Origin: Echinicola pacifica DSM 19836
Lineage (GTDB): Bacteria > Bacteroidota > Bacteroidia > Cytophagales > Cyclobacteriaceae
NCBI RefSeq assembly: GCF_000373245.1
Contig: NZ_KB890738.1
Coordinates: 501,713-565,712 of the forward strand
Reading direction: 5' to 3'
Length of the DNA stretch: 64,000 nt
The first letter of the stretch is position 1; every line of letters starts with the position of its first letter. Below the pieces are notes generated by a model. That model was not told where the DNA came from. It searched no databases and worked only from the letters and a program-made list of their open reading frames with translations. Of this stretch, positions 1-64,000 are shown one piece after another. The position numbers were made by a program, and so were the translations under genes.

Positions 1-1
1 C

Positions 2-397
2 AGTGTGAGTTGTGCTTCAGCGGGGCTAATCTCCCTTAGAGTCGGAACTTTGCGAGTGGCAAAGCTATCTTTAGGGATTTCCATGCTTTGCTGCTTAGCC
101 TCTCCAGCGGCATTTTTACTTCCTTCGGCCCCTCTATTTTTGTTGTTTATGATGGTCTGGGGAGCGGTTGTTGTTTCGGACTCCCCCTTATTTTCCACCT
201 CTTTGGCCAAAAACAGTCCTCCCGAAATCATCGGCAGTGCCCTCACGGTGGTCAATGGACTTGGCTATGCGCTCACCATCATTAGCCTTCAGGGAAGCGC
301 CTGGCTGATGACTATTATACCCGAGCAATATGCTTTATTTGGCTTAGGATTAGGCCCATTATTAGGCCTATGGTCATTGGCCAAAATAGGTAGATAG
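2..397 (+). CDS. MFS transporter, C-terminal part (partial)
   Basis: This is the last 131 codons of a membrane transporter whose beginning lies before the window; the frame is open to the left edge, so the GTG at 5 is not taken as a start. The visible part holds about four hydrophobic segments (roughly LSLGISMLCCLASPAAFLL, LFLLFMMVWGAVVV, a stretch around GSALTVVNGLGYALTIISL, and YALFGLGLGPLLGLW). The block SDSPLFSTSLAKNSPPE followed by GSALT resembles the conserved loop and helix 10-11 region of major facilitator proteins in Bacteroidota. The substrate cannot be told from this fragment. It ends with a basic tail (KIGR). No terminator is visible after it. Confidence 0.7.
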   Translation, partial: SVSCASAGLISLRVGTLRVAKLSLGISMLCCLASPAAFLLPSAPLFLLFMMVWGAVVVSDSPLFSTSLAKNSPPEIIGSALTVVNGLGYALTIISLQGSAWLMTIIPEQYALFGLGLGPLLGLWSLAKIGR

Positions 398-857
398 ACC
401 TAGCGATAAGTAATAACAATTTGGTAATACCGCAGTCTGCCCTACAATTTTTTACTTGTATTTTTCATTTTCTGTTATACCAACCTTTTTTACATAATTT
501 GCAATAATCGAACGTAAAACTTGCATTATAATTACCAAAATTTGGTTTCATATAACATTATTAGCTGAAACTTTACCAAAATTAATTGTTTAAAGCACAA
601 TAAATCTTAAACATTGTTAAAAAATTTATTGATGTTCTTTAGATTACTTTAAAAATTTTTTTACATTACTGGAGAATTAAGTTAAAGATTAGGTAAACAT
701 TGAGTAAAAAGAGTCAAATATCCTTAACAGATTAAACCCAGAGAAGTAAGTAAAAATCACCCAAAAAATCCAAGAATTTTAGCATCGGTTCATCATCCAT
801 ACGGGCATGATGAAATAAAGTAGTTTAATGTTTAAAATATTACCATAACCCTATTTT
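398..857. other. AT-rich intergenic region upstream of the first susC
   Basis: No gene is seen here. The stretch is strongly AT-rich. It holds a perfect inverted repeat ACCAAAATTTGGT at 534-546 and a sequence TAGGTAAAC at 690-698, which is also found upstream of the tandem susC genes further on in the same orientation relative to the gene. No TTTG/TAnnTTTG promoter is recognisable close to the start codon at 858. Confidence 0.5.
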
Positions 858-3800
858 ATGAACTCGAAAATTTTACAATTCGTCAAGCCAGCCGCCTTAG
901 CGGTTGTTTTTGGGAGCTGCCTACAGACATTCACTGTAGTAAATGCTCTCGGAGCAGAGGCGCCAAGGGCCCTGAGTCCCGCTTTGGTAGTTCAAGCGCC
1001 AGTGACCATCACCGGAGTGGTCTCCAATAATGAAGATGGCATTCCTTTGCCAGGAGTGAGTGTGACCATCGTTGGCTCTGCCAAAGGCACCATCACCGAT
1101 CTAGACGGTAACTACTCGATCAATGTAGAACCCGGACAATCCCTTAAATTCTCTTACCTAGGCTTCACCGAGCATATCGTCAAAGTAGAAAGCCAAACAG
1201 TCATTGACGTAAGCTTGTCTGAAGATGTGGAGCAGCTCAATGAAGTTGTGGTAACGGCATTTGGTTTGGAAAAGGAGAAAAAATCCCTAGGATATGCCGT
1301 TCAGAATGTGGATGGTGAGGACATCGCCGCTGTAAAGGCCTCCTCTAGTGCCATCTCCAACCTTAAAGGTCGAGTGGCCGGGGTAAATATTACAGAATCC
1401 GGATCAGGTCCAGGAGCCGGCGTGCGGGTAATCATTAGAGGTAATAACTCCCTTACCCAAAGCAACCAACCACTGTATGTAGTGGATGGAATTCCAATGG
1501 ATAATACCAGCCTTAACGAAGGTGGTGGAGTCTATAGCAGTGGCAACTCAGGATCTGGTATCTCTGATTTGAACCCTGATGATATAGAATCCATGACCGT
1601 GCTAAAAGGTCCAAATGCTGCCGCACTGTACGGTTCCCGTGCCGCCAATGGTGTTATCATGATTACCACCAAAAAAGGTAACAACCGCAAAGGACTCGGA
1701 GTAACTTACTCCAGCAGTACCATGGTCTCTAACCCAATGCTGCTTCCAGAATTCCAAAATGAATATGGTCAAGGAAGCGGAGGTAGAACCCCTGCCACTA
1801 CTGAGGAACTACGAAGCAGTGGCTCCAGCTGGGGTGGCAAATTGGATGGAAGCGACCAATTATATTGGGATGGCTCCACTAAGCCTTACTCTCCACAGCC
1901 TGACAATGTGAAAGACTTCTTCGTATCCGGAGGAAACTATGTAAATACATTGGCACTAACCGGAGGAAACGAAAAGGTGACGGCCAGATTCTCTTATACC
2001 AATACCTATAATAAGGCCATGGTGGAGAATTCCTTCCTGAAGAGAAACAACTTTAACTTAAGAGCCACCGCCAAGCTATCCAGCAGACTTTCTATGGATG
2101 CTAAGGCCACTTATACTAACCAGTTTACCAGAAACCGTGTAACACAGGGTACTGAAGGACTATTGGCAGGTGTATATAATATGCCTCGTAATGCCATCCT
2201 GGATGACTTCAGAGACTATCAGGATGAGGAAACTGGAAACGTACGCAGTGTAACTGACAATTCTAGCAACCCTTACTGGACCCTATACCATGATAAGGCA
2301 GAAGATACGCGTAACCGTTTTATGGGATTTGCAAAAATCCAATACCAATTGACGGATTGGCTATCTGCACATGCCAGAGTAGGTACAGACTGGACAGACA
2401 TCCGCTCTGAGAGCGTTACCCAACCGGGTCACTGGTTCGTTCAGGATGGAGCCGTAGGATTTGCGAATAATAAAATCCAGGAAACTAACGCTGATTTCCT
2501 CTTGATGATCAACAAAAACATCACAGAGAAATTCCAGATTACTGGTAATATCGGTGGTAACCACCTGCACCAATTATCTCAAGCCATGAGTGTAACTGGC
2601 CAAAACCTAAGAATCCCTACTAAACCAACCATCGGAAGTGCGGATATCGTGAATTCGAGCGCAGGTGTACCCGTAACGCGAGTGACTAACTCCCTTTACG
2701 CTTCTGCTAGCTTAAATTACGGTGGCCTGGTGTACCTGGATATCACAGGCAGAAATGACTGGACCTCCACTTTGCCAAGCACCAACTGGTCTTATTTCTA
2801 CCCATCTGTCAGCTTAGCGGTGATGCTAGGAGAATTTATTGATCCAGGACAAAAAGTAATGGACCTACTTAAAATCAGAGGTAGCTGGGCCAGCGTAGGT
2901 AAGGATGCTTCCGCATGGAGACTTCAAAACAGCTATAACCTGAAAGACAAAATCAGCTCTTACTTAGGGATCACTACCCTGACTATTCCAAACACCTGGT
3001 ATGATCAAAACCTAAGCCCTGAATTCACCAATACGGTGGAAGTGGGTGCTGAAGCAAGCTTCTTCAAAAACAGACTTTATGTGGATATGGCCTATTACCA
3101 AATCCGCACCACTGATCTGATCGATATCGTAAGCACAGATAACCAAGCGGTGAATCCATTTGGCTATCCAAATGTACACACCAATGTGGGTGAGATCGAG
3201 AACAAAGGGTTTGAAGTAATGCTAGGTGGTAGCCCAATAAGAAAGGACGACTTCGGATGGGATGCTAATATCAACTTCTCTCATAATAAAAACGAGCTAA
3301 CTGAATTCCTTCCGGATGTGGTATCACGTCAGTGGAATGTGAATAATAGCGGGTCTGTGGATACCAGAGCAGTAGTAGGTGGCGGATACGGAGAAATCTG
3401 GGCTACAGAAGTGATGACTAACCCAGAGACTGGTGACTGGATACTGACTGCTGATGGCAGACCACAGAGTTCTGGTCAGCGAGTAAAAGCCGGAAGCTTC
3501 CAGCCTGACTTCTTATTAGGCTTCAACAACTCCTTCCGATATAAGGATTTCAGCTTAAAGTTTTTAATTGACGGCCGATTTGGTGGTCAGATGTACACTG
3601 GTACCCAATCTGCCATGGATGGTGCCGGGATCAGCCCAAAAACACTTGAGTACAGAGAAGGTGGAATCGTGGTGGATGGCGTAATCGCCAATGCTGACGG
3701 TACTTATACCGCCAATACCAACACGATCACTGCCCAACAATACTGGGGAGCGCTTAGCGGTATCGGGTCAAACTATATCGTGGATCAGACCAATGTAAGA

Positions 3801-4034
3801 TTGAGAGAATTGTCATTGACTTACAATCTCCCAAGCAGCCTATTGGGTAATTCAGTACTTAGATCTGCTTCTGTAAGCTTTATCGGAAGAAACTTATTCT
3901 TCTTCTACAAAGCATTTGATGGAGGATTTGATCCTGAGGCGAATTTGGGAACAAGCAATGCTGGACAAGGTTACTTGTACTACTCCATGCCTACAGCCCG
4001 TTCTCTTGGTTTTAGCCTGAATGTGAAGTTTTAA
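858..4034 (+). CDS. SusC/RagA family TonB-linked outer membrane protein
   Basis: Outer-membrane TonB-dependent transporter of 1058 residues, the channel half of a SusC/SusD pair. A signal peptide covers about residues 1-33. A carboxypeptidase-like regulatory domain follows (about 50-120, with LPGVSVTIVGSAKGTITDLDG). A TonB-box-like stretch NEVVVTAFG lies at 128-136. The plug (about 145-275) has PLYVVDGIPMD and the family signature LYGSRAANGVIMITTKKG, and the rest is the barrel ending in LNVKF with the usual terminal Phe. SusC proteins import oligosaccharides or peptides captured by the SusD lipoprotein, which is encoded 21 bases downstream. No regulator or hydrolase sits in the same operon, so the substrate is unknown. 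It is only distantly like the two tandem SusC proteins near 26-35 kb. Confidence 0.96.
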   Translation: MNSKILQFVKPAALAVVFGSCLQTFTVVNALGAEAPRALSPALVVQAPVTITGVVSNNEDGIPLPGVSVTIVGSAKGTITDLDGNYSINVEPGQSLKFSYLGFTEHIVKVESQTVIDVSLSEDVEQLNEVVVTAFGLEKEKKSLGYAVQNVDGEDIAAVKASSSAISNLKGRVAGVNITESGSGPGAGVRVIIRGNNSLTQSNQPLYVVDGIPMDNTSLNEGGGVYSSGNSGSGISDLNPDDIESMTVLKGPNAAALYGSRAANGVIMITTKKGNNRKGLGVTYSSSTMVSNPMLLPEFQNEYGQGSGGRTPATTEELRSSGSSWGGKLDGSDQLYWDGSTKPYSPQPDNVKDFFVSGGNYVNTLALTGGNEKVTARFSYTNTYNKAMVENSFLKRNNFNLRATAKLSSRLSMDAKATYTNQFTRNRVTQGTEGLLAGVYNMPRNAILDDFRDYQDEETGNVRSVTDNSSNPYWTLYHDKAEDTRNRFMGFAKIQYQLTDWLSAHARVGTDWTDIRSESVTQPGHWFVQDGAVGFANNKIQETNADFLLMINKNITEKFQITGNIGGNHLHQLSQAMSVTGQNLRIPTKPTIGSADIVNSSAGVPVTRVTNSLYASASLNYGGLVYLDITGRNDWTSTLPSTNWSYFYPSVSLAVMLGEFIDPGQKVMDLLKIRGSWASVGKDASAWRLQNSYNLKDKISSYLGITTLTIPNTWYDQNLSPEFTNTVEVGAEASFFKNRLYVDMAYYQIRTTDLIDIVSTDNQAVNPFGYPNVHTNVGEIENKGFEVMLGGSPIRKDDFGWDANINFSHNKNELTEFLPDVVSRQWNVNNSGSVDTRAVVGGGYGEIWATEVMTNPETGDWILTADGRPQSSGQRVKAGSFQPDFLLGFNNSFRYKDFSLKFLIDGRFGGQMYTGTQSAMDGAGISPKTLEYREGGIVVDGVIANADGTYTANTNTITAQQYWGALSGIGSNYIVDQTNVRLRELSLTYNLPSSLLGNSVLRSASVSFIGRNLFFFYKAFDGGFDPEANLGTSNAGQGYLYYSMPTARSLGFSLNVKF

Positions 4035-4055
4035 ACCGCCTTAATTAGACAAACC

Positions 4056-5756
4056 ATGAAAATATTTCATAAAACTATACTTGGACTCAGCACCTTGGCA
4101 GTATTAGGATCCTGCACGGGTGATTTTGAGGAGATCAATACCAATCCAAACCTTATCGGTGAGGAAGATGCCAGCGCCAAATACTTCTTGACGCAGATGA
4201 TGATTAGTCCGTATATCCCGGCTCGATATGCCTACTGGAGAGCGAATATCATCCATGCTGATCGCTATGCAGGTCATATCACCTTTGGACATAATGTCTC
4301 CTGGTGGAGTGATGACCTCTCTTATAAGTATGATGCAGCCTATACTGATGCCACTTGGGATCACTATAATGGACAGCTGTCCACTATCAAGCAACTTCTG
4401 GACTTCACCCAGCCAGGTGGAGCATTTGAGAATGAGCTGACCTATTCGGTAGTACAGATCATCAAAAGCCATTATTACCAGTTATTCACCGATACTTTTG
4501 GGATGATTCCTTATAGCGACCTATACAAGGAAGATATCAACTTACCAAAATTCGATACTCAGAAGGAGATCTATCAGGGGATCATTGCTGATCTAGATGC
4601 CGCAATGGCGACCATCGGTGACAATACTTCCACTGGAGATGCTTTGGAGGATTTGGGAGATAATGATGTAATCTATGGTGGCGACTTACAGAAATGGAAG
4701 CGTTTTGCCAATACCTTGAAGCTCAAGATCGGGCTCCGTGCCCAAGGTGCTGAGGGAGACGACTTCAGCCAGCAAGTCATCAATGAAGCCATGGCGGCTC
4801 CACTTCTTGCCGAAGGCGAAAGCGCCCTTATCCCTAAAGACCTGGAAATCAACCAGTGGGATTATTCCACCTACGGTGACGTATGGTATAATTTCGGTGG
4901 CGGATCTGACTGGACTGTTAGTAGAGAACTGGTAAATTATCTTAGAGATAATAATGATCCACGTTTGGAGAAATACACTAAGCCATCGCAGGGAGGTACC
5001 TTTACCTTATTCAGACCCGCTCAGGCTGAAGATCCAGAAGGATACCAACTGTTCCCTAAGAGAACGGCCTTCCTAAAAAGCATCTTTGACGAGGCTGGAG
5101 CGGAATATACCTGGCTAGACAATGGAAGTGAAGTAATAGTGACCATGCCAGAGGAAACCAATAATATTGGCCAGCCGGTAAGGTTAAGTTCTGAAATGAA
5201 GCCTTTGGTACAATTTGGATTCTTTAGCAGACCAAGTGAATTGGTGATTGCGCAGAAAAATTCCGGAGATGCCGCCACACCGGAAACGGTGATTTTATCT
5301 TCAGAATCTTTGTTTATGCAAGCAGAAGCAATCCTGAAGGGGTACGGCACTGGAAATGCACAAGCACTTTATCAGGCGGGGATCAGCGAAGCAATGAAGC
5401 TTTGGGGAGTGGATGATGCCAGCATCAGCACTTACCTTTCCTCTGAGGATATGGCCTTGCTCAATGGGACTTCCGAAGAGAATCTAGAAAAAATAGCGAT
5501 TCAGCGATGGATTGCTCATTATACTGATGGCTATGAGGCTTGGTCTATCGTGCGAGACACGGGATATCCAGCATCATTGGCAGCAGGTGTAACTGACTAT
5601 GACCTATATGGTCCTGGTACCATCGCCGCGGGTGCTTACCCTCAGCGAATGAGATACGGTAGTGGAGTACAAACTTCTAATCCTGACAATTATAACCAGG
5701 CAACCAGCACCCAAGGTGCCGATTTGCAAGAAACCAAATTATGGTGGTCAAAATAA
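4056..5756 (+). CDS. SusD/RagB-like nutrient-binding outer membrane lipoprotein
   Basis: Partner lipoprotein of the preceding SusC, 566 residues, probably lidding the transporter on the cell surface. The first 20 residues form a lipoprotein signal with lipobox LGSC (Cys20). The mature start DFEEINTNPN and the helices that follow (KYFLTQMMISPYIPARYAYW) match the SusD-like group found in Pfam SusD-like_2 rather than the classic SusD fold order seen in the 24-32 kb pairs. A C-terminal TPR-like block contains ESLFMQAEAILKGYG and WIAHYTDGYEAWSIVRDTGYP, the latter typical of this subgroup. The gene is the second and last of its operon: a strong terminator starts 24 bases after the stop. Substrate unknown. 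Confidence 0.93.
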   Translation: MKIFHKTILGLSTLAVLGSCTGDFEEINTNPNLIGEEDASAKYFLTQMMISPYIPARYAYWRANIIHADRYAGHITFGHNVSWWSDDLSYKYDAAYTDATWDHYNGQLSTIKQLLDFTQPGGAFENELTYSVVQIIKSHYYQLFTDTFGMIPYSDLYKEDINLPKFDTQKEIYQGIIADLDAAMATIGDNTSTGDALEDLGDNDVIYGGDLQKWKRFANTLKLKIGLRAQGAEGDDFSQQVINEAMAAPLLAEGESALIPKDLEINQWDYSTYGDVWYNFGGGSDWTVSRELVNYLRDNNDPRLEKYTKPSQGGTFTLFRPAQAEDPEGYQLFPKRTAFLKSIFDEAGAEYTWLDNGSEVIVTMPEETNNIGQPVRLSSEMKPLVQFGFFSRPSELVIAQKNSGDAATPETVILSSESLFMQAEAILKGYGTGNAQALYQAGISEAMKLWGVDDASISTYLSSEDMALLNGTSEENLEKIAIQRWIAHYTDGYEAWSIVRDTGYPASLAAGVTDYDLYGPGTIAAGAYPQRMRYGSGVQTSNPDNYNQATSTQGADLQETKLWWSK

Positions 5757-5779
5757 ATAGGGTTTAGTTGATAGATAAA

Positions 5780-5809
5780 AAGCTGCTTCTTCAGGAAGCA
5801 GCTTTTTTT
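5780..5809 (+). terminator. Intrinsic terminator of the first susCD operon
   Basis: A perfect 10-bp stem (AAGCTGCTTC at 5780-5789, GAAGCAGCTT at 5795-5804) with a 5-base loop is followed directly by a run of T on the plus strand. It closes the susC/susD transcription unit. Confidence 0.9.
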
Positions 5810-5864
5810 ATGCCTATATATCAGCGAAATCTAACCAAAAACCCCTTATATATATTGCTAATCC

Positions 5865-6866
5865 TTATCGGCTAGGCTTATACCCTGAGTTCATAAAGAT
5901 CTTCTTTGCATCCCTCTCCCGCATCAAATCTACCAAATCGACCCCCTGCTTTTCTGCATAAGCATCCACAATATTCCATCCTATCCATCTGCCCACTCGT
6001 CCTGGAGCATCCGGGCTGATGGCATCGGTGAAAGGAGCCTCCCCGGTATATTTCCGGATCTCAAACGGATTGGTCTCATAGATAATCTCCGCTTCAATAA
6101 AGTGCTCCCAAATAAACTCCTCATTGGCGTAGCAGGCGGCAAGTTCCTCAGGTGTATATCCAATCACTAACTCCTCCGAAGTACAAGGCATCATGGCCTT
6201 GGTAAAGTGATATGCCTTTCCGTAAAACACCATCTCAGCCAGCAATGAATTGTCTGACAGGTCACTTTCTATATAAGCCGAGCTGATAGCCATCAGAATC
6301 ATAGGCACCAGATGCTCACGATTATAGCGATCTGTCATATACTGTGGTACTTCGGGAGGCTGAAATTTATGATCCGAGGGAAGGAAATAATCCAAACCTA
6401 TCACAATCATCTCCTTGTCAATATATAAATCAGAGGTAAAACCACTTACAAAAGTATATATCTTGGGAACTTCAAATTCAGGGTAATAGTATTTGATATG
6501 CTTAAAAGCCAATTCTAAATCCGTCAAAATATCATCGATCTGGCCATATTCCTTAGTCACCTCATTATATAATTCCTGCATTAAACTGTCCTGAGGAATG
6601 GCCGTGAGGTTGCTGATGAGCGCTTCCCTGCTGGGATATAAGTCCTCTTGAAGGTATTTTTTAGTAAAATAGGGGTACTCCTCCAGCCAAAAAGCAATAT
6701 CCCCTTCACCTTTGGCTTCAAACAGTCGGTTTTCCATTCGCTGCACCTGGAGCTCGATAGGTATATACGCTACCTCCTCCGCAGGATGGCATTTTTCTTC
6801 TTTTTTTTGGCAAGCCAAAAAGATTAAAGGTAATAAGAGATGAAATATCGCCGTTTTTTTTAGCAT
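5865..6866 (-). CDS. gldB: Gliding motility-associated lipoprotein GldB
   Basis: A 333-residue protein matching the GldB family: IPIELQVQRMENRLFEAKG, a block around YYPEFEVPKIYTFVSGF, DLYIDKEMIVIGLDYFL and the C-terminal PGRVGRWIGWNIVDAY. In Flavobacterium johnsoniae GldB is a lipoprotein needed for gliding and linked to type 9 secretion; orthologues are also kept in non-gliding relatives. The reading frame is open up to 6941, but the start at 6866 (MLKKTAIFHLLL) is chosen because it gives a clean lipoprotein signal with Cys19 (FLAC); the 25 residues before it do not look like signal or domain sequence. It is divergent from the fasciclin gene. No other gld gene is in the window, so whether this strain glides cannot be said. 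Confidence 0.88.
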   Translation of the reverse strand: MLKKTAIFHLLLPLIFLACQKKEEKCHPAEEVAYIPIELQVQRMENRLFEAKGEGDIAFWLEEYPYFTKKYLQEDLYPSREALISNLTAIPQDSLMQELYNEVTKEYGQIDDILTDLELAFKHIKYYYPEFEVPKIYTFVSGFTSDLYIDKEMIVIGLDYFLPSDHKFQPPEVPQYMTDRYNREHLVPMILMAISSAYIESDLSDNSLLAEMVFYGKAYHFTKAMMPCTSEELVIGYTPEELAACYANEEFIWEHFIEAEIIYETNPFEIRKYTGEAPFTDAISPDAPGRVGRWIGWNIVDAYAEKQGVDLVDLMRERDAKKIFMNSGYKPSR

Positions 6867-6984
6867 AGCATGTAACTTTGTAAGGTCAGCACTGCTGACA
6901 ATAGCCTGATGGGAAGTTTGCTGTAAACTTAAGCACGGCAATTGCGCTTATGCAAACTATCATGGCTCAAATCATAAAAATATA

Positions 6985-8334
6985 ATGAAAACTATACGAC
7001 CTGCACTATACCACAGCCTAATGGCCCTCCTGATAGGATTCAGTTCTATAATGTTTTTTTCCTGTGGAACAGAAAGTCCAGCGCCGGAATACAAGCAATT
7101 AAGCATCAGCGGATTTATCAATCAAGACCCAAATTTCAAGGTATTCGCCGAGGGTATGAGACGTGCAGGATTAGAAGATAGCCTAGAGAACCAAGGACCC
7201 TTTACCCTTTTACTGTCATCTGACCAGGCTTTTGAGCAGCGGGGGATCCTAGCCGGGGAAGATCTCAGCCCTGAGGAATGGAGAAGAATTATCCTTTACC
7301 ACCTCAGCCCTGGAGACCAGAGCAGAGATAGCCTATCGGGCGCCGTGCAGCCTAGCTTGCTGTCGGGATATTATTGGCTGATCAATGAGGAGAATGGACG
7401 TCTGACGGTCAATGGGAAAGTAAATCTCATGTCAGCAGATTTGATATTGGCCAACGGCCGAATCCATATCCTGGATGGCCTGCTGGATCCACAAAGGCTA
7501 AATTTGGTATCAATGATGAAAAATGCTGGCTATACCACCCTGGCGGAAGGGATAGAAACCGCCGGCCTCTCTGGGCAATTAGCCGATTTTGAGAAAAACT
7601 TCACCATCCTCGCCCCCACCAATGAGGCTTTTCAGGCGTATTTTGACGCGCAGAAGATTAGCAAAACTGACTGGCTAGCGATCAGTGACCTGAGCAATCT
7701 CCTCAATTATATGATCCGGGACGGAGAATATTCCCAGGCGGATTTTAGCACAGGTTCCTTGCTGATGAATTCTAAGGACTCCTTATATATAAGTTCCTTT
7801 CAGGAAAATACCTGGATGAATGGAACCACCCAGATCAGCCGGGGAGATATCACAGGAGGCAATGGTCTCATTCATGAAATAGACCATGTATTAGCGGCTC
7901 CCCAACAGTCCCTCGCCACCTTGGTGTCGGAAGGAGGAGATGGCTCCGGCTATTCTGAGTTTAAGGCAGCACTCATTTACGCTGACCTGCTCAGCCTCCT
8001 GGAAGCGGAGGAAGTCTATACCGTATTTGCCCCAGATAATGCCGCTTTTTTGGCTTGGTATCAGGAATTAGAAGTCTCAGGATATTATGAAGTGGAAAAG
8101 GACCTGCTTCGTGAAACCTTGATGCATCATATTGCCTTAGGCAGAAAATTCACCACTGATTTTGATACCTTGACCGAATGGCGCAGCCTATTGCCGGGAT
8201 ACCCATTAGTACCCGCAGCAGATGGCGGCACGATCAATGGAATTATTCTGGATCCTAATTATCAAAATAAACTGGCCACCAATGGCCTTATCCACGGGAT
8301 CAAAGGCGTCCTGCCACTACAAATCCAAGAATAA
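6985..8334 (+). CDS. Fasciclin (FAS1) domain lipoprotein, three domains
   Basis: A 449-residue predicted lipoprotein (FFSC, Cys27) made of three FAS1-like repeats at about residues 40-165, 168-300 and 308-446. Each repeat shows the family pattern: a helix of the type FAEGMRRAGLEDSL or LAEGIETAGLSGQL, then FTLLLSSDQAF, FTILAPTNEAF or YTVFAPDNAAF, and a closing strand such as GRIHILDGLL, GLIHEIDHVL or GLIHGIKGVL. FAS1 domains act in adhesion or polysaccharide contact at the cell surface. The first repeat is the most diverged. In Bacteroidota such proteins often lie near SusC/SusD genes; here it follows gldB divergently and converges on the GH20 gene with only 28 bases between. Exact role unknown. 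Confidence 0.88.
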   Translation: MKTIRPALYHSLMALLIGFSSIMFFSCGTESPAPEYKQLSISGFINQDPNFKVFAEGMRRAGLEDSLENQGPFTLLLSSDQAFEQRGILAGEDLSPEEWRRIILYHLSPGDQSRDSLSGAVQPSLLSGYYWLINEENGRLTVNGKVNLMSADLILANGRIHILDGLLDPQRLNLVSMMKNAGYTTLAEGIETAGLSGQLADFEKNFTILAPTNEAFQAYFDAQKISKTDWLAISDLSNLLNYMIRDGEYSQADFSTGSLLMNSKDSLYISSFQENTWMNGTTQISRGDITGGNGLIHEIDHVLAAPQQSLATLVSEGGDGSGYSEFKAALIYADLLSLLEAEEVYTVFAPDNAAFLAWYQELEVSGYYEVEKDLLRETLMHHIALGRKFTTDFDTLTEWRSLLPGYPLVPAADGGTINGIILDPNYQNKLATNGLIHGIKGVLPLQIQE

Positions 8335-8362
8335 GACGATGATAGGTATCTCCTAACCCATC

Positions 8363-10675
8363 CTAATACACCATAAGCTCATCAGCAAATAGAAATCCAT
8401 TATGTGAATTGGTAGCCTTGACCTTGATATACCGGGCCTTCTTATCGATCGCAGTGGTAAAGGGATGAATGATCAGGTCACTATCGGTATCAGGAATGCT
8501 ATGACTGATGATAATCGGCTCAGAGAAATTGCTGCCATCGGTGGAGGTACTGATCTCCAACTGCCCGGGCAGGAAAACTCCCGGCCCTATCAGCTGCATA
8601 AAGGTGATTTTTATTTCATCAATTGATATTTCCTTCTTCAAATCCACGAGAATATCCAAGTCCTTTCCTTCGAAACCCTGCCATTGTCCATCGGAATAGG
8701 TAAAGCCTCCATGGCTGCCATTGACTAGGGTATAGTCCCCTTGGGCGGAGTATTTACTGCTATATTCCGAGAGGTATTGCACCTCGGCACCCACGGCTTT
8801 ATGGTATCCCAATTCTGTTTCTGCCACCGGCCCCATTTCCTTTTCTGAGATTTGAATAGCAGCTTTTATGGTCTGGGTTCCTGCTTCGTAAAATGGCGCT
8901 TGGTACTGTCTGCTATTGATATCAGGCGTACTTCCGTCTGTGGTAAACCGAATAATAGGTTGGTACAGCTCTGAGCTGATGGTTACTAAAGAGGCCTGCC
9001 GGGCAGTATCTGCAAGAGCCGAAACCGTCAAATCTACTGAGGGATGGTAATAGTTGATTCCCTTTCGCTGCAACAAACGGTAATGGCCCTGCAGTCTTTC
9101 AAAGAAGTCTTCCCAATCTTTGGAGGACGATTTTGTCCAGGCAACTTCGGATAAAGCCAGCAAGCGCGGAAAGAGCATATATTCGGCATGTTCCCTGGAG
9201 GGTATATACTCAGTCCATAGATTGGCTTGCACTCCTTTGACCAGCTTCTTTTGGTGAGCCTCGAGGTCCGCAGGAATGGGCTCATAACTATATACTTTCT
9301 CAATAGGCAAAAATCCACCGATGGCTTCTGGCTGCGTGCTCGGATCAGATTGATAGCTGTCAAAATAGCAGTGGCTACCCGGAGTCATGATCACCTCATG
9401 GCCATTCTGCGCAGCCTTCACTCCACCAGAAATGCCCCGCCAGGACATTACCGTGGCTCTGGGTGGAAGCCCTCCTTCCAAGATCTCATCCCAGCCTATA
9501 AGATTTCTTCCATTGGAATTCAGAAATTCCTCTATACGGTGAACACCATAACTTTGAAGCTCTTCTTCATCTTCCAGGTGCTCCTCCTTCATTCTTTTTT
9601 GGCAGTGAGGACATTTTTTCCAAGCACTCTTATTTGCCTCATCTCCTCCGATATGGATGTACTGTGAGGGAAAGATATCCATAACTTCCAATAAGACCTG
9701 CTCAAAAAAATCGAAGGTTGCTTCTTTCCCCATGCAGAATTCACTTTGAGAATACGGCTCTCCGGAGCAAGCGAGCTCAGGGTAAACGGCCAGCACTTCT
9801 TCTGAATGACCGGGAAATTCAATTTCAGGAATAATAGTAATCCCACGCTCCCGGGCATAATCGACCAGCTGCCTTGCGTCTTTTTGAGAATAATACCCAC
9901 CATAGGCTTGAGGATCACCTTCTTCCAGGTATTTCCGACCAGAAGCCCACCAATCTTTCCAGGTATAGTGAGTTCTAAATGCCGCTTGCCCGGTAAGTTT
10001 TGGGAAACTCTTAATTTCCAAACGCCATCCTGGCCCATCCGTCAGGTGCCAATGAAAAGTATTGAGCTGGTAAATAGCCATCATATCAATCATCTTCTCC
10101 AGAAAAGGCATTGGAAAAAAGTGCCTGCTTACATCCAAGTGCATCCCTCTATACTCAAATCGGGGATAATCCTTAATTTTTACCGCTGGCAATATGGAGC
10201 GTTGATCCTGTAATAAGCTTAATTGGACCAGCCTATAAATCGCTCCAGGGAGCACGGAGGCTTTTGATCCCCGAATAGCTATGGTATTCTCCAGCACCTC
10301 AATTTCATAATAGCCCTCCTCCTTCTCAAGGAGTGACTCTTCAATTTTGATGGATATATAAGGCACTTCAGCGGTTAATTGATCCGCTAGGATTATATTA
10401 TTTTCAGCCAATCCCAGACCCTCAGCTAGCAGAATGCCGTGATCTATAAAGTCCTCTGAGGAAACCACAATTTTGGTGTCTGGTAATAGCGTAAAGGAAC
10501 TTTCTCCTCTTTCCATCTCCACCGGCTTAGGGATAAGCGCTAAAGACTGGGAATAGGCTAGGGGCGATATAAATAATAGGCCTAGCAGTAATAACAGACC
10601 AATAAGAATGGGAGAGGACATTCTATTTTTGATAGCGCTTAATAGAGGCTCATTTCTAAAATGAAGATCAATCAT
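8363..10675 (-). CDS. Beta-N-acetylhexosaminidase (GH20) with C-terminal discoidin-like domain
   Basis: Secreted or surface exo-hexosaminidase of 770 residues that would release terminal GlcNAc or GalNAc from glycans. The N-terminal GH20b domain runs to about residue 170. The catalytic barrel has YRGMHLDVSRHFFP, FHWHLTDGPGWRLEI and HIGGDEA, where Asp345-Glu346 is the catalytic pair of substrate-assisted GH20 enzymes. After about 545 comes a chitobiase-type beta-sandwich (IIRFTTDGSTPD) and then an F5/8-type-C-like domain (LPGQLEISTSTDGSNFS, ending FADELMVY). The frame starts at 10675; a second Met at 10621 gives a more typical signal peptide (MSSPILIGLLLLLGLLFI, cleavage near AYSQ) and is likely the true start. 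No lipobox is seen. Substrate specificity is not readable from sequence alone. Confidence 0.93.
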   Translation of the reverse strand: MIDLHFRNEPLLSAIKNRMSSPILIGLLLLLGLLFISPLAYSQSLALIPKPVEMERGESSFTLLPDTKIVVSSEDFIDHGILLAEGLGLAENNIILADQLTAEVPYISIKIEESLLEKEEGYYEIEVLENTIAIRGSKASVLPGAIYRLVQLSLLQDQRSILPAVKIKDYPRFEYRGMHLDVSRHFFPMPFLEKMIDMMAIYQLNTFHWHLTDGPGWRLEIKSFPKLTGQAAFRTHYTWKDWWASGRKYLEEGDPQAYGGYYSQKDARQLVDYARERGITIIPEIEFPGHSEEVLAVYPELACSGEPYSQSEFCMGKEATFDFFEQVLLEVMDIFPSQYIHIGGDEANKSAWKKCPHCQKRMKEEHLEDEEELQSYGVHRIEEFLNSNGRNLIGWDEILEGGLPPRATVMSWRGISGGVKAAQNGHEVIMTPGSHCYFDSYQSDPSTQPEAIGGFLPIEKVYSYEPIPADLEAHQKKLVKGVQANLWTEYIPSREHAEYMLFPRLLALSEVAWTKSSSKDWEDFFERLQGHYRLLQRKGINYYHPSVDLTVSALADTARQASLVTISSELYQPIIRFTTDGSTPDINSRQYQAPFYEAGTQTIKAAIQISEKEMGPVAETELGYHKAVGAEVQYLSEYSSKYSAQGDYTLVNGSHGGFTYSDGQWQGFEGKDLDILVDLKKEISIDEIKITFMQLIGPGVFLPGQLEISTSTDGSNFSEPIIISHSIPDTDSDLIIHPFTTAIDKKARYIKVKATNSHNGFLFADELMVY

Positions 10676-10784
10676 TGAATTTTGGTAGAGTTGATAGTAA
10701 TGTATTATTTACAATAATAGCATATTATTAGGAGGATTAGGGTGGAAAATAATCCGTTTTTGGGGATAGTTATTTTTGCGCCGC

Positions 10785-10826
10785 AAAAAAAAGAGAGACC
10801 AGCCTGTAACAGCTAATCTCTCTCTT
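10785..10826 (-). terminator. Intrinsic terminator after the DUF1254 gene
   Basis: On the minus strand AAGAGAGA (10826-10819) pairs with TCTCTCTT (10798-10791), with a 20-base interior, followed by a run of eight T. It lies about 135 bases after the stop of the 10963-12312 gene. A perfect 17-base palindrome TTTTTGCGCCGCAAAAA (10773-10789) overlaps the T-run. Confidence 0.75.
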
Positions 10827-10962
10827 CTATAGGCAAATGTCAGTTCAAGTAGAAACCAATATTAGGAATCCAAGATCTTCCAATCCTAGTGAAGGCGGCT
10901 AATACCAATCTTTTATATCTATTATTATCGCCTATAAAGGCAAATTTCCGTGAACCAATCTC

Positions 10963-12312
10963 CTATTGCTTTTGGATTGGCGGCACGTAGTAATCACCAC
11001 TTAGCACCTCGGGTTTTGGAACGTAAAACCTATTGGTAAGCGAAAAGTTCTGCCCTTTAGGGGAAGGCAGCCAATTGCTTTTTGGGGCTCCAGCGGGCAA
11101 TTCGGAGGCCAAATACAACTTTAAGGAGCCATCTTTTTCATAGTTAAAATCCATCAAGCTATTGAGGTTATATCGCTGCAGTTCGTTGGGGATCACACGG
11201 AATTCTGGAGTGCTCAGCATTGTAAGGGACCAGAAGGCATTCACATGTTTACTTGGCAGGTCTTCAGGAGCATAATGGATGATATATACGTTATCGCCAT
11301 CGAGAACTTTCTCATCACTGTCCACCGAGGCGGTATAATACACCACTTCCGAAGAGGAATTCCACCAAATCCCACCAAAGTTTACCAGTGCATGAAACCA
11401 GATGTCTTCTCCGATGGAAAGGTATTCGCGGGTGCTGGACCATCCTCCACGCTTGTCGCCGTATGTATTTAGAAAATTTCCAAAGGCGGGGAAGGCTTTT
11501 TCAGCAATAATTTTTGAAACCATTTCTTTATTTTCTGCACTTTGAGACACAAATTTAGCTACTTCCAAGGCCTCTTCTTGATATTTTTGACCATGTGGAT
11601 TAGAATCTGGGGCACTGTCAAATACCTCCCTCAGTAGTTTCTCCTCAAATATCTCCGCACGGATTAGCTCTGTATTGGTAAACTCAGGAATCGCTATAGC
11701 AGGCGCTATGATGGGATTACCAAGAGGGCTGACCTTAAAAGCCTTTTGTAGGGCGATGGCGGCGGTTTTATCCTTTTTCAGCTCCACTCTAGCCAGCATT
11801 TTCGCTTTTTTGGAAGGGATATCCAAGCGCAAGGCTCCTTCGGGTATCTCCACATTTGAGCCCTTCAATGCAATGACATATTTGCCATAGGGATGGTCCG
11901 GAAAATTGCGCTCATTAACATTATAGATGATCTCAGCCCATTCATCCATAATCTGAGCCGTATAGTATCGTCCTTCAATTTTTGGGATCTCGAGCAGGAC
12001 CGCATTATTTTCATCCACGGCAAACCAGGTTTCTAAATAAGCAACGTCCAAATTTGGATTCACAAACTCTGCCCGCCCAGGCTCATTGAATTTTATACGA
12101 TTATAATCAACATTCTCTTCAGCGATATCAATATTCTCCTGGCGGATCACCAAAAACCTCGACAAGGAATAGATATAGCTTTCGATAATCTGCTCCTCTG
12201 AGGGAGTTTCCAGGTGCTCGGAGCTGGTACTTTCTGTAGTGGAATTCTCAGATTTACAGGAAAAAAATCCCATAAAAAATAATGCTAGTATTACCTTATA
12301 GCTGGTTTTCAT
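10963..12312 (-). CDS. DUF1254/DUF1214 domain lipoprotein
   Basis: A 449-residue predicted lipoprotein (signal MKTSYKVILALFFMGFFSC, Cys19) with a Ser/Thr/Glu-rich linker to about residue 40. The first domain (about 60-200; NRIKFNEPGRAEFVNPNLDV, LEIPKIEGRYYTAQIMDEWAE) matches DUF1254, and the last (about 315-430; YIIHYAPEDLPSKHVNAFWSLTMLS, RYNLNSL) matches DUF1214. The two usually occur together in secreted proteins of unknown activity. The gene stands alone with its own promoter (12396-12427) and terminator (10785-10826), so it is a single-gene transcription unit. Function not established. Confidence 0.88.
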   Translation of the reverse strand: MKTSYKVILALFFMGFFSCKSENSTTESTSSEHLETPSEEQIIESYIYSLSRFLVIRQENIDIAEENVDYNRIKFNEPGRAEFVNPNLDVAYLETWFAVDENNAVLLEIPKIEGRYYTAQIMDEWAEIIYNVNERNFPDHPYGKYVIALKGSNVEIPEGALRLDIPSKKAKMLARVELKKDKTAAIALQKAFKVSPLGNPIIAPAIAIPEFTNTELIRAEIFEEKLLREVFDSAPDSNPHGQKYQEEALEVAKFVSQSAENKEMVSKIIAEKAFPAFGNFLNTYGDKRGGWSSTREYLSIGEDIWFHALVNFGGIWWNSSSEVVYYTASVDSDEKVLDGDNVYIIHYAPEDLPSKHVNAFWSLTMLSTPEFRVIPNELQRYNLNSLMDFNYEKDGSLKLYLASELPAGAPKSNWLPSPKGQNFSLTNRFYVPKPEVLSGDYYVPPIQKQ

Positions 12313-12395
12313 CTTTAATAATTATATAGTGTTAGGTGTATTCTAAAATAACAGGCTCAAATGCTAAATATAAGGGCCATGTATATGTTTTTCAC

Positions 12396-12427
12396 CAAAA
12401 ATAGGTAAACCTTGACTCTGTTACAAA
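12396..12427 (-). promoter_or_regulatory. Bacteroidota-type promoter of the DUF1254 gene
   Basis: Read on the minus strand, TTTG (12427-12424) is followed after 20 bases by TATTTTTG (12403-12396), which fits the TTTG-N19-21-TAnnTTTG consensus of the primary sigma factor in Bacteroidota. The predicted leader is about 75 bases. Confidence 0.7.
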
Positions 12428-12650
12428 TGAGAACTAGAAGGGATTTGTTTTGTCTTTAGTCCTAAAAACAAATATAATAAGGAATTATTATATATAAATT
12501 CTATGAAATGGGATCAATGGAAGGCACTTACCTAGAGAATTACGGGGGCTAATTTCCCTACGCACATCAACCTAACGATGGAACCCAGCAGGTATAAAAA
12601 CCCTATCGACAACTGAAAAAAACTCCTAAGGTTTTGGCTGATTAAATCAA

Positions 12651-12677
12651 TTGCAGACAAAATTCCTTCTATTTTTG
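12651..12677 (+). promoter_or_regulatory. Candidate promoter of mtgA
   Basis: TTG at 12651-12653 and TATTTTTG at 12670-12677 resemble the Bacteroidota -33/-7 elements, with a spacer slightly shorter than usual. Transcription would begin near 12684, which means translation must start at 12699 and not at the upstream ATG at 12651. Confidence 0.5.
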
Positions 12678-12698
12678 CAGGAGGAATACCCTTATTTT

Positions 12699-13391
12699 AT
12701 GAAAAAACTCTTCCGCTTCATTGGCAGGTTGCTGCTTTGGTTTTTTGGTATCACCATTGGCATGACGCTGGTATTACGATTCGTGCCCGTGTACTTCACA
12801 CCGCTGATGGCTATCCGCCTGGTGGAAGGGCCAGCGAATGAAAAAAGCGACCGGCAGTTTAAGAAGGATTGGGTGCCACTGGAGGAGATCTCTCAGCATC
12901 TGGTACAGGCAGTGGTGGCCTCAGAAGACCAAAAATTCCTTGATCATAATGGCTTCGACATGGATGCCATAAAGGAGGCAATAGAGGGAAACCAGTCTGG
13001 AAAAAGGCTGCGTGGTGGAAGTACTATAACGAATCAAACTGCCAAAAATGTTTTTTTATGGCCTGGCAGAAATTACTTAAGAAAGGGTCTGGAAGCCTAT
13101 TTTACCGTTCTTATAGAATTCATATGGTCCAAAGAAAGGATTATGGAAGTCTATCTAAACGTCATCGAAATGGGAGATGGGATCTATGGAGCGGAGGCTG
13201 CGGCACAGGCGTTTTATAAGAAGCCTGCGGCAAAGCTAAGCCGTCAGGAGGCGGCGATGATAGCGGCAGTATTACCCAATCCACTGCGCTGGTCCCCAGC
13301 CAAACCTACTGCCTATAACCAAAAAAGACAAGCCTGGATCCTCAGGAATATGAATAACCTGGCACCGGTAAAATTTGACACCGCCAAATAA
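12699..13391 (+). CDS. mtgA: Monofunctional biosynthetic peptidoglycan transglycosylase
   Basis: GT51 glycosyltransferase of 230 residues that polymerises lipid II into glycan strands at the inner membrane. One membrane anchor (about residues 7-30) is followed by the catalytic domain with the GT51 motifs in order: ASEDQKFLDHNGFD, where Glu76 is the expected catalytic base, GGSTITNQTAKNVFLW, and KERIMEVYLNVIEMGDGIYGAEAAA. No transpeptidase domain follows, and the length is normal for MtgA. The frame is open from 12651, but 12699 (MKKLFRFIGR) gives the standard N-terminus and lies just after a promoter-like element. An AGGAGGA at 12679-12685 is 13 bases from this start, which is far for a ribosome site. 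It stands alone and converges with the dGTPase gene. Confidence 0.95.
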   Translation: MKKLFRFIGRLLLWFFGITIGMTLVLRFVPVYFTPLMAIRLVEGPANEKSDRQFKKDWVPLEEISQHLVQAVVASEDQKFLDHNGFDMDAIKEAIEGNQSGKRLRGGSTITNQTAKNVFLWPGRNYLRKGLEAYFTVLIEFIWSKERIMEVYLNVIEMGDGIYGAEAAAQAFYKKPAAKLSRQEAAMIAAVLPNPLRWSPAKPTAYNQKRQAWILRNMNNLAPVKFDTAK

Positions 13392-13419
13392 CGAGCTAAG
13401 CACAATAGCCAGTTCCTGA

Positions 13420-14772
13420 TCAGGTGCCTGGCAAAGCGATTCCTTTCACCTTTCGGTAAAGAGACAAGGCATATTTGTCAGTCATTCCACTGACAAAATC
13501 AGTCAGCTTACGCAGCAATAAATAAGGCATGGGCAGTTCATGTTTAGGAAGAAAATTCTCTGGCAGCAATCGTAGGATGCTTTTATCCTTACCCGAAAAC
13601 TGGTCCTGCTCAAAATACTTATGGTAAAGAGCGAGGGAGAAAACCTCCAGCAAGCCTTCCAAAACCTGAAATCCTGCCGCTTCTTTTTCTAATACCGGCT
13701 GGGATCTGTAAATTTTCTTCACCGACATGGAGGTAATCCTTTCAAGTATTTCTGCCGAAGGGATCACATCAGTCAAGGCCTGGTCAAATTCCCCCAGGAG
13801 CATTTTCTCTTCATGCTCACAAAATGCCTCCACTGCCTCACCGATAAGCTGACCAATGGCCATAGCCCGCAAAATAGCCAATTTCTGGCTCGAGGTCTCC
13901 AGCGCATCTAGCTTTTCGGCGTCAAATCTATCTCCTATAATACCTGCTAATAGCTGAATCACATCCTTCAAAGAGACGAGTCCAAGGGTACAGCCGTCCT
14001 CCAGGTCGATGATGCTATAGCAGATATCATCGGCTGCTTCCACCAAGAAAGCCAAAGGATGCCTCAACCAGCAGTTTTCGGCAATTTCGGGAATCCCCAG
14101 TAGGGTAGCCAAATTGCGATAGTCCTGTTTTTGATCGCAGAAAAAGCCAAACTTCTTATGGCTTCTTCTTTTAGGTAATTTTTCCTTGACAAAAGAAGGG
14201 CGAGGATATTTGGTAAATGCCGCAAGGGTGGCATAGGAAAGCTGCAGTCCATTGGTCTTCTCCAATAGCATCCTGAATCCCTGTGCATTTCCTTCAAAGG
14301 CCACCATATCGGCCCATTCACCCACCTGAAGGTGACTTTCCCAAAGCCTTCCCGCTGGATGATATTTAAAAAAATCAGAAATGGCATCCTCCCCAGCATG
14401 GCCAAAAGGAGGGTTTCCAATATCATGCGTCAATGCCGCTGCCGCCACAATAGCACCGATATCGTAGCTACTGACCCCCTTTTGCTCCAAATCAGGATAT
14501 TTCTTCAATAAATATTCTCCGGCTGACTTGCCTAGTGACCTGCCCACACTTGATACCTCCAGACTATGCGTAAGGCGAGTATGTACAAAATCAAGCTCAG
14601 GCAATGGGAATACCTGCGTCTTATCCTGGAGATTACGAAAAGGAGCTGAAAATATTACCCGATCATAGTCCCGCTCAAACTCGCTTCGATACGGGTTGGA
14701 ATTGGCAATAACACCCTTTTTGAGGTCTCCACGACCCGATTGTAGCAATTTTTCCCATTTCATCATCCCCAA
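13420..14772 (-). CDS. dgt: Deoxyguanosinetriphosphate triphosphohydrolase (dGTPase)
   Basis: HD-domain dNTP triphosphohydrolase of 450 residues, cutting dGTP to deoxyguanosine and triphosphate. The N-terminus carries YRSEFERDYDRVIFSAPFRNLQDKTQV and FVHTRLTHSLEVS (His69), the metal-binding HD pair is in LTHDIGNPPFGHAGED (His116-Asp117), and AADDICYSIIDLEDG supplies the later Asp. These are the standard features of the dGTPase family, and the length is normal. The first Met is at 14772; Met3 and Met4 (MKWEKLL from 14763) are equally possible. It is a stand-alone housekeeping gene converging with mtgA. Confidence 0.95.
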   Translation of the reverse strand: MGMMKWEKLLQSGRGDLKKGVIANSNPYRSEFERDYDRVIFSAPFRNLQDKTQVFPLPELDFVHTRLTHSLEVSSVGRSLGKSAGEYLLKKYPDLEQKGVSSYDIGAIVAAAALTHDIGNPPFGHAGEDAISDFFKYHPAGRLWESHLQVGEWADMVAFEGNAQGFRMLLEKTNGLQLSYATLAAFTKYPRPSFVKEKLPKRRSHKKFGFFCDQKQDYRNLATLLGIPEIAENCWLRHPLAFLVEAADDICYSIIDLEDGCTLGLVSLKDVIQLLAGIIGDRFDAEKLDALETSSQKLAILRAMAIGQLIGEAVEAFCEHEEKMLLGEFDQALTDVIPSAEILERITSMSVKKIYRSQPVLEKEAAGFQVLEGLLEVFSLALYHKYFEQDQFSGKDKSILRLLPENFLPKHELPMPYLLLRKLTDFVSGMTDKYALSLYRKVKGIALPGT

Positions 14773-14959
14773 AATTAAGAATAGCTCCCTAATTATGGCC
14801 TATTATCCGCACATTTTGTCCCCTTTTCATTCTCATTATCCATTCCCAATACCCCAAAAAGGTGGGCGAGGAGCGCTAATACTGCCTTTTTCCTTAAAAA
14901 AAGACTTATTTATACAATATTTTTGATTAAGTTTACATAGTTCTGAAAATAATTATAAA

Positions 14960-16018
14960 ATGAAATACAGCCTACTTCTCGCTTTCTGCTTTATCATTTC
15001 CGCCTCTTACGGTCAAGCCCTAGAAGATCGACAACATTATGTGGCATTTAGGACCGATGTGGATTTGGAAATGGATGGATTCCTAGACGAAGCCGACTGG
15101 GAGAAAGCCGAATGGTCCAATCTATTCGTCGATATCGAAGGCGATAAAAAGCCAGCACCGCTTCAGGATACCCGCTTGAAGATGCTGTGGGATGATGAAA
15201 ACCTATATATAGGAGTGTGGATGGAGGAATCAGACCTCTGGGCGACCTATACCGAAAGAGAATCGGTGATCTTTCATGAAAATGATATTGAGGTGTTTAT
15301 CGATCCTGATGGAGATACCCACAATTATTACGAATTGGAGATTAATGCACTGGGCACCGAATGGGATCTGATGCTAACCAAGCCCTACAGGAATCTCGGC
15401 TCGCCGATCAATGGCTGGAATATCAATGGATTTGAGAAAGGCATCCAGTTATTTGGAACACTAAACGACCCTAGCGATAGAGACAGTTGCTGGACTGTGG
15501 AGATGGCCATTCCCTGGAAGGCACTTTCGCAAAGTGGCCCCAGCTTCGCCATCCCCAAAGATGGTCAGCAATGGCGCATCAACTTCAGCCGGGTCCAATG
15601 GCAGCTGGCCGTAGAAGATGGAAAATATATAAAGAAGATCAACCCTGCCACCGGAAAGTCCTTTCCAGAATACAACTGGGTATGGTCAGCTCAAGGCCAT
15701 ATCAATATGCATTTGCCTGAGTATTGGGGCTATTTGCAGTTTGCGGATCAGCCAGTAGGGGGAAATCAAGAATATACCCCCGATCCAGATAGCCCAATCC
15801 AGGAAGCCTTGCGAGAATTATACGGACTACAAGCTGAATACCTCGCCGCCAAGGGTCATTATGCCACAAGCCTCAAGGAACTTCCTGGTGGAAGCAAATA
15901 CAAGAAATGGAATCCCTCCTTCGAGGTGAGCCAAACACGCTTCAAAATGGCGATCGACTCCAGTCAGCCAGATAAAAAATGGTATATCACAGAAGACTCT
16001 AGAATTTGGAGAAAGTAG
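14960..16018 (+). CDS. Secreted family 9-like carbohydrate-binding protein
   Basis: A 352-residue protein with a signal peptide (MKYSLLLAFCFIISASYGQ) and a CBM9-like beta-sandwich over about residues 30-255. Visible features include the MDGFLDEADWEKAEWSNLF start, LKMLWDDENLYIGVWMEE, the metal and ligand strand IFHENDIEVFIDPDGD, YYELEINALGTEWDL, and SCWTVEMAIPWKAL. Such proteins bind sugars, sometimes glycan ends, in secreted xylanases; this stand-alone form is common in Bacteroidota and has no proven activity. The last 90 residues (LRELYGLQAEYLAAKGHYATSL onward) form a separate, charged tail. A -7-like element TATTTTTG lies at 14928-14935, but no clear -33 box is seen. Confidence 0.85.
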   Translation: MKYSLLLAFCFIISASYGQALEDRQHYVAFRTDVDLEMDGFLDEADWEKAEWSNLFVDIEGDKKPAPLQDTRLKMLWDDENLYIGVWMEESDLWATYTERESVIFHENDIEVFIDPDGDTHNYYELEINALGTEWDLMLTKPYRNLGSPINGWNINGFEKGIQLFGTLNDPSDRDSCWTVEMAIPWKALSQSGPSFAIPKDGQQWRINFSRVQWQLAVEDGKYIKKINPATGKSFPEYNWVWSAQGHINMHLPEYWGYLQFADQPVGGNQEYTPDPDSPIQEALRELYGLQAEYLAAKGHYATSLKELPGGSKYKKWNPSFEVSQTRFKMAIDSSQPDKKWYITEDSRIWRK

Positions 16019-16172
16019 GGGCCTCGGGCTTAGGCTTTGGAAACCGACTGAGGCCATTGCCAGGTGACCCTAATGGGCTAAGGTTGTGAAAAAATTCTAA
16101 ATCCTAAGCATATTCCTGAATGGACTTATTTATATAACTAAAATACAATTTATTGCTTGTGCTAAAATCTAT

Positions 16173-16200
16173 TTTGGCCCGACAGGGCCGTATCAGCCAA
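16173..16200 (-). repeat. Short repeated hairpin element, copy 1
   Basis: Read on the minus strand this is GGCTGATACGGCCCTGTCGG followed by GCCAAAAT. It is closely similar to GCTGAGGCCCTGACGGGC followed by AAAAT at 24432-24453. Both are in gaps between genes and form a small GC-rich hairpin, as REP-like elements do. With only two copies seen, this is tentative. Confidence 0.35.
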
Positions 16201-16387
16201 GGAATCAAAAGGTACATTGTACTAAATAAGTGAATCGATTTTAATGTTGACTTGAAATTAGAATATATTGAATTGTAAGGTGAACTGTGGATTTTTGGTT
16301 GTAAAAAGATGATTTTTGGCATGCTTATTGGAAAAATCACTGTGAAACTAAACCAATTATTTTTCTTACAGTCCTTTGAAAGAAAGC

Positions 16388-16423
16388 AAAGCCATTAGCA
16401 AAACTGCTAATGGCTTTTTTTTT
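16388..16423 (+). terminator. Strong intrinsic terminator
   Basis: AAAGCCATTAGCA (16388-16400) pairs fully with TGCTAATGGCTTT (16405-16417) around an AAAC loop, followed by a T-run to 16423. The stem is followed by T but preceded by only three A, so it points to the plus strand. It is distant from the CBM9-like gene it would serve. Confidence 0.8.
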
Positions 16424-16600
16424 GGCTTATGGATATATGGGAGGGGATAAGCGCAGAAGCAATAGGGCAGAAGGATAGGGTAAGCAGGATCAACTATCCT
16501 GTAAATGGCACTTTTTTATAATTCATGAACATTGTACAGCCATATTTAAATGAAATCCTTCTTGAAATCATTACTTTTGCTATAATATAAATGTGAGTAG

Positions 16601-17413
16601 ATGCTGAAAGTAAAAAACCTTATCTTATTTCTCCTCCTCTCAGTGACTCTGGGCGCCTGTCTGGATGGCGATGCCAACCAAAAATCGTCCTTGGTCAATG
16701 TGTATATTACCGATGCGCCGGGAGACTTCGACGAGGTGTACCTGGAGCTCAAGCGTGTGGAAGTATTCGTGCAAAATTCAAATCGAGGTGGTGATGATGC
16801 CTGGGTATCCTTATACTATATCCCCCTCAGTAATGTGGTCAATATAAGTGCATTGGTAAACGGCTCACAGCTGATATTAGGAAGATCTGAATTGCCCCTG
16901 GGCAAAATCACTCAAATAAAGCTGGTCTTCGGAGATGAGCAATACCTGGTGCTCGATGAGGAGCCACTCAGCCTAGTATGGGAAGACCCGAGCGAGATGG
17001 AATACATCATCGATGTGGACTATACACTGGAAGGCGGCCGCTCTTATGATATAGTATTGGACATTGACTTGGCGAGATCCATCACTGACTCCGACCAAGA
17101 GGAGGTATATTTATTCTCTCCTAAAATCCGAAGTTTCGAGACGGGCTCGATCGCCGCCATCTCTGGTACGGTGAGCCCTCTGGCCGCCCAGCCTTATATC
17201 TACGCTATCCTCGGCGAAGACTCCATCTCCACCCTGACCGATGACAGTGGCAATTTTCTGTTCAACGGCCTGGAGGCGGGAGACTATGCGATATATATTA
17301 ATCCCCGAGCCCCCTATCAGGACAGTTTATTTACAGTCACCGCCAAGATCGACTCGGTAACGGTGATAGAAACCATCCTACTGCCAGAAATCCAAGAAGA
17401 GATATTACCCTAA
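16601..17413 (+). CDS. DUF4382 lipoprotein with C-terminal carboxypeptidase-like domain
   Basis: A 270-residue predicted lipoprotein (lipobox LGAC, Cys20). Residues about 30-175 match DUF4382: VNVYITDAPGDFDEVYLELKRVEVF and LPLGKITQIKLVFGDEQYLVL. The last 85 residues form a small beta-sandwich of the carboxypeptidase regulatory type (ISGTVSPLAAQPYIYAI, LTDDSGNFLFNGLEAGDYAIYI). Such proteins are common in Bacteroidota envelopes and have no known activity. Only 11 bases separate its stop from ribD, so the two are probably cotranscribed, although no functional link is evident. The start at 16601 gives a regular lipoprotein signal. Confidence 0.85.
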   Translation: MLKVKNLILFLLLSVTLGACLDGDANQKSSLVNVYITDAPGDFDEVYLELKRVEVFVQNSNRGGDDAWVSLYYIPLSNVVNISALVNGSQLILGRSELPLGKITQIKLVFGDEQYLVLDEEPLSLVWEDPSEMEYIIDVDYTLEGGRSYDIVLDIDLARSITDSDQEEVYLFSPKIRSFETGSIAAISGTVSPLAAQPYIYAILGEDSISTLTDDSGNFLFNGLEAGDYAIYINPRAPYQDSLFTVTAKIDSVTVIETILLPEIQEEILP

Positions 17414-17424
17414 AACCGCCAATA

Positions 17425-18450
17425 ATGACCCAAGACGAAAGATATATGCTGCGAGCACTGGAGCTGGCAGAACTTGGGCGAGGACGGGTAAGTCCAAATC
17501 CCATGGTGGGATGTGTCATCGTCTGGCAGGATACCATCATCGGTGAGGGCTATCACCGCCAGTACGGCGGCCCCCATGCGGAGCCTAACGCGATCGAAGC
17601 AGTAAAAGACCCTGGAAAACTTCCCGAATCCACGGTATATGTCACACTGGAACCCTGCGCTCATTTCGGTAAAACCCCGCCATGTGCAGCGCTCTTGGTG
17701 GCCAAAAAAGTAAAGAAAGTCATCATCGCCCTCGTGGACACCAATCCTCTGGTGGGCGGAAAGGGCATCAAAATGCTGCAAGATGCCGGTATAGAAGTGG
17801 TCACGGGAATCCTCGAGCAGCCTGCCCGAAAACTCAATAAACGGTTCTTCACCAGCATTGAAAAAAAACGTCCCTATATTATTCTGAAATGGGCACAAAC
17901 TGTGGATGGCTTTGTGGCTCGGAAAAACTATGATAGCAAATGGATCTCCAACCCTTCCAGCCGGCAGATGGTGCATCAGTGGAGGGCAGAGGAGGACGCC
18001 ATCATGGTGGGCACCAACACCGCCCAATACGATAATCCACGCCTGAATGTCCGCGACTGGCAGGGAAAAGATCCGCTCAGGATCGTGCTGGACCGAAGCT
18101 TGCGATTAGCACCTTCCTTATCTTTATTTGATCATCAGATCCCCACGATTTGCTATAACAGCCTTAAAAATAGCGAAGAAGAAAATCTAAGTTTTGTAAA
18201 ACTAGCGCAGGACCTTCCCCTGGTCGAAATGCTGAAAGACCTCCAGCAGCGGAAAATCCAAAGCTTAATAGTGGAAGGCGGGAGTTTTTTGCTGCATAAA
18301 TTCATAGAAAATGAACTTTGGGACGAGGCAAGGGTGTTTACTGGCCAAAGGAAATTTTCCGAAGGCATCCCGGCACCCAGGCTGAGGCCTAGCGCCAGCA
18401 CCAGCTATGATATTTTGGGTGACCGACTGGAAATTTTCGAAAATCAATAA
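17425..18450 (+). CDS. ribD: Bifunctional riboflavin biosynthesis deaminase/reductase
   Basis: A 341-residue enzyme catalysing the second and third steps of riboflavin synthesis: deamination of diaminohydroxyphosphoribosylaminopyrimidine, then reduction of the ribose. The N-terminal zinc deaminase domain has HAEPNAIEA (His51, Glu53) and PCAHFGKTPPC (Cys78, Cys87). The reductase domain from about residue 150 contains FILKWAQTVDG-like sequence (YIILKWAQTVDGFVA), WRAEEDAIMVGTNTAQYDNPRLNVRDW and SLIVEGGSFLLHKFI. No other rib gene and no FMN riboswitch is seen in the window. It sits between the DUF4382 gene and a methionine sulfoxide reductase gene, with 39 bases to the latter. Confidence 0.97.
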   Translation: MTQDERYMLRALELAELGRGRVSPNPMVGCVIVWQDTIIGEGYHRQYGGPHAEPNAIEAVKDPGKLPESTVYVTLEPCAHFGKTPPCAALLVAKKVKKVIIALVDTNPLVGGKGIKMLQDAGIEVVTGILEQPARKLNKRFFTSIEKKRPYIILKWAQTVDGFVARKNYDSKWISNPSSRQMVHQWRAEEDAIMVGTNTAQYDNPRLNVRDWQGKDPLRIVLDRSLRLAPSLSLFDHQIPTICYNSLKNSEEENLSFVKLAQDLPLVEMLKDLQQRKIQSLIVEGGSFLLHKFIENELWDEARVFTGQRKFSEGIPAPRLRPSASTSYDILGDRLEIFENQ

Positions 18451-18489
18451 GAAGCGTAAATCACTAATTGGCCCAAGGGGCACTCATCA

Positions 18490-18975
18490 ATGGCAGAATC
18501 ACTATACCTTCCGACGGCAGCGAGCAAGGCTGAAAAATACGAGGCACTTTTACCGCAAATAGAAGCACTCATCAGTGGTGAGCCCGATCTGACGGCCAAT
18601 CTCGCCAATATAAGTGCAGCACTGAAAGGTGCCTTTGGCTTCTTCTGGGTGGGATTCTATATCGTGAAAGAAGACGTATTGGTATTAGGTCCCTTCCAAG
18701 GCCCCATCGCCTGCACCCGCATCCATCGTGGCAAAGGCGTATGTGGAACGGCCTGGGAGCAAGGTAAAACCCAGTTGGTGCCCGATGTGGATGCCTTTCC
18801 AGGCCATATCGCCTGCAGCTCTGCCTCCAAGTCCGAGATTGTTGTCCCTGGATTTTATAAGGATGAAGTACTGCTGATCTTAGATATAGACAGTGATCAG
18901 CTGGATGATTTTGATCCTACGGATCAAGAATACCTTGAGAAAATGATGAAAATTCTCGAACAAACCATCGCTTAA
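18490..18975 (+). CDS. GAF-domain free methionine-(R)-sulfoxide reductase
   Basis: A 161-residue single GAF domain of the fRMsr family (YebR/YKG9-like), which reduces free methionine-R-sulfoxide in the cytoplasm. The three cysteines of the family are all present: Cys75 in GPIACTRI, Cys85 in GKGVCGTAW and Cys109 in HIACSSASKSEIVVP. The motif FFWVGFYIV and the ending LDDFDPTDQEYLEKMM also fit. Length is normal. It probably shares a transcript with ribD upstream. Confidence 0.93.
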   Translation: MAESLYLPTAASKAEKYEALLPQIEALISGEPDLTANLANISAALKGAFGFFWVGFYIVKEDVLVLGPFQGPIACTRIHRGKGVCGTAWEQGKTQLVPDVDAFPGHIACSSASKSEIVVPGFYKDEVLLILDIDSDQLDDFDPTDQEYLEKMMKILEQTIA

Positions 18976-19101
18976 TGCTATGAACCTAGCATGGTTAAAA
19001 TGACCTTCTTAAGCTTCTATAAGTAATATTCCTTGGTTAATTCCATTCGTCAACTGAGATACAAAAAGGTCCTCGCCCCAGCCGAAGGACACTTACTCAC
19101 C

Positions 19102-19656
19102 TCAGGCTGAAGGTGTAATAAATCGAGCCATGGCATCCACTAGCTCTCTGGGATCATCGCTAATGATCAATGGAGCCATCTGCTGGTCCTTGATAAACCC
19201 TTCCTGGCGAGAAAAATCCAGGAAGCTTATCAGCTGATCATAATATCCATTTACATTGTACAAAGCCAGAGGCTTCCTCATATAGGCCAGTTGGTTTAGC
19301 GTCATCACCTCAAAGAGCTCCTCCAAGGTCCCAATACCGCCAGGCATGGCCACAAATCCATCACCCCGCTCGGCCATCAGCCACTTCCGATCTCTCATGG
19401 TCTCCACCACGGTCAGCTCGGTACATCCCTGGTGGGCCACTTCTATATCCACGAGCTTTTGGGGGATAATACCATATACATTCCTACCCGCCGTCAGCAT
19501 ATAATCTGCCATAATCCCCATCAAACCGACCTTTCCAGCCCCATATACAAGGTCAAGCTCCCGATCAACAAGCTCCTTCGCCAGTGCTAAGGATCCCTCC
19601 TTATAGATGGGATTATTGCCAGTATTGGCTCCACAGTAAATTGTAATTTTTTTCAT
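19102..19656 (-). CDS. LOG family protein (TIGR00730-type nucleotide phosphoribohydrolase)
   Basis: A 184-residue Rossmann-type protein of the LOG (lonely guy) family, which cleaves nucleoside monophosphates to base and ribose 5-phosphate (cytokinin-type or AMP). The diagnostic motif PGGIGTLEE lies at 105-113 with the catalytic Glu112, and the partner Arg is in ETMRDRKWLM. The N-terminus ITIYCGANTG and the phosphate loop VYGAGKVGLMGIMAD are typical. Full length, single gene. Although such proteins are often labelled lysine decarboxylase, the sequence fits LOG. Confidence 0.93.
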   Translation of the reverse strand: MKKITIYCGANTGNNPIYKEGSLALAKELVDRELDLVYGAGKVGLMGIMADYMLTAGRNVYGIIPQKLVDIEVAHQGCTELTVVETMRDRKWLMAERGDGFVAMPGGIGTLEELFEVMTLNQLAYMRKPLALYNVNGYYDQLISFLDFSRQEGFIKDQQMAPLIISDDPRELVDAMARFITPSA

Positions 19657-20393
19657 GTCTAAAAAGGTTTTTTGGGCGAATGCAATTATTATGCTATCGA
19701 AAATTTATACTTATTGAGTAATTATTCCAGGTAAAGTAAGTGGAATTTATAAAGGTTTCCTCTTGTAGGAATAGCTTTTTGGGGCTTCCGGCTCTGGGTA
19801 CAATTAGTAAGAATACTTATTCCCACTCCCACAAAACCAAGGTGGTAAAGAACTCGCTACCATTATAGCGTTTTTCCAACTAAGAACTTAGACTTAGTCC
19901 GGCAATTTTCTTTGCTGAGCAAAAATTGATTTCTTACCAAAAAGCATACTTCCAAAATGTCAATTATAGGAAGTTGAAATCACATGCGTGGATGTAAGTC
20001 AGTATGAACAAATTAAAGAAAATTTCGATGGATGTAAAACCCAAATCTCCCTTAATTATAGATCAATTTTTTCTTCCTCATTTTCTACACTGAATCTCAT
20101 TTTTGCCCTGATATTCTTTGGCAAAAACGAAATATTCATTTCCCCTCCCCCAGCTCAAAGGACTGGGAAAGAGCGGAAGATTTACACTTAATATTTTGGA
20201 GTCTTAGTTAGAGATAGGCAGTCAATATTTCCAGAGGTACGCGGAAAAGAGCGAAGCAGGCTATCGCTTGATAATCCATTTAGCGCTATGCGTCCAGCCA
20301 TGCTTTAAAAAATATATTTTATATTCCTGTGACATTTTTCTATCCGCTGCGAATAATAATAGTAAAAGAAGCCAAACTGGAAACCAAAAACTT
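19657..20393. other. Intergenic region without a convincing gene
   Basis: About 740 bases. Frames at 19988-20191 and the upstream extension of the sigma factor frame (20268-20393) have no protein-like features. I see no tRNA, terminator or consensus promoter here. Confidence 0.5.
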
Positions 20394-20894
20394 ATGAACC
20401 AGCCATTGGAAAGGGATTTTGAGCAATACCTGGAGCATTATGAGCGCATGATCAGCAAGGTGGCGCGCATCTATAGCCATGATCAGGAGGGGCAAAAAGA
20501 CCTTATTCAGGAAATTGTCCTGCAGCTGTGGAGGGCATTTCCTAAGTATGAGGCTAGCAAATCCACTAGTACCTGGACCTATAGAATCGCCCTAAACGTC
20601 TCCATATCCTTCCTTCGAAAAGAGAAATCCAGAAGGGAAGGAGAAGAAAGCTACCGCCAGGAATGGCCGGTTTACAGCAGCCCCCCAACAGATAATGACG
20701 AGCGCATCGAGCAGCTCTACCGATTTATGGATCAGGTAAAATCCACCGATAAGGCCCTGTTGCTGCTGCTCCTGGAGGGCTTCAAAAATAAAGAAATCGC
20801 CTCGATAATGGGGATCTCCACCAGCCTGGTTTCCACGAAAATCTTCCGTATCAAGGAACAATTAAAAGTCTATTTCGAATCATTAAATCAATAG
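20394..20894 (+). CDS. ECF-type RNA polymerase sigma factor
   Basis: A 166-residue sigma-70 family factor of the ECF type. Region 2 spans about residues 15-80 (MISKVARIYSHDQEGQKDLIQEIVLQLWRAF, then STWTYRIALNVSISFLRKE), and region 4 spans about 110-160, with the helix-turn-helix GFKNKEIASIMGISTSLVSTKIFRIKEQL. The frame is open from 20268, but the start at 20394 (MNQPLERDFEQYLEHY) is chosen because the extra 42 residues are unlike any sigma factor. The next gene, 4 bases downstream, encodes a small membrane protein, which fits a sigma/anti-sigma style pair. Its target promoters are unknown. Confidence 0.9.
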   Translation: MNQPLERDFEQYLEHYERMISKVARIYSHDQEGQKDLIQEIVLQLWRAFPKYEASKSTSTWTYRIALNVSISFLRKEKSRREGEESYRQEWPVYSSPPTDNDERIEQLYRFMDQVKSTDKALLLLLLEGFKNKEIASIMGISTSLVSTKIFRIKEQLKVYFESLNQ

Positions 20895-20898
20895 AATT

Positions 20899-21504
20899 AT
20901 GGAATATCGAGAATTAAGTCAGCTATGGCAAGAGGATTCCACAGCGCCAAAATCCAGTAATTTGCTATCCCGAAAACTCATAAATGAGGCCATCACCTCC
21001 AAGGTAGGCGCCAGCTTCAAAGAGCAAAAATTCTCCACCTATTTTGAGCTAATCAGCAATATCTTATGGATGTGTTTCCTGGTGAGTTTTATGAAGCAAG
21101 AGCTCCATGCCCTGCAGTTTTTTATTCCTGCGCTGATCCTGGGATTGGCCAGTCTGCTTAGTCTGGGCATGGCAGGCTATCAATTATGGCTATATCATGG
21201 GAGTCATTCGGATGATGCAGTGCTCGATGCCCAGCGGAAAGTCATGAAGCTGCAATATTTGGAGGCCTTGGATAGACGCTTGCTTTGGCTATTGATACCG
21301 GTATTGTCCACGCCCTTTTTGATCGTGTTGGCGAAGAGTCTGGCGGGAATAGACATGTACTTATTCCCAAATTTCCTTTGGCAAATAGGGCTGGGAAGCA
21401 TCCCGATATCCGCCATTATTGTGTGGATACTGAAGCGATTTCCCTCCAAAAAGCTGCAAGAAGCCCGGGACTTTCTAGACGAACTGGACCAAATGAAGGA
21501 ATAA
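20899..21504 (+). CDS. Four-helix membrane protein cotranscribed with the ECF sigma factor
   Basis: A 201-residue protein of no recognised family. A soluble N-terminal part of about 45 residues (MEYRELSQLWQEDSTAPKSS, LSRKLINEAI) precedes four hydrophobic helices at about 50-68, 75-103, 128-150 and 157-178, then a charged coiled end (KKLQEARDFLDELDQMKE). The N-terminal pattern with LWQ and a following amphipathic helix is seen in proteins placed next to ECF sigma factors in Bacteroidota. By position (4-base gap) it may hold or release the sigma factor at the membrane; that role is inferred. No zinc-binding anti-sigma motif (HxxxCxxC) is present. Confidence 0.75.
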   Translation: MEYRELSQLWQEDSTAPKSSNLLSRKLINEAITSKVGASFKEQKFSTYFELISNILWMCFLVSFMKQELHALQFFIPALILGLASLLSLGMAGYQLWLYHGSHSDDAVLDAQRKVMKLQYLEALDRRLLWLLIPVLSTPFLIVLAKSLAGIDMYLFPNFLWQIGLGSIPISAIIVWILKRFPSKKLQEARDFLDELDQMKE

Positions 21505-21775
21505 GGCTGCTGGGCGAATGAATAGGGTATTTAATTTACTATCTTCTTAGCCTTAACCAACGCCTGATAGGATAAGCGTACCAGTGGTCGATCTGCACCT
21601 TCCTAAAGATCTTAGGAGCAAAAGGAGGATACGATCCCTCACCGTATCCCGAAGGTGCAGGACAGTGCTCTGGCAATATGTCTTTAGTTTGGGAATAGAT
21701 TAGAACTAAGAGAATAGCGGATAAGCAGGTTTAGGCATGGCCCAAAACCACGCTGTCACTGTATTATTATATACC
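21505..21775. other. Leader region before the aldolase gene
   Basis: The gap contains the multi-branched inverted-repeat structure at 21581-21673 annotated separately. No gene or consensus promoter is seen. Confidence 0.5.
21581..21673 (+). promoter_or_regulatory. Candidate structured RNA element upstream of the aldolase-symporter operon
   Basis: A perfect 10-bp outer stem (CTGCACCTTC at 21593-21602, GAAGGTGCAG at 21651-21660) encloses a short hairpin CTAA-AGATC-TTAG (21603-21615) and a 7-bp hairpin GGATACG (21627-21633) with CGTATCC (21643-21649). Outside, CCAG (21581-21584) can pair with CTGG (21670-21673), and a U-G pair extends the outer stem on the plus strand. This is a junction-like fold about 100 bases before the aldolase start. 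It matches no riboswitch I recognise. It could equally be a mobile-element remnant. Confidence 0.45.
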
Positions 21776-22717
21776 ATGAGCACAACTATGAATAAGCCAA
21801 AATTCCAGGGTATCATCCCGCCGATGATTACGCCTTTGCTAGAGGAAGACCAGATAGATATTCTAGGACTAGAGCGGCTGCTGGACCATATGATTTCAGG
21901 CGGGATACATGGGATTTTTATCCTTGGCACCACTGGAGAGTCCACCAGTCTTTCTTATAGACTCCGTCACGAACTGGTGAGGCTCACTTGCAAAATGGTA
22001 AATGGAAGGCTGCCCGTCCTGGTGGGCATTACAGATACCGCTGCGACGGAGAGCATCCGCCTGGCCAATACAGCCAAGGAGGAAGGTGCCGCAGCGGTGG
22101 TGGCCGCTCCCCCCTATTATTTTAATCTAGGCCAGCCTGAGCTGATCGAATATTATGAATACTTGATACGGAAGCTTCCACTGCCCTTATTCCTTTATAA
22201 TATGCCTTCTCATACCAAGATCATCATTGAGCCCAATACGGTAAAAACGCTCTCCAACTATAAGGAGATCATCGGGCTCAAGGACAGTTCTGCCAATAAT
22301 GCCTATTTCAATAATCTGGTTCATAAGATGAAAGATCAACCTGACTTTTCGCTCTTTGTGGGTCCGGAGGAAATCATGGCAGAGACGGTCTTACTTGGAG
22401 CAGATGGAGGCGTGAATGGCGGGGCCAATATGTTCCCAAAACTCTATACCAAACTCTACGAAGCGGCAAAAACGGGGGATATCACCAGGGTGAAAGAGCT
22501 ACACTCAGTGGTCATGCAAATATCTTCTCAGCTCTACTCCTTAGGCCACTATGGCTCCAGCTATCTGAAAGGGATCAAAGGGGCGCTGAGCCTTATGGGT
22601 ATTTGCTCTGACTATATGGCCTCCCCCTTGCACCGATTCAGGGCAGAGGACCGAGAGAAGCTCGCCTGCAACCTACAGCGCATCCAAGAGCGAGTGGATC
22701 AGCTGCAGCTGCGCTAA
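21776..22717 (+). CDS. DapA/NanA-superfamily class I aldolase
   Basis: A 313-residue Schiff-base aldolase of the dihydrodipicolinate synthase/N-acetylneuraminate lyase superfamily. The expected residues are present: GTTGES (51-56), Tyr141 in YNMPS and the Schiff-base Lys169 in IIGLKDSS. In true DapA the Tyr motif continues YNVPSRT, and that Arg binds the substrate carboxylate; here it is His146 (YNMPSHT), so lysine synthesis is unlikely and a catabolic aldolase, for example for a sialic or other keto-acid sugar, is more plausible. The symporter gene 79 bases downstream supports a catabolic role. The frame opens at 21737; starts at 21776 and 21788 both give normal N-termini. Exact substrate unknown. 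Confidence 0.85.
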   Translation: MSTTMNKPKFQGIIPPMITPLLEEDQIDILGLERLLDHMISGGIHGIFILGTTGESTSLSYRLRHELVRLTCKMVNGRLPVLVGITDTAATESIRLANTAKEEGAAAVVAAPPYYFNLGQPELIEYYEYLIRKLPLPLFLYNMPSHTKIIIEPNTVKTLSNYKEIIGLKDSSANNAYFNNLVHKMKDQPDFSLFVGPEEIMAETVLLGADGGVNGGANMFPKLYTKLYEAAKTGDITRVKELHSVVMQISSQLYSLGHYGSSYLKGIKGALSLMGICSDYMASPLHRFRAEDREKLACNLQRIQERVDQLQLR

Positions 22718-22796
22718 AGAGAATCCTTCAAGCCTTGCAAATAAGTCTCTCAAAAAATTAGAGGCCATAATCAGTTTAATTTAACCCGAATAGCCC

Positions 22797-24290
22797 ATGC
22801 AATTATCCCTGATCGACCTTGCCATATTTTTGGTTTATATGCTCGGCATCCTGTTTTTTGGTGTGTCTTTTTATTTTAAGAAAGGCCGGACAACAGATGA
22901 CTATATGGTGGGTGGAAGGAAACTGCCTGCCTGGGCGATAGGGATGTCGATTTTTGCGACCTTTGTGAGCAGCATTAGTTTCTTAGCCCTTCCGGGCAAT
23001 GCTTATTTGGGGAATTGGAATAGTTTTGTCTTCAGCTTGTCAATTCCTATAGCAGCGTGGATAGCAGTGAAGTTCTTTGTTCCCATGTACCGGGAGCTAA
23101 AGAGCGAATCAGCCTATTACTATTTGGAGGAGCGATTTGGCGCTTGGGCGCGGACCTATGCCTCCATCTGCTATCTGCTCACCCAGCTGGCACGGATGGG
23201 CACGATACTGTACTTACTGGCTTTACCGATGAATGCGCTGCTGGGTTGGGACATTGCTACGATCATTATTGTGACCGGCATAGCGGTGATCATCTATGCT
23301 TCCATGGGAGGAATAGAGGCGGTCATCTGGACCGATGCTATTCAGGGAATAGTCTTGATCCTTGGGGCCATCACCTGTCTTCTGATCCTATTATTTTCTA
23401 TGCCTGAAGGTCCCGGGCAGGTGATCAGCATAGGGCAGGAGCATGGTAAGTTCAGCTTGGGAAGCATGGGGATCAGCTTTACAGCCTCCACATTTTGGGT
23501 GATCCTGATTTATGGCCTATTCATAAATCTTCAGAATTTCGGCATTGACCAAAATTACGTGCAGCGCTATATGAGTGCCAAGACCGAAAAGGAGGCGATT
23601 AAGTCCACTTGGTTTGGGAGCAGCCTTTATGTGCCGGTATCCTTATTGTTCTTTTTTATCGGAACGGCGCTATTTGCTTATTATCAGGCTATGCCGGAAT
23701 TATTACCTGCTTCGCTGCAGACCGCGGATGCTGCGGACAAGATTTTCCCTTATTTCATCGTAAATGGCCTGCCTAAAGGGCTTACAGGCTTATTGATCGC
23801 TTCTATATTTGCCGCAGGCATGAGCACCATCTCCACCAGCCTCAATAGCTCTGCCACTGTGATCCTTACAGACCATTATAAGAAATATATCAATCGCACC
23901 TCCAGCCAAAAAACCAACTTCCGCGTCCTGACCATTTCCGCTGTGGCGATGGGCATCTTAAGCATCCTGGTATCACTTGCCATGACCGAGGTCAAAAGCG
24001 CCCTGGATGCTTGGTGGGCACTGAGCTCAGTATTTAGCGGTGGGGTGCTGGGATTATTTCTCTTGGGCTATTTCTCCAGGAGGGTAAAACAAATGGAAGC
24101 GGCCATTGGGGTGGTACTAGGCCTCCTCGTCATCGGATGGATGAGCCTGACCCCCATATTCATCAGCGAAGGTCCATGGATATCCTTTCGAAATCCCCTA
24201 CATGCCAATATGACCATTGTGGTGGGCACCTTAGTAATCTTCCTCACGGGGTTTTTATTGTCCAAAGTGCTTAATGGTAAAACCAGATAA
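22797..24290 (+). CDS. Sodium:solute symporter (SSS family)
   Basis: A 497-residue inner-membrane protein with about 13 hydrophobic helices and the SSS hallmarks: FYFKKGRTTDDYMVGGRKLP, WAIGMSIFATFVSSISFLALPG, the mid-protein YASMGGIEAVIWTDAIQGIV and LIASIFAAGMSTISTSLNSSATV, which contains the second sodium-site helix. It would bring in a small organic solute with Na+. Following directly after the aldolase gene, it most likely imports that enzyme's substrate or a precursor, with sialic-acid-type sugars as one option known for SSS members. It converges with the minus-strand susD gene, about 300 bases away. Confidence 0.92.
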   Translation: MQLSLIDLAIFLVYMLGILFFGVSFYFKKGRTTDDYMVGGRKLPAWAIGMSIFATFVSSISFLALPGNAYLGNWNSFVFSLSIPIAAWIAVKFFVPMYRELKSESAYYYLEERFGAWARTYASICYLLTQLARMGTILYLLALPMNALLGWDIATIIIVTGIAVIIYASMGGIEAVIWTDAIQGIVLILGAITCLLILLFSMPEGPGQVISIGQEHGKFSLGSMGISFTASTFWVILIYGLFINLQNFGIDQNYVQRYMSAKTEKEAIKSTWFGSSLYVPVSLLFFFIGTALFAYYQAMPELLPASLQTADAADKIFPYFIVNGLPKGLTGLLIASIFAAGMSTISTSLNSSATVILTDHYKKYINRTSSQKTNFRVLTISAVAMGILSILVSLAMTEVKSALDAWWALSSVFSGGVLGLFLLGYFSRRVKQMEAAIGVVLGLLVIGWMSLTPIFISEGPWISFRNPLHANMTIVVGTLVIFLTGFLLSKVLNGKTR

Positions 24291-24431
24291 ACCTAAAATA
24301 GGAAAGCCAAATTATTAACAAGAAGCACATCCAAGCAAAGATACAACCGTCATCGAGGGTCATGCATCATGCGATCGCGGCTCTACCCATTGCTGTAGAG
24401 ACTGCTCCAAAATGGTTTTTCATACGTACTG

Positions 24432-24453
24432 CTGAGGCCCTGACGGGCAAAAT
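24432..24453 (+). repeat. Short repeated hairpin element, copy 2
   Basis: GCTGAGGCCCTGACGGGC and the AAAAT that follows resemble the minus-strand sequence of 16173-16200. The core GCCC-TGAC-GGGC forms a hairpin. A second small hairpin CTCTAC/GTAGAG lies at 24381-24400. The gap otherwise holds no gene. Confidence 0.35.
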
Positions 24454-24540
24454 TATACCACCTAACTTGGGTATAAATACTAGAGGGAAACCGTCCAAAA
24501 TCTGTAAAAAAGTAAGTTTAGGATATTAATTCAGTAGGGC

Positions 24541-24575
24541 AAAAAAAAAACAACCTGACCAATTTGGCCAGGTTG
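24541..24575 (-). terminator. Intrinsic terminator of tandem susCD unit A
   Basis: On the minus strand CAACCTGGCC (24575-24566) pairs with GGTCAGGTTG (24560-24551), with one G-U pair, followed by ten T. The G-U pair would be an A-C mismatch on the plus strand, which fixes the orientation. Confidence 0.9.
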
Positions 24576-24589
24576 TAAAGTATATGCTA

Positions 24590-26056
24590 TTAAGATGGAT
24601 TTTGTTCCATTTCAGGGTTTGCATTGATTTCATCCTGAGGAATTCTCCACTGCCAGTTATTGGTACCTGCTGGCTCTGTGAATTTACCACTCAAGACGCT
24701 GCTTACGTGATTTCCACCATTTCTATTAAGCGGAAGATTAAGACGCTTCAGGTCATAGAATCGGAAGCCCTCACCCCATAGTTCCAAACGACGCTGAATC
24801 ATGATCTCCTCGATCAAGGCATCACCGGTATTGGTGCTTAGGGTATATTCTGGATCCCGGGCACTCGCAAGTTCAAACAGGGCCTGAGCAGCGCCTGCAT
24901 TATTACCTGATCTAGCCAAGGCTTCCGCCTGAAGCAAGATCATTTCAGCAGCTCTCATATAAGGCACATCACCCACAGAGCTACCAGAAGACTGGGCCAG
25001 GAATTTTGTGTTCATATAAGGCACCTTAGTGAAAGCAGAAGAAGGCATTTCGAAGGCCTGTCCAGTCGGATCCCAAAGACCTCTTCTTATATCCGTTGCA
25101 GACATCTCGTCATATAGAGGCTGGAAGATCGCCTTAGGATTGCCACGAATATTGGTAGAGCTGAAGTTCAGCGACATATAAGCAAAGAAGGAGGCAAAGT
25201 ACGTGGTCTGAATATCGATCTGAGCAGAACCCCAGATCCACTCCGGATTATTCACATTATTGAATCCTTCAAACAATTGTGTCTCATTCATCAGGTCAAA
25301 GCCATCACGAGCTTGTGCAGCAAGAGGAGCAGCTTCGGCATATTTACCTTGGGTAAGATAAACACGGGCTTTTATTCCTCTAGCGACATTGATATTCAAG
25401 TGAGACTTGGCATTACGATCTTCTGTCAATAAAGAAATCGCCTGATCCAGATCCGCATGTATTTGGGTATATACCTCTTCTACAGTATTACGGGGACCAC
25501 CTTCAGTGATGGGATCAAGAACGATAGGTACACCTAGCTGAGTATTGGTAGTATTGGGCGCATAGCGCTCCGCAAACATCTGTACCAAGTTAAAGTGAGC
25601 CCAGGCACGATAGGCCAGGGCCTGTCCTTTGATCTCGTCTTTTTCTTCCTGAGGGCCTTCAGCACCATCGATATTTGCGATGATCATATTGGCATTGCCC
25701 ATTACTTTATAGTAAAATCTCCATACAAAGCGTACATCAGAAGCAGTTTCAATGATGTGTCTCTGCCAGCTAGCGATGGAAATAAACCAGCCATTTCCCA
25801 CAGCTGTGTTTACCAAATCTTCTCCCATCATATCTCGCATGATCATCACACCACTTTCTGCTGGCTGACCTTGAGAGTCATATCGCTCAAACATGGTACG
25901 GTGAATCCCGTTTAGGGCCGTCATGGCATTCTTGGTGGTGGTAAAGACCGAAGTCTCAGACACCGCATCCGTAGGCTTGGTGTCAAGGTAATCTGAGGCA
26001 CAGCTCATATTTACCAGGACAACCAGACTTAGTATTTTATAAAATATCTTTTTCAT
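24590..26056 (-). CDS. SusD/RagB family nutrient-binding lipoprotein (tandem unit A)
   Basis: Surface lipoprotein of 488 residues, partner of the SusC encoded 12 bases upstream. The signal ends at Cys19 (VNMSC), and the mature start SDYLDTKPTDAVS is classic SusD. TPR-type helices carry GQALAYRAWAHFNLVQMFAERY, and the C-terminal SusD/RagB domain has VPYMRAAEMILLQAEALARSGN and EEIMIQRRLELWGEGFRFYDLKRLNL. It is strongly similar throughout to the SusD of unit B (30851-32311), so the two arose by duplication. It is the last gene of its unit and is followed by a strong terminator. The captured ligand is not predictable. Confidence 0.95.
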   Translation of the reverse strand: MKKIFYKILSLVVLVNMSCASDYLDTKPTDAVSETSVFTTTKNAMTALNGIHRTMFERYDSQGQPAESGVMIMRDMMGEDLVNTAVGNGWFISIASWQRHIIETASDVRFVWRFYYKVMGNANMIIANIDGAEGPQEEKDEIKGQALAYRAWAHFNLVQMFAERYAPNTTNTQLGVPIVLDPITEGGPRNTVEEVYTQIHADLDQAISLLTEDRNAKSHLNINVARGIKARVYLTQGKYAEAAPLAAQARDGFDLMNETQLFEGFNNVNNPEWIWGSAQIDIQTTYFASFFAYMSLNFSSTNIRGNPKAIFQPLYDEMSATDIRRGLWDPTGQAFEMPSSAFTKVPYMNTKFLAQSSGSSVGDVPYMRAAEMILLQAEALARSGNNAGAAQALFELASARDPEYTLSTNTGDALIEEIMIQRRLELWGEGFRFYDLKRLNLPLNRNGGNHVSSVLSGKFTEPAGTNNWQWRIPQDEINANPEMEQNPS

Positions 26057-26068
26057 GTTAATTCTGGT

Positions 26069-29000
26069 TTAGAAGCTTACATTTAAACCTAAGGTGAAGG
26101 TTTTAGCTGGTGTATAAGTATTGGAGGTCGTTCCGTTGAAACTTTCAGAAACGAACATTCCTTTTCTTTTAGACAGCCATCCCAAGTTCTCCCCAGCCAC
26201 ATAGATCGATGCTTGAGAAGCATCCACCTTTTTCAGCAGATTGGCAGGAAGGATATAGCTAAGGTTTATTGATCGCAGGTTCAAATAAGATCTATCGATC
26301 AACCAACGGTCTGAACCGCCGTTTGATTGCTGTCCTTGAATATTATCCATACGTGGTACATTGGTGATATCACCAGCCGTCTCCCATCTATTTAGGATAT
26401 CTTTATGCAATGAAGAGCCATCAGGTGATGAGGTCATCATACTTGCATATACACCATCATATATATCGCCGCCCACAGAGAAGCTGGTCAATATACTTAG
26501 GGAGATATTCTTATAGGTAAAGGTATTGCTCAAACCGCCAGTAAAGTCCGGGATAGCAGTACCTGCCGAATGGTAGGCGGCATTTGACAGGGTAGTGGTC
26601 AAAGTATCCTGACCCTGAATGATTACATCATCACGTAATGAACCTTCAGTGGTAAGCTTTTCCACGGCTGTGTACATGCCATAGCCCGTCTCAGGATCCA
26701 CGCCTCTCCAGTCTCTCAACCAATAGTCATAAATGGATCCACCAACTACCAACTTCTTAGTTCCAACTACCTGCTCCTCAAATGGCAATTTCTTAAACTC
26801 ATTTTTGAAGGTGGAGACGTTCAGGTTGGCATTCCAAGTGAAGTCCTGATTACGGATGATGTCACCTTGAAGTTGAAGTTCGATACCGGTATTAGACATG
26901 GTACCCACATTGACTGGGGTACTTTCGATACCGGTAGTCAAAGAAAGCGGTACGTCAAACAGTAGGTTTTCAGAAACTCTATAATAATATTCCAAGGTAC
27001 CAGTGAATCTTTTTGCAAAAGCAAAGTCAATTCCGATATCGAAGGTATTATTTGACTCCCATAATAATTCAGTAGCTGACAAGCTTCCCTGAAGGATACC
27101 AGGCTCATTGGCATTATTATAATCCAGATCATATAAGGCCTGCCAAGGATAGTAATCAGGGCTACCAGCATCATCCAAAAGGCCGTCATTACCTACCTCA
27201 CCATAACTGGCTCGTAATTTCAACATATCAAAGAAGTCTGCATTGAAGAAGGCCTCTTTTTCGATATTCCACGCACCGGCCACAGACCAGAAAGTACCCC
27301 ATCTTACGTCCTCAAAGAACCTGGATGAACCATCTCTTCTGATGGACGCTGACAAGGAATACTTATCATCATATACATAGTTGAAGCGAGAGAAGTAAGA
27401 CTCGATACGATAAGAATCCACTCTACCATCCGCAGAGTTTACTGTCACGAAGTTACCAGGCTCGATATTTCCATCAAGGATCTGCCCTTGCTTAGCGATT
27501 TCCTGACGGTTGATCTTCAGGTCATAGTTTTCGTGCGCCACCAATCCTTCAAAGTAATGCTTGATATTGATGGTATTAGCATAGCTCAAAATCTGGTTGA
27601 AGGTCATGGAATTTCTTCGCGTATTCAGACGGTCTGTTCTTCCAGATGGAGCGCCGTCACCCACGATAGGGTTATCATAGCCCACACCTAGATAAGAGAT
27701 CATATCTGTAGAGATATTGGATCTGAACTTAAAGTTTTTGAGAAAATCTATCTCAGCATAAGCCCTAGCACTGATGACATCTCTGTCATAGAAGTTTTCG
27801 TTTAGCTTAGTTTCCTGCACCACGTGACGTCCAGGAGATCCACCAGAACCACGGAATACAGAACCTAGATTGGTCATATCTCCGGTATCATATATTTTTT
27901 GTCCGTTGGCATCCAGGATATATCCACCAGTTTGCTGGTTTTGAAGATATACTGGATAGATAGGGCCCATATTTCTAGCAAAGAAAAACGGGTTTACATA
28001 ACTAGAATTTCCTGAAGTAGCGGCGTTATTGCCTTCAGTCATGGTAGCGGAAAGGTTGATACCTGTCTTGAACCAGTCTGTAGCTTGCGTATTCACATTG
28101 ATACGACCAGTAAATCGCTCCATATCAGACTTGATTACAAAGCCTTTTTCATTTAGATAACCAATACTAGTATAGTAGTCAGTTCTATCTGTACCGCCTG
28201 AATAAGACATATTGTACTCGCCTCTACCACCGCTACGGGTCACTGCGTCGAACCAATCAAGGTCGGTAAAGTTATTTACTGCACCAGAGTTTAGCATACC
28301 ATCCACACCCACTACTTCGTTGTTAGGGACGTCATACACATTATATTTCAGCACAGGAATAAGGTTTTCCGAAGCATATTGGCTAGCGGCATTTTCTGCC
28401 ATATTAGAGTTAGTCATCTGACCAAATTTCAGAGACTCCCAAGTCAGCGGATAATATTCGTCTGCATTGACACGGTCATATTCAGGAAGTGCTCTGGAAG
28501 ACACCCCTTGACGAATACTTATATTAAAGGTTGGCTTATTTTTACCGCCTTTTTTGGTAGTGATCATGATCACACCGTTGGCGGCTCTGGCTCCATAAAG
28601 AGCTGAAGAGGAAGCATCCTTCAATACCGTCACATCTGCAATGTCCTTAGGATTAAGGTTAGAGATATCACCATCATAAGGCACACCATCCACCACATAT
28701 AGTGGATTTTGGGAAGCATTTACAGAGCCGATTCCTCGGATACGGATGGTGGGACTCTCTCCTGGCTGGCCACTAGCAGAGGTGGTTATTACACCAGCCG
28801 CCTGACCTTCCAGTACATTTGTTACACTGTTGATGGGACGATTGGCAATACTGGCTTCTTTGATGGCAATTGCAGAACCTGCAAAATTGCCTTTCTCGGC
28901 AGAACCATAAGCCACTACGATGACCTCATCCAGATTTTGGGTATCTGGCGACAAGGTCACATTTACTGTAGATTGGTTTCCGATCTTTGATTCGAAACTG

Positions 29001-29236
29001 GAATAACCAATAAAACTAAAAACTAATGTATTCTGGCCCTCTGGGACCGTAATAGAATACATACCGTCTAGGTCGGTGATGGCACCGACTGTAGTACCCT
29101 TTACCAAGACATTCACGCCTGGCAATCCATTAGGCTCTTCTTGCGAAACTACCTTCCCTGTTACCTTGCGACCTTGGGCCCAAGTAGCAGAAATGGTCAA
29201 GAGCACTAAGATTAAACTTAGTAAACTTTTCCTCAT
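26069..29236 (-). CDS. SusC/RagA family TonB-linked outer membrane protein (tandem unit A)
   Basis: A TonB-dependent outer-membrane transporter of 1055 residues. Signal peptide 1-21 (ending SATWAQ), carboxypeptidase-like domain about 22-100 (LPGVNVLVKGTTVGAITDLDG), TonB-box-like DEVIVVAYG (103-111), plug about 115-235 with PLYVVDGVPYDGD and LYGARAANGVIMITTKKG (213-230), then the barrel ending TLGLNVSF. It has exactly the length of the SusC of unit B (32324-35491), and most positions compared by eye agree, including the PIYPVYLQNQQTGGYILDANG and KKLVVGGSIYDYWLRDWRG stretches. The shared upstream sequence AATATAGGTAAA and an inverted repeat lie in its leader. No sigma/anti-sigma or hybrid two-component regulator is adjacent. 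Confidence 0.97.
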   Translation of the reverse strand: MRKSLLSLILVLLTISATWAQGRKVTGKVVSQEEPNGLPGVNVLVKGTTVGAITDLDGMYSITVPEGQNTLVFSFIGYSSFESKIGNQSTVNVTLSPDTQNLDEVIVVAYGSAEKGNFAGSAIAIKEASIANRPINSVTNVLEGQAAGVITTSASGQPGESPTIRIRGIGSVNASQNPLYVVDGVPYDGDISNLNPKDIADVTVLKDASSSALYGARAANGVIMITTKKGGKNKPTFNISIRQGVSSRALPEYDRVNADEYYPLTWESLKFGQMTNSNMAENAASQYASENLIPVLKYNVYDVPNNEVVGVDGMLNSGAVNNFTDLDWFDAVTRSGGRGEYNMSYSGGTDRTDYYTSIGYLNEKGFVIKSDMERFTGRINVNTQATDWFKTGINLSATMTEGNNAATSGNSSYVNPFFFARNMGPIYPVYLQNQQTGGYILDANGQKIYDTGDMTNLGSVFRGSGGSPGRHVVQETKLNENFYDRDVISARAYAEIDFLKNFKFRSNISTDMISYLGVGYDNPIVGDGAPSGRTDRLNTRRNSMTFNQILSYANTINIKHYFEGLVAHENYDLKINRQEIAKQGQILDGNIEPGNFVTVNSADGRVDSYRIESYFSRFNYVYDDKYSLSASIRRDGSSRFFEDVRWGTFWSVAGAWNIEKEAFFNADFFDMLKLRASYGEVGNDGLLDDAGSPDYYPWQALYDLDYNNANEPGILQGSLSATELLWESNNTFDIGIDFAFAKRFTGTLEYYYRVSENLLFDVPLSLTTGIESTPVNVGTMSNTGIELQLQGDIIRNQDFTWNANLNVSTFKNEFKKLPFEEQVVGTKKLVVGGSIYDYWLRDWRGVDPETGYGMYTAVEKLTTEGSLRDDVIIQGQDTLTTTLSNAAYHSAGTAIPDFTGGLSNTFTYKNISLSILTSFSVGGDIYDGVYASMMTSSPDGSSLHKDILNRWETAGDITNVPRMDNIQGQQSNGGSDRWLIDRSYLNLRSINLSYILPANLLKKVDASQASIYVAGENLGWLSKRKGMFVSESFNGTTSNTYTPAKTFTLGLNVSF

Positions 29237-29341
29237 AAAGTTATTTATTTGAGTAATAAAATTGGAAAAAGAACATTCATCACGAATAACTTATATTCTA
29301 GTTTTATGGTAAATAAAACCGATAAACATTCATTTGCTTGC

Positions 29342-29363
29342 AATGTTAAGAATTTTTAACATT
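29342..29363 (-). promoter_or_regulatory. Inverted repeat upstream of susC unit A
   Basis: AATGTTAA-N6-TTAACATT is a perfect 8-bp inverted repeat about 105 bases before the susC start and just downstream of the AATATAGGTAAA sequence. Spacing suits a dimeric regulator. A related TTAACATTAA lies upstream of the Oar-like receptor (47376-47385). The region is AT-rich, so chance is possible. Confidence 0.35.
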
Positions 29364-29375
29364 AAAATACGTTGG

Positions 29376-29387
29376 TTTACCTATATT
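29376..29387 (-). promoter_or_regulatory. AATATAGGTAAA element upstream of susC unit A
   Basis: Identical 12-base sequence, in the same orientation, as at 35555-35566 upstream of susC unit B; its core TAGGTAAAC is also at 690-698 upstream of the first susC. It may be part of a promoter or a regulator site. A second, weaker copy (GAATAGGTAATT) lies at 29398-29409. Confidence 0.4.
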
Positions 29388-29616
29388 TTCTGAAAAATTA
29401 CCTATTCACCCTTTATTTTTACCAAATGAAATGAATCGAAGGTGATAAATTTTCAGAACTTATATGATTCCTAAGCCCTCATCTATGGACAAAAATTAGG
29501 CATCATTTGATTTTTAGAGGATTTTATGCTTTTAATCTCTAAGACATTTGGACAATTATGACTTGGTTAAAAAAAATACCATGAAAACAATTTTACACAA
29601 ACAAAAATCAAATACT

Positions 29617-30621
29617 CTACTCCATACAGTTCTTACAAATATCAATTTCTGATCTATCTAGGAAAATCTGGTTTCTAAAAGACCCATACTTTACATTTTT
29701 CCATATTTCCGCCAATCGCGTTATTCCAATATTACCCATGGTGTATTTTCCATCCTTATCATAGCAGCAGGGAAGCACATCCCCATCCCAGGTGATTACC
29801 GCTCCTTGCCACATCCTCCAACATTTATCTCTAAGCTCTTTTTTGAGCTTCCACTTTCCCATGCCATCAGGCAGATAGCGGGAATATCGGAGGTCGCTGG
29901 GGATCAGCGGGGAGCCATTTTCATAATTATAGATTTGAGCGGTCTTCAGCTGCAGCTCATCCACCCCGAGAGATTTGGCCAGAGACTTGATTTTAGATAG
30001 CTCATGCTCATTCTGGCCAGTCACCAAAAACTGAAATATAACTTGAGGAAAATGTTGATGACGCGCCCGCCGGCTTTTGATCAGTAGATCAATACCCGCA
30101 AGCACCCGATCCAGCTTTCCTCCAATCCGATAATTTTCATACACCTCCTGCGTAGCCCCATCCACCGATACGATCAGCTGCTTAAGGCCTGAATCTAATA
30201 CCTGGGGCACAGTCTTTTCATTGAGGAAATGCGCATTGGTAGAGGTGGCAGTAAAGATCTTATGCTGATCAGCGTATTTTACCAGTTCCAAAAACTGAGG
30301 ATGCAAGAAGGGTTCGCCTTGAAAATACAGGTGCAAATAGGCCAAATGGGGGGATACTTCCTGAATGATCTTTTGGTAAAGTGCTGTATCCAGCATCCCT
30401 GTGGGACGGGAAAAACTCCTCAGGCCAGAAGGACATTCGGGACACCGTAGATTGCAGCCCGTGGTAGGCTCTATTGACAAAGCCGCAGGTAAACCCTGAA
30501 TAAGAGGCTTTCGGAACCATTGAGCTTTCCAAAAAGAGAGATATAAGCTGACAGCATTCCTAACCTTGGCCCAGGACAAATACTTAAAAAACTGAATACC
30601 TAAAACCACTTTGCTTTTCAT
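29617..30621 (-). CDS. Radical SAM protein with reduced SPASM/twitch-like C-terminus
   Basis: A 334-residue radical SAM enzyme. The iron-sulfur cluster motif is CNLRCPEC (Cys56, Cys60, Cys63) in EPTTGCNLRCPECPSGLR, and SAM-binding features follow (LYFQGEPFLHPQFLELV, SVDGATQEVYENYR). The C-terminus has CWRMWQGAVITWDGDVLPCC and ends ICKNCME, giving five cysteines instead of the seven of a full SPASM domain, so at most one auxiliary cluster is likely. The substrate is unknown: no precursor peptide or maturation partner was found beside it. It stands alone between two duplicated susCD units, with its own 180-base upstream gap after their terminator. A housekeeping or lipid- or sugar-modifying role is as possible as a link to the susCD genes. 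Confidence 0.88.
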   Translation of the reverse strand: MKSKVVLGIQFFKYLSWAKVRNAVSLYLSFWKAQWFRKPLIQGLPAALSIEPTTGCNLRCPECPSGLRSFSRPTGMLDTALYQKIIQEVSPHLAYLHLYFQGEPFLHPQFLELVKYADQHKIFTATSTNAHFLNEKTVPQVLDSGLKQLIVSVDGATQEVYENYRIGGKLDRVLAGIDLLIKSRRARHQHFPQVIFQFLVTGQNEHELSKIKSLAKSLGVDELQLKTAQIYNYENGSPLIPSDLRYSRYLPDGMGKWKLKKELRDKCWRMWQGAVITWDGDVLPCCYDKDGKYTMGNIGITRLAEIWKNVKYGSFRNQIFLDRSEIDICKNCME

Positions 30622-30802
30622 GAACTATCTCTCTATCTCGCTCGCTCAGGAATAGTCTTATTCCAGCTCATCAAAATTAGTTATAATCCACTCATCAGCA
30701 AATTTCAAAAAAACTATATGGAAGCAAGGAAATCTCAAAATGAAATCAGCACTTATTGAGCGTTTTTAGGATCCCAGGAAAAATGTGCTCAATTATGAAT
30801 TC

Positions 30803-30838
30803 AAAAAAAAACGACCTAAGCTGTTTGCCTAGGTCGTT
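30803..30838 (-). terminator. Intrinsic terminator of tandem susCD unit B
   Basis: A 12-bp stem on the minus strand (30838-30827 with 30821-30810, one G-U pair, 5-base loop) is followed by a run of T. The sequences of the stems in units A and B differ, but placement and design are alike. Confidence 0.9.
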
Positions 30839-30850
30839 GATACATTATAA

Positions 30851-32311
30851 TCAGGAGGGGTTTTGTATTATTTTATCGTTGGCATTGATTTCATCCAAAG
30901 GAATCTTCCACTGCCATTCATTACTACCTGCATCCCGCTTATAGTTGTTTTCTAATACGGTGCTCACATGATTGCCGCCAGTCCTATCCAGAGGAAGGTT
31001 AAGCCGCTTCAGGTCAAAGAACCGGAATCCCTCTCCCCAGAGTTCGACACGACGCTGGACCATTATTTCTTCTATAAGCAGCTGGCCCGTATTAGTGCTC
31101 AGGAGGTATTTAGGGTCTCTGGCATGAGCCAATTCGTAGAGTACTTCTGCTGCCTTGCTGTTATTTCCTGATCTGGCCATGGCTTCAGCTTCTATCAAGA
31201 CCATTTCGGAAGCTCTCATATAGGGTACATCACCCACAGAACTCGATTCACCTTGCGCAAGAAACTTCCTATTCATATAGGGTTTTTTCACAAATCTATT
31301 TGAAGGAGGCTCGAAAGTAGTTCCTGTAGGATCCCACAATCCTCTTCTCAGGTCTGTATCAGTCATTTTATCATAAAGGAGACTAAAAATGGCCTTGGGA
31401 TTAGAACGGATATTGGTAGAACTAAAATTTAAGGACATATAAGCGAAATAGGAGGTAAAGTAAGTGGTCTGAAGGTCTATTTGATCAAAACCCCAGATCC
31501 ACTCCGGATTATCGACATTATTAAACCCCTCAAAGAGCTCTGTTTCATTCATAATGGTATAGCCATTACGAGCTAGATTGGCAAAGGAAGCCGCTTCTGC
31601 AAATTTCCCTTGGCTTAGGTACGCTCTCGCTTTGATCCCATTGACCACATTGATATTTAAATGGGATTTGGCATATCGATCCTCATTCAGTAGTTTGCTC
31701 GCCTTCTCAAGGTCCTCATGCACCCGGGCATAGACTTCCTCCACGGTATTCCGTGGGCCACCCACGAGTATAGGCTCCAGTACTATTGGGACTCCCAGCT
31801 GGCTATTACTCCCAGCAGCATCATAGCGTTTGCCATAGAATTGCACGAGGTTCAGGTGAGCCCAGGCACGATAGGCCAGAGCCTGGCCCTTGATCACATC
31901 TATATCTGCCTTTGGACCCGAGGCATTGTCTATATTTGCGATGATCATATTAGCATTACTAATTATGGAATAGTAATATTCCCAAATGAATTGAACATCT
32001 GAGGATGTTTCACTGACATTAGTATTCCATCGATAGACGGAAATATAAAAGCCATTCCCCAGGGAGGTATTTACCAGATCTTCGCCAAGCATATCACGGA
32101 TAATCATAGCCGCTCCTTCGCCCCCTTGCCCTTGGTGGCCAAATTGGAGGTTCAAAGCGCGGTGGATTCCATTCAAGGACGTCAGTGCATTTTCAGTAGT
32201 TAGGAAAATCTGATCTGCTGACACCGCATCGGTAGGCTGTGTATCCAAAAAATTAGGTTCACAGCCCATCATCAAGGTCAGCACAAGTAATATATATAGT
32301 GATTTTTTCAT
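30851..32311 (-). CDS. SusD/RagB family nutrient-binding lipoprotein (tandem unit B)
   Basis: A 486-residue SusD-type surface lipoprotein (signal MKKSLYILLVLTLMMGC, Cys17) with mature start EPNFLDTQPTDAVS. The domain order and most residues match the unit A protein: GQALAYRAWAHLNLVQFYGKRY, GARAYLSQ-type helices, VPYMRASEMVLIEAEAMARSGN and EEIMVQRRVELWGEGFRFFDLKRLNL. The gap to susC is 12 bases, the same as in unit A. Differences cluster in the N-terminal loops (NLQFGHQGQGGEGAAM against ERYDSQGQPAESGVM), which may alter ligand choice. The substrate is unknown. Confidence 0.95.
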   Translation of the reverse strand: MKKSLYILLVLTLMMGCEPNFLDTQPTDAVSADQIFLTTENALTSLNGIHRALNLQFGHQGQGGEGAAMIIRDMLGEDLVNTSLGNGFYISVYRWNTNVSETSSDVQFIWEYYYSIISNANMIIANIDNASGPKADIDVIKGQALAYRAWAHLNLVQFYGKRYDAAGSNSQLGVPIVLEPILVGGPRNTVEEVYARVHEDLEKASKLLNEDRYAKSHLNINVVNGIKARAYLSQGKFAEAASFANLARNGYTIMNETELFEGFNNVDNPEWIWGFDQIDLQTTYFTSYFAYMSLNFSSTNIRSNPKAIFSLLYDKMTDTDLRRGLWDPTGTTFEPPSNRFVKKPYMNRKFLAQGESSSVGDVPYMRASEMVLIEAEAMARSGNNSKAAEVLYELAHARDPKYLLSTNTGQLLIEEIMVQRRVELWGEGFRFFDLKRLNLPLDRTGGNHVSTVLENNYKRDAGSNEWQWKIPLDEINANDKIIQNPS

Positions 32312-32323
32312 GAGAAGATTCTT

Positions 32324-35300
32324 TTAGAAGCTAACGTTTAAACCAAGTGTAAATGTCCTTGCAGGAGTATAGGTATTAGAAGTGACCCCGTTGAATCCTT
32401 GCGAAACAAACATCCCTTTCCTCTTTGATGCCCAACCCAAATTTTCTCCCGCCACATAAATGCTGGCCTGTGATACCTGCACCCTCTCCAGCAGACTCGC
32501 TGGAAGAGTATAGCTTAGATTTACAGACCTTAGGTTCAGGTAAGACCTATTTATCAACCATCGATCAGAAGCGGCATCGGAGTCGGAGGCATTATTGCTA
32601 TCCATTTTCGGTACTTCGGTGATATCACCAGGTTTTTGCCAACGGTTTAAGATATCCTCATGTAAGGCGGAGCCCTCAGGAGAAGCGCCCATCAGTGAGC
32701 TATAAACATTGTCATAGATCAAGCCACCCACAGAGAAACTAGTCAATACACTCAAAGAGAATTTCTTATACGTAAAGGTATTGCTTATTCCGCCTGAGAA
32801 ATCTGGTATTGCGGTTCCAGCACTATGGTATCGGGCATTATTCTGGCTTGTAGTCAGGGTATCCTGTCCTATAATTTTCAGATTATCATTAATTTTCCCG
32901 TTTTCATCATAGTAATTGTCAGCGGTGTATAGCCCTTGGCCAGTTTCGGGATCCACCCCCCTCCAGTCTCGCAGCCAGTAGTCATAAATAGATCCACCCA
33001 CCACTAGTTTTTTACTTCCATTGATAAGTTCATCAAATGGCAGCTCCTTAAATTCATTCTTAAAGGTGGAAATATTGAGGTTTACATTCCACGAAAAATC
33101 TTTTTTGCGGAGGACATCCCCTTGTAATTGGAACTCTATACCAGAGTTTGACATGGCGCCGAGATTAGCAGGAATACTGCTAAAACCCGTAGTTAAGGAC
33201 AATGGCACCTCGAAGAGTAGATTATCAGATATACGATAATAATACTCCAGGGTACCAGAAAACTTATTGCCAAAGGCAAAATCCACCCCTACATCAAATG
33301 TTTTATTGGCCTCCCATAATAGGCCTTTAGAAGCCAGGCTTTCCTGAAAAGTACCTGCCTCGTTAGCATTATTATAGTTTAGACCATATAAAGCCTGCCA
33401 AGGGTAGTAGTTTTGACTCCCATTGGAATATTGCACCCCATTATTTCCGACCTCTCCATAACTCATTCTTAATTTGATCATTTGGAAATAATCAAGGTTG
33501 AAAAAATTCTCCTTATCGATACTCCAAGCCCCGGCAACAGACCAAAACAGTCCCCAGCGTACATCTTTATAAAATCTGGAAGATCCATCTGTTCGTATGG
33601 AGGCAGACAGGGAGTATTTTTCATCATAGACATAATTAAATCGAGAGAAATAAGATTCTATTCTATCGGTATCCACACGACCAGAGGCAGAGTTTACAGT
33701 GACGAAATTATCAGGCTCCACATTACCATCTAATATCTGCCCTGATTTAATCACATGCTGCCGGTTATACTTATAGCTATAGCTTTCATGCGCCATCAAT
33801 CCTTCCAGATAATGCTTGCCTTCAAAGGTATTTGCATAGCTCAGGATCTGATTGAAGGTGGTAGAGTTTTTTCGGATATTCAACCGCTCCATCAATCCTC
33901 CTGGTGCGCCATCTCCCACCACACGATTTTGATAGATCATCCCTAAATAAGAAGTGATGTCTGTAGAGATATTGGTTTTAAACTTAAAATCCTTCAAAAA
34001 ACTCACCTCAGCATAGGCACGTGCACTTATGATATCCTCATCTGTAATATCCTCGTTGAGTATTGCCTCCTGGATGGTGTGTCGGCCCGAGTTAGCGCCA
34101 GATGGACGGAAGACAGATCCCAAATCTGTGCGATCTCCCGTATCAAAAATCTTTTGGCCATTCTCATCCAGAATAAATCCTCCGGTTTGTTGATTTTGAA
34201 GATAAACAGGAAAAATCGGCCCCATATTTCTGGCAAAGTAGAAGGGATTTACGATACCATTGCTTGAAGTGGTAGAGGCATAATTACCATCTATCATGGT
34301 GGCGGAGAGATTTACCCCTGTTTTTAGCCAGTCTGTGGCTTGAGTATTGACATTAATACGGCCAGTAATACGCTCCAGGTCGGATTTTAAAACGAAACCC
34401 TCTTCTTTCAGGTAACTAACACTGGTATAGAAATCCGTCGCCTCTGAGCCACCGGAATAGCTCATTATATATTCTCCTCTTCCACCAGACCGCGTCACAT
34501 CATCAAACCAGTCAAGGCCTTGAAAATTATTAACTGCCAGAGGGTTTAGTTTTCCATCTATCCCCACTACTTCATTATCGGGGATATTATAGACATTATA
34601 ATTTAGCACTTGGATTAGATTCTCCGTAGCATATTGACTGGCATCGACCTCGTTTTCGTTGCTGGAAGACATGATACCATTTTTGAGAGATTCCCACTGT
34701 AATGGATAATATTGATCAGCATTGACACGACCATATTCCGGAAGAGCCCTTGAAGACACCCCCTGTCTCACGTTGAGATTGAAAGTGGAATTATCCTTTT
34801 TCCCTTTCTTGGTGGTGATCATGATGACACCATTGGCAGCCCTTGCCCCATACAGTGCAGAGGAGGAAGCATCCTTAAGTACCGTCAAGTCGGCAATATC
34901 ATTAGGTGCGATATTGGATATATCACCATCATATGGAACCCCATCGACCACATATAGCGGACTTTGGGAAGCATTTACTGAGCCCACACCACGAATCCGT
35001 ACTTCAGGACTAAACCCTGGCTGCCCACTGGCAGAAGTGGTAAACACACCCGCCGCCTGTCCTTCCAGGACATTAGTGACGCTACTTACGGCTCGATTGG
35101 TTATTTCGGTATCCTTTATGGCCAGTGCTGAGCCACCAAAAGTATCCTTATGGGTAGTGCCATAGGCGATCACGATGACCTCGTCCAGATTTTGGGTATC
35201 AGGAACCATCGTCACATTGATCGTGGATTGGTTGCCTATAGCGATAGTCTCCGAGCTATAGCCTATAAAACTAAAAACAATCGTCGTCTGGCCCTCTGGC

Positions 35301-35491
35301 ACTGCTATAGAATAATTACCATCCAAGTCTGTCACAACCCCGACTGTGGTTCCCTTTACCAGAACATTTACTCCCGGTAATCCCTGCGGCTCTTCCTTGG
35401 ATATCACTCTTCCTGTTACCTTCTGGCTCTGGGCCCAAGCAGCAGAAAAAGCAAAGAGCAACAACACAATACTTAGTAAACTTCCCTTCAT
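32324..35491 (-). CDS. SusC/RagA family TonB-linked outer membrane protein (tandem unit B)
   Basis: A 1055-residue TonB-dependent transporter, paralogue of the unit A SusC. Signal peptide ending AAWAQ (residue 21), carboxypeptidase-like domain (LPGVNVLVKGTTVGVVTDLDG), DEVIVIAYG TonB-box-like stretch, plug with PLYVVDGVPYDGD and LYGARAANGVIMITTKKG, and barrel ending TLGLNVSF. No insertion or deletion changes the overall length relative to unit A, so divergence is by substitution. The AATATAGGTAAA sequence lies 64 bases before the start codon, closer than in unit A. With its SusD it forms a two-gene operon. Substrate unknown. Confidence 0.97.
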   Translation of the reverse strand: MKGSLLSIVLLLFAFSAAWAQSQKVTGRVISKEEPQGLPGVNVLVKGTTVGVVTDLDGNYSIAVPEGQTTIVFSFIGYSSETIAIGNQSTINVTMVPDTQNLDEVIVIAYGTTHKDTFGGSALAIKDTEITNRAVSSVTNVLEGQAAGVFTTSASGQPGFSPEVRIRGVGSVNASQSPLYVVDGVPYDGDISNIAPNDIADLTVLKDASSSALYGARAANGVIMITTKKGKKDNSTFNLNVRQGVSSRALPEYGRVNADQYYPLQWESLKNGIMSSSNENEVDASQYATENLIQVLNYNVYNIPDNEVVGIDGKLNPLAVNNFQGLDWFDDVTRSGGRGEYIMSYSGGSEATDFYTSVSYLKEEGFVLKSDLERITGRINVNTQATDWLKTGVNLSATMIDGNYASTTSSNGIVNPFYFARNMGPIFPVYLQNQQTGGFILDENGQKIFDTGDRTDLGSVFRPSGANSGRHTIQEAILNEDITDEDIISARAYAEVSFLKDFKFKTNISTDITSYLGMIYQNRVVGDGAPGGLMERLNIRKNSTTFNQILSYANTFEGKHYLEGLMAHESYSYKYNRQHVIKSGQILDGNVEPDNFVTVNSASGRVDTDRIESYFSRFNYVYDEKYSLSASIRTDGSSRFYKDVRWGLFWSVAGAWSIDKENFFNLDYFQMIKLRMSYGEVGNNGVQYSNGSQNYYPWQALYGLNYNNANEAGTFQESLASKGLLWEANKTFDVGVDFAFGNKFSGTLEYYYRISDNLLFEVPLSLTTGFSSIPANLGAMSNSGIEFQLQGDVLRKKDFSWNVNLNISTFKNEFKELPFDELINGSKKLVVGGSIYDYWLRDWRGVDPETGQGLYTADNYYDENGKINDNLKIIGQDTLTTSQNNARYHSAGTAIPDFSGGISNTFTYKKFSLSVLTSFSVGGLIYDNVYSSLMGASPEGSALHEDILNRWQKPGDITEVPKMDSNNASDSDAASDRWLINRSYLNLRSVNLSYTLPASLLERVQVSQASIYVAGENLGWASKRKGMFVSQGFNGVTSNTYTPARTFTLGLNVSF

Positions 35492-35554
35492 ATTATTAAT
35501 TTTAGGATTAAATAATTTTTTAATTCAGCAAGACATTCCTCTGAAATGGTGTCT

Positions 35555-35566
35555 TTTACCTATATT
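35555..35566 (-). promoter_or_regulatory. AATATAGGTAAA element upstream of susC unit B
   Basis: Same 12-base sequence and orientation as upstream of susC unit A (29376-29387). Being kept in both non-coding leaders, which otherwise look quite different, suggests a function. Confidence 0.4.
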
Positions 35567-36240
35567 ATCATAAACATTACTTGGTGAGGCTATTTTATGA
35601 TAAATTAACATAAATTATTATAGGCATTATTTTCAACATTCAAAAAAACAGCCTTCCTAATCCAAGCCACAACCTGCAGGAAAACCTTAAATATTCAGGA
35701 TAAAATAGAACCAAAAATCCACCCATTTCCCCGCAGAATATTAAGGTGAATTGAAGACTTTCTCTGGTTACAGCATATAAATACAGCTTTATAATGGAAT
35801 GGGTGAATGAAAATTAAATTCTGAAAATTAGTCTACCTATTTATTATAAGTAAAATTTTCCTTAAAAATGTCATTAATATTCTTAATAAGCCTTTCCTCA
35901 AAAAAATGAGCTCCTATATAAATCTGCTTCAAATATAATGGTAAGCAGGCTCAAAGCAATAATCCTTGAAGGCTAATTGACAGCTAAAAAATTTCCATAA
36001 AAAAAAGATAAAAAATTACTAAAATTAAAATTGAATAGGTTCCAAAATTATAGATTCACACACAAAATGATGAAACACAATTTATACCCTTAAGCAAGTC
36101 AGATACGCAACTCCTAGTTTCTTAGGTTATTTTTACCGCTCACTAAATCTTTATTATTAATGTAAAAATCATTATTATATATATAAAATTTATTTTACTT
36201 TAAAAAACATCACGTTTTCTCTATAGAATAAAAGAGATTT

Positions 36241-36432
36241 TCAGAAATCACCCTTAGCATTGGAACTATAAAAGTGATTACCGCCTCCACTTCTGTAAAT
36301 TTTTTGAAGGTCAGCAGATTTCCCGAGCCCCCCATATATTATAAACCCTGATGATCCACTCTGTATTTCGTCAAGTGGAAGTATAAGTGATTCTCCTATT
36401 CCCAGTTTTTGCAAGGCAGATTCGAAAGTCAT
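36241..36432 (-). pseudogene. Small open frame, possibly the end of a broken gene
   Basis: The 63-codon frame (MTFESALQKLGIGESLILPL, then DEIQSGSSGFIIYGGLGK, ending YSSNAKGDF) reads like protein, and the upstream codons up to a TGA at 36463-36465 (NDGELERSLW) continue in the same style. A neighbouring frame just before it ends in KVEMMES. One frameshift near 36450 would join the two, suggesting a decayed 3' end of a longer gene. I recognise no family. It could also be a chance frame. Confidence 0.2.
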
Positions 36433-36527
36433 CCAAAGACTACGCTCAAGCTCTCCATCATTTCAACTTTTGTCGAAAATCCATCTTTAGGTTTGCGTAA
36501 AAATGGGTATTTATATGTCCTCAGAAC

Positions 36528-36561
36528 AAAAAAAACCGATGCCGAAAATCGACACCGGTTT
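36528..36561 (-). terminator. Orphan intrinsic terminator
   Basis: On the minus strand a 13-bp stem (36561-36549 with 36545-36533, two G-U pairs, 3-base loop) is followed by U8. On the plus strand the two G-U positions are A-C mismatches, so the element works on the minus strand. No protein gene lies upstream of it in that direction. Confidence 0.85.
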
Positions 36562-36735
36562 ATACGGTTGATTTACCTCTATCTACTTTAGCATAGGCTG
36601 AGGAATCTATACAATATCATAAAACATGCCATAAGCACAGGGTCCACAAAATAGGTTTGTGTATGCTACGTCGATAGATCAAAACCCCTATTTTCTCAAT
36701 CTTTGGAGTATGCGATCTGTTTATTTACCTTTATT
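36562..36735 (-). ncRNA. Possible small RNA or remnant transcription unit
   Basis: This is the stretch between the near-copy of the susC element (AATAAAGGTAAA, minus strand, 36735-36724) and the orphan terminator. It has no open frame longer than about 40 codons on the minus strand. A short RNA, a small peptide gene, or the scar of a deleted third susCD unit would all fit. Confidence 0.25.
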
Positions 36736-37015
36736 CATAAAATATTTAACATTTTCAAGATAAAAAGTCAAATACCATTTTTCCCTTTTAGTGACTTTTA
36801 CTATTTTTAGTATAAAATAAACCAACCCTTAGCCCTTTACCAAGTAAAATACCTACCATAGCGGACTCATTAGACCAAAGAGCCTAGGACGATATAGGTA
36901 TGACTGGCAATTATATTTCACTTTTCGAATTAGGATTTCTTTTTTAACAGTACTAATAGGAAATAACAACAATTTTTGAAGACAAGAGGCTCCACCATAT
37001 AAAAAACATAATCTC

Positions 37016-38200
37016 ATGAAAAATATAATTTTTGTCCTTACCGCGGTAATACTGATCAGTGGTTGTGGAAAAAAAGGGCAAAAAAAGCAAGCGCCAGTCC
37101 GTCAGGTCCCAGTGGTCATGGTGGTCAATAAGGATCTGCAAGGAAGCTACACCTTTCCGACGGAGTTTATGGGCAAGGTGCATAACGAAGTTCGCCCCAA
37201 GATATCGGGATATATTCAGGAAGTATATATAGAGGAAGGGCAGAAAGTCAGCAAGGGGCAGATGCTATTCAGGCTGGAGACCAATATCCAAACTGAAAAT
37301 GCTGCTGCTGCCAGGGCAGAAATCAATGCCTCTCAAGCCGCCGTGCAAGCTGCTGAGGCCAGTGTGCAGGCAGCCCAGGTCAATGTGGATAAACTCATCC
37401 CTCTGGTCGAGCAAAATATCATCAGTAACGTATTGCTGGAGACGGCCCGGGCGGACCTCCTAAAAGCCAAGGGGCAGCTCAGCCAGGCCAAAGCAGGCTA
37501 TGGCACCTCCCAAGCCAACTTTAAGGGAATAGAGGAGGACATCAAGTTCTCCGAAATCACCAGCACCATGGATGGTGTCCTTGGCCGGATCAACTACCGA
37601 ACAGGAAGTCTGGTGAGCCCAAATGACCCTAAGCCTCTAACCACCATTTCGGATATCAGCGAGGTGTCAGGCTATTTTGCTCTCAACGAAAAACAGTATA
37701 TCTATTTCTTCCAGCATTTTGAGGGGAAGAACCTGGAGGAGAAAATCCAAAATCTACCGCCAGTGCAGCTTATCCTGCCCAATGGCAGCATCTATGAGGA
37801 AACTGGTAAGGTGCAGGCCGCTACGGGGGAGATAAACCCCAATACTGGCAGTATCCAATTCAGGGTGGTATTCGAGAACCAATCGGAAATGCTCAAAAAT
37901 GGCAGCACAGGCACCATCAAAATTCCTCGTGATTATAAGCAAGCATTGGTCATCCCTGAGTCGGCCACCTTTGAGCGACAGGGAATCACCTATGTATATA
38001 AGGTGCTTGGAGACAGCCTGAGCATGCAGACCATCACCCTCAAAGATCGGGTAAGCAACTATGGCGTGGTGGAAGAAGGGCTAAGTGCTCAGGACCAGAT
38101 CGTCGCGACAGGCGTGGCGACACTGCGAGCAGGAATGCACATCAAGCCAAAAACCATCAGCCTAGACAGCATGGTCCAATCTATCAAGGCCGTGCGCTAG
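37016..38200 (+). CDS. RND efflux periplasmic adaptor lipoprotein
   Basis: A 394-residue membrane fusion protein (AcrA/MexA type) that links the inner-membrane pump to the outer-membrane channel. Lipobox ISGC with Cys17. A lipoyl half-motif lies near residues 55-85 (RPKISGYIQEVYIEEGQKVSKGQMLFRLE), an alpha-hairpin with Ala/Gln-rich heptads spans about 95-170 (AARAEINASQAAVQAAEASV), and the second lipoyl half and beta-barrel follow (ITSTMDGVLGRINYRTGSLVS, TTISDISEVSGYFAL), ending with a membrane-proximal domain (IPESATFERQGITYVYKV). It is the first gene of a three-gene operon with 60 bases to the pump gene. No regulator gene is adjacent. Confidence 0.95.
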   Translation: MKNIIFVLTAVILISGCGKKGQKKQAPVRQVPVVMVVNKDLQGSYTFPTEFMGKVHNEVRPKISGYIQEVYIEEGQKVSKGQMLFRLETNIQTENAAAARAEINASQAAVQAAEASVQAAQVNVDKLIPLVEQNIISNVLLETARADLLKAKGQLSQAKAGYGTSQANFKGIEEDIKFSEITSTMDGVLGRINYRTGSLVSPNDPKPLTTISDISEVSGYFALNEKQYIYFFQHFEGKNLEEKIQNLPPVQLILPNGSIYEETGKVQAATGEINPNTGSIQFRVVFENQSEMLKNGSTGTIKIPRDYKQALVIPESATFERQGITYVYKVLGDSLSMQTITLKDRVSNYGVVEEGLSAQDQIVATGVATLRAGMHIKPKTISLDSMVQSIKAVR

Positions 38201-38260
38201 CAAAAGCTACCATCCGCCTATAATGCTAAAAATGAGTGATTTTATCTTAAGATATTTTTC

Positions 38261-41200
38261 ATGATCAAGACTTTTATTGACCGGCCGGTACTCTCCACCG
38301 TGATCACCATCTTCATGGTGCTCCTGGGGGTATTGGGGATCTATTCTCTGCCGGTGACCCAGTACCCGGACATCGCTCCCCCCACCGTGCAGATTCAGGC
38401 CAATTATACCGGAGCTAGTGCAGAGACTGTTCTAGAGAGCGTCATCATCCCCATCGAGGAGGAGGTCAATGGCGTGGAGAATATGACGTATATCAATTCT
38501 AGCGCAGACAATACAGGCGCAGCGACCATCACGGTGTACTTCGAGCAGGGGGTGGATCCGGATATTGCCACTGTAAATGTGCAAAACCGCGTCGCCCGGG
38601 CCACTCCATTACTGCCTGAAGAAGTCAATAAAAGGGGCGTGGTGACACAAAAGCAGCAAACAAGTGCTTTGATGTTTATCACCTTCTATTCCACAGTGGA
38701 GGACTTTGACGATGTCTATATTCAGAATTATATGAATATCAATATTATCCCTCCCATCAAGAGAATATCGGGAGTGGGTGATGCGAAGGCATTTGGCATA
38801 AAAGATTACGCCATGCGGATATGGCTGGATCCGGCCAAACTCACCAACTATGGCCTGGTCCCTTCGGATGTCATCGCAGCCATCAATGAGCAAAGTCAGC
38901 AGGCCACCCCTGGCCAGATAGGGCAAAATTCCGGTAAAGCCTTCCAGTACGTCATTAATTACAGCGGAAAATATAGCGAGGCGGAGCAATACAAAAATAT
39001 AGTGGTCAAAGTAGGAGAGGATGGAGAAATCCTACGCGTGGCCGATGTGGCAGAAGTAGAACTCTCTGCCTTCTCCTTCACCACCACTGGCAAGCTGGAC
39101 GGGCATCCCGCCGTGTCCATGGCCATCTACCAGACCCCGGGCTCCAACGCCCAGAAAATCATCGAGGAGGTAAAAGCCCAACTAATCGCTAGCCGGGGCC
39201 AAATGCCCGCAGGTATTGATTATGATATCAACTATGATACTAATGAATTTCTGACCGCCTCCATGGAGGAAGTTATAAAGACGCTTTTTGAAGCTTTTAT
39301 ACTTGTCTTTATCGTGGTGTTCATTTTCTTGCAGGACTTCAGGTCCACACTGATCCCGGCCATAGCGGTCCCAGTGTCCATCATAGGCACCTTCTTCTTC
39401 CTCAATGTTTTTGGGTTTTCGATAAATCTGCTTACCCTCTTTGCCTTGATCCTGGCGATCGGCATCGTGGTGGATGATGCCATCGTGGTGGTGGAAGCCG
39501 TCCACGCCAATATGGAGAAGAAACCCGGGAAAGATATCAAGGACGTCACCAATGAGGCGATGGAAAGTATATTCTCCGCCCTGATCTCGATCACCTTGGT
39601 GATGATCGCGGTATTCATCCCTGTCACGTTCATTTCTGGTCCCACGGGAGTATTTTACAAGCAATTTGGAGTAACCCTCGCCATCGCCATAGTCTTATCG
39701 GCGATCAATGCCCTTACGCTCAGTCCCATGCTCTGTGCCTTGCTGCTAAAGCCCCATGTGGAAGATGGCAAAACCACTGTCATCAAGCGATTTTACGCTC
39801 ATTTTAATGTGGCATTTGCTAAGCTTACCGAGCGATATGGCCGAGCCGTGGCGATGATTATCAACCAAAAATGGATCGCCCTATTGCTTATCGCCGGCGC
39901 AGTGGCGGCCATACTCTGGGCCAATGCCACCACTCCAACAGGCTTCGTCCCAAACGAGGACAGAAAAATCATTTTCTCCAATGTGGAGCTCCCCCCGGGC
40001 TCCTCCATGGACAGGACATACCAGGTCATGGAGCAGCTCAACGCGATCGTCTCTCCGATTCCCGGGGTGGACAAGGTGACCTATATGGCTGGCTTCAGCC
40101 TCATCAACGGCGCCGGAAGTAATTATGGATTGGCATTTATCCAGCTCACCGATTGGGAAGAGCGGAAAGGGGATGATGAGCTGGGGGTGGTTGCGCTGAC
40201 GCGCAAAATGTTTGCCGTAAGCCAGGAGATCTCCGATGCCAAGGTCCTGTTCTTCAACCCGCCGAGTATTCCTGGATATGGAATAAGCTCGGGTTTTGAG
40301 ATGCAGGTACTGGATCAGTCGGGCGGTACTGCTGAGCAGCTGGCAAGTGCCACTCAGGAATATATGGCGGCACTCACTGCCCGCCCAGAAGTACAGTATT
40401 CCCAAAGCAGCTTCAACACCAACTATCCGCAATATGATCTGCGGATCAATGTGGACCTGGCCAAGCAAAAAGGCGTAAGCATCAATGATATATTTGCCTC
40501 ATTGAGTGGCTATGTGGGAGGGATTTATGCGGCAGACTTCACCAAATTTGGCAAGCAATATAAGGTCATGGTGCAAGCCGCTGCCGACGCCCGTGATGAT
40601 ATGGCCAAGCTAAATAGCATCTATGTCCGCACCAAAGACGGTGAAATGTCTCCTATTAATGAGTTTATTCATTTAGAAAAAATCTCCGGCCCCCAGTCCG
40701 TACAGCGCTTCAACCTGTTCAGCTCTGCCATGGTGAGCGGAGCTCCCGCCTCAGGATATAGCACCGGTGATGCCATTAATGCCGTACGGGAAGTGGCCGC
40801 GGATCACCTTCCTGCAGGTATGGACATTGATTTCTCCGGGCTAACCAGGGAGGAAATCAGCGCTGGCTCTCAGACAGTCATCATCTTTATCATCAGTCTG
40901 ATCTTCGTTTACCTCCTGCTCTCCGCCCAATATGAAAGCTACGTATTGCCCTTGGCCATTATGTTTACCTTGCCGCTGGGAGTATCGGGAGCCTATATTT
41001 CTCAGAAAATTGCAGGCTTGGAAAACAATATATTCTTCCAAATCGCCCTGATCATGTTGATAGGATTATTGGCGAAAAACGCCATATTGATTGTGGAGTT
41101 TGCCCTGCAAGAGCGCCAAAAGGGCAATAGCATCGTGCAAGCAGCCGTATTAGGTGCCAAGGAACGACTGCGCCCCATCCTCATGACCTCTTTTGCCTTT

Positions 41201-41395
41201 GTGCTTGGGGTGATGCCCCTGGTCATGGCTTCCGGCGTCGGCGCCAATGGCAACCGATCTCTGGCCACCGGAGCAGCTTTTGGGCTGCTCGTGGGCACCA
41301 TCTTCGGCCTTTTAGTCATTCCCGTATTATTTGTCATTTTCCAGTCCTTGCAGGAAAAAATCAAGCCCATCAAACTACTTCCAAAAGATGAATAG
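38261..41395 (+). CDS. RND multidrug efflux pump, HAE1 type (AcrB/MexB-like)
   Basis: A 1044-residue inner-membrane proton antiporter with 12 transmembrane helices and two large periplasmic loops. It starts MIKTFIDRPVLSTVITIFMV, standard for HAE1 pumps. The proton-relay residues are present: Asp405-Asp406 in GIVVDDAIVVVEAV (helix 4) and Lys939 in LLAKNAILIVEFA (helix 10). Other hallmarks are SIITLVMIAVFIPVTF-like helix 6 sequence (ISITLVMIAVFIPVTFISG) and RPILMTSFAFVLGVMPLV near the end. It would export hydrophobic or amphipathic drugs, bile-salt-like compounds or solvents. Its last codons overlap the start of the channel gene (ATGAATAG), which suggests coupled translation. Confidence 0.97.
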   Translation: MIKTFIDRPVLSTVITIFMVLLGVLGIYSLPVTQYPDIAPPTVQIQANYTGASAETVLESVIIPIEEEVNGVENMTYINSSADNTGAATITVYFEQGVDPDIATVNVQNRVARATPLLPEEVNKRGVVTQKQQTSALMFITFYSTVEDFDDVYIQNYMNINIIPPIKRISGVGDAKAFGIKDYAMRIWLDPAKLTNYGLVPSDVIAAINEQSQQATPGQIGQNSGKAFQYVINYSGKYSEAEQYKNIVVKVGEDGEILRVADVAEVELSAFSFTTTGKLDGHPAVSMAIYQTPGSNAQKIIEEVKAQLIASRGQMPAGIDYDINYDTNEFLTASMEEVIKTLFEAFILVFIVVFIFLQDFRSTLIPAIAVPVSIIGTFFFLNVFGFSINLLTLFALILAIGIVVDDAIVVVEAVHANMEKKPGKDIKDVTNEAMESIFSALISITLVMIAVFIPVTFISGPTGVFYKQFGVTLAIAIVLSAINALTLSPMLCALLLKPHVEDGKTTVIKRFYAHFNVAFAKLTERYGRAVAMIINQKWIALLLIAGAVAAILWANATTPTGFVPNEDRKIIFSNVELPPGSSMDRTYQVMEQLNAIVSPIPGVDKVTYMAGFSLINGAGSNYGLAFIQLTDWEERKGDDELGVVALTRKMFAVSQEISDAKVLFFNPPSIPGYGISSGFEMQVLDQSGGTAEQLASATQEYMAALTARPEVQYSQSSFNTNYPQYDLRINVDLAKQKGVSINDIFASLSGYVGGIYAADFTKFGKQYKVMVQAAADARDDMAKLNSIYVRTKDGEMSPINEFIHLEKISGPQSVQRFNLFSSAMVSGAPASGYSTGDAINAVREVAADHLPAGMDIDFSGLTREEISAGSQTVIIFIISLIFVYLLLSAQYESYVLPLAIMFTLPLGVSGAYISQKIAGLENNIFFQIALIMLIGLLAKNAILIVEFALQERQKGNSIVQAAVLGAKERLRPILMTSFAFVLGVMPLVMASGVGANGNRSLATGAAFGLLVGTIFGLLVIPVLFVIFQSLQEKIKPIKLLPKDE

Positions 41396-42791
41396 CATTC
41401 TAAAAAATATACTGCCTCTTGGGCTTTCTATCTGCTTACTCTGCTCCTGCCTGGCCACCAAGGATTATTCCAGACCTGAAACCTATGCAGTGGAACAATA
41501 TAGAACCCAAAGAATCAGCCATGACACTAGCTCATGGGCAGAGTACCATTGGGAAGATATCTTTAGGGATAGCTACCTGAAGCAGTATATTACGGAGGCC
41601 CTTCAGGCCAATCTTGATCTACTCAAAGCACAACAAAACCTGCTCATCTCTGCCTCACTAGCGAAACAGTCAAAATCACTAATGGCCCCCACCGTCACAG
41701 GGGGCTTTACTCCTGCTTATATTTGGCCCTCTACGGAGACCTTTTTGGGCGATTCCTACCCCAACGACAGCCACTATTCGGATATCTCTCTGGGACTCAG
41801 CCTGGCTTGGGAAGCCGATGTATGGGGACGACTAACTAGTTTGAAAAAAGCCGCCGCTGCACAGTACCTGGCCTCCGAAAATATGCAGCGACTCATCAAG
41901 TCCCGGGTCGTCGGAACCATCACTAGCAATTATTACCTGCTTCTTTCCCTGGATGCAAAGGAAGCTTTTCTTAAAGACGCTATAAAAAACAGGGAGGAAG
42001 GACTCACCACCGTCCGTAGCCTCAAGGAATCTGGTTCACTGTCAGAAGTGGCGGTTATCCAAAATGAATCCCTGCTCAACATTGCTCAAACTATGCTGAT
42101 CGATGTGCAACGTGAAATCAAACTTCGGGAAAATATCCTAAGTGTGCTCATTGGCCGTACTCCCGAGAAGCTGCCGCGGAACAGCTGGGAGGCCCAAAAA
42201 ATCATCCCTCCACTTGGCTTAGGGATTCCGATGGATCTGCTAAACAACAGACCTGATATAATGTCTGCCGAATATGAACTGGTTCGCGCCTTTCAGCTTA
42301 CCAATGTGGCCAATGCTAGCTTCTATCCTAAGATCTCCATCCAAGCCTCTGGCGGACTCAATAGTCAAAACTTCGACAATCTATTTAGCGTGAATGCCCT
42401 CTTTGGAAATCTTATCGGCAATCTTACCCAGCCAATCTTCAACCAAAGGCGACTGAGAACTCAGAAAGAGGTGTCAGTCGCCCGCCAACAAACGGCCTAT
42501 TTGAACTATAAGCAAACGGTGCTCGAAGCCTATCGGGAGGTGTCCGATGCTCTCTATACCTATGATGCAGGCGCAGCAAAAATGACGATCCAGTCACATC
42601 AAAACCAACAATTGCGCCTAGCCGTGAAGTACTCAGAAACCCTTCAGGACCAGGGAATGGCCTCCTATCTGGAAGTCCTAGCGGCAAAAAATAATTCGTT
42701 GGATATCCAGCTGGACATCATCGACACCAAGCTATCTATGATGCTGTCCGCCGTGGATCTCTACCTGGCCCTTGGCGGCGGCTGGAAATAA
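41388..42791 (+). CDS. Outer membrane efflux channel, TolC/NodT family lipoprotein
   Basis: A 467-residue outer-membrane factor completing the tripartite pump. The start at 41388 (MNSILKNILPLGLSICLLCS) is chosen: it overlaps the pump stop by 8 bases and gives a lipoprotein signal with Cys21, unlike the longer frame from 41331. NodT-type sequence follows (TSSWAEYHWEDIFRDSYLKQ, LKAQQNLLISASLAKQSK), with two repeated coiled-coil halves and the conserved GLGIPMDLLNNRPDIMSAEYEL and FFNQRRL-like PIFNQRRLRTQKEV. Length is normal. No terminator stronger than a 6-bp hairpin is visible downstream. Confidence 0.95.
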   Translation: MNSILKNILPLGLSICLLCSCLATKDYSRPETYAVEQYRTQRISHDTSSWAEYHWEDIFRDSYLKQYITEALQANLDLLKAQQNLLISASLAKQSKSLMAPTVTGGFTPAYIWPSTETFLGDSYPNDSHYSDISLGLSLAWEADVWGRLTSLKKAAAAQYLASENMQRLIKSRVVGTITSNYYLLLSLDAKEAFLKDAIKNREEGLTTVRSLKESGSLSEVAVIQNESLLNIAQTMLIDVQREIKLRENILSVLIGRTPEKLPRNSWEAQKIIPPLGLGIPMDLLNNRPDIMSAEYELVRAFQLTNVANASFYPKISIQASGGLNSQNFDNLFSVNALFGNLIGNLTQPIFNQRRLRTQKEVSVARQQTAYLNYKQTVLEAYREVSDALYTYDAGAAKMTIQSHQNQQLRLAVKYSETLQDQGMASYLEVLAAKNNSLDIQLDIIDTKLSMMLSAVDLYLALGGGWK

Positions 42792-42941
42792 TCAGACCTG
42801 GCTCCTGCCATTATGGGTTCCGTCCTCTGCCAGGCAAACCACTGACATTCGCCGTCTGATTGGTACATTCCTGAAGGATTAGGTATTAAATAAGGCTCGC
42901 TCCTAGCTCGTCGATGGTATTTTTAATGATTGGTCATGGGC

Positions 42942-43424
42942 TTAGAGGTCTTTTAGCATCCAGATGGAGCAAGAGAAATGGCCAGAATCACCCAGAGGCT
43001 TGGAAAGCCGCCTGAACCCCACCTTTTCATACAAACTTACTGCCTGACCAAATAAGGGTATACTTTCGAGATAAAGCCCTTCATAGGCCATATCCTGAGC
43101 ACTAGCGATACACTTTTCCATTAGGGTCTTGCCAATTCCCTTTCCCCGGGCCCCAGCATCCAAATATAATTTGACCAGCTCGGCCAGGCCTGATGGCAAT
43201 CCACTGGTGGGATATACGCCACAGCAGCCGAGGATATTTCCATCCTCCTCTGCCAGCCAAAAAACAGCCTTCTCTGCCCGCTCAAAAAGGCCATGCAAAT
43301 CCTCCATTTCGGGATCTGCAAATACCGTCCCCTCCCGCGGAGCATCATACTCCTCAAATACTGCTTGAATCAATTTTTTGACCGCAAGGTTATCCTCTTT
43401 TTCTATAAGGCGATAGGTATTCAT
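42942..43424 (-). CDS. GNAT family N-acetyltransferase
   Basis: A 160-residue acetyl-CoA-dependent acyltransferase. The coenzyme A loop is in LYLDAGARGKGIGKTLMEKCI (Arg93-Gly-Lys-Gly-Ile-Gly), preceded by the beta-4 strand ELVKLYL and followed by YEGLYLESIPLFGQAVSLYEKVGF, the usual GNAT C-terminal pattern. It resembles the small acetyltransferases that act on amino acids or peptides, but the acceptor is not identifiable. It is a single gene converging with the efflux operon. A full set of conserved positions is present and nothing suggests truncation. Confidence 0.92.
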   Translation of the reverse strand: MNTYRLIEKEDNLAVKKLIQAVFEEYDAPREGTVFADPEMEDLHGLFERAEKAVFWLAEEDGNILGCCGVYPTSGLPSGLAELVKLYLDAGARGKGIGKTLMEKCIASAQDMAYEGLYLESIPLFGQAVSLYEKVGFRRLSKPLGDSGHFSCSIWMLKDL

Positions 43425-43742
43425 AAGGCAAATTTACATTTTATCCATTATAATACCCCTCTAAATGGACTGAGAAACTCATTAGCTGGGAAATATTATT
43501 TCTACCCCCAGACCAGGATCCCAATCAATAATTATAACTCCTGGAGGAGCTAAGTGAGCCGATGAGACTTGATAAGGCTTGGCTTGCTATCATTGGTAAT
43601 CCTATAAATAGGGGAGCTCGGGGAGGATAAAAAGGAAGTGATTTGAGGAAAGAAAAATGGCCCGATTGCTCCGCAATGTGATTTTTGCCTAATCACTATT
43701 AGGTAGAAGGGCTAGCACTGGGAGATTTTTACGGGAGCGCCA

Positions 43743-43784
43743 GAAAACAAAAATGGGTACTGCCAGATGAAGGCAGTACCCATT
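43743..43784 (-). terminator. Distal terminator of the Oar-like receptor gene
   Basis: A perfect 13-bp stem (AATGGGTACTGCC 43752-43764, GGCAGTACCCATT 43772-43784) with a 7-base loop is followed on the minus strand by the T-rich TTTTTGTTTTC. It lies about 90 bases after the receptor stop and after a first hairpin. Confidence 0.8.
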
Positions 43785-43833
43785 GGTGCAGCTATAGTCA
43801 GTCCCTTGGGGAAGGCTACGCCAAATAATGACT

Positions 43834-43864
43834 AAGGGGCTGTCTCAATAAAAAACAGCCCCTT
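43834..43864 (-). terminator. Proximal hairpin after the Oar-like receptor gene
   Basis: A perfect 10-bp stem (AAGGGGCTGT 43834-43843, ACAGCCCCTT 43855-43864) starts 9 bases after the stop. It lacks a proper T-run, so it may protect the 3' end or act as a weak terminator. Confidence 0.55.
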
Positions 43865-43872
43865 CAAAAATC

Positions 43873-46800
43873 TTAGAATATATATCTCAAACCAACCTGC
43901 ATGCCCCAAGTAGTAGAATAGCTACTTTGGTTTCTGAAAGGAGTGGTTACCAATTCATCAGAAGTTGTCTGAACGGTAAGGGCAGGAATCCCTGAAGCAG
44001 GAGTATCAGAGGCCAGGTTAAGCAGGTTTTCTGCTCCGTTTAGCTGCTGTTGTACTCCCCAGTTTTTGCTAAGAAGGTTACCCACATTTACGATATCCAC
44101 ACTTAGCTGAAGCGTATGCTTATGCGATCCAATTTCCGTAAATAGATCCTGGAGGATTCTTACATCCCATCTGTTTAGCCAAGGCATCAGGAAACCATTT
44201 CTCGGAAGGTACTCTCCTCTGTATTTCTCCAAGCCATTTTCGCTTACGAAAGCATCAAAAGCTGCTTTCTGCTCAGCTACTGTAAAATCACCATCTACCA
44301 AAGGAAGGTCATCGGTGTTATTAGGAAGGAAGATCAGGTCGGCGTTTATCCCATCATTATTGATATCATCTCCATAGTAATAGGAGAATCTACCTTGATG
44401 CGATCCGCTATAATACACGCCTACGGTGGTCGCAGCAAAATTAGAATATTCGAATCTATAGTTGATGTTTGCGACTACACGGTGAGGGATCGCATAATCA
44501 GAGATATGAAGCATCTGATCATTTGGACTGTTGATGATCGGGCTGGCACCCCAAGCGGAGTTGGCGCTAGAGCCAGAGTTGGCAGAAACCTCCTGCGATG
44601 CAGAATAGGTATAGAATACTGAACCAGATATGCCATTATAATCCGGCATTGTCAAACCAACTGTTGCACTGAAGGCATGACCTTTCACATCTGTATTAGT
44701 AAGTACGGTAGCGCTATTTCCACCCATTACTGAGTTATATGCTGTGCTTTGGCCAGGAAGGAAAAACTCCCTATCATCTCCATAATCGCCTACTTCTCCA
44801 CTAGAACCATAATTCATAGTGTTGGTAGAGCGAGTTCTGTTTGCACCATACTGGAATACACCATTGATATCTTTGGTATAAAGGAGGTCAGCAGTAGCAA
44901 TCAAAGGCGTATTAGGAATAACATAATCTGCTCCTAAGCTAGATCTCCATACCATCGGCATCTTAAATTCTCTATCCACCAAAGCAAATGAGCCTGGAGC
45001 TCCTTCAGAAGGAGAAGAGATAAACACGTCTTCTGCACCAGCAGGAACGTTATTTACATGGTAATATCTATCAGGCTGGAAGGTAATATTTCCTATCCAT
45101 CCGGCTACGTCCTCATAACTTCCAGGCTCCACATTATTTTGGATCACACCTGCGTTGGTTGGCATATTGGTAAGCCATACGAAAGGTACTCGACCGGAGA
45201 AGGCACCTGTACCACCTCTAAGTGTGAAGGTTCTGTCGCCATTCACATCCCAGTTGAATCCTAATCTTGGAGAAACCATGATTTTAGACTTAGGCCAGTC
45301 GCCAGAGCTATAGTGCGTAGGCATACCGTATTTGTCCAGAAGGGTGATATTATCGATAGACTGGTTTGCAGTCAGGTCATTGAGGTAAATAGGAAGCTCT
45401 GCACGAACACCAAAGGTCAGGTCCAAATCTTCGTTTACCGAGAACTTATCCTGAGCATAGATAGAGGCAAGGCCAAAATTCACTCTAGAGTAAGTATCTT
45501 GTCCTTCATACGGATAGGTCAATCCAAACATGGTAGGCGCCACCTCATTGGCAGTGCCAGTGGTAAGGAAGTCCTCCACAGAGGCATATCGGTAATAAGA
45601 AGTACCCATTCTCACATAACTGTTTCCAAACTTCTGAATTTCAAAAGCTGCCCCAGCGGTGATGGTATGACTACCTTCTACATAAGTAAGGTTGTTTATG
45701 AAGGAGTAGTTGTCATTAACCACGTCATTATTATAAGAGAAAAGCTCAGTACCAAAACTCATATAGTTGATAGAACCTGGAGATTTCACACCATTTACGA
45801 TCTCACCGCCATCCCAGATATCCACAAATGGGAAGAGCTGGTCACTTGGAGTGGTTCTGGTATCTCTGATTCTGGAATAAGTTGCCAGGAACTGGTTACT
45901 TAATTTGGCAGAGAAGTAGCTATTAAGTTCAGCAGTGATAGATCTCACAGAGTTTTCAAAGCCATAATTGGCATTTTCGAAAGCGATGGAATTCTGACCC
46001 ACACGTGATCCATTGGAGAAAGGTGAGCGTGGTCTAGGACCAGAATTGGCGTTAGCCACCTGAGGGGAAATCCCCACCACCTGATTATAACGAACGGCTA
46101 GTTTGTGCTTTTCGTTGATATTCCAATCCACACGAGCAAGGAATTTGGTGCTCTCTTGTTTTGCTTCATTGGCATATCCCTGATATCTGCCTGGATCATA
46201 TCCCCACTGGTTGATCAGGTGATCTCTTACTGCTTCTAGGTCAGCGACTGTTGTTCTGGAGATATTATTCTCTGGATCAGAAACACCATTAGTTGAGGGC
46301 TTCCATAGGTTGGCGCCAGAGGCATTTGCTCCTGTTTGGAGTTCTCTTTCAGCATTGACAAACAAGAATAGTTTGTTTTTGATGATAGGACCACCTAGTC
46401 TAAAACCAAAGTTCTGGCTAGCGGCATCAATTTTTTCCAGCTCATTATCTTCAATTTTACGACCTTGAAGATCCTGGTTTTGAAGGAAATAATAAGCGGA
46501 ACCTTCAAAGGTGTTCGTACCACTTTTGGTAACGGCGTTGATACCGGCACCAGTAAACCCACTTTGGGTAACATCAAAAGGAGCGATGTTTACAGAGATT
46601 TCCTCAATCGCATCCAAAGAAATCGGCTGGGAATTACCTCCTGGTAGGGGGCTACCACTCAGACCGAAGCCATTATTGAAGTTGGCACCATCAATCTGCA
46701 GGTTATTGTACCTAGCATCTCTACCGGCGAAGGAGTTACCGTCTGCCTGAGGCGTAAGACGAGTAAAGTCCATGATACTACGATTGATTTGCGGCAAGTC

Positions 46801-47244
46801 GGTGATTGCTTTTTGTCCGACATTGGTCGCAGCGCCTGTTCTGGAGGCATTGAAGTCATCCAGACTGCTGGAGGTCACCACGATCATCTCTAGCTCAGAC
46901 TCATCATCCAGTAGAATCACATCTACAGAATAGGGCTGGCCCAGACTTAGGTTGATATTGGTGATTTGAAGGGCCTGAAAACCTATATAACTTATCTCTA
47001 AGGTATAGGGTCCACCCACTCTTAGGTTGGCTAGATTAAACCGGCCATCGATGCTCGTCACAGCACCATACACGGAACCAGACGGCCCATGCGTGGCCTT
47101 TACTGTGGCACCGATTAACAATTCTCCTCGAGCATCAACCACATTTCCTCGAATGCTACTGGTTGTTACCTGCCCATACAGCATGGTGGTTCCCATAAGA
47201 ACCATTACTACTGTTAGTAATTTTTTGAGTAAATTTTGCCTCAT
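43873..47244 (-). CDS. TonB-dependent receptor, Oar-like
   Basis: A 1123-residue outer-membrane receptor. Signal peptide ends near MLYGQ (residue 25). A carboxypeptidase regulatory domain follows (about 28-110; IRGNVVDARGELLIGATVKA, GRFNLANLRVGGPYTLEISY). The plug (about 140-245) has the Oar-type stretch DLPQINRSIMDFTRLTPQAD and YNNLQIDGANFNNGFGLSG, and the barrel ends MQVGLRYIF. Oar, first described in Myxococcus, is a TonB receptor-like protein without a SusD partner, now linked to protein or peptide export and uptake. No partner gene is adjacent. A -7 element TACCTTTG lies on the minus strand at 47311-47304 without a clear -33 box. Confidence 0.93.
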   Translation of the reverse strand: MRQNLLKKLLTVVMVLMGTTMLYGQVTTSSIRGNVVDARGELLIGATVKATHGPSGSVYGAVTSIDGRFNLANLRVGGPYTLEISYIGFQALQITNINLSLGQPYSVDVILLDDESELEMIVVTSSSLDDFNASRTGAATNVGQKAITDLPQINRSIMDFTRLTPQADGNSFAGRDARYNNLQIDGANFNNGFGLSGSPLPGGNSQPISLDAIEEISVNIAPFDVTQSGFTGAGINAVTKSGTNTFEGSAYYFLQNQDLQGRKIEDNELEKIDAASQNFGFRLGGPIIKNKLFLFVNAERELQTGANASGANLWKPSTNGVSDPENNISRTTVADLEAVRDHLINQWGYDPGRYQGYANEAKQESTKFLARVDWNINEKHKLAVRYNQVVGISPQVANANSGPRPRSPFSNGSRVGQNSIAFENANYGFENSVRSITAELNSYFSAKLSNQFLATYSRIRDTRTTPSDQLFPFVDIWDGGEIVNGVKSPGSINYMSFGTELFSYNNDVVNDNYSFINNLTYVEGSHTITAGAAFEIQKFGNSYVRMGTSYYRYASVEDFLTTGTANEVAPTMFGLTYPYEGQDTYSRVNFGLASIYAQDKFSVNEDLDLTFGVRAELPIYLNDLTANQSIDNITLLDKYGMPTHYSSGDWPKSKIMVSPRLGFNWDVNGDRTFTLRGGTGAFSGRVPFVWLTNMPTNAGVIQNNVEPGSYEDVAGWIGNITFQPDRYYHVNNVPAGAEDVFISSPSEGAPGSFALVDREFKMPMVWRSSLGADYVIPNTPLIATADLLYTKDINGVFQYGANRTRSTNTMNYGSSGEVGDYGDDREFFLPGQSTAYNSVMGGNSATVLTNTDVKGHAFSATVGLTMPDYNGISGSVFYTYSASQEVSANSGSSANSAWGASPIINSPNDQMLHISDYAIPHRVVANINYRFEYSNFAATTVGVYYSGSHQGRFSYYYGDDINNDGINADLIFLPNNTDDLPLVDGDFTVAEQKAAFDAFVSENGLEKYRGEYLPRNGFLMPWLNRWDVRILQDLFTEIGSHKHTLQLSVDIVNVGNLLSKNWGVQQQLNGAENLLNLASDTPASGIPALTVQTTSDELVTTPFRNQSSYSTTWGMQVGLRYIF

Positions 47245-48130
47245 AAATTTTAGATATTGATTGATACTACTGATTTATTAAAAGGGAATACTAATTTTCA
47301 GCACAAAGGTATAGGACTTTACGGGGTTTTTATTTTAGTAATTGTTAAGTTTCTCCTTGCTACACGATACATTACTTAACATTAACTTTACCCACTTATA
47401 GAATATTCTTCTAAAGTTAAGAAGTATTTTAACTTTTCCCGAAAATATCAGACCTATACAGTCAAAATTTCTACAAAAAATTCTCTCACCTCCCTATCCT
47501 TCTTGCAGGGCACGTTTCTTTATAAAAAATATTTGTATTATCCTAAAAATATTGTATCATAAGCTCCATTATAATTCAAATTTGATTTCCTGTTTCGGCA
47601 TTTATACCAAATAATTACAGCCTAAAACAAATAATAAAAACCTAAAATATGGAATCTTAATACGCTATAAGTAATAGTCGATTTATATCAGTAAAAATCA
47701 TTGGAGCCTTTTCTATGAAATTTTACTAATCTCCGTTTCTTAAAATTCTCAGTACAAGCTGATAACAGTTCTCCAAACGTAAGAAGTCAAACCCCTATTG
47801 GCTCAGCCAAAATCTTAGCCTCCCAAAACATCATAATCCAATAGGATCTTAGTCAAGCACAGTTTTGTAAACAAAATAGTAGAATAAACTAATTTCGGGG
47901 GTTTCGAAGCCAGTTCCTCCCTGCCACCTATCACGCAAGCTACTGTATCTGGGCTATGAAAGCCTAAAAGTTAAGAACAGATAAGAGCCGATGGCAGAAG
48001 GCCAAGTACGATTTCGCAATAAAGAATATGGAAAATGGAAAAACAGTCATACAGAGAGCCTTGTATTTATTAAGAAGCGCCTCGTTAAATAATTGTAAAA
48101 AGCTAAAGTAGAGTCGAATTTTTAAGGATA
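47245..48130. other. Long AT-rich intergenic region
   Basis: About 890 bases between divergent genes, with no coding frame, tRNA or terminator that I can support. Near the receptor it has TACCTTTG (47304-47311, minus strand) as a possible -7 element and TTAACATTAA at 47376-47385. Confidence 0.5.
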
Positions 48131-48844
48131 ATGTCCGATCTTGTGCACATGAGTAAAAAAGCGATTGGATGGCTTTATTTATATCTATTTGCAGGAATTG
48201 CCGACTTGGTTGCCATCGCCAAGGGTTTACAGGAGTATAGATTTTTCACCAAACCCCTAATTATAGTATCGTTAGGCCTGTTTTTTTATTTCACCACCCA
48301 GTCCATTCAGAAAAGCTTACTTCGCAAAGCAGTCCTTGCAGGCTTATTATTTTCTATGATTGGGGACTTTCTGCTGTTATTTCCTGATTTATTCTCCTAT
48401 GGACTTGGGGCCTTTTTAGTAACCTTGATCTGCTATATTATCGTCTTTAAGCTCACCCAAAACCATCAGGTAAACCTAAGGTCGGTGAATTTCCTGAAGA
48501 TTTTCTTCTATAACTTACCCATATATCTGATCACCGCCATCGTCTATTTCCTGATCAATGATCACCTATATAGTCTGAAAATCCCCGTTATCATTTATAT
48601 GCTCACCATGGCCCTGATGGTGATCATCGCCCGCGAGAGGTTCCAGCGCACCAATATCCAGAGTTTTATTCAGATCCTTGCTGGGGCTTTTCTCTTCATG
48701 ATTTCGGATAGCTTATTGGCCCTGGATATTTTCTTTCAGCCCATAGAAAATGGAGGAGTCCTGATCATGGGCACCTATATCATGGCTCAGTTGCTGATCA
48801 TCATGGGCATAAGAAGCCACCTAATTCATAGCCCGGGAAAATAA
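48131..48844 (+). CDS. YhhN/TMEM86-type lysoplasmalogenase-like membrane protein
   Basis: A 237-residue protein with about eight hydrophobic helices matching the YhhN family: FFTKPLIIVSLGLFFYF, then MIGDFLLLFPDLFSYGLGAF, and near the end GAFLFMISDSLLALDIFF. The Asp residues in GDFLLL and SDSLLAL are the conserved polar positions of the family. Animal members hydrolyse lysoplasmalogen vinyl-ether lipids; bacterial members are only partly tested. A start at 48149 (MSKKAIGWLYLYL) is equally likely. Single gene; the next gene starts 90 bases later on the same strand. Confidence 0.85.
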   Translation: MSDLVHMSKKAIGWLYLYLFAGIADLVAIAKGLQEYRFFTKPLIIVSLGLFFYFTTQSIQKSLLRKAVLAGLLFSMIGDFLLLFPDLFSYGLGAFLVTLICYIIVFKLTQNHQVNLRSVNFLKIFFYNLPIYLITAIVYFLINDHLYSLKIPVIIYMLTMALMVIIARERFQRTNIQSFIQILAGAFLFMISDSLLALDIFFQPIENGGVLIMGTYIMAQLLIIMGIRSHLIHSPGK

Positions 48845-48934
48845 ACTATCCATGAATATTCGTAGGTATATTTCATAACAATTTAATCTAAACTTCTGGC
48901 TTAAACACTTAATTAGCCTTAGTTTAGTGACATT

Positions 48935-49837
48935 ATGAAAAAAATAACCTTTCTTATCCTTGCTTTTATTATTGCTTTCCCCTCATTTGGCCAAGGCCAG
49001 AAGGAGCTAAAAGTAATTAGTTATAATATATGGAATGGCTTCGACTGGGGCAAGGATCCAGAAAGAAGGCTAGCCTTGGGCCAATGGATGAAGAACCAAG
49101 CGCCCGATGTAGTGGCCCTTCAGGAGCTCTGTGCTTATACCCCTGAGAAACTTCAGGAAGATGCCACATCCTGGGGTCATGACTATTCGGTATTACTCAA
49201 GACCACTGGCTATTCGGTTGGTATTACCTCCGCAGAGCCGATCGAGGTTCGCTCAAGATTATTTGCACCGCTGCACCATGGAGCCTTGCATGTGGTGATT
49301 GTAGGGATCGATTATCTAGTGATCCACCTGCACCCAGGCAGTATTCAGCGTCGCCGCGAGGAGCTCCAGTTGCTACGTGCATATATAGATGAGGTAATCC
49401 AGACTACGGAGAACCTGATGGTGCTGGGAGATTTCAATGCCCACAGCCCGCTAGATGCCTCGGTATATCTCGAAAACCAGGCTTGGCTGGAAGATAAATG
49501 GGAAAGCTATCAGGAGAAAGGATTGGATGGAAATATGGCCATAAAGCTTCAGCCAGATTATTCGGTGATGGCAGGCTTCCTGAGCCTTCCTTTATATGAT
49601 GTGGTATGGCAAAGCAAGGGTGCTTCCAAAGACAATGTGAGCTATCCAGCCATGGCGCTTAGCGATAAGGAAAATCAAGGCACAGAAATCCCCGGCAATG
49701 AGCGAATAGACTATATAATGGTTTCTGAAGACCTGCAACCTAGCATCATAGAGGCCCATATTGGGAATAAGGAAGACAATTGGTATTTATCAGACCACTA
49801 TCCCGTAATCGCCACATTTAATTTGCCAGCCAACTAG
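48935..49837 (+). CDS. Secreted endonuclease/exonuclease/phosphatase family protein
   Basis: A 300-residue exported protein (signal MKKITFLILAFIIAFPSFGQ) with the metal-dependent EEP fold. Catalytic motifs appear in order: VISYNIWNG, VVALQELCAY (metal-binding Glu), LVIHLHPGS, VLGDFNAHSPLD (Asp-x-Asn), ERIDYIMVS and LSDHYPVIATF (terminal Asp-His). EEP enzymes cut phosphodiester or phosphomonoester bonds in nucleic acids, sphingolipids or inositol phosphates; an extracellular phosphodiesterase is the cautious call. No phosphate regulon gene is nearby. Confidence 0.92.
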   Translation: MKKITFLILAFIIAFPSFGQGQKELKVISYNIWNGFDWGKDPERRLALGQWMKNQAPDVVALQELCAYTPEKLQEDATSWGHDYSVLLKTTGYSVGITSAEPIEVRSRLFAPLHHGALHVVIVGIDYLVIHLHPGSIQRRREELQLLRAYIDEVIQTTENLMVLGDFNAHSPLDASVYLENQAWLEDKWESYQEKGLDGNMAIKLQPDYSVMAGFLSLPLYDVVWQSKGASKDNVSYPAMALSDKENQGTEIPGNERIDYIMVSEDLQPSIIEAHIGNKEDNWYLSDHYPVIATFNLPAN

Positions 49838-49950
49838 GCAAAAAGGAAAATTCCCCGCTCCCGCCATTTTAGCATAATTATTTAGCAATTATAGTCTAGC
49901 CACGGGTATTGCACAGGAAGATTTAATCCTTGGACTATTGTTTTTTTGCA

Positions 49951-50271
49951 TCAAAAAAACCAGATGGCGATGGCCAGGCCCAAGGTCAATATGGTAAGCC
50001 AATTACGCTTTTGCCACAGGCTTATTCCTGCAAAAAAGAGTAAACTGAGATGGGAAAAACCTAAGTGATCCAAATGGTCGGTAAATCCTTCAAGGCCATT
50101 TTCATAGGCAAAAGGATAAAAAGTATGGATAGAAATTCCCGAAATGACTTTCATATACTGATCAATAGAGAAGGCCATTACTACCAAGGATATTGAGGCA
50201 ATTGCTAATAAAAGCATCACTCCATATTGCTCATGCAAGCGATTATATTTGGGTTTGGCTCCTTTAATCAT
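49951..50271 (-). CDS. Small membrane protein at the end of the siderophore-receptor operon
   Basis: A 106-residue protein with three hydrophobic segments (about 18-36, a region around LGFSHLSLLFFAGISLW, and WLTILTLGLAIAIWFF at the very end). No known family is recognised. Its start overlaps the stop of the PepSY-protein gene by 8 bases, so it is translated together with it. By position it may assist the PepSY membrane protein in iron reduction or transport, which is inference only. It contains a few histidines (FTDHLDHLGFSHLS) between helices 2 and 3 that could bind metal or heme. Confidence 0.65.
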   Translation of the reverse strand: MIKGAKPKYNRLHEQYGVMLLLAIASISLVVMAFSIDQYMKVISGISIHTFYPFAYENGLEGFTDHLDHLGFSHLSLLFFAGISLWQKRNWLTILTLGLAIAIWFF

Positions 50272-51568
50272 GTTTAGAAATGGATATAAACCTCAAATAA
50301 ACTGCCCTTGCTAGGTAAAAAATTATAAACCCATAAAATATAAATCCTACCAAAAGAGAGGGAAGGCCAATTCCATACCGAATGCTCAGCACTGCTATAA
50401 GTGAAATGGACAATAACATTCCTCCCGTCCATCTGATTAATAAAGGCTTTAGCGCAATAAAATCAGGTTTTTCCTGTCTTTTTTTCTTCGTTCTTTCGAG
50501 ATAAATAATAAATCCACTAATAGAAAGAAAGCCGGAAGTAAAGGCAAGAATGGCATAAATAATCTTTAAGCTCATCCCCCCAAAATCACCAAAATGGAGT
50601 GCTTCCTGAATATAGTAAAGCTTAGTAAGCTTTCCCTCTTCATTAATTTTGAAGCGGGACACTATCTCCAATTGCTCTTTTGTCAGCACCAGCTTATTTG
50701 ACCTTCTCTCATACGCCTGCCCAGCGACATCCCCCAAAACATGGATGAGACCGTCTCCATTGGTGCTCGGACGAATATCCCAAGGCACCATTTCAGGAAA
50801 AGCCTGTTGGGTAATATCCATTATCCGATCATAATTAAGAACAAACCGCTTATCCAGTTCTGCACTGAGGGGTTTGTGATCGGGAGAATACGCATTGGGG
50901 AGCTCCTTTCCTGCAGCAGTCATGATATAGGATTGCCATCCAAGCCAAGCGCCAGAAATGGAGATCATAAGGTTAAAAATCAAGGCTGCTGCACCAATAT
51001 ATTTATGTAGATCGGCTTGGGTAATACGCATATTCTTGCGCCGAACTTTACCGAAGCTTTGTTTCTTCATAAACTTCCCATAAATCAAAAATCCGGTAAT
51101 CGTGGACACCAGCAAGGCCAGCCCAATTAACCCGACGATTTGCCGGCCATAGTTTGCCTCATAGAAGCGGACGTGGATATTTCGAAGGAAATAACTGAAG
51201 GTCTTGAAATAATTTCTTTCGCCCAGGATTTCTCCCGTATAGGGATTTACAAACACCTCCCAAAACATGGGGTTAAACTCCTCGGCCTCATTTGGCCGAA
51301 GGCGGATATTCCATGAATCAAGGTGTTCTCTGGGCAGTTCCACCTCAAAAAGGTATTTATCAGGATGCATTTCCAATACTTCCTTCACCGCCTTGCTGAG
51401 TGAGGCTCGTTGTGGAGAAGGCTGCACCTTGGTCAATTGGGGATTGAGCAGCTGATCTACTTCTGGCCTAAAAAGTGCTGCAGCACCCGTTAGGCTTAGA
51501 AAAGCGATCATCAGTCCAGCGTAGAGGCCGACCCAATTGTGAATTTTCCAAAGTAGCTTTTTGTCCAT
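50264..51568 (-). CDS. PepSY-associated transmembrane protein (iron-uptake type)
   Basis: A 434-residue inner-membrane protein of the PepSY_TM family, often called iron-regulated membrane protein and found beside siderophore receptors, where a reductase role has been proposed. It starts MDKKLLWKIHNWVGLYAGLM, the usual KxHxWxGL first helix, and has a periplasmic PepSY-like region (KAVKEVLEMHPDKYLFEVELP), then YTGEILGERNYFKTFSYFLRNIHVRF and helices with DLHKYIGAAALIFNLM and EALHFGDFGGMSLKIIY. The frame is open from 51589, but 51568 gives the standard start. It follows the receptor gene by about 100 bases. Confidence 0.9.
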   Translation of the reverse strand: MDKKLLWKIHNWVGLYAGLMIAFLSLTGAAALFRPEVDQLLNPQLTKVQPSPQRASLSKAVKEVLEMHPDKYLFEVELPREHLDSWNIRLRPNEAEEFNPMFWEVFVNPYTGEILGERNYFKTFSYFLRNIHVRFYEANYGRQIVGLIGLALLVSTITGFLIYGKFMKKQSFGKVRRKNMRITQADLHKYIGAAALIFNLMISISGAWLGWQSYIMTAAGKELPNAYSPDHKPLSAELDKRFVLNYDRIMDITQQAFPEMVPWDIRPSTNGDGLIHVLGDVAGQAYERRSNKLVLTKEQLEIVSRFKINEEGKLTKLYYIQEALHFGDFGGMSLKIIYAILAFTSGFLSISGFIIYLERTKKKRQEKPDFIALKPLLIRWTGGMLLSISLIAVLSIRYGIGLPSLLVGFIFYGFIIFYLARAVYLRFISISKHD

Positions 51569-51671
51569 ATGCCAAATCCCCCAAACCATCCAAAAGGCTG
51601 GTAGGGGGATATTAGTTTAAGTATTTCCCGATGGGGGATGCAAAAATAATAATTCTATTTCAAATGCCGGA

Positions 51672-54131
51672 TCAGAAGGTATAAGAAACAGTGGTCATGA
51701 CATTTCGAGGTGCTCCAGGAAAAGCCCGTAGGTAATCATATCCACCCACCCAGTGCGTTTTATTAAGCACATTATTCACATTCATCTGAATCTGGAATTT
51801 GTTCATCTTATAGTAAATGGCTGCGTCCACCAGTTGGTAAGCTGGAAATATTGGGGGTGCTTCGGTGCTGCCCAAGGAACCGAAGCGCTCGCTAACAAAA
51901 TTAGTTCCCAGACCAAATCCCAAGCCTTTGAACTGGCCAGAGGCAATGATGTATTTCGTCCAAAGATTACCCACATGCTTAGGGGCGTTTGGTTTTTGTC
52001 GACCAATCAAGTTTTCATCATCACTTTCCTCCACTGTAGCTTCATTATAAGAGTAATTGGCCACTAAACTCCAGTTATCAGTAATTCGGCCTACCAGGTC
52101 AAACTCCACTCCCTTACTAAGGTCCTTGCCAGTCTGTACAAGGAGATCAGGATTACCGGAATCATTGGCAGAATACAAAGCACCTCTTTCGGTAAGGTAA
52201 TATAAAGCCATGGTAGCACTCAGTCTTCCTTCGAATAGATCTCCTTTTGCACCTATTTCCATAAGCTCACTCGTCAGCGGGTCAAAAGGCCCTCCAGCCT
52301 CAGGATTATTAATAATGGAGGCCGTCTGTGGTTCATACCCCTGAAGATAGGTACCATATACATTCACCCTTGGTGACAATTCATAAACCAAGCCAAGCCT
52401 GGGAATCAGGGCACTTTGAGTAACTGACTCCTCTTCCGGAGTCTTATAATCTAGTTCATCCGTATAATAATCCTGACGTAGGCCAAGAAGCACTTTAAGT
52501 TTACCTATTTCCAATTGCTCCTGAATATATATGCCATGCGCATGTAACTGCGTCTGGGGAAAACTGGTGGTACTATAAAAATACTTGGTCATATCCATCA
52601 TTTGATTGGGATGAAGCTCATTGAGGTCAAAATGCGCTACGACAGGAATAGGGTTTCCCTGTGCATCCAAGGCATACAGGTCTTTATTATTCACATTATA
52701 AGAGTTGATAGAGCCGGTCATGTCGGCCGTGAAATAGCCTCTTGCTTGCAATTGAGATCCACCGGGCTGCAAGGTCTGCTGAAAATAATCATAGCCAAGC
52801 AGCAACTTATGCTTAATAAGCCCAGTGCTAAAGTCGTAATTGAAATAATTGCTAAAGTTATTATTCGTCCAGGTACGCTGACGAATGCCAGCTCTCATTT
52901 CTACCTGACTAGGATCTTCGGAACCATCTCCAAGATTGGCAAATTTGTTATTGGAGCGATGCTCCAAAAGGTCCTCACTATAATCTGACCGCATAAAAAT
53001 AGAGTTAAAACTCAATCCATCCGTGAACTGATGTCTCAGTGATATGGTAGCATTTATATTTTCCTCCTTCAGGTAGTCATTGGTCATGCTTAAGGAGCGA
53101 GTGATCGGGGTAGAATAAAGGTCACCATCACCAAATACCGCCTGACCACGATCAAGTCTTCCGTCTGACTTCTGATAAACTACATCAAAATTCAAAACTG
53201 TTTTGTCTGAAGGGAGGAATGAAAATGAAGGAGCCACTACCAAATTCTTGGAGTATTGGAGATCCCGGAAGCTGCCAGAGTTTTCATAGCCGAGATTAAG
53301 CCTGTACAGAAGAGTATTGTCCTCGGTCATAGGGCCAGTAAAATCACTTAATATTCTGAAGGTGTTAAAGCTTCCTACGGTAGAAGTGATGGATTGTCTT
53401 TTCTCCTGAAGAGGCTTTTTGGTCACTCTATTGATCGTACCTCCAGGGGAAGAATTTCCAAATAATGCAGAAGCTGGGCCCTTGATGATTTCGACCCTTT
53501 CGATATGAGGGATGAGTTGTTGCTTCCAGAAACTGGTCATTGCACGCATTCCATTGACCAAATTACCATTGACATCCTGACCTTTCACGCGATTTCCACG
53601 AATGGTAATATCATTATAGAAGGTAAATTGATTGACGCCGCTGATATTCTTTACTACATCATTCACCTTATAGGCTCCCTGATCCAGCGCCAATTCCTTG
53701 GTTACATAGCCTATCGATTGTGGCACATCCCGCAAAGGCGTGGATGACTTAGTACCGATAAATGAGCGGGTATTCTTATAGGTTGTTTCTGCTCGCCCTA
53801 AGATCTCGACCGTCTGAAGTTGCATTTCGCCCTCAGTAAGTATGACATCCATGGAAGTATTTTCACCCGATTTTATGATGACCTGCTGCTTTTGGGAAGA
53901 ATAAGCAAAAGAACTGAACTTCACCCAATAAGTCCCCTCAGGAATTTTGTCAATTTGATACTCTCCCCTAGCATTGCTAAGCGTACCAAGGCCAGTGCCT
54001 TCCACCATAATATTGATGAATTCTGCGGCCTCATCCTGATCAGTGCTAATAATGCCAGACAAACTGCCAGTTTGAGCGTAAATCATCGTGCTTATAAATA
54101 TTAGACAATTTAAAAGTAAAGCTTTTTTCAT
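51672..54131 (-). CDS. TonB-dependent siderophore receptor
   Basis: An 819-residue outer-membrane receptor for ferric siderophores. The start at 54131 (MKKALLLNCLIFISTMIYAQ) gives a proper signal peptide, unlike the upstream Met at 54170. After a carboxypeptidase-like domain (about 22-100; GSLSGIISTDQDEAAEFINI) come the plug features of the siderophore group: SSTPLRDVPQSIGYVTKEL, VKNISGVNQFTFY, IERVEIIKGPASALFGNSSPGG and TINRVTKKPL. The barrel contains YGTYLQGYEPQ and ends TTVSYTF. It heads an operon with the PepSY protein and a small membrane protein. A consensus promoter overlapped by a palindrome precedes it, fitting metal-responsive control. The siderophore is not identifiable. Confidence 0.95.
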   Translation of the reverse strand: MKKALLLNCLIFISTMIYAQTGSLSGIISTDQDEAAEFINIMVEGTGLGTLSNARGEYQIDKIPEGTYWVKFSSFAYSSQKQQVIIKSGENTSMDVILTEGEMQLQTVEILGRAETTYKNTRSFIGTKSSTPLRDVPQSIGYVTKELALDQGAYKVNDVVKNISGVNQFTFYNDITIRGNRVKGQDVNGNLVNGMRAMTSFWKQQLIPHIERVEIIKGPASALFGNSSPGGTINRVTKKPLQEKRQSITSTVGSFNTFRILSDFTGPMTEDNTLLYRLNLGYENSGSFRDLQYSKNLVVAPSFSFLPSDKTVLNFDVVYQKSDGRLDRGQAVFGDGDLYSTPITRSLSMTNDYLKEENINATISLRHQFTDGLSFNSIFMRSDYSEDLLEHRSNNKFANLGDGSEDPSQVEMRAGIRQRTWTNNNFSNYFNYDFSTGLIKHKLLLGYDYFQQTLQPGGSQLQARGYFTADMTGSINSYNVNNKDLYALDAQGNPIPVVAHFDLNELHPNQMMDMTKYFYSTTSFPQTQLHAHGIYIQEQLEIGKLKVLLGLRQDYYTDELDYKTPEEESVTQSALIPRLGLVYELSPRVNVYGTYLQGYEPQTASIINNPEAGGPFDPLTSELMEIGAKGDLFEGRLSATMALYYLTERGALYSANDSGNPDLLVQTGKDLSKGVEFDLVGRITDNWSLVANYSYNEATVEESDDENLIGRQKPNAPKHVGNLWTKYIIASGQFKGLGFGLGTNFVSERFGSLGSTEAPPIFPAYQLVDAAIYYKMNKFQIQMNVNNVLNKTHWVGGYDYLRAFPGAPRNVMTTVSYTF

Positions 54132-54167
54132 GAGGGTAATTTTATTTAGACCAATTATTGATTGATT

Positions 54168-54199
54168 CAAAATTAGGCCCTCATTTTGGTCAAACCAAA
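54168..54199 (-). promoter_or_regulatory. Bacteroidota-type promoter of the siderophore receptor operon
   Basis: On the minus strand TTTG (54199-54196) is followed after 20 bases by TAATTTTG (54175-54168), an exact fit to TTTG-N19-21-TAnnTTTG. The leader would be about 30 bases. Confidence 0.75.
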
Positions 54200-54200
54200 A
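54184..54200 (-). promoter_or_regulatory. Palindromic operator candidate over the promoter
   Basis: TTTTGGTCAAACCAAAA is a perfect 7-3-7 inverted repeat that covers the -33 box and part of the spacer, a position where a bound repressor would block transcription. A second palindrome AGATTAAATCT lies at 54217-54227, just upstream of the promoter. Neither is a textbook Fur box. Confidence 0.5.
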
Positions 54201-54709
54201 ATAATCGCACTTATTTAGATTAAATCTTATTAGAAGCGTATACTTAATATTTGATAGTATTACTTATAGAACTGGCAAATGCAGTCCATTAAATAATCAT
54301 AGTTGCAATTTATCAGACCTAAAATAGGTTCATTATTCCTTCCTCAACTGGAATGAGCATTTATCTTGGATAGTTCTCTTCCCCCAACATAGAGACCTGG
54401 AAGCTCGTTTTTGGCCTATAAGAGTGAAAAAACATGGCGCTGCTTCTCTGTCACTTTAAAAGTAATGGCAGCAGCAAGCCGCAAAGTGATAAATTCATTG
54501 AAGATCCAACATTCGCTTATACAATAACAGGAATGCGGAGGGTAAAAAAATCATCAACTCCGTTTCAATTACACTAGGCATATAGGAGGAAAGAAACCAT
54601 TAGTAGGATTCCTGTGGCACTAAGCAGGGAAATTTATGAGATGCAAAAACTTCCTTAGACAGACCATAAAATCTTATTTACCAGCTTTTACCTTCCCAGC
54701 AAGTAGCTC

Positions 54710-55708
54710 TTATTCGTCAGATGACATCTGATTAGTCCTGATGAGGGTATGGCCGGGACTGTCTTTGGGGTTGTTTTGATGAAATTCGTTAAGCTCTTTA
54801 TTGATGATCTCCGTGAATAAGGCTGCTCCATCAGGATTGAGGTGGGTATTGTCTAGAAAATAGCGTGGGTTATCCTCCAATGTATGCTCGTAATTCCAGA
54901 AGAATACGTCTTTATTATCCACAAATTTCGATACAAATTTCTCTCTACGATCAATGACTTCATCAGAAGCCATATCATTGTTCAGGTAGTATTTGGGAGG
55001 GGAAAGGAATATTACCTGAATCCCGCGATCTTTGCAATAGCCGATAAGCTGTTGCAGAATTTCTTGATTTTTGGTATTTCTTTCGTCACTTACCGTATTC
55101 TGATAGATAAGGCGCTCGTAGAGTTTACCAGACTTTTCTAATTTCTCAATATCATAATCTGCATTACCAAAGAGGTCATACAATGCTGATAGTTTAAATA
55201 TAAAACCTGCATCGTTATAGCGTTCTATATTCTTCTCATCCATCATATAGGAAAAGAACAGTTTGGTATAGAATTTAAAATTGGCGGTGAGAAGCCAGTT
55301 GTTTTTCAGGTCTGACTCATAATTCTGGATATCATAATAGATATTAAACAGGTGATTACTTTCCCATTTTTGATTATTATCGTTCTCCAAATAGCCCAGC
55401 GACAGGTCAAAAAAGACATATTTAAGTTCTGGAAGCTGCGGAGCAAACTTAGAAAACAGCATCATATTAGTATTTACAGCACTGGCTTCATGAGCCAAGG
55501 AGGCGGTGGTGATGTCCATTCCCAGAGGGTCTATCGCGCGCCAGGTATAGGAAGGCCCCAGGATCAAGGCCTCCACCTGATCCTTATTACTTTCCAGGTA
55601 CTGCTTTTTCGCTTTATAGTAATTTTCTCTAAGGTAAAGCTCCATAGAGAAGAATATCACTGCGATAGGCAATACAAAGAGGGCAAGATTTACGAGGTAT
55701 TTTTTCAT
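54710..55708 (-). CDS. Membrane-anchored SGNH-like protein of an O-acylation pair
   Basis: A 332-residue protein with one N-terminal membrane helix (about 5-22) and an extracytoplasmic domain with SGNH hydrolase features: ALILGPSYTWRAIDP with candidate nucleophile Ser53, and DNTHLNPDGAALF with Asp286 and His289 forming the D-x-x-H block. It lies 12 bases after an MBOAT acyltransferase gene, the same arrangement as AlgI with AlgJ/AlgX or DltB with DltD. In those systems the MBOAT protein passes an acyl group across the membrane and the SGNH partner transfers it to a polysaccharide or teichoic acid. The acceptor polymer here is not known. A 25-residue polar tail ends the protein. Confidence 0.85.
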   Translation of the reverse strand: MKKYLVNLALFVLPIAVIFFSMELYLRENYYKAKKQYLESNKDQVEALILGPSYTWRAIDPLGMDITTASLAHEASAVNTNMMLFSKFAPQLPELKYVFFDLSLGYLENDNNQKWESNHLFNIYYDIQNYESDLKNNWLLTANFKFYTKLFFSYMMDEKNIERYNDAGFIFKLSALYDLFGNADYDIEKLEKSGKLYERLIYQNTVSDERNTKNQEILQQLIGYCKDRGIQVIFLSPPKYYLNNDMASDEVIDRREKFVSKFVDNKDVFFWNYEHTLEDNPRYFLDNTHLNPDGAALFTEIINKELNEFHQNNPKDSPGHTLIRTNQMSSDE

Positions 55709-55720
55709 AAATTATAGCCC

Positions 55721-57145
55721 TTAGAATTGAAAGTAAAGAAAATCCTGAGGTCTGCCGCCATAGTAAAATACGGCAAACAGTAAGGCATAATACACGCCCC
55801 ATCGCAGCAATTTTGGAGAATAAATACCTGTCAGGTCAAGTCCATGCTCTTTTTCACGCTGAAACCACTCGATCAAGATCATCAAGCCTAATCCGGCAAT
55901 GGCCTTATTCTGGGGCACTAGCGGAATAGAAAACAATGAGGGATCGAATAATTGTACCATATAGTTAAAGCTTTCGGAAATAGGCTGCATCAAAAATAAC
56001 ACCCCAAGAAAGATAAAACTCATCTGAGTAGAAAATATTTGCCAGGTTTCTTTCCAGGAAGGAAGTATTTTTCCATGAGCAACGGGCTTTCTGAATTTTT
56101 TCCGTCGGAAAACCACTGGCATAAATAGCAAGGCATGGAGCAAACCCCACATCACATAGGTCCATGCTGCGCCATGCCAAAAACCGGTAATTAGGAAGAT
56201 GATCAGGATATTACGCACTACCTGCCATCTGCGGAAGCCTTTCAGTCTCTTGATCACATAATCGCTAAACCATGAAAACAAGGAAATATGCCACTTCTGC
56301 CAGAACTCCGGAACGGAGCGCGCAAAAATAGGAAAGTCGAAATTCTTCATCAGTCGGAATCCAAACAGCCTTCCTGTGCCTATGGCAATATCTGAATAAC
56401 CTGAAAAGTCACAATAAAACTGAAAAGCAAATGCCACCAGACAGACCAATAAGGTGCTGGCACTATGCTCCTCATAATTCATGGCAATGCCGCTGGTAAA
56501 AATTGCAAGGTTATCCGCCACTACCACCTTCTTGAATAAGCCCCATAGCATCTGACGCATACCATCGGCCGCCTCACTATACTGAAAAGTACGCTTATTC
56601 TGGAACTGTGGAAGGAGGTTGGTCGCCCGCTCAATAGGGCCCGCCACCAGCTGAGGGAAGAAACTTACATAGGCAAAAAAGGCGAAGAAATCCTTCGTCC
56701 CCTTTAGTTTCCGATCATATACATCGATGGTATAACTAAGGGTCTGCAGGGTATAAAAACTGATGCCCACCGGAAGGATAATATCCAGACGGTCTGCCGT
56801 AAATCCGAAACCCATAAAGGAGAAAGTACTGACAAAGCTATCTAAGAAGAAATTATAGTATTTGAAAAAGCCCAAAAGACCCAAATTCACCGTAATGCTC
56901 AGGCCTAATAAGGCATTACGCGTCCGCTTCTCCTCCGCTTGATTAAGTAATATACCCACTAGGAAATCCACCCCACTACTTAGGGCGATCAGAAATAAAA
57001 ACCGCCAATCCCACCAGCCATAGAATAAATAACTGGCTGCCAGGATTAAGGCATTCTGAAGCCTAAGGTTTTTCGAAAAGACAAACCAGTACAGAAAAAA
57101 TACGCAGGGCAAAAATAGAGCAAACTCCAGAGTTGTGGTTAGCAT
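55721..57145 (-). CDS. MBOAT family O-acyltransferase (AlgI-like)
   Basis: A 474-residue multi-helix inner-membrane protein of the AlgI/DltB type. Visible family features are the start LEFALFLPCVFFLYWFVF, LPVGISFYTLQTLSYTIDVY, FVSFFPQLVAGPIERATNLLPQ-like sequence (YVSFFPQLVAGPIERA), FYCDFSGYSDIAIGTGRLFGF, and the active-site block TGFWHGAAWTYVMWGLLHA with catalytic His324 and the second His337. It would move acetyl groups from a cytoplasmic donor to an exported carrier or polysaccharide, together with the SGNH protein that follows. It is the first gene of this two-gene unit. No polysaccharide synthase gene is in the window. Confidence 0.95.
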   Translation of the reverse strand: MLTTTLEFALFLPCVFFLYWFVFSKNLRLQNALILAASYLFYGWWDWRFLFLIALSSGVDFLVGILLNQAEEKRTRNALLGLSITVNLGLLGFFKYYNFFLDSFVSTFSFMGFGFTADRLDIILPVGISFYTLQTLSYTIDVYDRKLKGTKDFFAFFAYVSFFPQLVAGPIERATNLLPQFQNKRTFQYSEAADGMRQMLWGLFKKVVVADNLAIFTSGIAMNYEEHSASTLLVCLVAFAFQFYCDFSGYSDIAIGTGRLFGFRLMKNFDFPIFARSVPEFWQKWHISLFSWFSDYVIKRLKGFRRWQVVRNILIIFLITGFWHGAAWTYVMWGLLHALLFMPVVFRRKKFRKPVAHGKILPSWKETWQIFSTQMSFIFLGVLFLMQPISESFNYMVQLFDPSLFSIPLVPQNKAIAGLGLMILIEWFQREKEHGLDLTGIYSPKLLRWGVYYALLFAVFYYGGRPQDFLYFQF

Positions 57146-57735
57146 ATTGTCTTGCTTTTCTTGTTTGTGAATTAATTTTTACCAGTTATACCTTTCTTTC
57201 CGACTCTTCTACCTGTTTTGCATTTGAGGTACCAAATAAGCTATTACCAGCAACACCTTAAGCATATTGTATATAAACGGAAATCTTTGATGTTGTAAAT
57301 ATACAAATCAATAAATCTAAAAACCAAATATCTGTATATAAAAAACATTTTTAAAATTATAAAAGGCAATATAAGCGAAGATCAGCTTTCAAACAACCCT
57401 TTAAGGGCTTCAGGCCTCATGCGATGGCCATGTAAGATCCCTTAAAAAGGAAAAATTACCCATTATAATAGGGACTAACATGGTAAAATCCCCCTAAGTA
57501 AAGCAGATTTTACCAGCAAAAACACAGCATCTTCAAAAAACCAATCAAACGATCACTAAGGTGACTTTTAGTAAAATTTCATATTGCAAAAGTAAGTAAT
57601 CAAAATAAATTTGATAAATAATAAAACAAAAGGAAAAATTATTGTTATTTTAACGTTACGATTTCTTCATAAGAGCTTAATTTATTTTCCCTGACTCCAA
57701 AAATTCCATTTGGAAATTACCTAAGACTTAGTAGT
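57146..57735. other. Divergent intergenic region before the orphan sigma factor
   Basis: About 590 AT-rich bases between the MBOAT gene and the sigma factor gene. No gene, promoter consensus or strong hairpin was found. Confidence 0.45.
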
Positions 57736-58350
57736 ATGTCTATCATTGACTATATATCTTCATCGACAACAGCCGCGACTCCCAGCCATTGGTGGGAGCA
57801 GATACGCGCCGGAAATCAGGAGGGATTGAAGTCATTATATTCTCATTATATGCAGGACATGTTTCGCTATGGCATGGCGATTTATGATCATAATAGCCTG
57901 GTAAAAGACTGCATTCAGGAGGTCTTTGTGAGTCTGTGGAAGTACAGAAAGAGCCTAAAGTCTGACATAAATATCAAAGGATACCTTCTAAAATCCCTGA
58001 GCAACAAACTGCATAAGGAAATAGCAAAAGAAACCCAGCGCTACCACAGCAATTCCTGCGATCAATATGAAAACCTACTATTTACCGATTCTGAAGAGAA
58101 GAAGTTGATCGATAGACAAACACTTAGCAGCCAGCAGAAACACCTCGCAGAAGCTTTGTGTAAATTGCCTGAAAGGCAAAAGGAAGTTATCCAGCTTATA
58201 TTCTTCGAAAACCACTCCTATGAGGCGACCTCAGAAATCATGGGAATCAACCTACGATCGGCCTATACACTCGCGTGGAAGGCGATTTCCTCACTCAAAA
58301 AATCGGTTTTGCTGATTTCCTCACTCATTATGCAGCAACTATTATCTTAG
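57736..58350 (+). CDS. ECF-type RNA polymerase sigma factor, orphan
   Basis: A 204-residue sigma-70 family factor of the FecI-like group common in Bacteroidota. Region 2 is at about 30-90 (LKSLYSHYMQDMFRYGMAIY, then VKDCIQEVFVSLWKYRKSL), and region 4 at about 140-195 (ALCKLPERQKEVIQLIFFEN, then SEIMGINLRSAYTLAWKAIS). In most such loci the sigma gene is followed by a FecR-type anti-sigma and a SusC gene; here the next gene is on the opposite strand and no anti-sigma gene is present. What it controls is unknown. The start at 57736 is the first Met of the frame and fits the family. Confidence 0.9.
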   Translation: MSIIDYISSSTTAATPSHWWEQIRAGNQEGLKSLYSHYMQDMFRYGMAIYDHNSLVKDCIQEVFVSLWKYRKSLKSDINIKGYLLKSLSNKLHKEIAKETQRYHSNSCDQYENLLFTDSEEKKLIDRQTLSSQQKHLAEALCKLPERQKEVIQLIFFENHSYEATSEIMGINLRSAYTLAWKAISSLKKSVLLISSLIMQQLLS

Positions 58351-58449
58351 CTCCCAATAATCAAAAATACCTGTAGTACTTTTCTGACAGGCACTGCAAG
58401 CCATGCCAGCCTGTATCGCCTCGCCCAATAGCACAGACTAAGAGCCCAA

Positions 58450-60141
58450 TTACTCGATCAGGTACACAAAGCTAAAGTGCGCCACCACGTTTTTACGATC
58501 AAATCCAGGGATAAAATACTCTTCGGGATCATTTACCAAATACCAGTTATAGTTCAAGGTACTAATATATTGTAATTTGCCAGAAAGGAGGAATTTATCA
58601 ATCTTCCAATCGGCCACTACAGAGGGTACCAGATCCACGTATTTACGCCGGTAATCCTTTATGATTTCGAAGCTTTTATAGTAGAAGTCATTATTATGCA
58701 CCAATCGCTCCATCTGCACGCCCACCCGATTGAATTTTTTCATATAGCTCGCTTCCAGAAAGATCACATTACTTCCCGGCCCAATCCCCGCACCCAAAAC
58801 CTGGCCTTTATTGGTGTAGCCATGCCGCACATGGGGATGGGTGTACCATGAATCATAATCAAAAATCGTCTCCCTGACCACCTGGCCCATCTGCGTCATC
58901 TCTGAGCTCAGCTGAAAATAGGCGTCCTCTCCCTTCAGCGGGATCAGGCTGGTAAATCCAAAAGTAAAAGCTCTGGTAAGGTCCGGGTTGACCAGAAAAT
59001 CCCTGAGCATACGGCTATTGCCATTACTTCCATATTCTCCATAAAACTCAAATAGCCCTCCATGGCTCATCCATCTAAAGAATCCACTGCTGAGTTGATT
59101 TCTCTTATCTCGATCTACGTCTATGACATCAGCAGGACCTTTTGCTCCATTGAAAATGGGGAGGTAATCGGCAAATTTGCTCATATCATTATGATACATC
59201 TGGGAGACACTGCTATACCCAACGCTCAGGCCCGGCACCCACTTGGGCTGATAGCTAAAGGTGATCCCTGCCAGGTACCTCCAGTCATCCCTTTTGGGAA
59301 TATAAGGGCTAGAGTTTTTATAGACATAAGTAGAGTTTGGCGGCAAGAAACCTGAATTCTCAAGCTGCCCCATGACCAGCTGCCCTTCAAAGGCACCAAT
59401 AGAAGTGGTGAAAGGGCGCGCTGTCTCAATAGTGGCATGCAGAAACCCGGGAGCATTATTACTCATCAAGAGCGAATTTCTCCGAGCAGGCCCCCACCAG
59501 AGGTTTTCGGTGGATATCCCCGCCGAAAATCCCCCATAAGTATATTTGATACTGGACTGGCCCGGGAGGAATCGCGTATAACTCCCCGTCCCAAAGCGCT
59601 CAGGAATATCACTGGTATTGAGCCATTCATAATAGTCCATCCAATGGTAACCGTCCGTAAAAGTCGGAAATCCGATATAATCGAGATTTTGAGCAGCAAT
59701 AATTTCGGGCATCAGCTGGATGCTTAGCCCCTTATATTGTAAGTACATGCCGCCGCTCAGTAAAACCTGGGCGCCACTGTTGGGAATTAAAGCTCCGTCA
59801 TTGACCCCAAAGGCATATTCAGCATTGTACTGACTGCGAAAAGTAAAAGGCATCGCCTTAATATATCCGCCACCACGAAGGGTGTCTTTTTTAGGATCCA
59901 GCAAAAATGCATTAAAAGTCTCTGCTTCTTCCTCAGAAACATTGCTCAGATCCTCAGGGCGGGGGGAGAGTGGACGCAGATTAAAGGAGTAATCTGCGCT
60001 AAAATTCCCAATTAACTGTTGCCTGCGCAGGTATTCTCCCATGAGAGGATTATTGAGGTTTATCGTTTGGCCAGAGGCCATGCCGCTCACCAGAACTATT
60101 CCCATCAAAAGAAACTTATATATCGTCGTATTAGAAATCAT
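58450..60141 (-). CDS. Wzi-like capsule assembly outer membrane protein
   Basis: A 563-residue exported protein (signal MISNTTIYKFLLMGIVLVSG, cleavage near ASGQ) of the capsule assembly Wzi family, a beta-barrel that in Klebsiella and E. coli helps attach capsular polysaccharide to the cell surface. The family block STENLWWGPARRNSLLMSNN followed by APGFLHATIET is present, with SIKYTYGGFSAGIS before it and QLSSEMTQMG after it. Only 3 bases separate it from the upstream lipoprotein gene, so the two form an operon. No capsule synthesis genes lie in the window, so a different polymer may be involved. Confidence 0.9.
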   Translation of the reverse strand: MISNTTIYKFLLMGIVLVSGMASGQTINLNNPLMGEYLRRQQLIGNFSADYSFNLRPLSPRPEDLSNVSEEEAETFNAFLLDPKKDTLRGGGYIKAMPFTFRSQYNAEYAFGVNDGALIPNSGAQVLLSGGMYLQYKGLSIQLMPEIIAAQNLDYIGFPTFTDGYHWMDYYEWLNTSDIPERFGTGSYTRFLPGQSSIKYTYGGFSAGISTENLWWGPARRNSLLMSNNAPGFLHATIETARPFTTSIGAFEGQLVMGQLENSGFLPPNSTYVYKNSSPYIPKRDDWRYLAGITFSYQPKWVPGLSVGYSSVSQMYHNDMSKFADYLPIFNGAKGPADVIDVDRDKRNQLSSGFFRWMSHGGLFEFYGEYGSNGNSRMLRDFLVNPDLTRAFTFGFTSLIPLKGEDAYFQLSSEMTQMGQVVRETIFDYDSWYTHPHVRHGYTNKGQVLGAGIGPGSNVIFLEASYMKKFNRVGVQMERLVHNNDFYYKSFEIIKDYRRKYVDLVPSVVADWKIDKFLLSGKLQYISTLNYNWYLVNDPEEYFIPGFDRKNVVAHFSFVYLIE

Positions 60142-60144
60142 AAA

Positions 60145-60810
60145 TCACTTTACCGTTAGGGTGGTTACTTCAATGCCAGTGACCGACCAGCTTTCGTCAC
60201 ATATCTCCGAGAAGGCATTGTCCTGTGTGAGTTCGTCACCCCATACCACTGTGATATGGTCGGACTTATGCTTAATCAGCTTGCTAATAAGGTATTTGGA
60301 AGTCCAGCCCGGCACTCCCTCGTATTGGCAAAGCCCGGGAAGATGCTTCTGTAAAGCCCCTGTCTTAGGGTCATTATGGCGGCCATATTCCTGCGGGAAA
60401 GCTTGATATAAGCAATAGGATGAGTTGCAGACGCTATTGGAAAAGGTAGTTTCAAAAACACGATCGCCATCCACCTGGACATACCAAAGGTCAGGACCAC
60501 TAAGTCCGATAGTATTGCCATCCCAACTGTCATGCGCCAGAATCTCAATTTCTACTCTTACGGTATTATGATCAGGCAAATTATCCAGGGAAAGGCTGAT
60601 TTCTTCCTTATTATAATTCCCCATCACAGTATCCCCATTAAATACAAAAAGTCGAGCATTGTCTATTTGCGCCGTCCTTGCCTCATCACGGAAGTCGCTG
60701 ACATAGACCACCACATCCCCCACCAGGGCTTCCTGGGAGCATGATAGGAGGGACAAGATAAGTATGGCTCCAGAAAGAAGGGATGCCAAACGAGGGATTT
60801 TAAGTATCAT
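60145..60810 (-). CDS. Hypothetical lipoprotein paired with the Wzi-like protein
   Basis: A 221-residue predicted lipoprotein (lipobox LLSC, Cys24). No named family is recognised. Residues about 45-140 look like a beta-sandwich, and the stretch HDSWDGNTIGLSGPDLWYV with DRVFETTFSNSV resembles a domain common in secreted proteins, where WDG, GPD and TTFSN are the recurring words. The C-terminal half adds four or more cysteines (VCNSSYCLYQAFP, LPGLCQYEG, EICDESW), possibly two disulfides. It is translated just before the Wzi-like gene with a 3-base gap, so it may act with it at the outer membrane. The function is not known. Confidence 0.7.
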   Translation of the reverse strand: MILKIPRLASLLSGAILILSLLSCSQEALVGDVVVYVSDFRDEARTAQIDNARLFVFNGDTVMGNYNKEEISLSLDNLPDHNTVRVEIEILAHDSWDGNTIGLSGPDLWYVQVDGDRVFETTFSNSVCNSSYCLYQAFPQEYGRHNDPKTGALQKHLPGLCQYEGVPGWTSKYLISKLIKHKSDHITVVWGDELTQDNAFSEICDESWSVTGIEVTTLTVK

Positions 60811-60996
60811 GAGGAATATTAACCTTGAATAATCAGTTCATTTTCTGCTCCTTATATTGCCGCAGGCCAAAGCTTACTGCAAAAAAAACAAGGACACAAA
60901 TATAAACTAAATAAAGGGGAATGTCTCAGCCTAACAGACTGAAATATCCGCTGGCCAAAAGATGATTAAAATCATACCGCGGATCAATGAACCTTT

Positions 60997-63465
60997 TTAG
61001 TCCATATAATACACCCTCTTCACTCTGCTGCTGATATTGGTAAGGAGCTCATAAGAGATGGTGCCAATGGCCGCCGCTTGGTCCTTCAGCGGAAGCTCCT
61101 TGCCATAAACGATGACCTCATCACCCTCCTGTACCTCCTCCAGATGGCTGATATCCACCATGGTCATATCCATACACACATTTCCAATGACCGAAGCGAT
61201 CTTACCATGAATCATCACCTGCCCCTTGCCATTGCTAAAGCGCCGATCATAGCCATCGGCATAGCCAAGAGCAATCGTCGCTATCTTGCCATCAGCAGAC
61301 ATCATCCCTTTACGGCCATAGCCCACCGTATCTCCTTTTTTGAGAAGCTTGATCTGGGAAATGGTGGTCTTCAGCCTACTTACAGGCTGCAAAGCTTCAT
61401 CATGAAGGCCATTTACCTCTATCCCGTATAGGCCGATGCCCAGACGGACCATGTCCATCTGATATTCAGGATAGCGGATGATTCCCGCAGAATTCAGAAT
61501 ATGGCGCAAAGGAGTATCAGGAAGAATATCACTTATTCTGCTGGCCATTTGCATAAACAATTCCGCCTGACCTCTGGAAAAATTCTCATGAAGTGCCTCA
61601 TCAGCACCCGCCAAATGGGTGTAAAAACTAGCAATCTCAAGCTCGGGGAATTTACCAATCAAATGCAGCAGCTCCTCTAGATCTTCCTCCGCAAAGCCCA
61701 GTCGTCGCATGCCCGTATCCAGGTCCAAATGTACCGCCAATCGAGCGCCCGAAGACTTACAATATGCTCCCAGCTGCGCAAAAAACCGGCAGCTATACAC
61801 CACCGGCTCCAGCTTATTCCTGATCAGATTGCCAAATGACTCAGGCGCTGGGTTAAGCACCATGATGGGCAGCTGGATCTGATCATTCCGCAGCGCCACT
61901 CCCTCATCTGTATAGGCGACTGCCAGGTAATCTGCTTTTAGCTGCGCTAAATGATGCGCAATTTCTGTCGCCCCGCCCCCATAGGCGAAGGCCTTTACCA
62001 TCACCATAATTTTGGTGCTGGGTGCAAGCCGTTTTTTATAGAACGAAAAATTGTTTCTGAGGGCATTGAGGTTGATCTCTAATACGGTGCCATGCAGCTT
62101 CTCCTGCAGGCTGTCAACAATCTGCTCAAAGGCAAAATCCCGCGCACCCTTGATCAAAATCAGGTCATCTTCCAAACTAAGGGTGGCCAAACTCTCCAAG
62201 GCCTCCTTCGTGTTACCATAAAACAAGGACTCTCCCACATAGTAGCTCTTCAACAGCGGAATCCTATTTCCGACGCCCACCACCAGATCCAGCTGATAAT
62301 GAGTGAGCATATCGGCCAATTGCTGGTACACCGAATGCTGATCGCCCGCCTGAAGCAGGTCGGATATGATCAGGATCTTTCGCCGCTTGGCGCGTTGATT
62401 CTGCATGAACTCTAGGGCCACATCCAGGCCGGCAAGGTCATTATTATAGGTGTCATCGATCAGCAGACATCCCTTCTGGCCGGACTTCAGGCTGAGCCGC
62501 ATTTCTACCGCAGCTAAAAAGGGCAACTGCTCAGAAATCTCCCTTTCCTCCATCCCCAAAGTCAACGCCGTCACGATCACATGACGTAGGTTTTCTAAAG
62601 AAGCCTCATCCGTAAAAGCCGTCTGAAAGGTATAAACCCCCAAGTCTGGCTTCATCAGGGTGATCTTGCTGCCTTCAGCCTGCTTCTTTACTGTAAGTGT
62701 ATAATCACTGCCCGGCTGGTCCGACCATGCCACGAGCCTCTCAGCGGGAAAGTGCTGCTGGAGAACGGCCTTCACTTTGGCTTGATCCTTTCGATAAATG
62801 ATGAATTTCGATCGTTTGAATAGCTTTATTTTCTCAAGCAACTTCTCTGTCTCATCCGCAAAGCCTTCCGCGTGTGCAGTGCCAATGGTGGTAAATATCC
62901 CCAGATCAGGCTGGATGATATCCTCCAAAAGCTCCATTTCATGAGGCCTGGAGATCCCTGCTTCCAGAATGGCGAGCTGATGGGAAGGCTCAATGCCAAA
63001 TACCGAAAGTGGCACCCCTGTCTGGCTATTATAGCTTTTAGGACTTTTGGCTACCTGGTATTTGCTGCTAAGCAACTGACCCAGCCATTCCTTCACGATC
63101 GTCTTTCCATTACTTCCAGTGATAGCGATGACCGGCTTTTCAAACTGCTCCCTTTGGTATTTGGCCAACTGCTGGAGGGCAAGTACTGAGGAGGACACCC
63201 GCAAGAAAGTAGCCTCGGGATACCGATCCAAGTGCTCTGGTAAAGTCTCCACCACAAAAACACGCAGCTCCTGCTCGTAAGCCTGCATCAAATAAGCATG
63301 TCCATCCACCTTGAATCCCGATAGAGCAACGAATAAGGTCTCTGGCCCATAGATTATCTTACGGGTATCCGTGGAAATATAGGACACGGGATTCTCAGAT
63401 TTTGATCCAAAAACCTCCGCCTGCAAGAGTCCTTGCATTACCGACACAGGAATAGGTTTGAGCAT
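60997..63465 (-). CDS. murF-alr: Fused UDP-MurNAc-tripeptide:D-Ala-D-Ala ligase / alanine racemase
   Basis: An 822-residue fusion typical of Bacteroidota. Residues 1 to about 450 are the MurF ligase, with the ATP-binding loop ITGSNGKT (115-122), PKSYNSQTGVPLSVFGIE and LIDDTYNNDLAGLDVALEF. Residues from about 465 are the PLP-dependent alanine racemase, with the PLP Lys491 in VMVKAFAYGGG, HLDLDTGMRRLGF, and the second catalytic Tyr in GDTVGYGRKG; it ends with SYELLTNISSRVKRVYY. The fusion couples D-Ala formation to the last cytoplasmic peptide-addition step of peptidoglycan synthesis. Both halves look intact. It is a single gene with no clear promoter consensus. Confidence 0.97.
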   Translation of the reverse strand: MLKPIPVSVMQGLLQAEVFGSKSENPVSYISTDTRKIIYGPETLFVALSGFKVDGHAYLMQAYEQELRVFVVETLPEHLDRYPEATFLRVSSSVLALQQLAKYQREQFEKPVIAITGSNGKTIVKEWLGQLLSSKYQVAKSPKSYNSQTGVPLSVFGIEPSHQLAILEAGISRPHEMELLEDIIQPDLGIFTTIGTAHAEGFADETEKLLEKIKLFKRSKFIIYRKDQAKVKAVLQQHFPAERLVAWSDQPGSDYTLTVKKQAEGSKITLMKPDLGVYTFQTAFTDEASLENLRHVIVTALTLGMEEREISEQLPFLAAVEMRLSLKSGQKGCLLIDDTYNNDLAGLDVALEFMQNQRAKRRKILIISDLLQAGDQHSVYQQLADMLTHYQLDLVVGVGNRIPLLKSYYVGESLFYGNTKEALESLATLSLEDDLILIKGARDFAFEQIVDSLQEKLHGTVLEINLNALRNNFSFYKKRLAPSTKIMVMVKAFAYGGGATEIAHHLAQLKADYLAVAYTDEGVALRNDQIQLPIMVLNPAPESFGNLIRNKLEPVVYSCRFFAQLGAYCKSSGARLAVHLDLDTGMRRLGFAEEDLEELLHLIGKFPELEIASFYTHLAGADEALHENFSRGQAELFMQMASRISDILPDTPLRHILNSAGIIRYPEYQMDMVRLGIGLYGIEVNGLHDEALQPVSRLKTTISQIKLLKKGDTVGYGRKGMMSADGKIATIALGYADGYDRRFSNGKGQVMIHGKIASVIGNVCMDMTMVDISHLEEVQEGDEVIVYGKELPLKDQAAAIGTISYELLTNISSRVKRVYYMD

Positions 63466-63516
63466 AGTTTAGTGTTTTATGGGACTATTAGGAGCTGGAA
63501 GCCCATACGAAAAGCA

Positions 63517-63852
63517 TTAATAAAGTTTTGAGCCATTGGGAACGGGCAGGTCCACCGTGGCTAAGGCCACGTTTCCGCTCGAATCGTAAAAGCCAGTTAC
63601 CAATACTTCTGACATAATATTGGCAATTTGCTTAGGGGGAAAATTACATATGCAAAGCACCTGCTTGCCCACAAGGCTCGCTAAATCATAATTCTCGGTG
63701 ATCTGAGCAGAGGACTTTTTTATTCCTATTTCTCCCAAATCTACCTCCAGCTTATAAGCAGGTTTCTTCGCTTCCTGAAAGATTTCAGCTTTGATAATGG
63801 TGCCAATTCTTATTTCAACCTTTTGAAAATCAGAAAACTGAATCATTTGCAT
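63517..63852 (-). CDS. CsaA-like tRNA-binding domain protein
   Basis: A 111-residue single EMAP/tRNA-binding OB-fold protein of the CsaA type. The characteristic words are all present: [60 protein letters not shown] and the ending VPNGSKL. Bacillus CsaA is a dimeric chaperone-like protein that binds tRNA and has been linked to protein export. Met3 (63846) may be the real start, since the family begins with a short stretch before the DF motif. It is divergent from the partial gene at the window end. Confidence 0.93.
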
Positions 63853-63876
63853 ATTATCTATAAATTTGTATATTTG
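63846..63876 (+). promoter_or_regulatory. Bacteroidota-type promoter of the gene at the window end
   Basis: TTTG (63846-63849), 19 bases, then TATATTTG (63869-63876) matches the consensus exactly; an overlapping TAAATTTG lies at 63861-63868. It overlaps the start of the divergent CsaA-like gene. The leader contains a hairpin CCTCTTT/AAAGAGG (63881-63887, 63901-63907). Confidence 0.7.
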
Positions 63877-63926
63877 AAAACCTCTTTGTGTTTAAACAAA
63901 AAAGAGGCTAGAAAACACCTTTTATA

Positions 63927-64000
63927 ATGGTCAAAGCTAACCAAATTCCATCGAAATTCTATAAACTATTCCTTCTCGGAATGGCAATAGGTCTATGCTG
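63927..64000 (+). CDS. Start of an exported protein (partial)
   Basis: The frame begins MVKANQIPSKFYKLFLLGMA followed by IGLC and runs off the window. A basic N-terminus followed by a hydrophobic stretch ending in Cys looks like a signal peptide, possibly of a lipoprotein. The start is supported by the promoter 50 bases upstream. No function can be given. Confidence 0.55.
   Translation, partial: MVKANQIPSKFYKLFLLGMAIGLC

Follow-up and report, generated by a model that had tools for sequence, protein, structure and literature searches.

The gap of 1.5 kb (35492-37015, 31% G+C) between two divergent genes of Echinicola pacifica DSM 19836 contains a genuine intrinsic terminator on the minus strand that has no gene to terminate, and we give a probability of about one half to the reading that it ends a short lineage-specific minus-strand transcript at 36561-36525. 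All positions refer to the window, i.e., the whole stretch of 64,000 nucleotides that was analysed (contig NZ_KB890738.1, 501,713 to 565,712). The terminator and the genes bordering the gap are:

36525..36561, minus strand: intrinsic terminator with a 13-bp stem, a 3-nt loop and a T run, without a feeding gene
32324-35491, minus strand: susC copy B, bordering the gap
37016-42791, plus strand: RND efflux operon (adaptor, ACR_tran pump, outer-membrane efflux protein), its adaptor gene bordering the gap

Results

An orphan terminator in the gap

Read from 36561 on the minus strand, the hairpin has the sequence AAACCGGTGTCGA-TTT-TCGGCATCGGTTT, with 13 pairs (6 G-C and 2 G-U) and a loop of 3, in agreement with the stem given in a preliminary description of this DNA. 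The run of eight U reported there corresponds to eight T at 36535-36528, but three of these pair with AAA at the base of the stem, leaving TTTTTGTT (five T, G, TT) as the free tail. Under a strict rule (perfect stem of at least 10 pairs, at least 5 G-C, at most 3 G-U, 6 T in 8, either strand), none of 400 dinucleotide-preserving shuffles of 35492-37015 produced a stem of even 10 pairs. A looser consensus scan of the gap returned 1 site against a shuffle mean of 1.0; since that scan is at chance level and would not by itself have revealed the hairpin, the significance of the terminator rests on its stem length. Fold z scores of the three 120-nt minus-strand segments that include it were -3.8, -3.7, and -2.3. 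The hairpin at 36561-36525 thus combines a G-C-bearing stem with a T run at once after it, beyond chance, as an intrinsic terminator does.

The claim that nothing feeds this terminator was borne out against the gene list: upstream of it, in its direction, the start of the divergent gene is 455 bases off, and none of the listed genes runs into it. Stems of at least 12 pairs occur in six hairpins of the window, with 36561-36525 as the sole orphan among them. Over 424 kb (the window plus congener stretches), where genes were called crudely as frames of at least 100 codons, there were 20 such hairpins and 2 orphans, the other of which adjoins a converging gene. The gene-end terminators of the window, e.g., 24542-24576 and 30802-30838 (14 and 13 bases past a gene), share stem length, G-C content and T run with the orphan, which differs in having no gene before it. 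Lowering the stem to 8 pairs gave ten sites in the window, one of them inside a gene; here the minus-strand reading of the hairpin at 16383-16425 likewise had no feeding gene. That hairpin is a perfect two-way structure, flanked on either side by a T run; the plus-strand gene 14960-16018 ends 370 bases before it.

A lost susCD unit is not supported as the source of the terminator and the 12-mer

The window carries two susCD pairs in tandem (24590-35491) whose SusC copies, A and B, are 73% identical to each other and have their best named relatives in Algoriphagus and Belliella. The preliminary description had suggested, as its second reading, that the promoter and terminator were left behind by a third susCD unit lost through recombination, on account of a 12-mer that recurs almost unchanged ahead of both susC genes of the window and upstream of the orphan terminator:

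36724..36735, minus strand: 12-mer AATAAAGGTAAA, supposed susC upstream element

The match itself was confirmed: AATATAGGTAAA at 29387-29376 and 35566-35555 and AATAAAGGTAAA at 36735-36724, all on the minus strand, are identical in 11 of 12 bases. Three sites compare with 0.72 expected, a weak excess reached in 4 of 100 shuffles. The link to susC did not hold up. In the window the 12-mer stands ~150 bases from the start codon of one susC copy and ~75 from that of the other, and none of six congener susC leaders (430 bases each) contains it within one mismatch. Two-mismatch sites were found in three of the six, at scattered distances, and inspection by eye showed a different block, TGTTAATTTTT..., common to the leaders of G003, G004, G005, and G010. 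Because of the unequal spacing and the absence from all six congener leaders, the 12-mer does not qualify as a general element of susC leaders, and it is most likely unrelated to susC. Bacteroidetes promoters have a TTTG box in their consensus, and the complement of the 12-mer at 36735-36724 overlaps a plus-strand promoter-like site, TTTG-N20-TACCTTTA (36702-36733), pointing at the efflux operon; it scores 9/10 against the consensus, a weak result given an expectation of 0.63 such sites per strand.

Comparison with sister genomes also went against a lost third unit. SusC copy B was sought in 11 genus genomes (E 1e-200, with scoring limited to 72 candidates per genome), and its own genome has two matches, whereas the 10 congeners have one match in six, none in four and two in none. 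The relatives show no pair at the gap. When the gap was compared with the window genes, as DNA and in six-frame translation, neither susC nor susD nor the radical-SAM gene had left a significant trace: the translated gap matched SusC-B with a best E of 2.5, and its DNA matched the susCD units over at most 26 bases (E 0.08), which represent leader B against leader A around the 12-mer. Against congener stretches the best DNA matches were of 25-28 bases (E 0.09) and fell in the part of the gap that forms the susC-B leader. A SusC scan of genome contigs gave 59 loci, and these, compared with the gap together with L044, gave a best gap match of E 0.010. With no second SusC match in congeners, no remnants in the gap and no 12-mer in congener leaders, we attach almost no weight to the loss of a third unit, and the orphan terminator has no bearing on how susCD units duplicate or are lost.

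The tandem pairs are associated with one further gene:

29617-30621, minus strand: radical-SAM/SPASM gene, directly upstream of susC copy A

In the six congeners with a susCD pair, that pair is nearer to copy A, with SusC identities of 81-82% (vs. 70-71% to B) in four and 69-70% (vs. 62-63%) in two; copy B is the extra one, upstream of the radical-SAM gene. In all six, susC is directly preceded by an orthologue of the latter (67-71% identical). The best 25 of 54 NCBIfam matches of the window gene, headed by maturases, were all below their cut-offs, and the radical-SAM/susCD partnership might hint at a modified peptide or ligand.

Small reading frames around the terminator

The preliminary description had pointed to small frames around 36241-36432 and had named a small peptide gene as a possible source of the transcript. 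The 63-codon ATG frame is indeed present:

36241..36462, minus strand: orphan frame spanning 73 codons between stops and 63 when counted from its ATG (36432); located beyond the terminator, with a weak coding signal

Since it sits beyond the terminator, it is not the gene that feeds it. Its codon score was reached by 13 of 2000 shuffles, and that of the ATG frame by 37 of 2000, with 12 frames tried. Two control genes were reached by 0 of 2000, but stops were allowed in their shuffles, making the raw score the fair comparison: 69 and 78 for the control genes over ~160 codons, and 9.6 and 14.7 for the frame over 64 and 74. From codon usage, the coding signal is suggestive at most, and it is possible that the frame is a gene fragment. 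Searches with the frame retrieved nothing from Pfam, NCBIfam, and PHROGs, no relative among phages, plasmids, and viral contigs, its own genome only among 196 family and 390 order genomes, and a best E of 0.4 among solved structures.

On the other side of the terminator, minus-strand frames of 21, 22, 23, 34, 54, and 76 codons begin upstream and could in principle encode a small peptide ending there. The frames of 54 and 76 codons overlap or touch the efflux gene, and the stop-to-stop frames 36617-36724, 36721-36828, and 36853-37101 all have negative codon scores. The last was also reached by 13 of 2000 shuffles, but with its negative score, with stops allowed in the shuffles and with an overlap with the efflux gene. 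As the stretch upstream of the terminator is moreover without a relative, a small peptide gene ending at the terminator is hardly credible.

The gap lies in a rearranged setting beside an efflux operon of patchy distribution

We scored all candidates for the efflux adaptor in the 10 congeners and found none at E 1e-100. With at most 4 candidates scored per genome, matches occurred in 2 of 390 family genomes at E 1e-90 and in 8 of 395 phylum-wide genomes at E 1e-110, own genome included in both; the seven others of the phylum-wide search all belong to one other family of the class. Scanning genome contigs for the adaptor gave no match. This very patchy distribution suggests that the RND efflux operon (37016-42791) was probably acquired. 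A related operon in G179 (53% in the adaptor) has an upstream region whose best match to the gap is 26 AT-rich bases (E 0.024). In G179 this match is close to the adaptor start, whereas in the gap it falls at the susC-B end, and we do not regard it as homology.

Within 40-kb stretches, relatives G006, G007, and G008 have the GNAT gene and the outer-membrane-barrel gene, and the efflux operon is missing. In G006 and G007 the block 20268-24290 adjoins the GNAT gene and is inverted relative to the window (42942-47244 of the window is also concerned), implying that the stretch of ~20-43 kb of the window has been rearranged; their susCD pair and barrel gene stand 80-86 kb apart. Pieces that are separate in relatives thus meet at the gap, a natural setting for a stranded terminator. 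Accordingly, the main rival to a present-day transcript is that the hairpin once served a gene other than susCD that was lost as the efflux operon or the duplicated susCD arrived, and that nothing is transcribed into it today. The junction, not seen in relatives, the distribution of the adaptor, the inverted block and the weak coding signal of 36241-36462, which may be a further remnant of these events, are all consistent with such a loss. It is harder to reconcile with a stem that is unbroken, with G-U as its only irregular pairs, while the remainder of the gap is unrecognisable, and with 36562-37015, upstream of the terminator, where no gene remnant was detected. We regard this relic of a lost gene as a serious possibility, at about a third of the weight.

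The position of the hairpin, between two divergent transcription units and facing the susC-B control region, also fits an insulator that stops minus-strand leakage from the divergent efflux promoter without a useful RNA product. The plus-strand site at 36702-36733 could be that promoter, but it is near chance level, and sequence alone does not separate such an insulator from the short-transcript reading. We consider it unlikely, though less so than a lost susCD unit or a peptide gene.

The candidate RNA

Since a strong geneless terminator must end, or have ended, something, a short transcript is the best remaining reading; of the earlier interpretation, the independent short transcript thus stands, while the lost susCD unit was not supported and the small peptide gene did not convince. 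Its putative body is:

36562..36735, minus strand: candidate small RNA body, a predicted branched hairpin closed by UCUAUC...GAUAGA

In favor of the transcript are a terminator well outside chance expectation (0 of 400 shuffles) and like the gene-end terminators of the window, and a stem kept unbroken within an AT-rich gap that has no recognised relative. Weighing against it, the body folds about like its shuffles: 36566-36682 gave z -1.35 (19 of 200 shuffles as good), and 36520-36735, terminator included, z -1.62 (13 of 200). No minus-strand promoter was found between 36560 and 37015 by two consensus scans, a sigma-70 scan and a scan for the TTTG and TAnnTTTG boxes (the latter as given for Bacteroidetes in the available part of PMC9723704); the four minus-strand sites of the second scan are all at or below 36050. 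Nor did pairing with the neighbours stand out: against plain shuffles, duplexes with their start regions gave z +0.3 (susC-B), -0.7 (efflux adaptor), and +1.5 (susC-A), and the strongest predicted duplexes were with four of 37 genes elsewhere in the window (z -2.4 to -3.05).

A further point against the transcript is that no relative of the body was found. The covariance search proposed in the preliminary description, run with a one-sequence model of 36566-36682, saw no conserved RNA, with its own genome alone matching among 196 family genomes; as filters were stricter and candidates limited in number, weak matches may be lost. At the DNA level, the gap had no long match in 58 relatives (pieces of 34-50 bases in three, E 0.0004-0.0009), and neither had 36500-36960 in 195 other family genomes. 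The latter search gave 21 matches besides its own, in 20 genomes, of 23-58 bases at E 0.001-0.01; 18 fell in the AT-rich 36710-36846 (25.5% G+C) and 3 at the terminator end. Fourteen of the 21 were checked (23-58 bases, 4-31% G+C), and 7 of the 14 were inside an open frame of at least 100 codons; the three at the terminator end were read in context, and that in G009 is another terminator. We read these short matches as chance.

Rfam gave no match above the gathering threshold over the whole window. The best sub-threshold match was STnc240 (RF02074; 36601-36524, minus strand; 23.2 bits vs. a gathering threshold of 55 bits; E 1.5), a family that is enterobacterial; the match is probably due to chance and carried by the terminator. 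The 6S model had no match in the own genome, and was itself found in just 5 of 14 control genomes, so that its absence is weak evidence. A mobile-element origin was also considered and rejected: the sequence is in one place only in its own genome, a 761-base stretch had no plasmid match at the DNA level, and the 10 inverted pairs were mostly AT-rich, none being recognised as element-like terminal repeats.

Discussion

We infer that the transcript, if the reading holds, is made today. It would start between ~36950 and ~36650, near the divergent control region of the efflux operon (start 37016) or inside it, and would be roughly 100-400 nt long. Should it act at all, ordinary routes are likely: base pairing with mRNAs, or a halt to divergent transcription from the efflux promoter before this arrives at the susC-B promoter ~1 kb on. 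A stronger version, in which a new lineage-specific small RNA, back to back with the efflux operon, controls that operon or susCD and was brought by the acquired operon as its own regulator, seems to us improbable.

The phylum is rich in intergenic small RNAs; the available part of one study counts 135 in Bacteroides thetaiotaomicron, including MasB, of roughly 100 nt and narrowly conserved, and takes as criteria an own transcript of 30-500 nt and a mapped start site (PMC10994844). As far as the accessible portions of that study and of a second one describe them, MasB and Rfp18 of Flavobacterium psychrophilum resemble the candidate in their free-standing intergenic position and size range (PMC10994844, PMC9723704), and MasB also in its narrow conservation (PMC10994844). 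In the same portions both are seen as transcripts, whereas the candidate is known from its terminator alone, without start site, conservation or target. Rfp18 is described as widely conserved in its genus (PMC9723704, in part), unlike the 36562-36735 stretch, and MasB as linked to tetracycline sensitivity, which does not count as evidence for the candidate beside the efflux operon. Conservation, usual but not required for Bacteroidetes small RNAs, was not found for the candidate (own genome only, 1 of 196).

If it is transcribed, the orphan terminator would mark a further small RNA confined to a single lineage, next to an efflux operon; if it is not, it would be an example of a terminator that has outlasted the gene it served.
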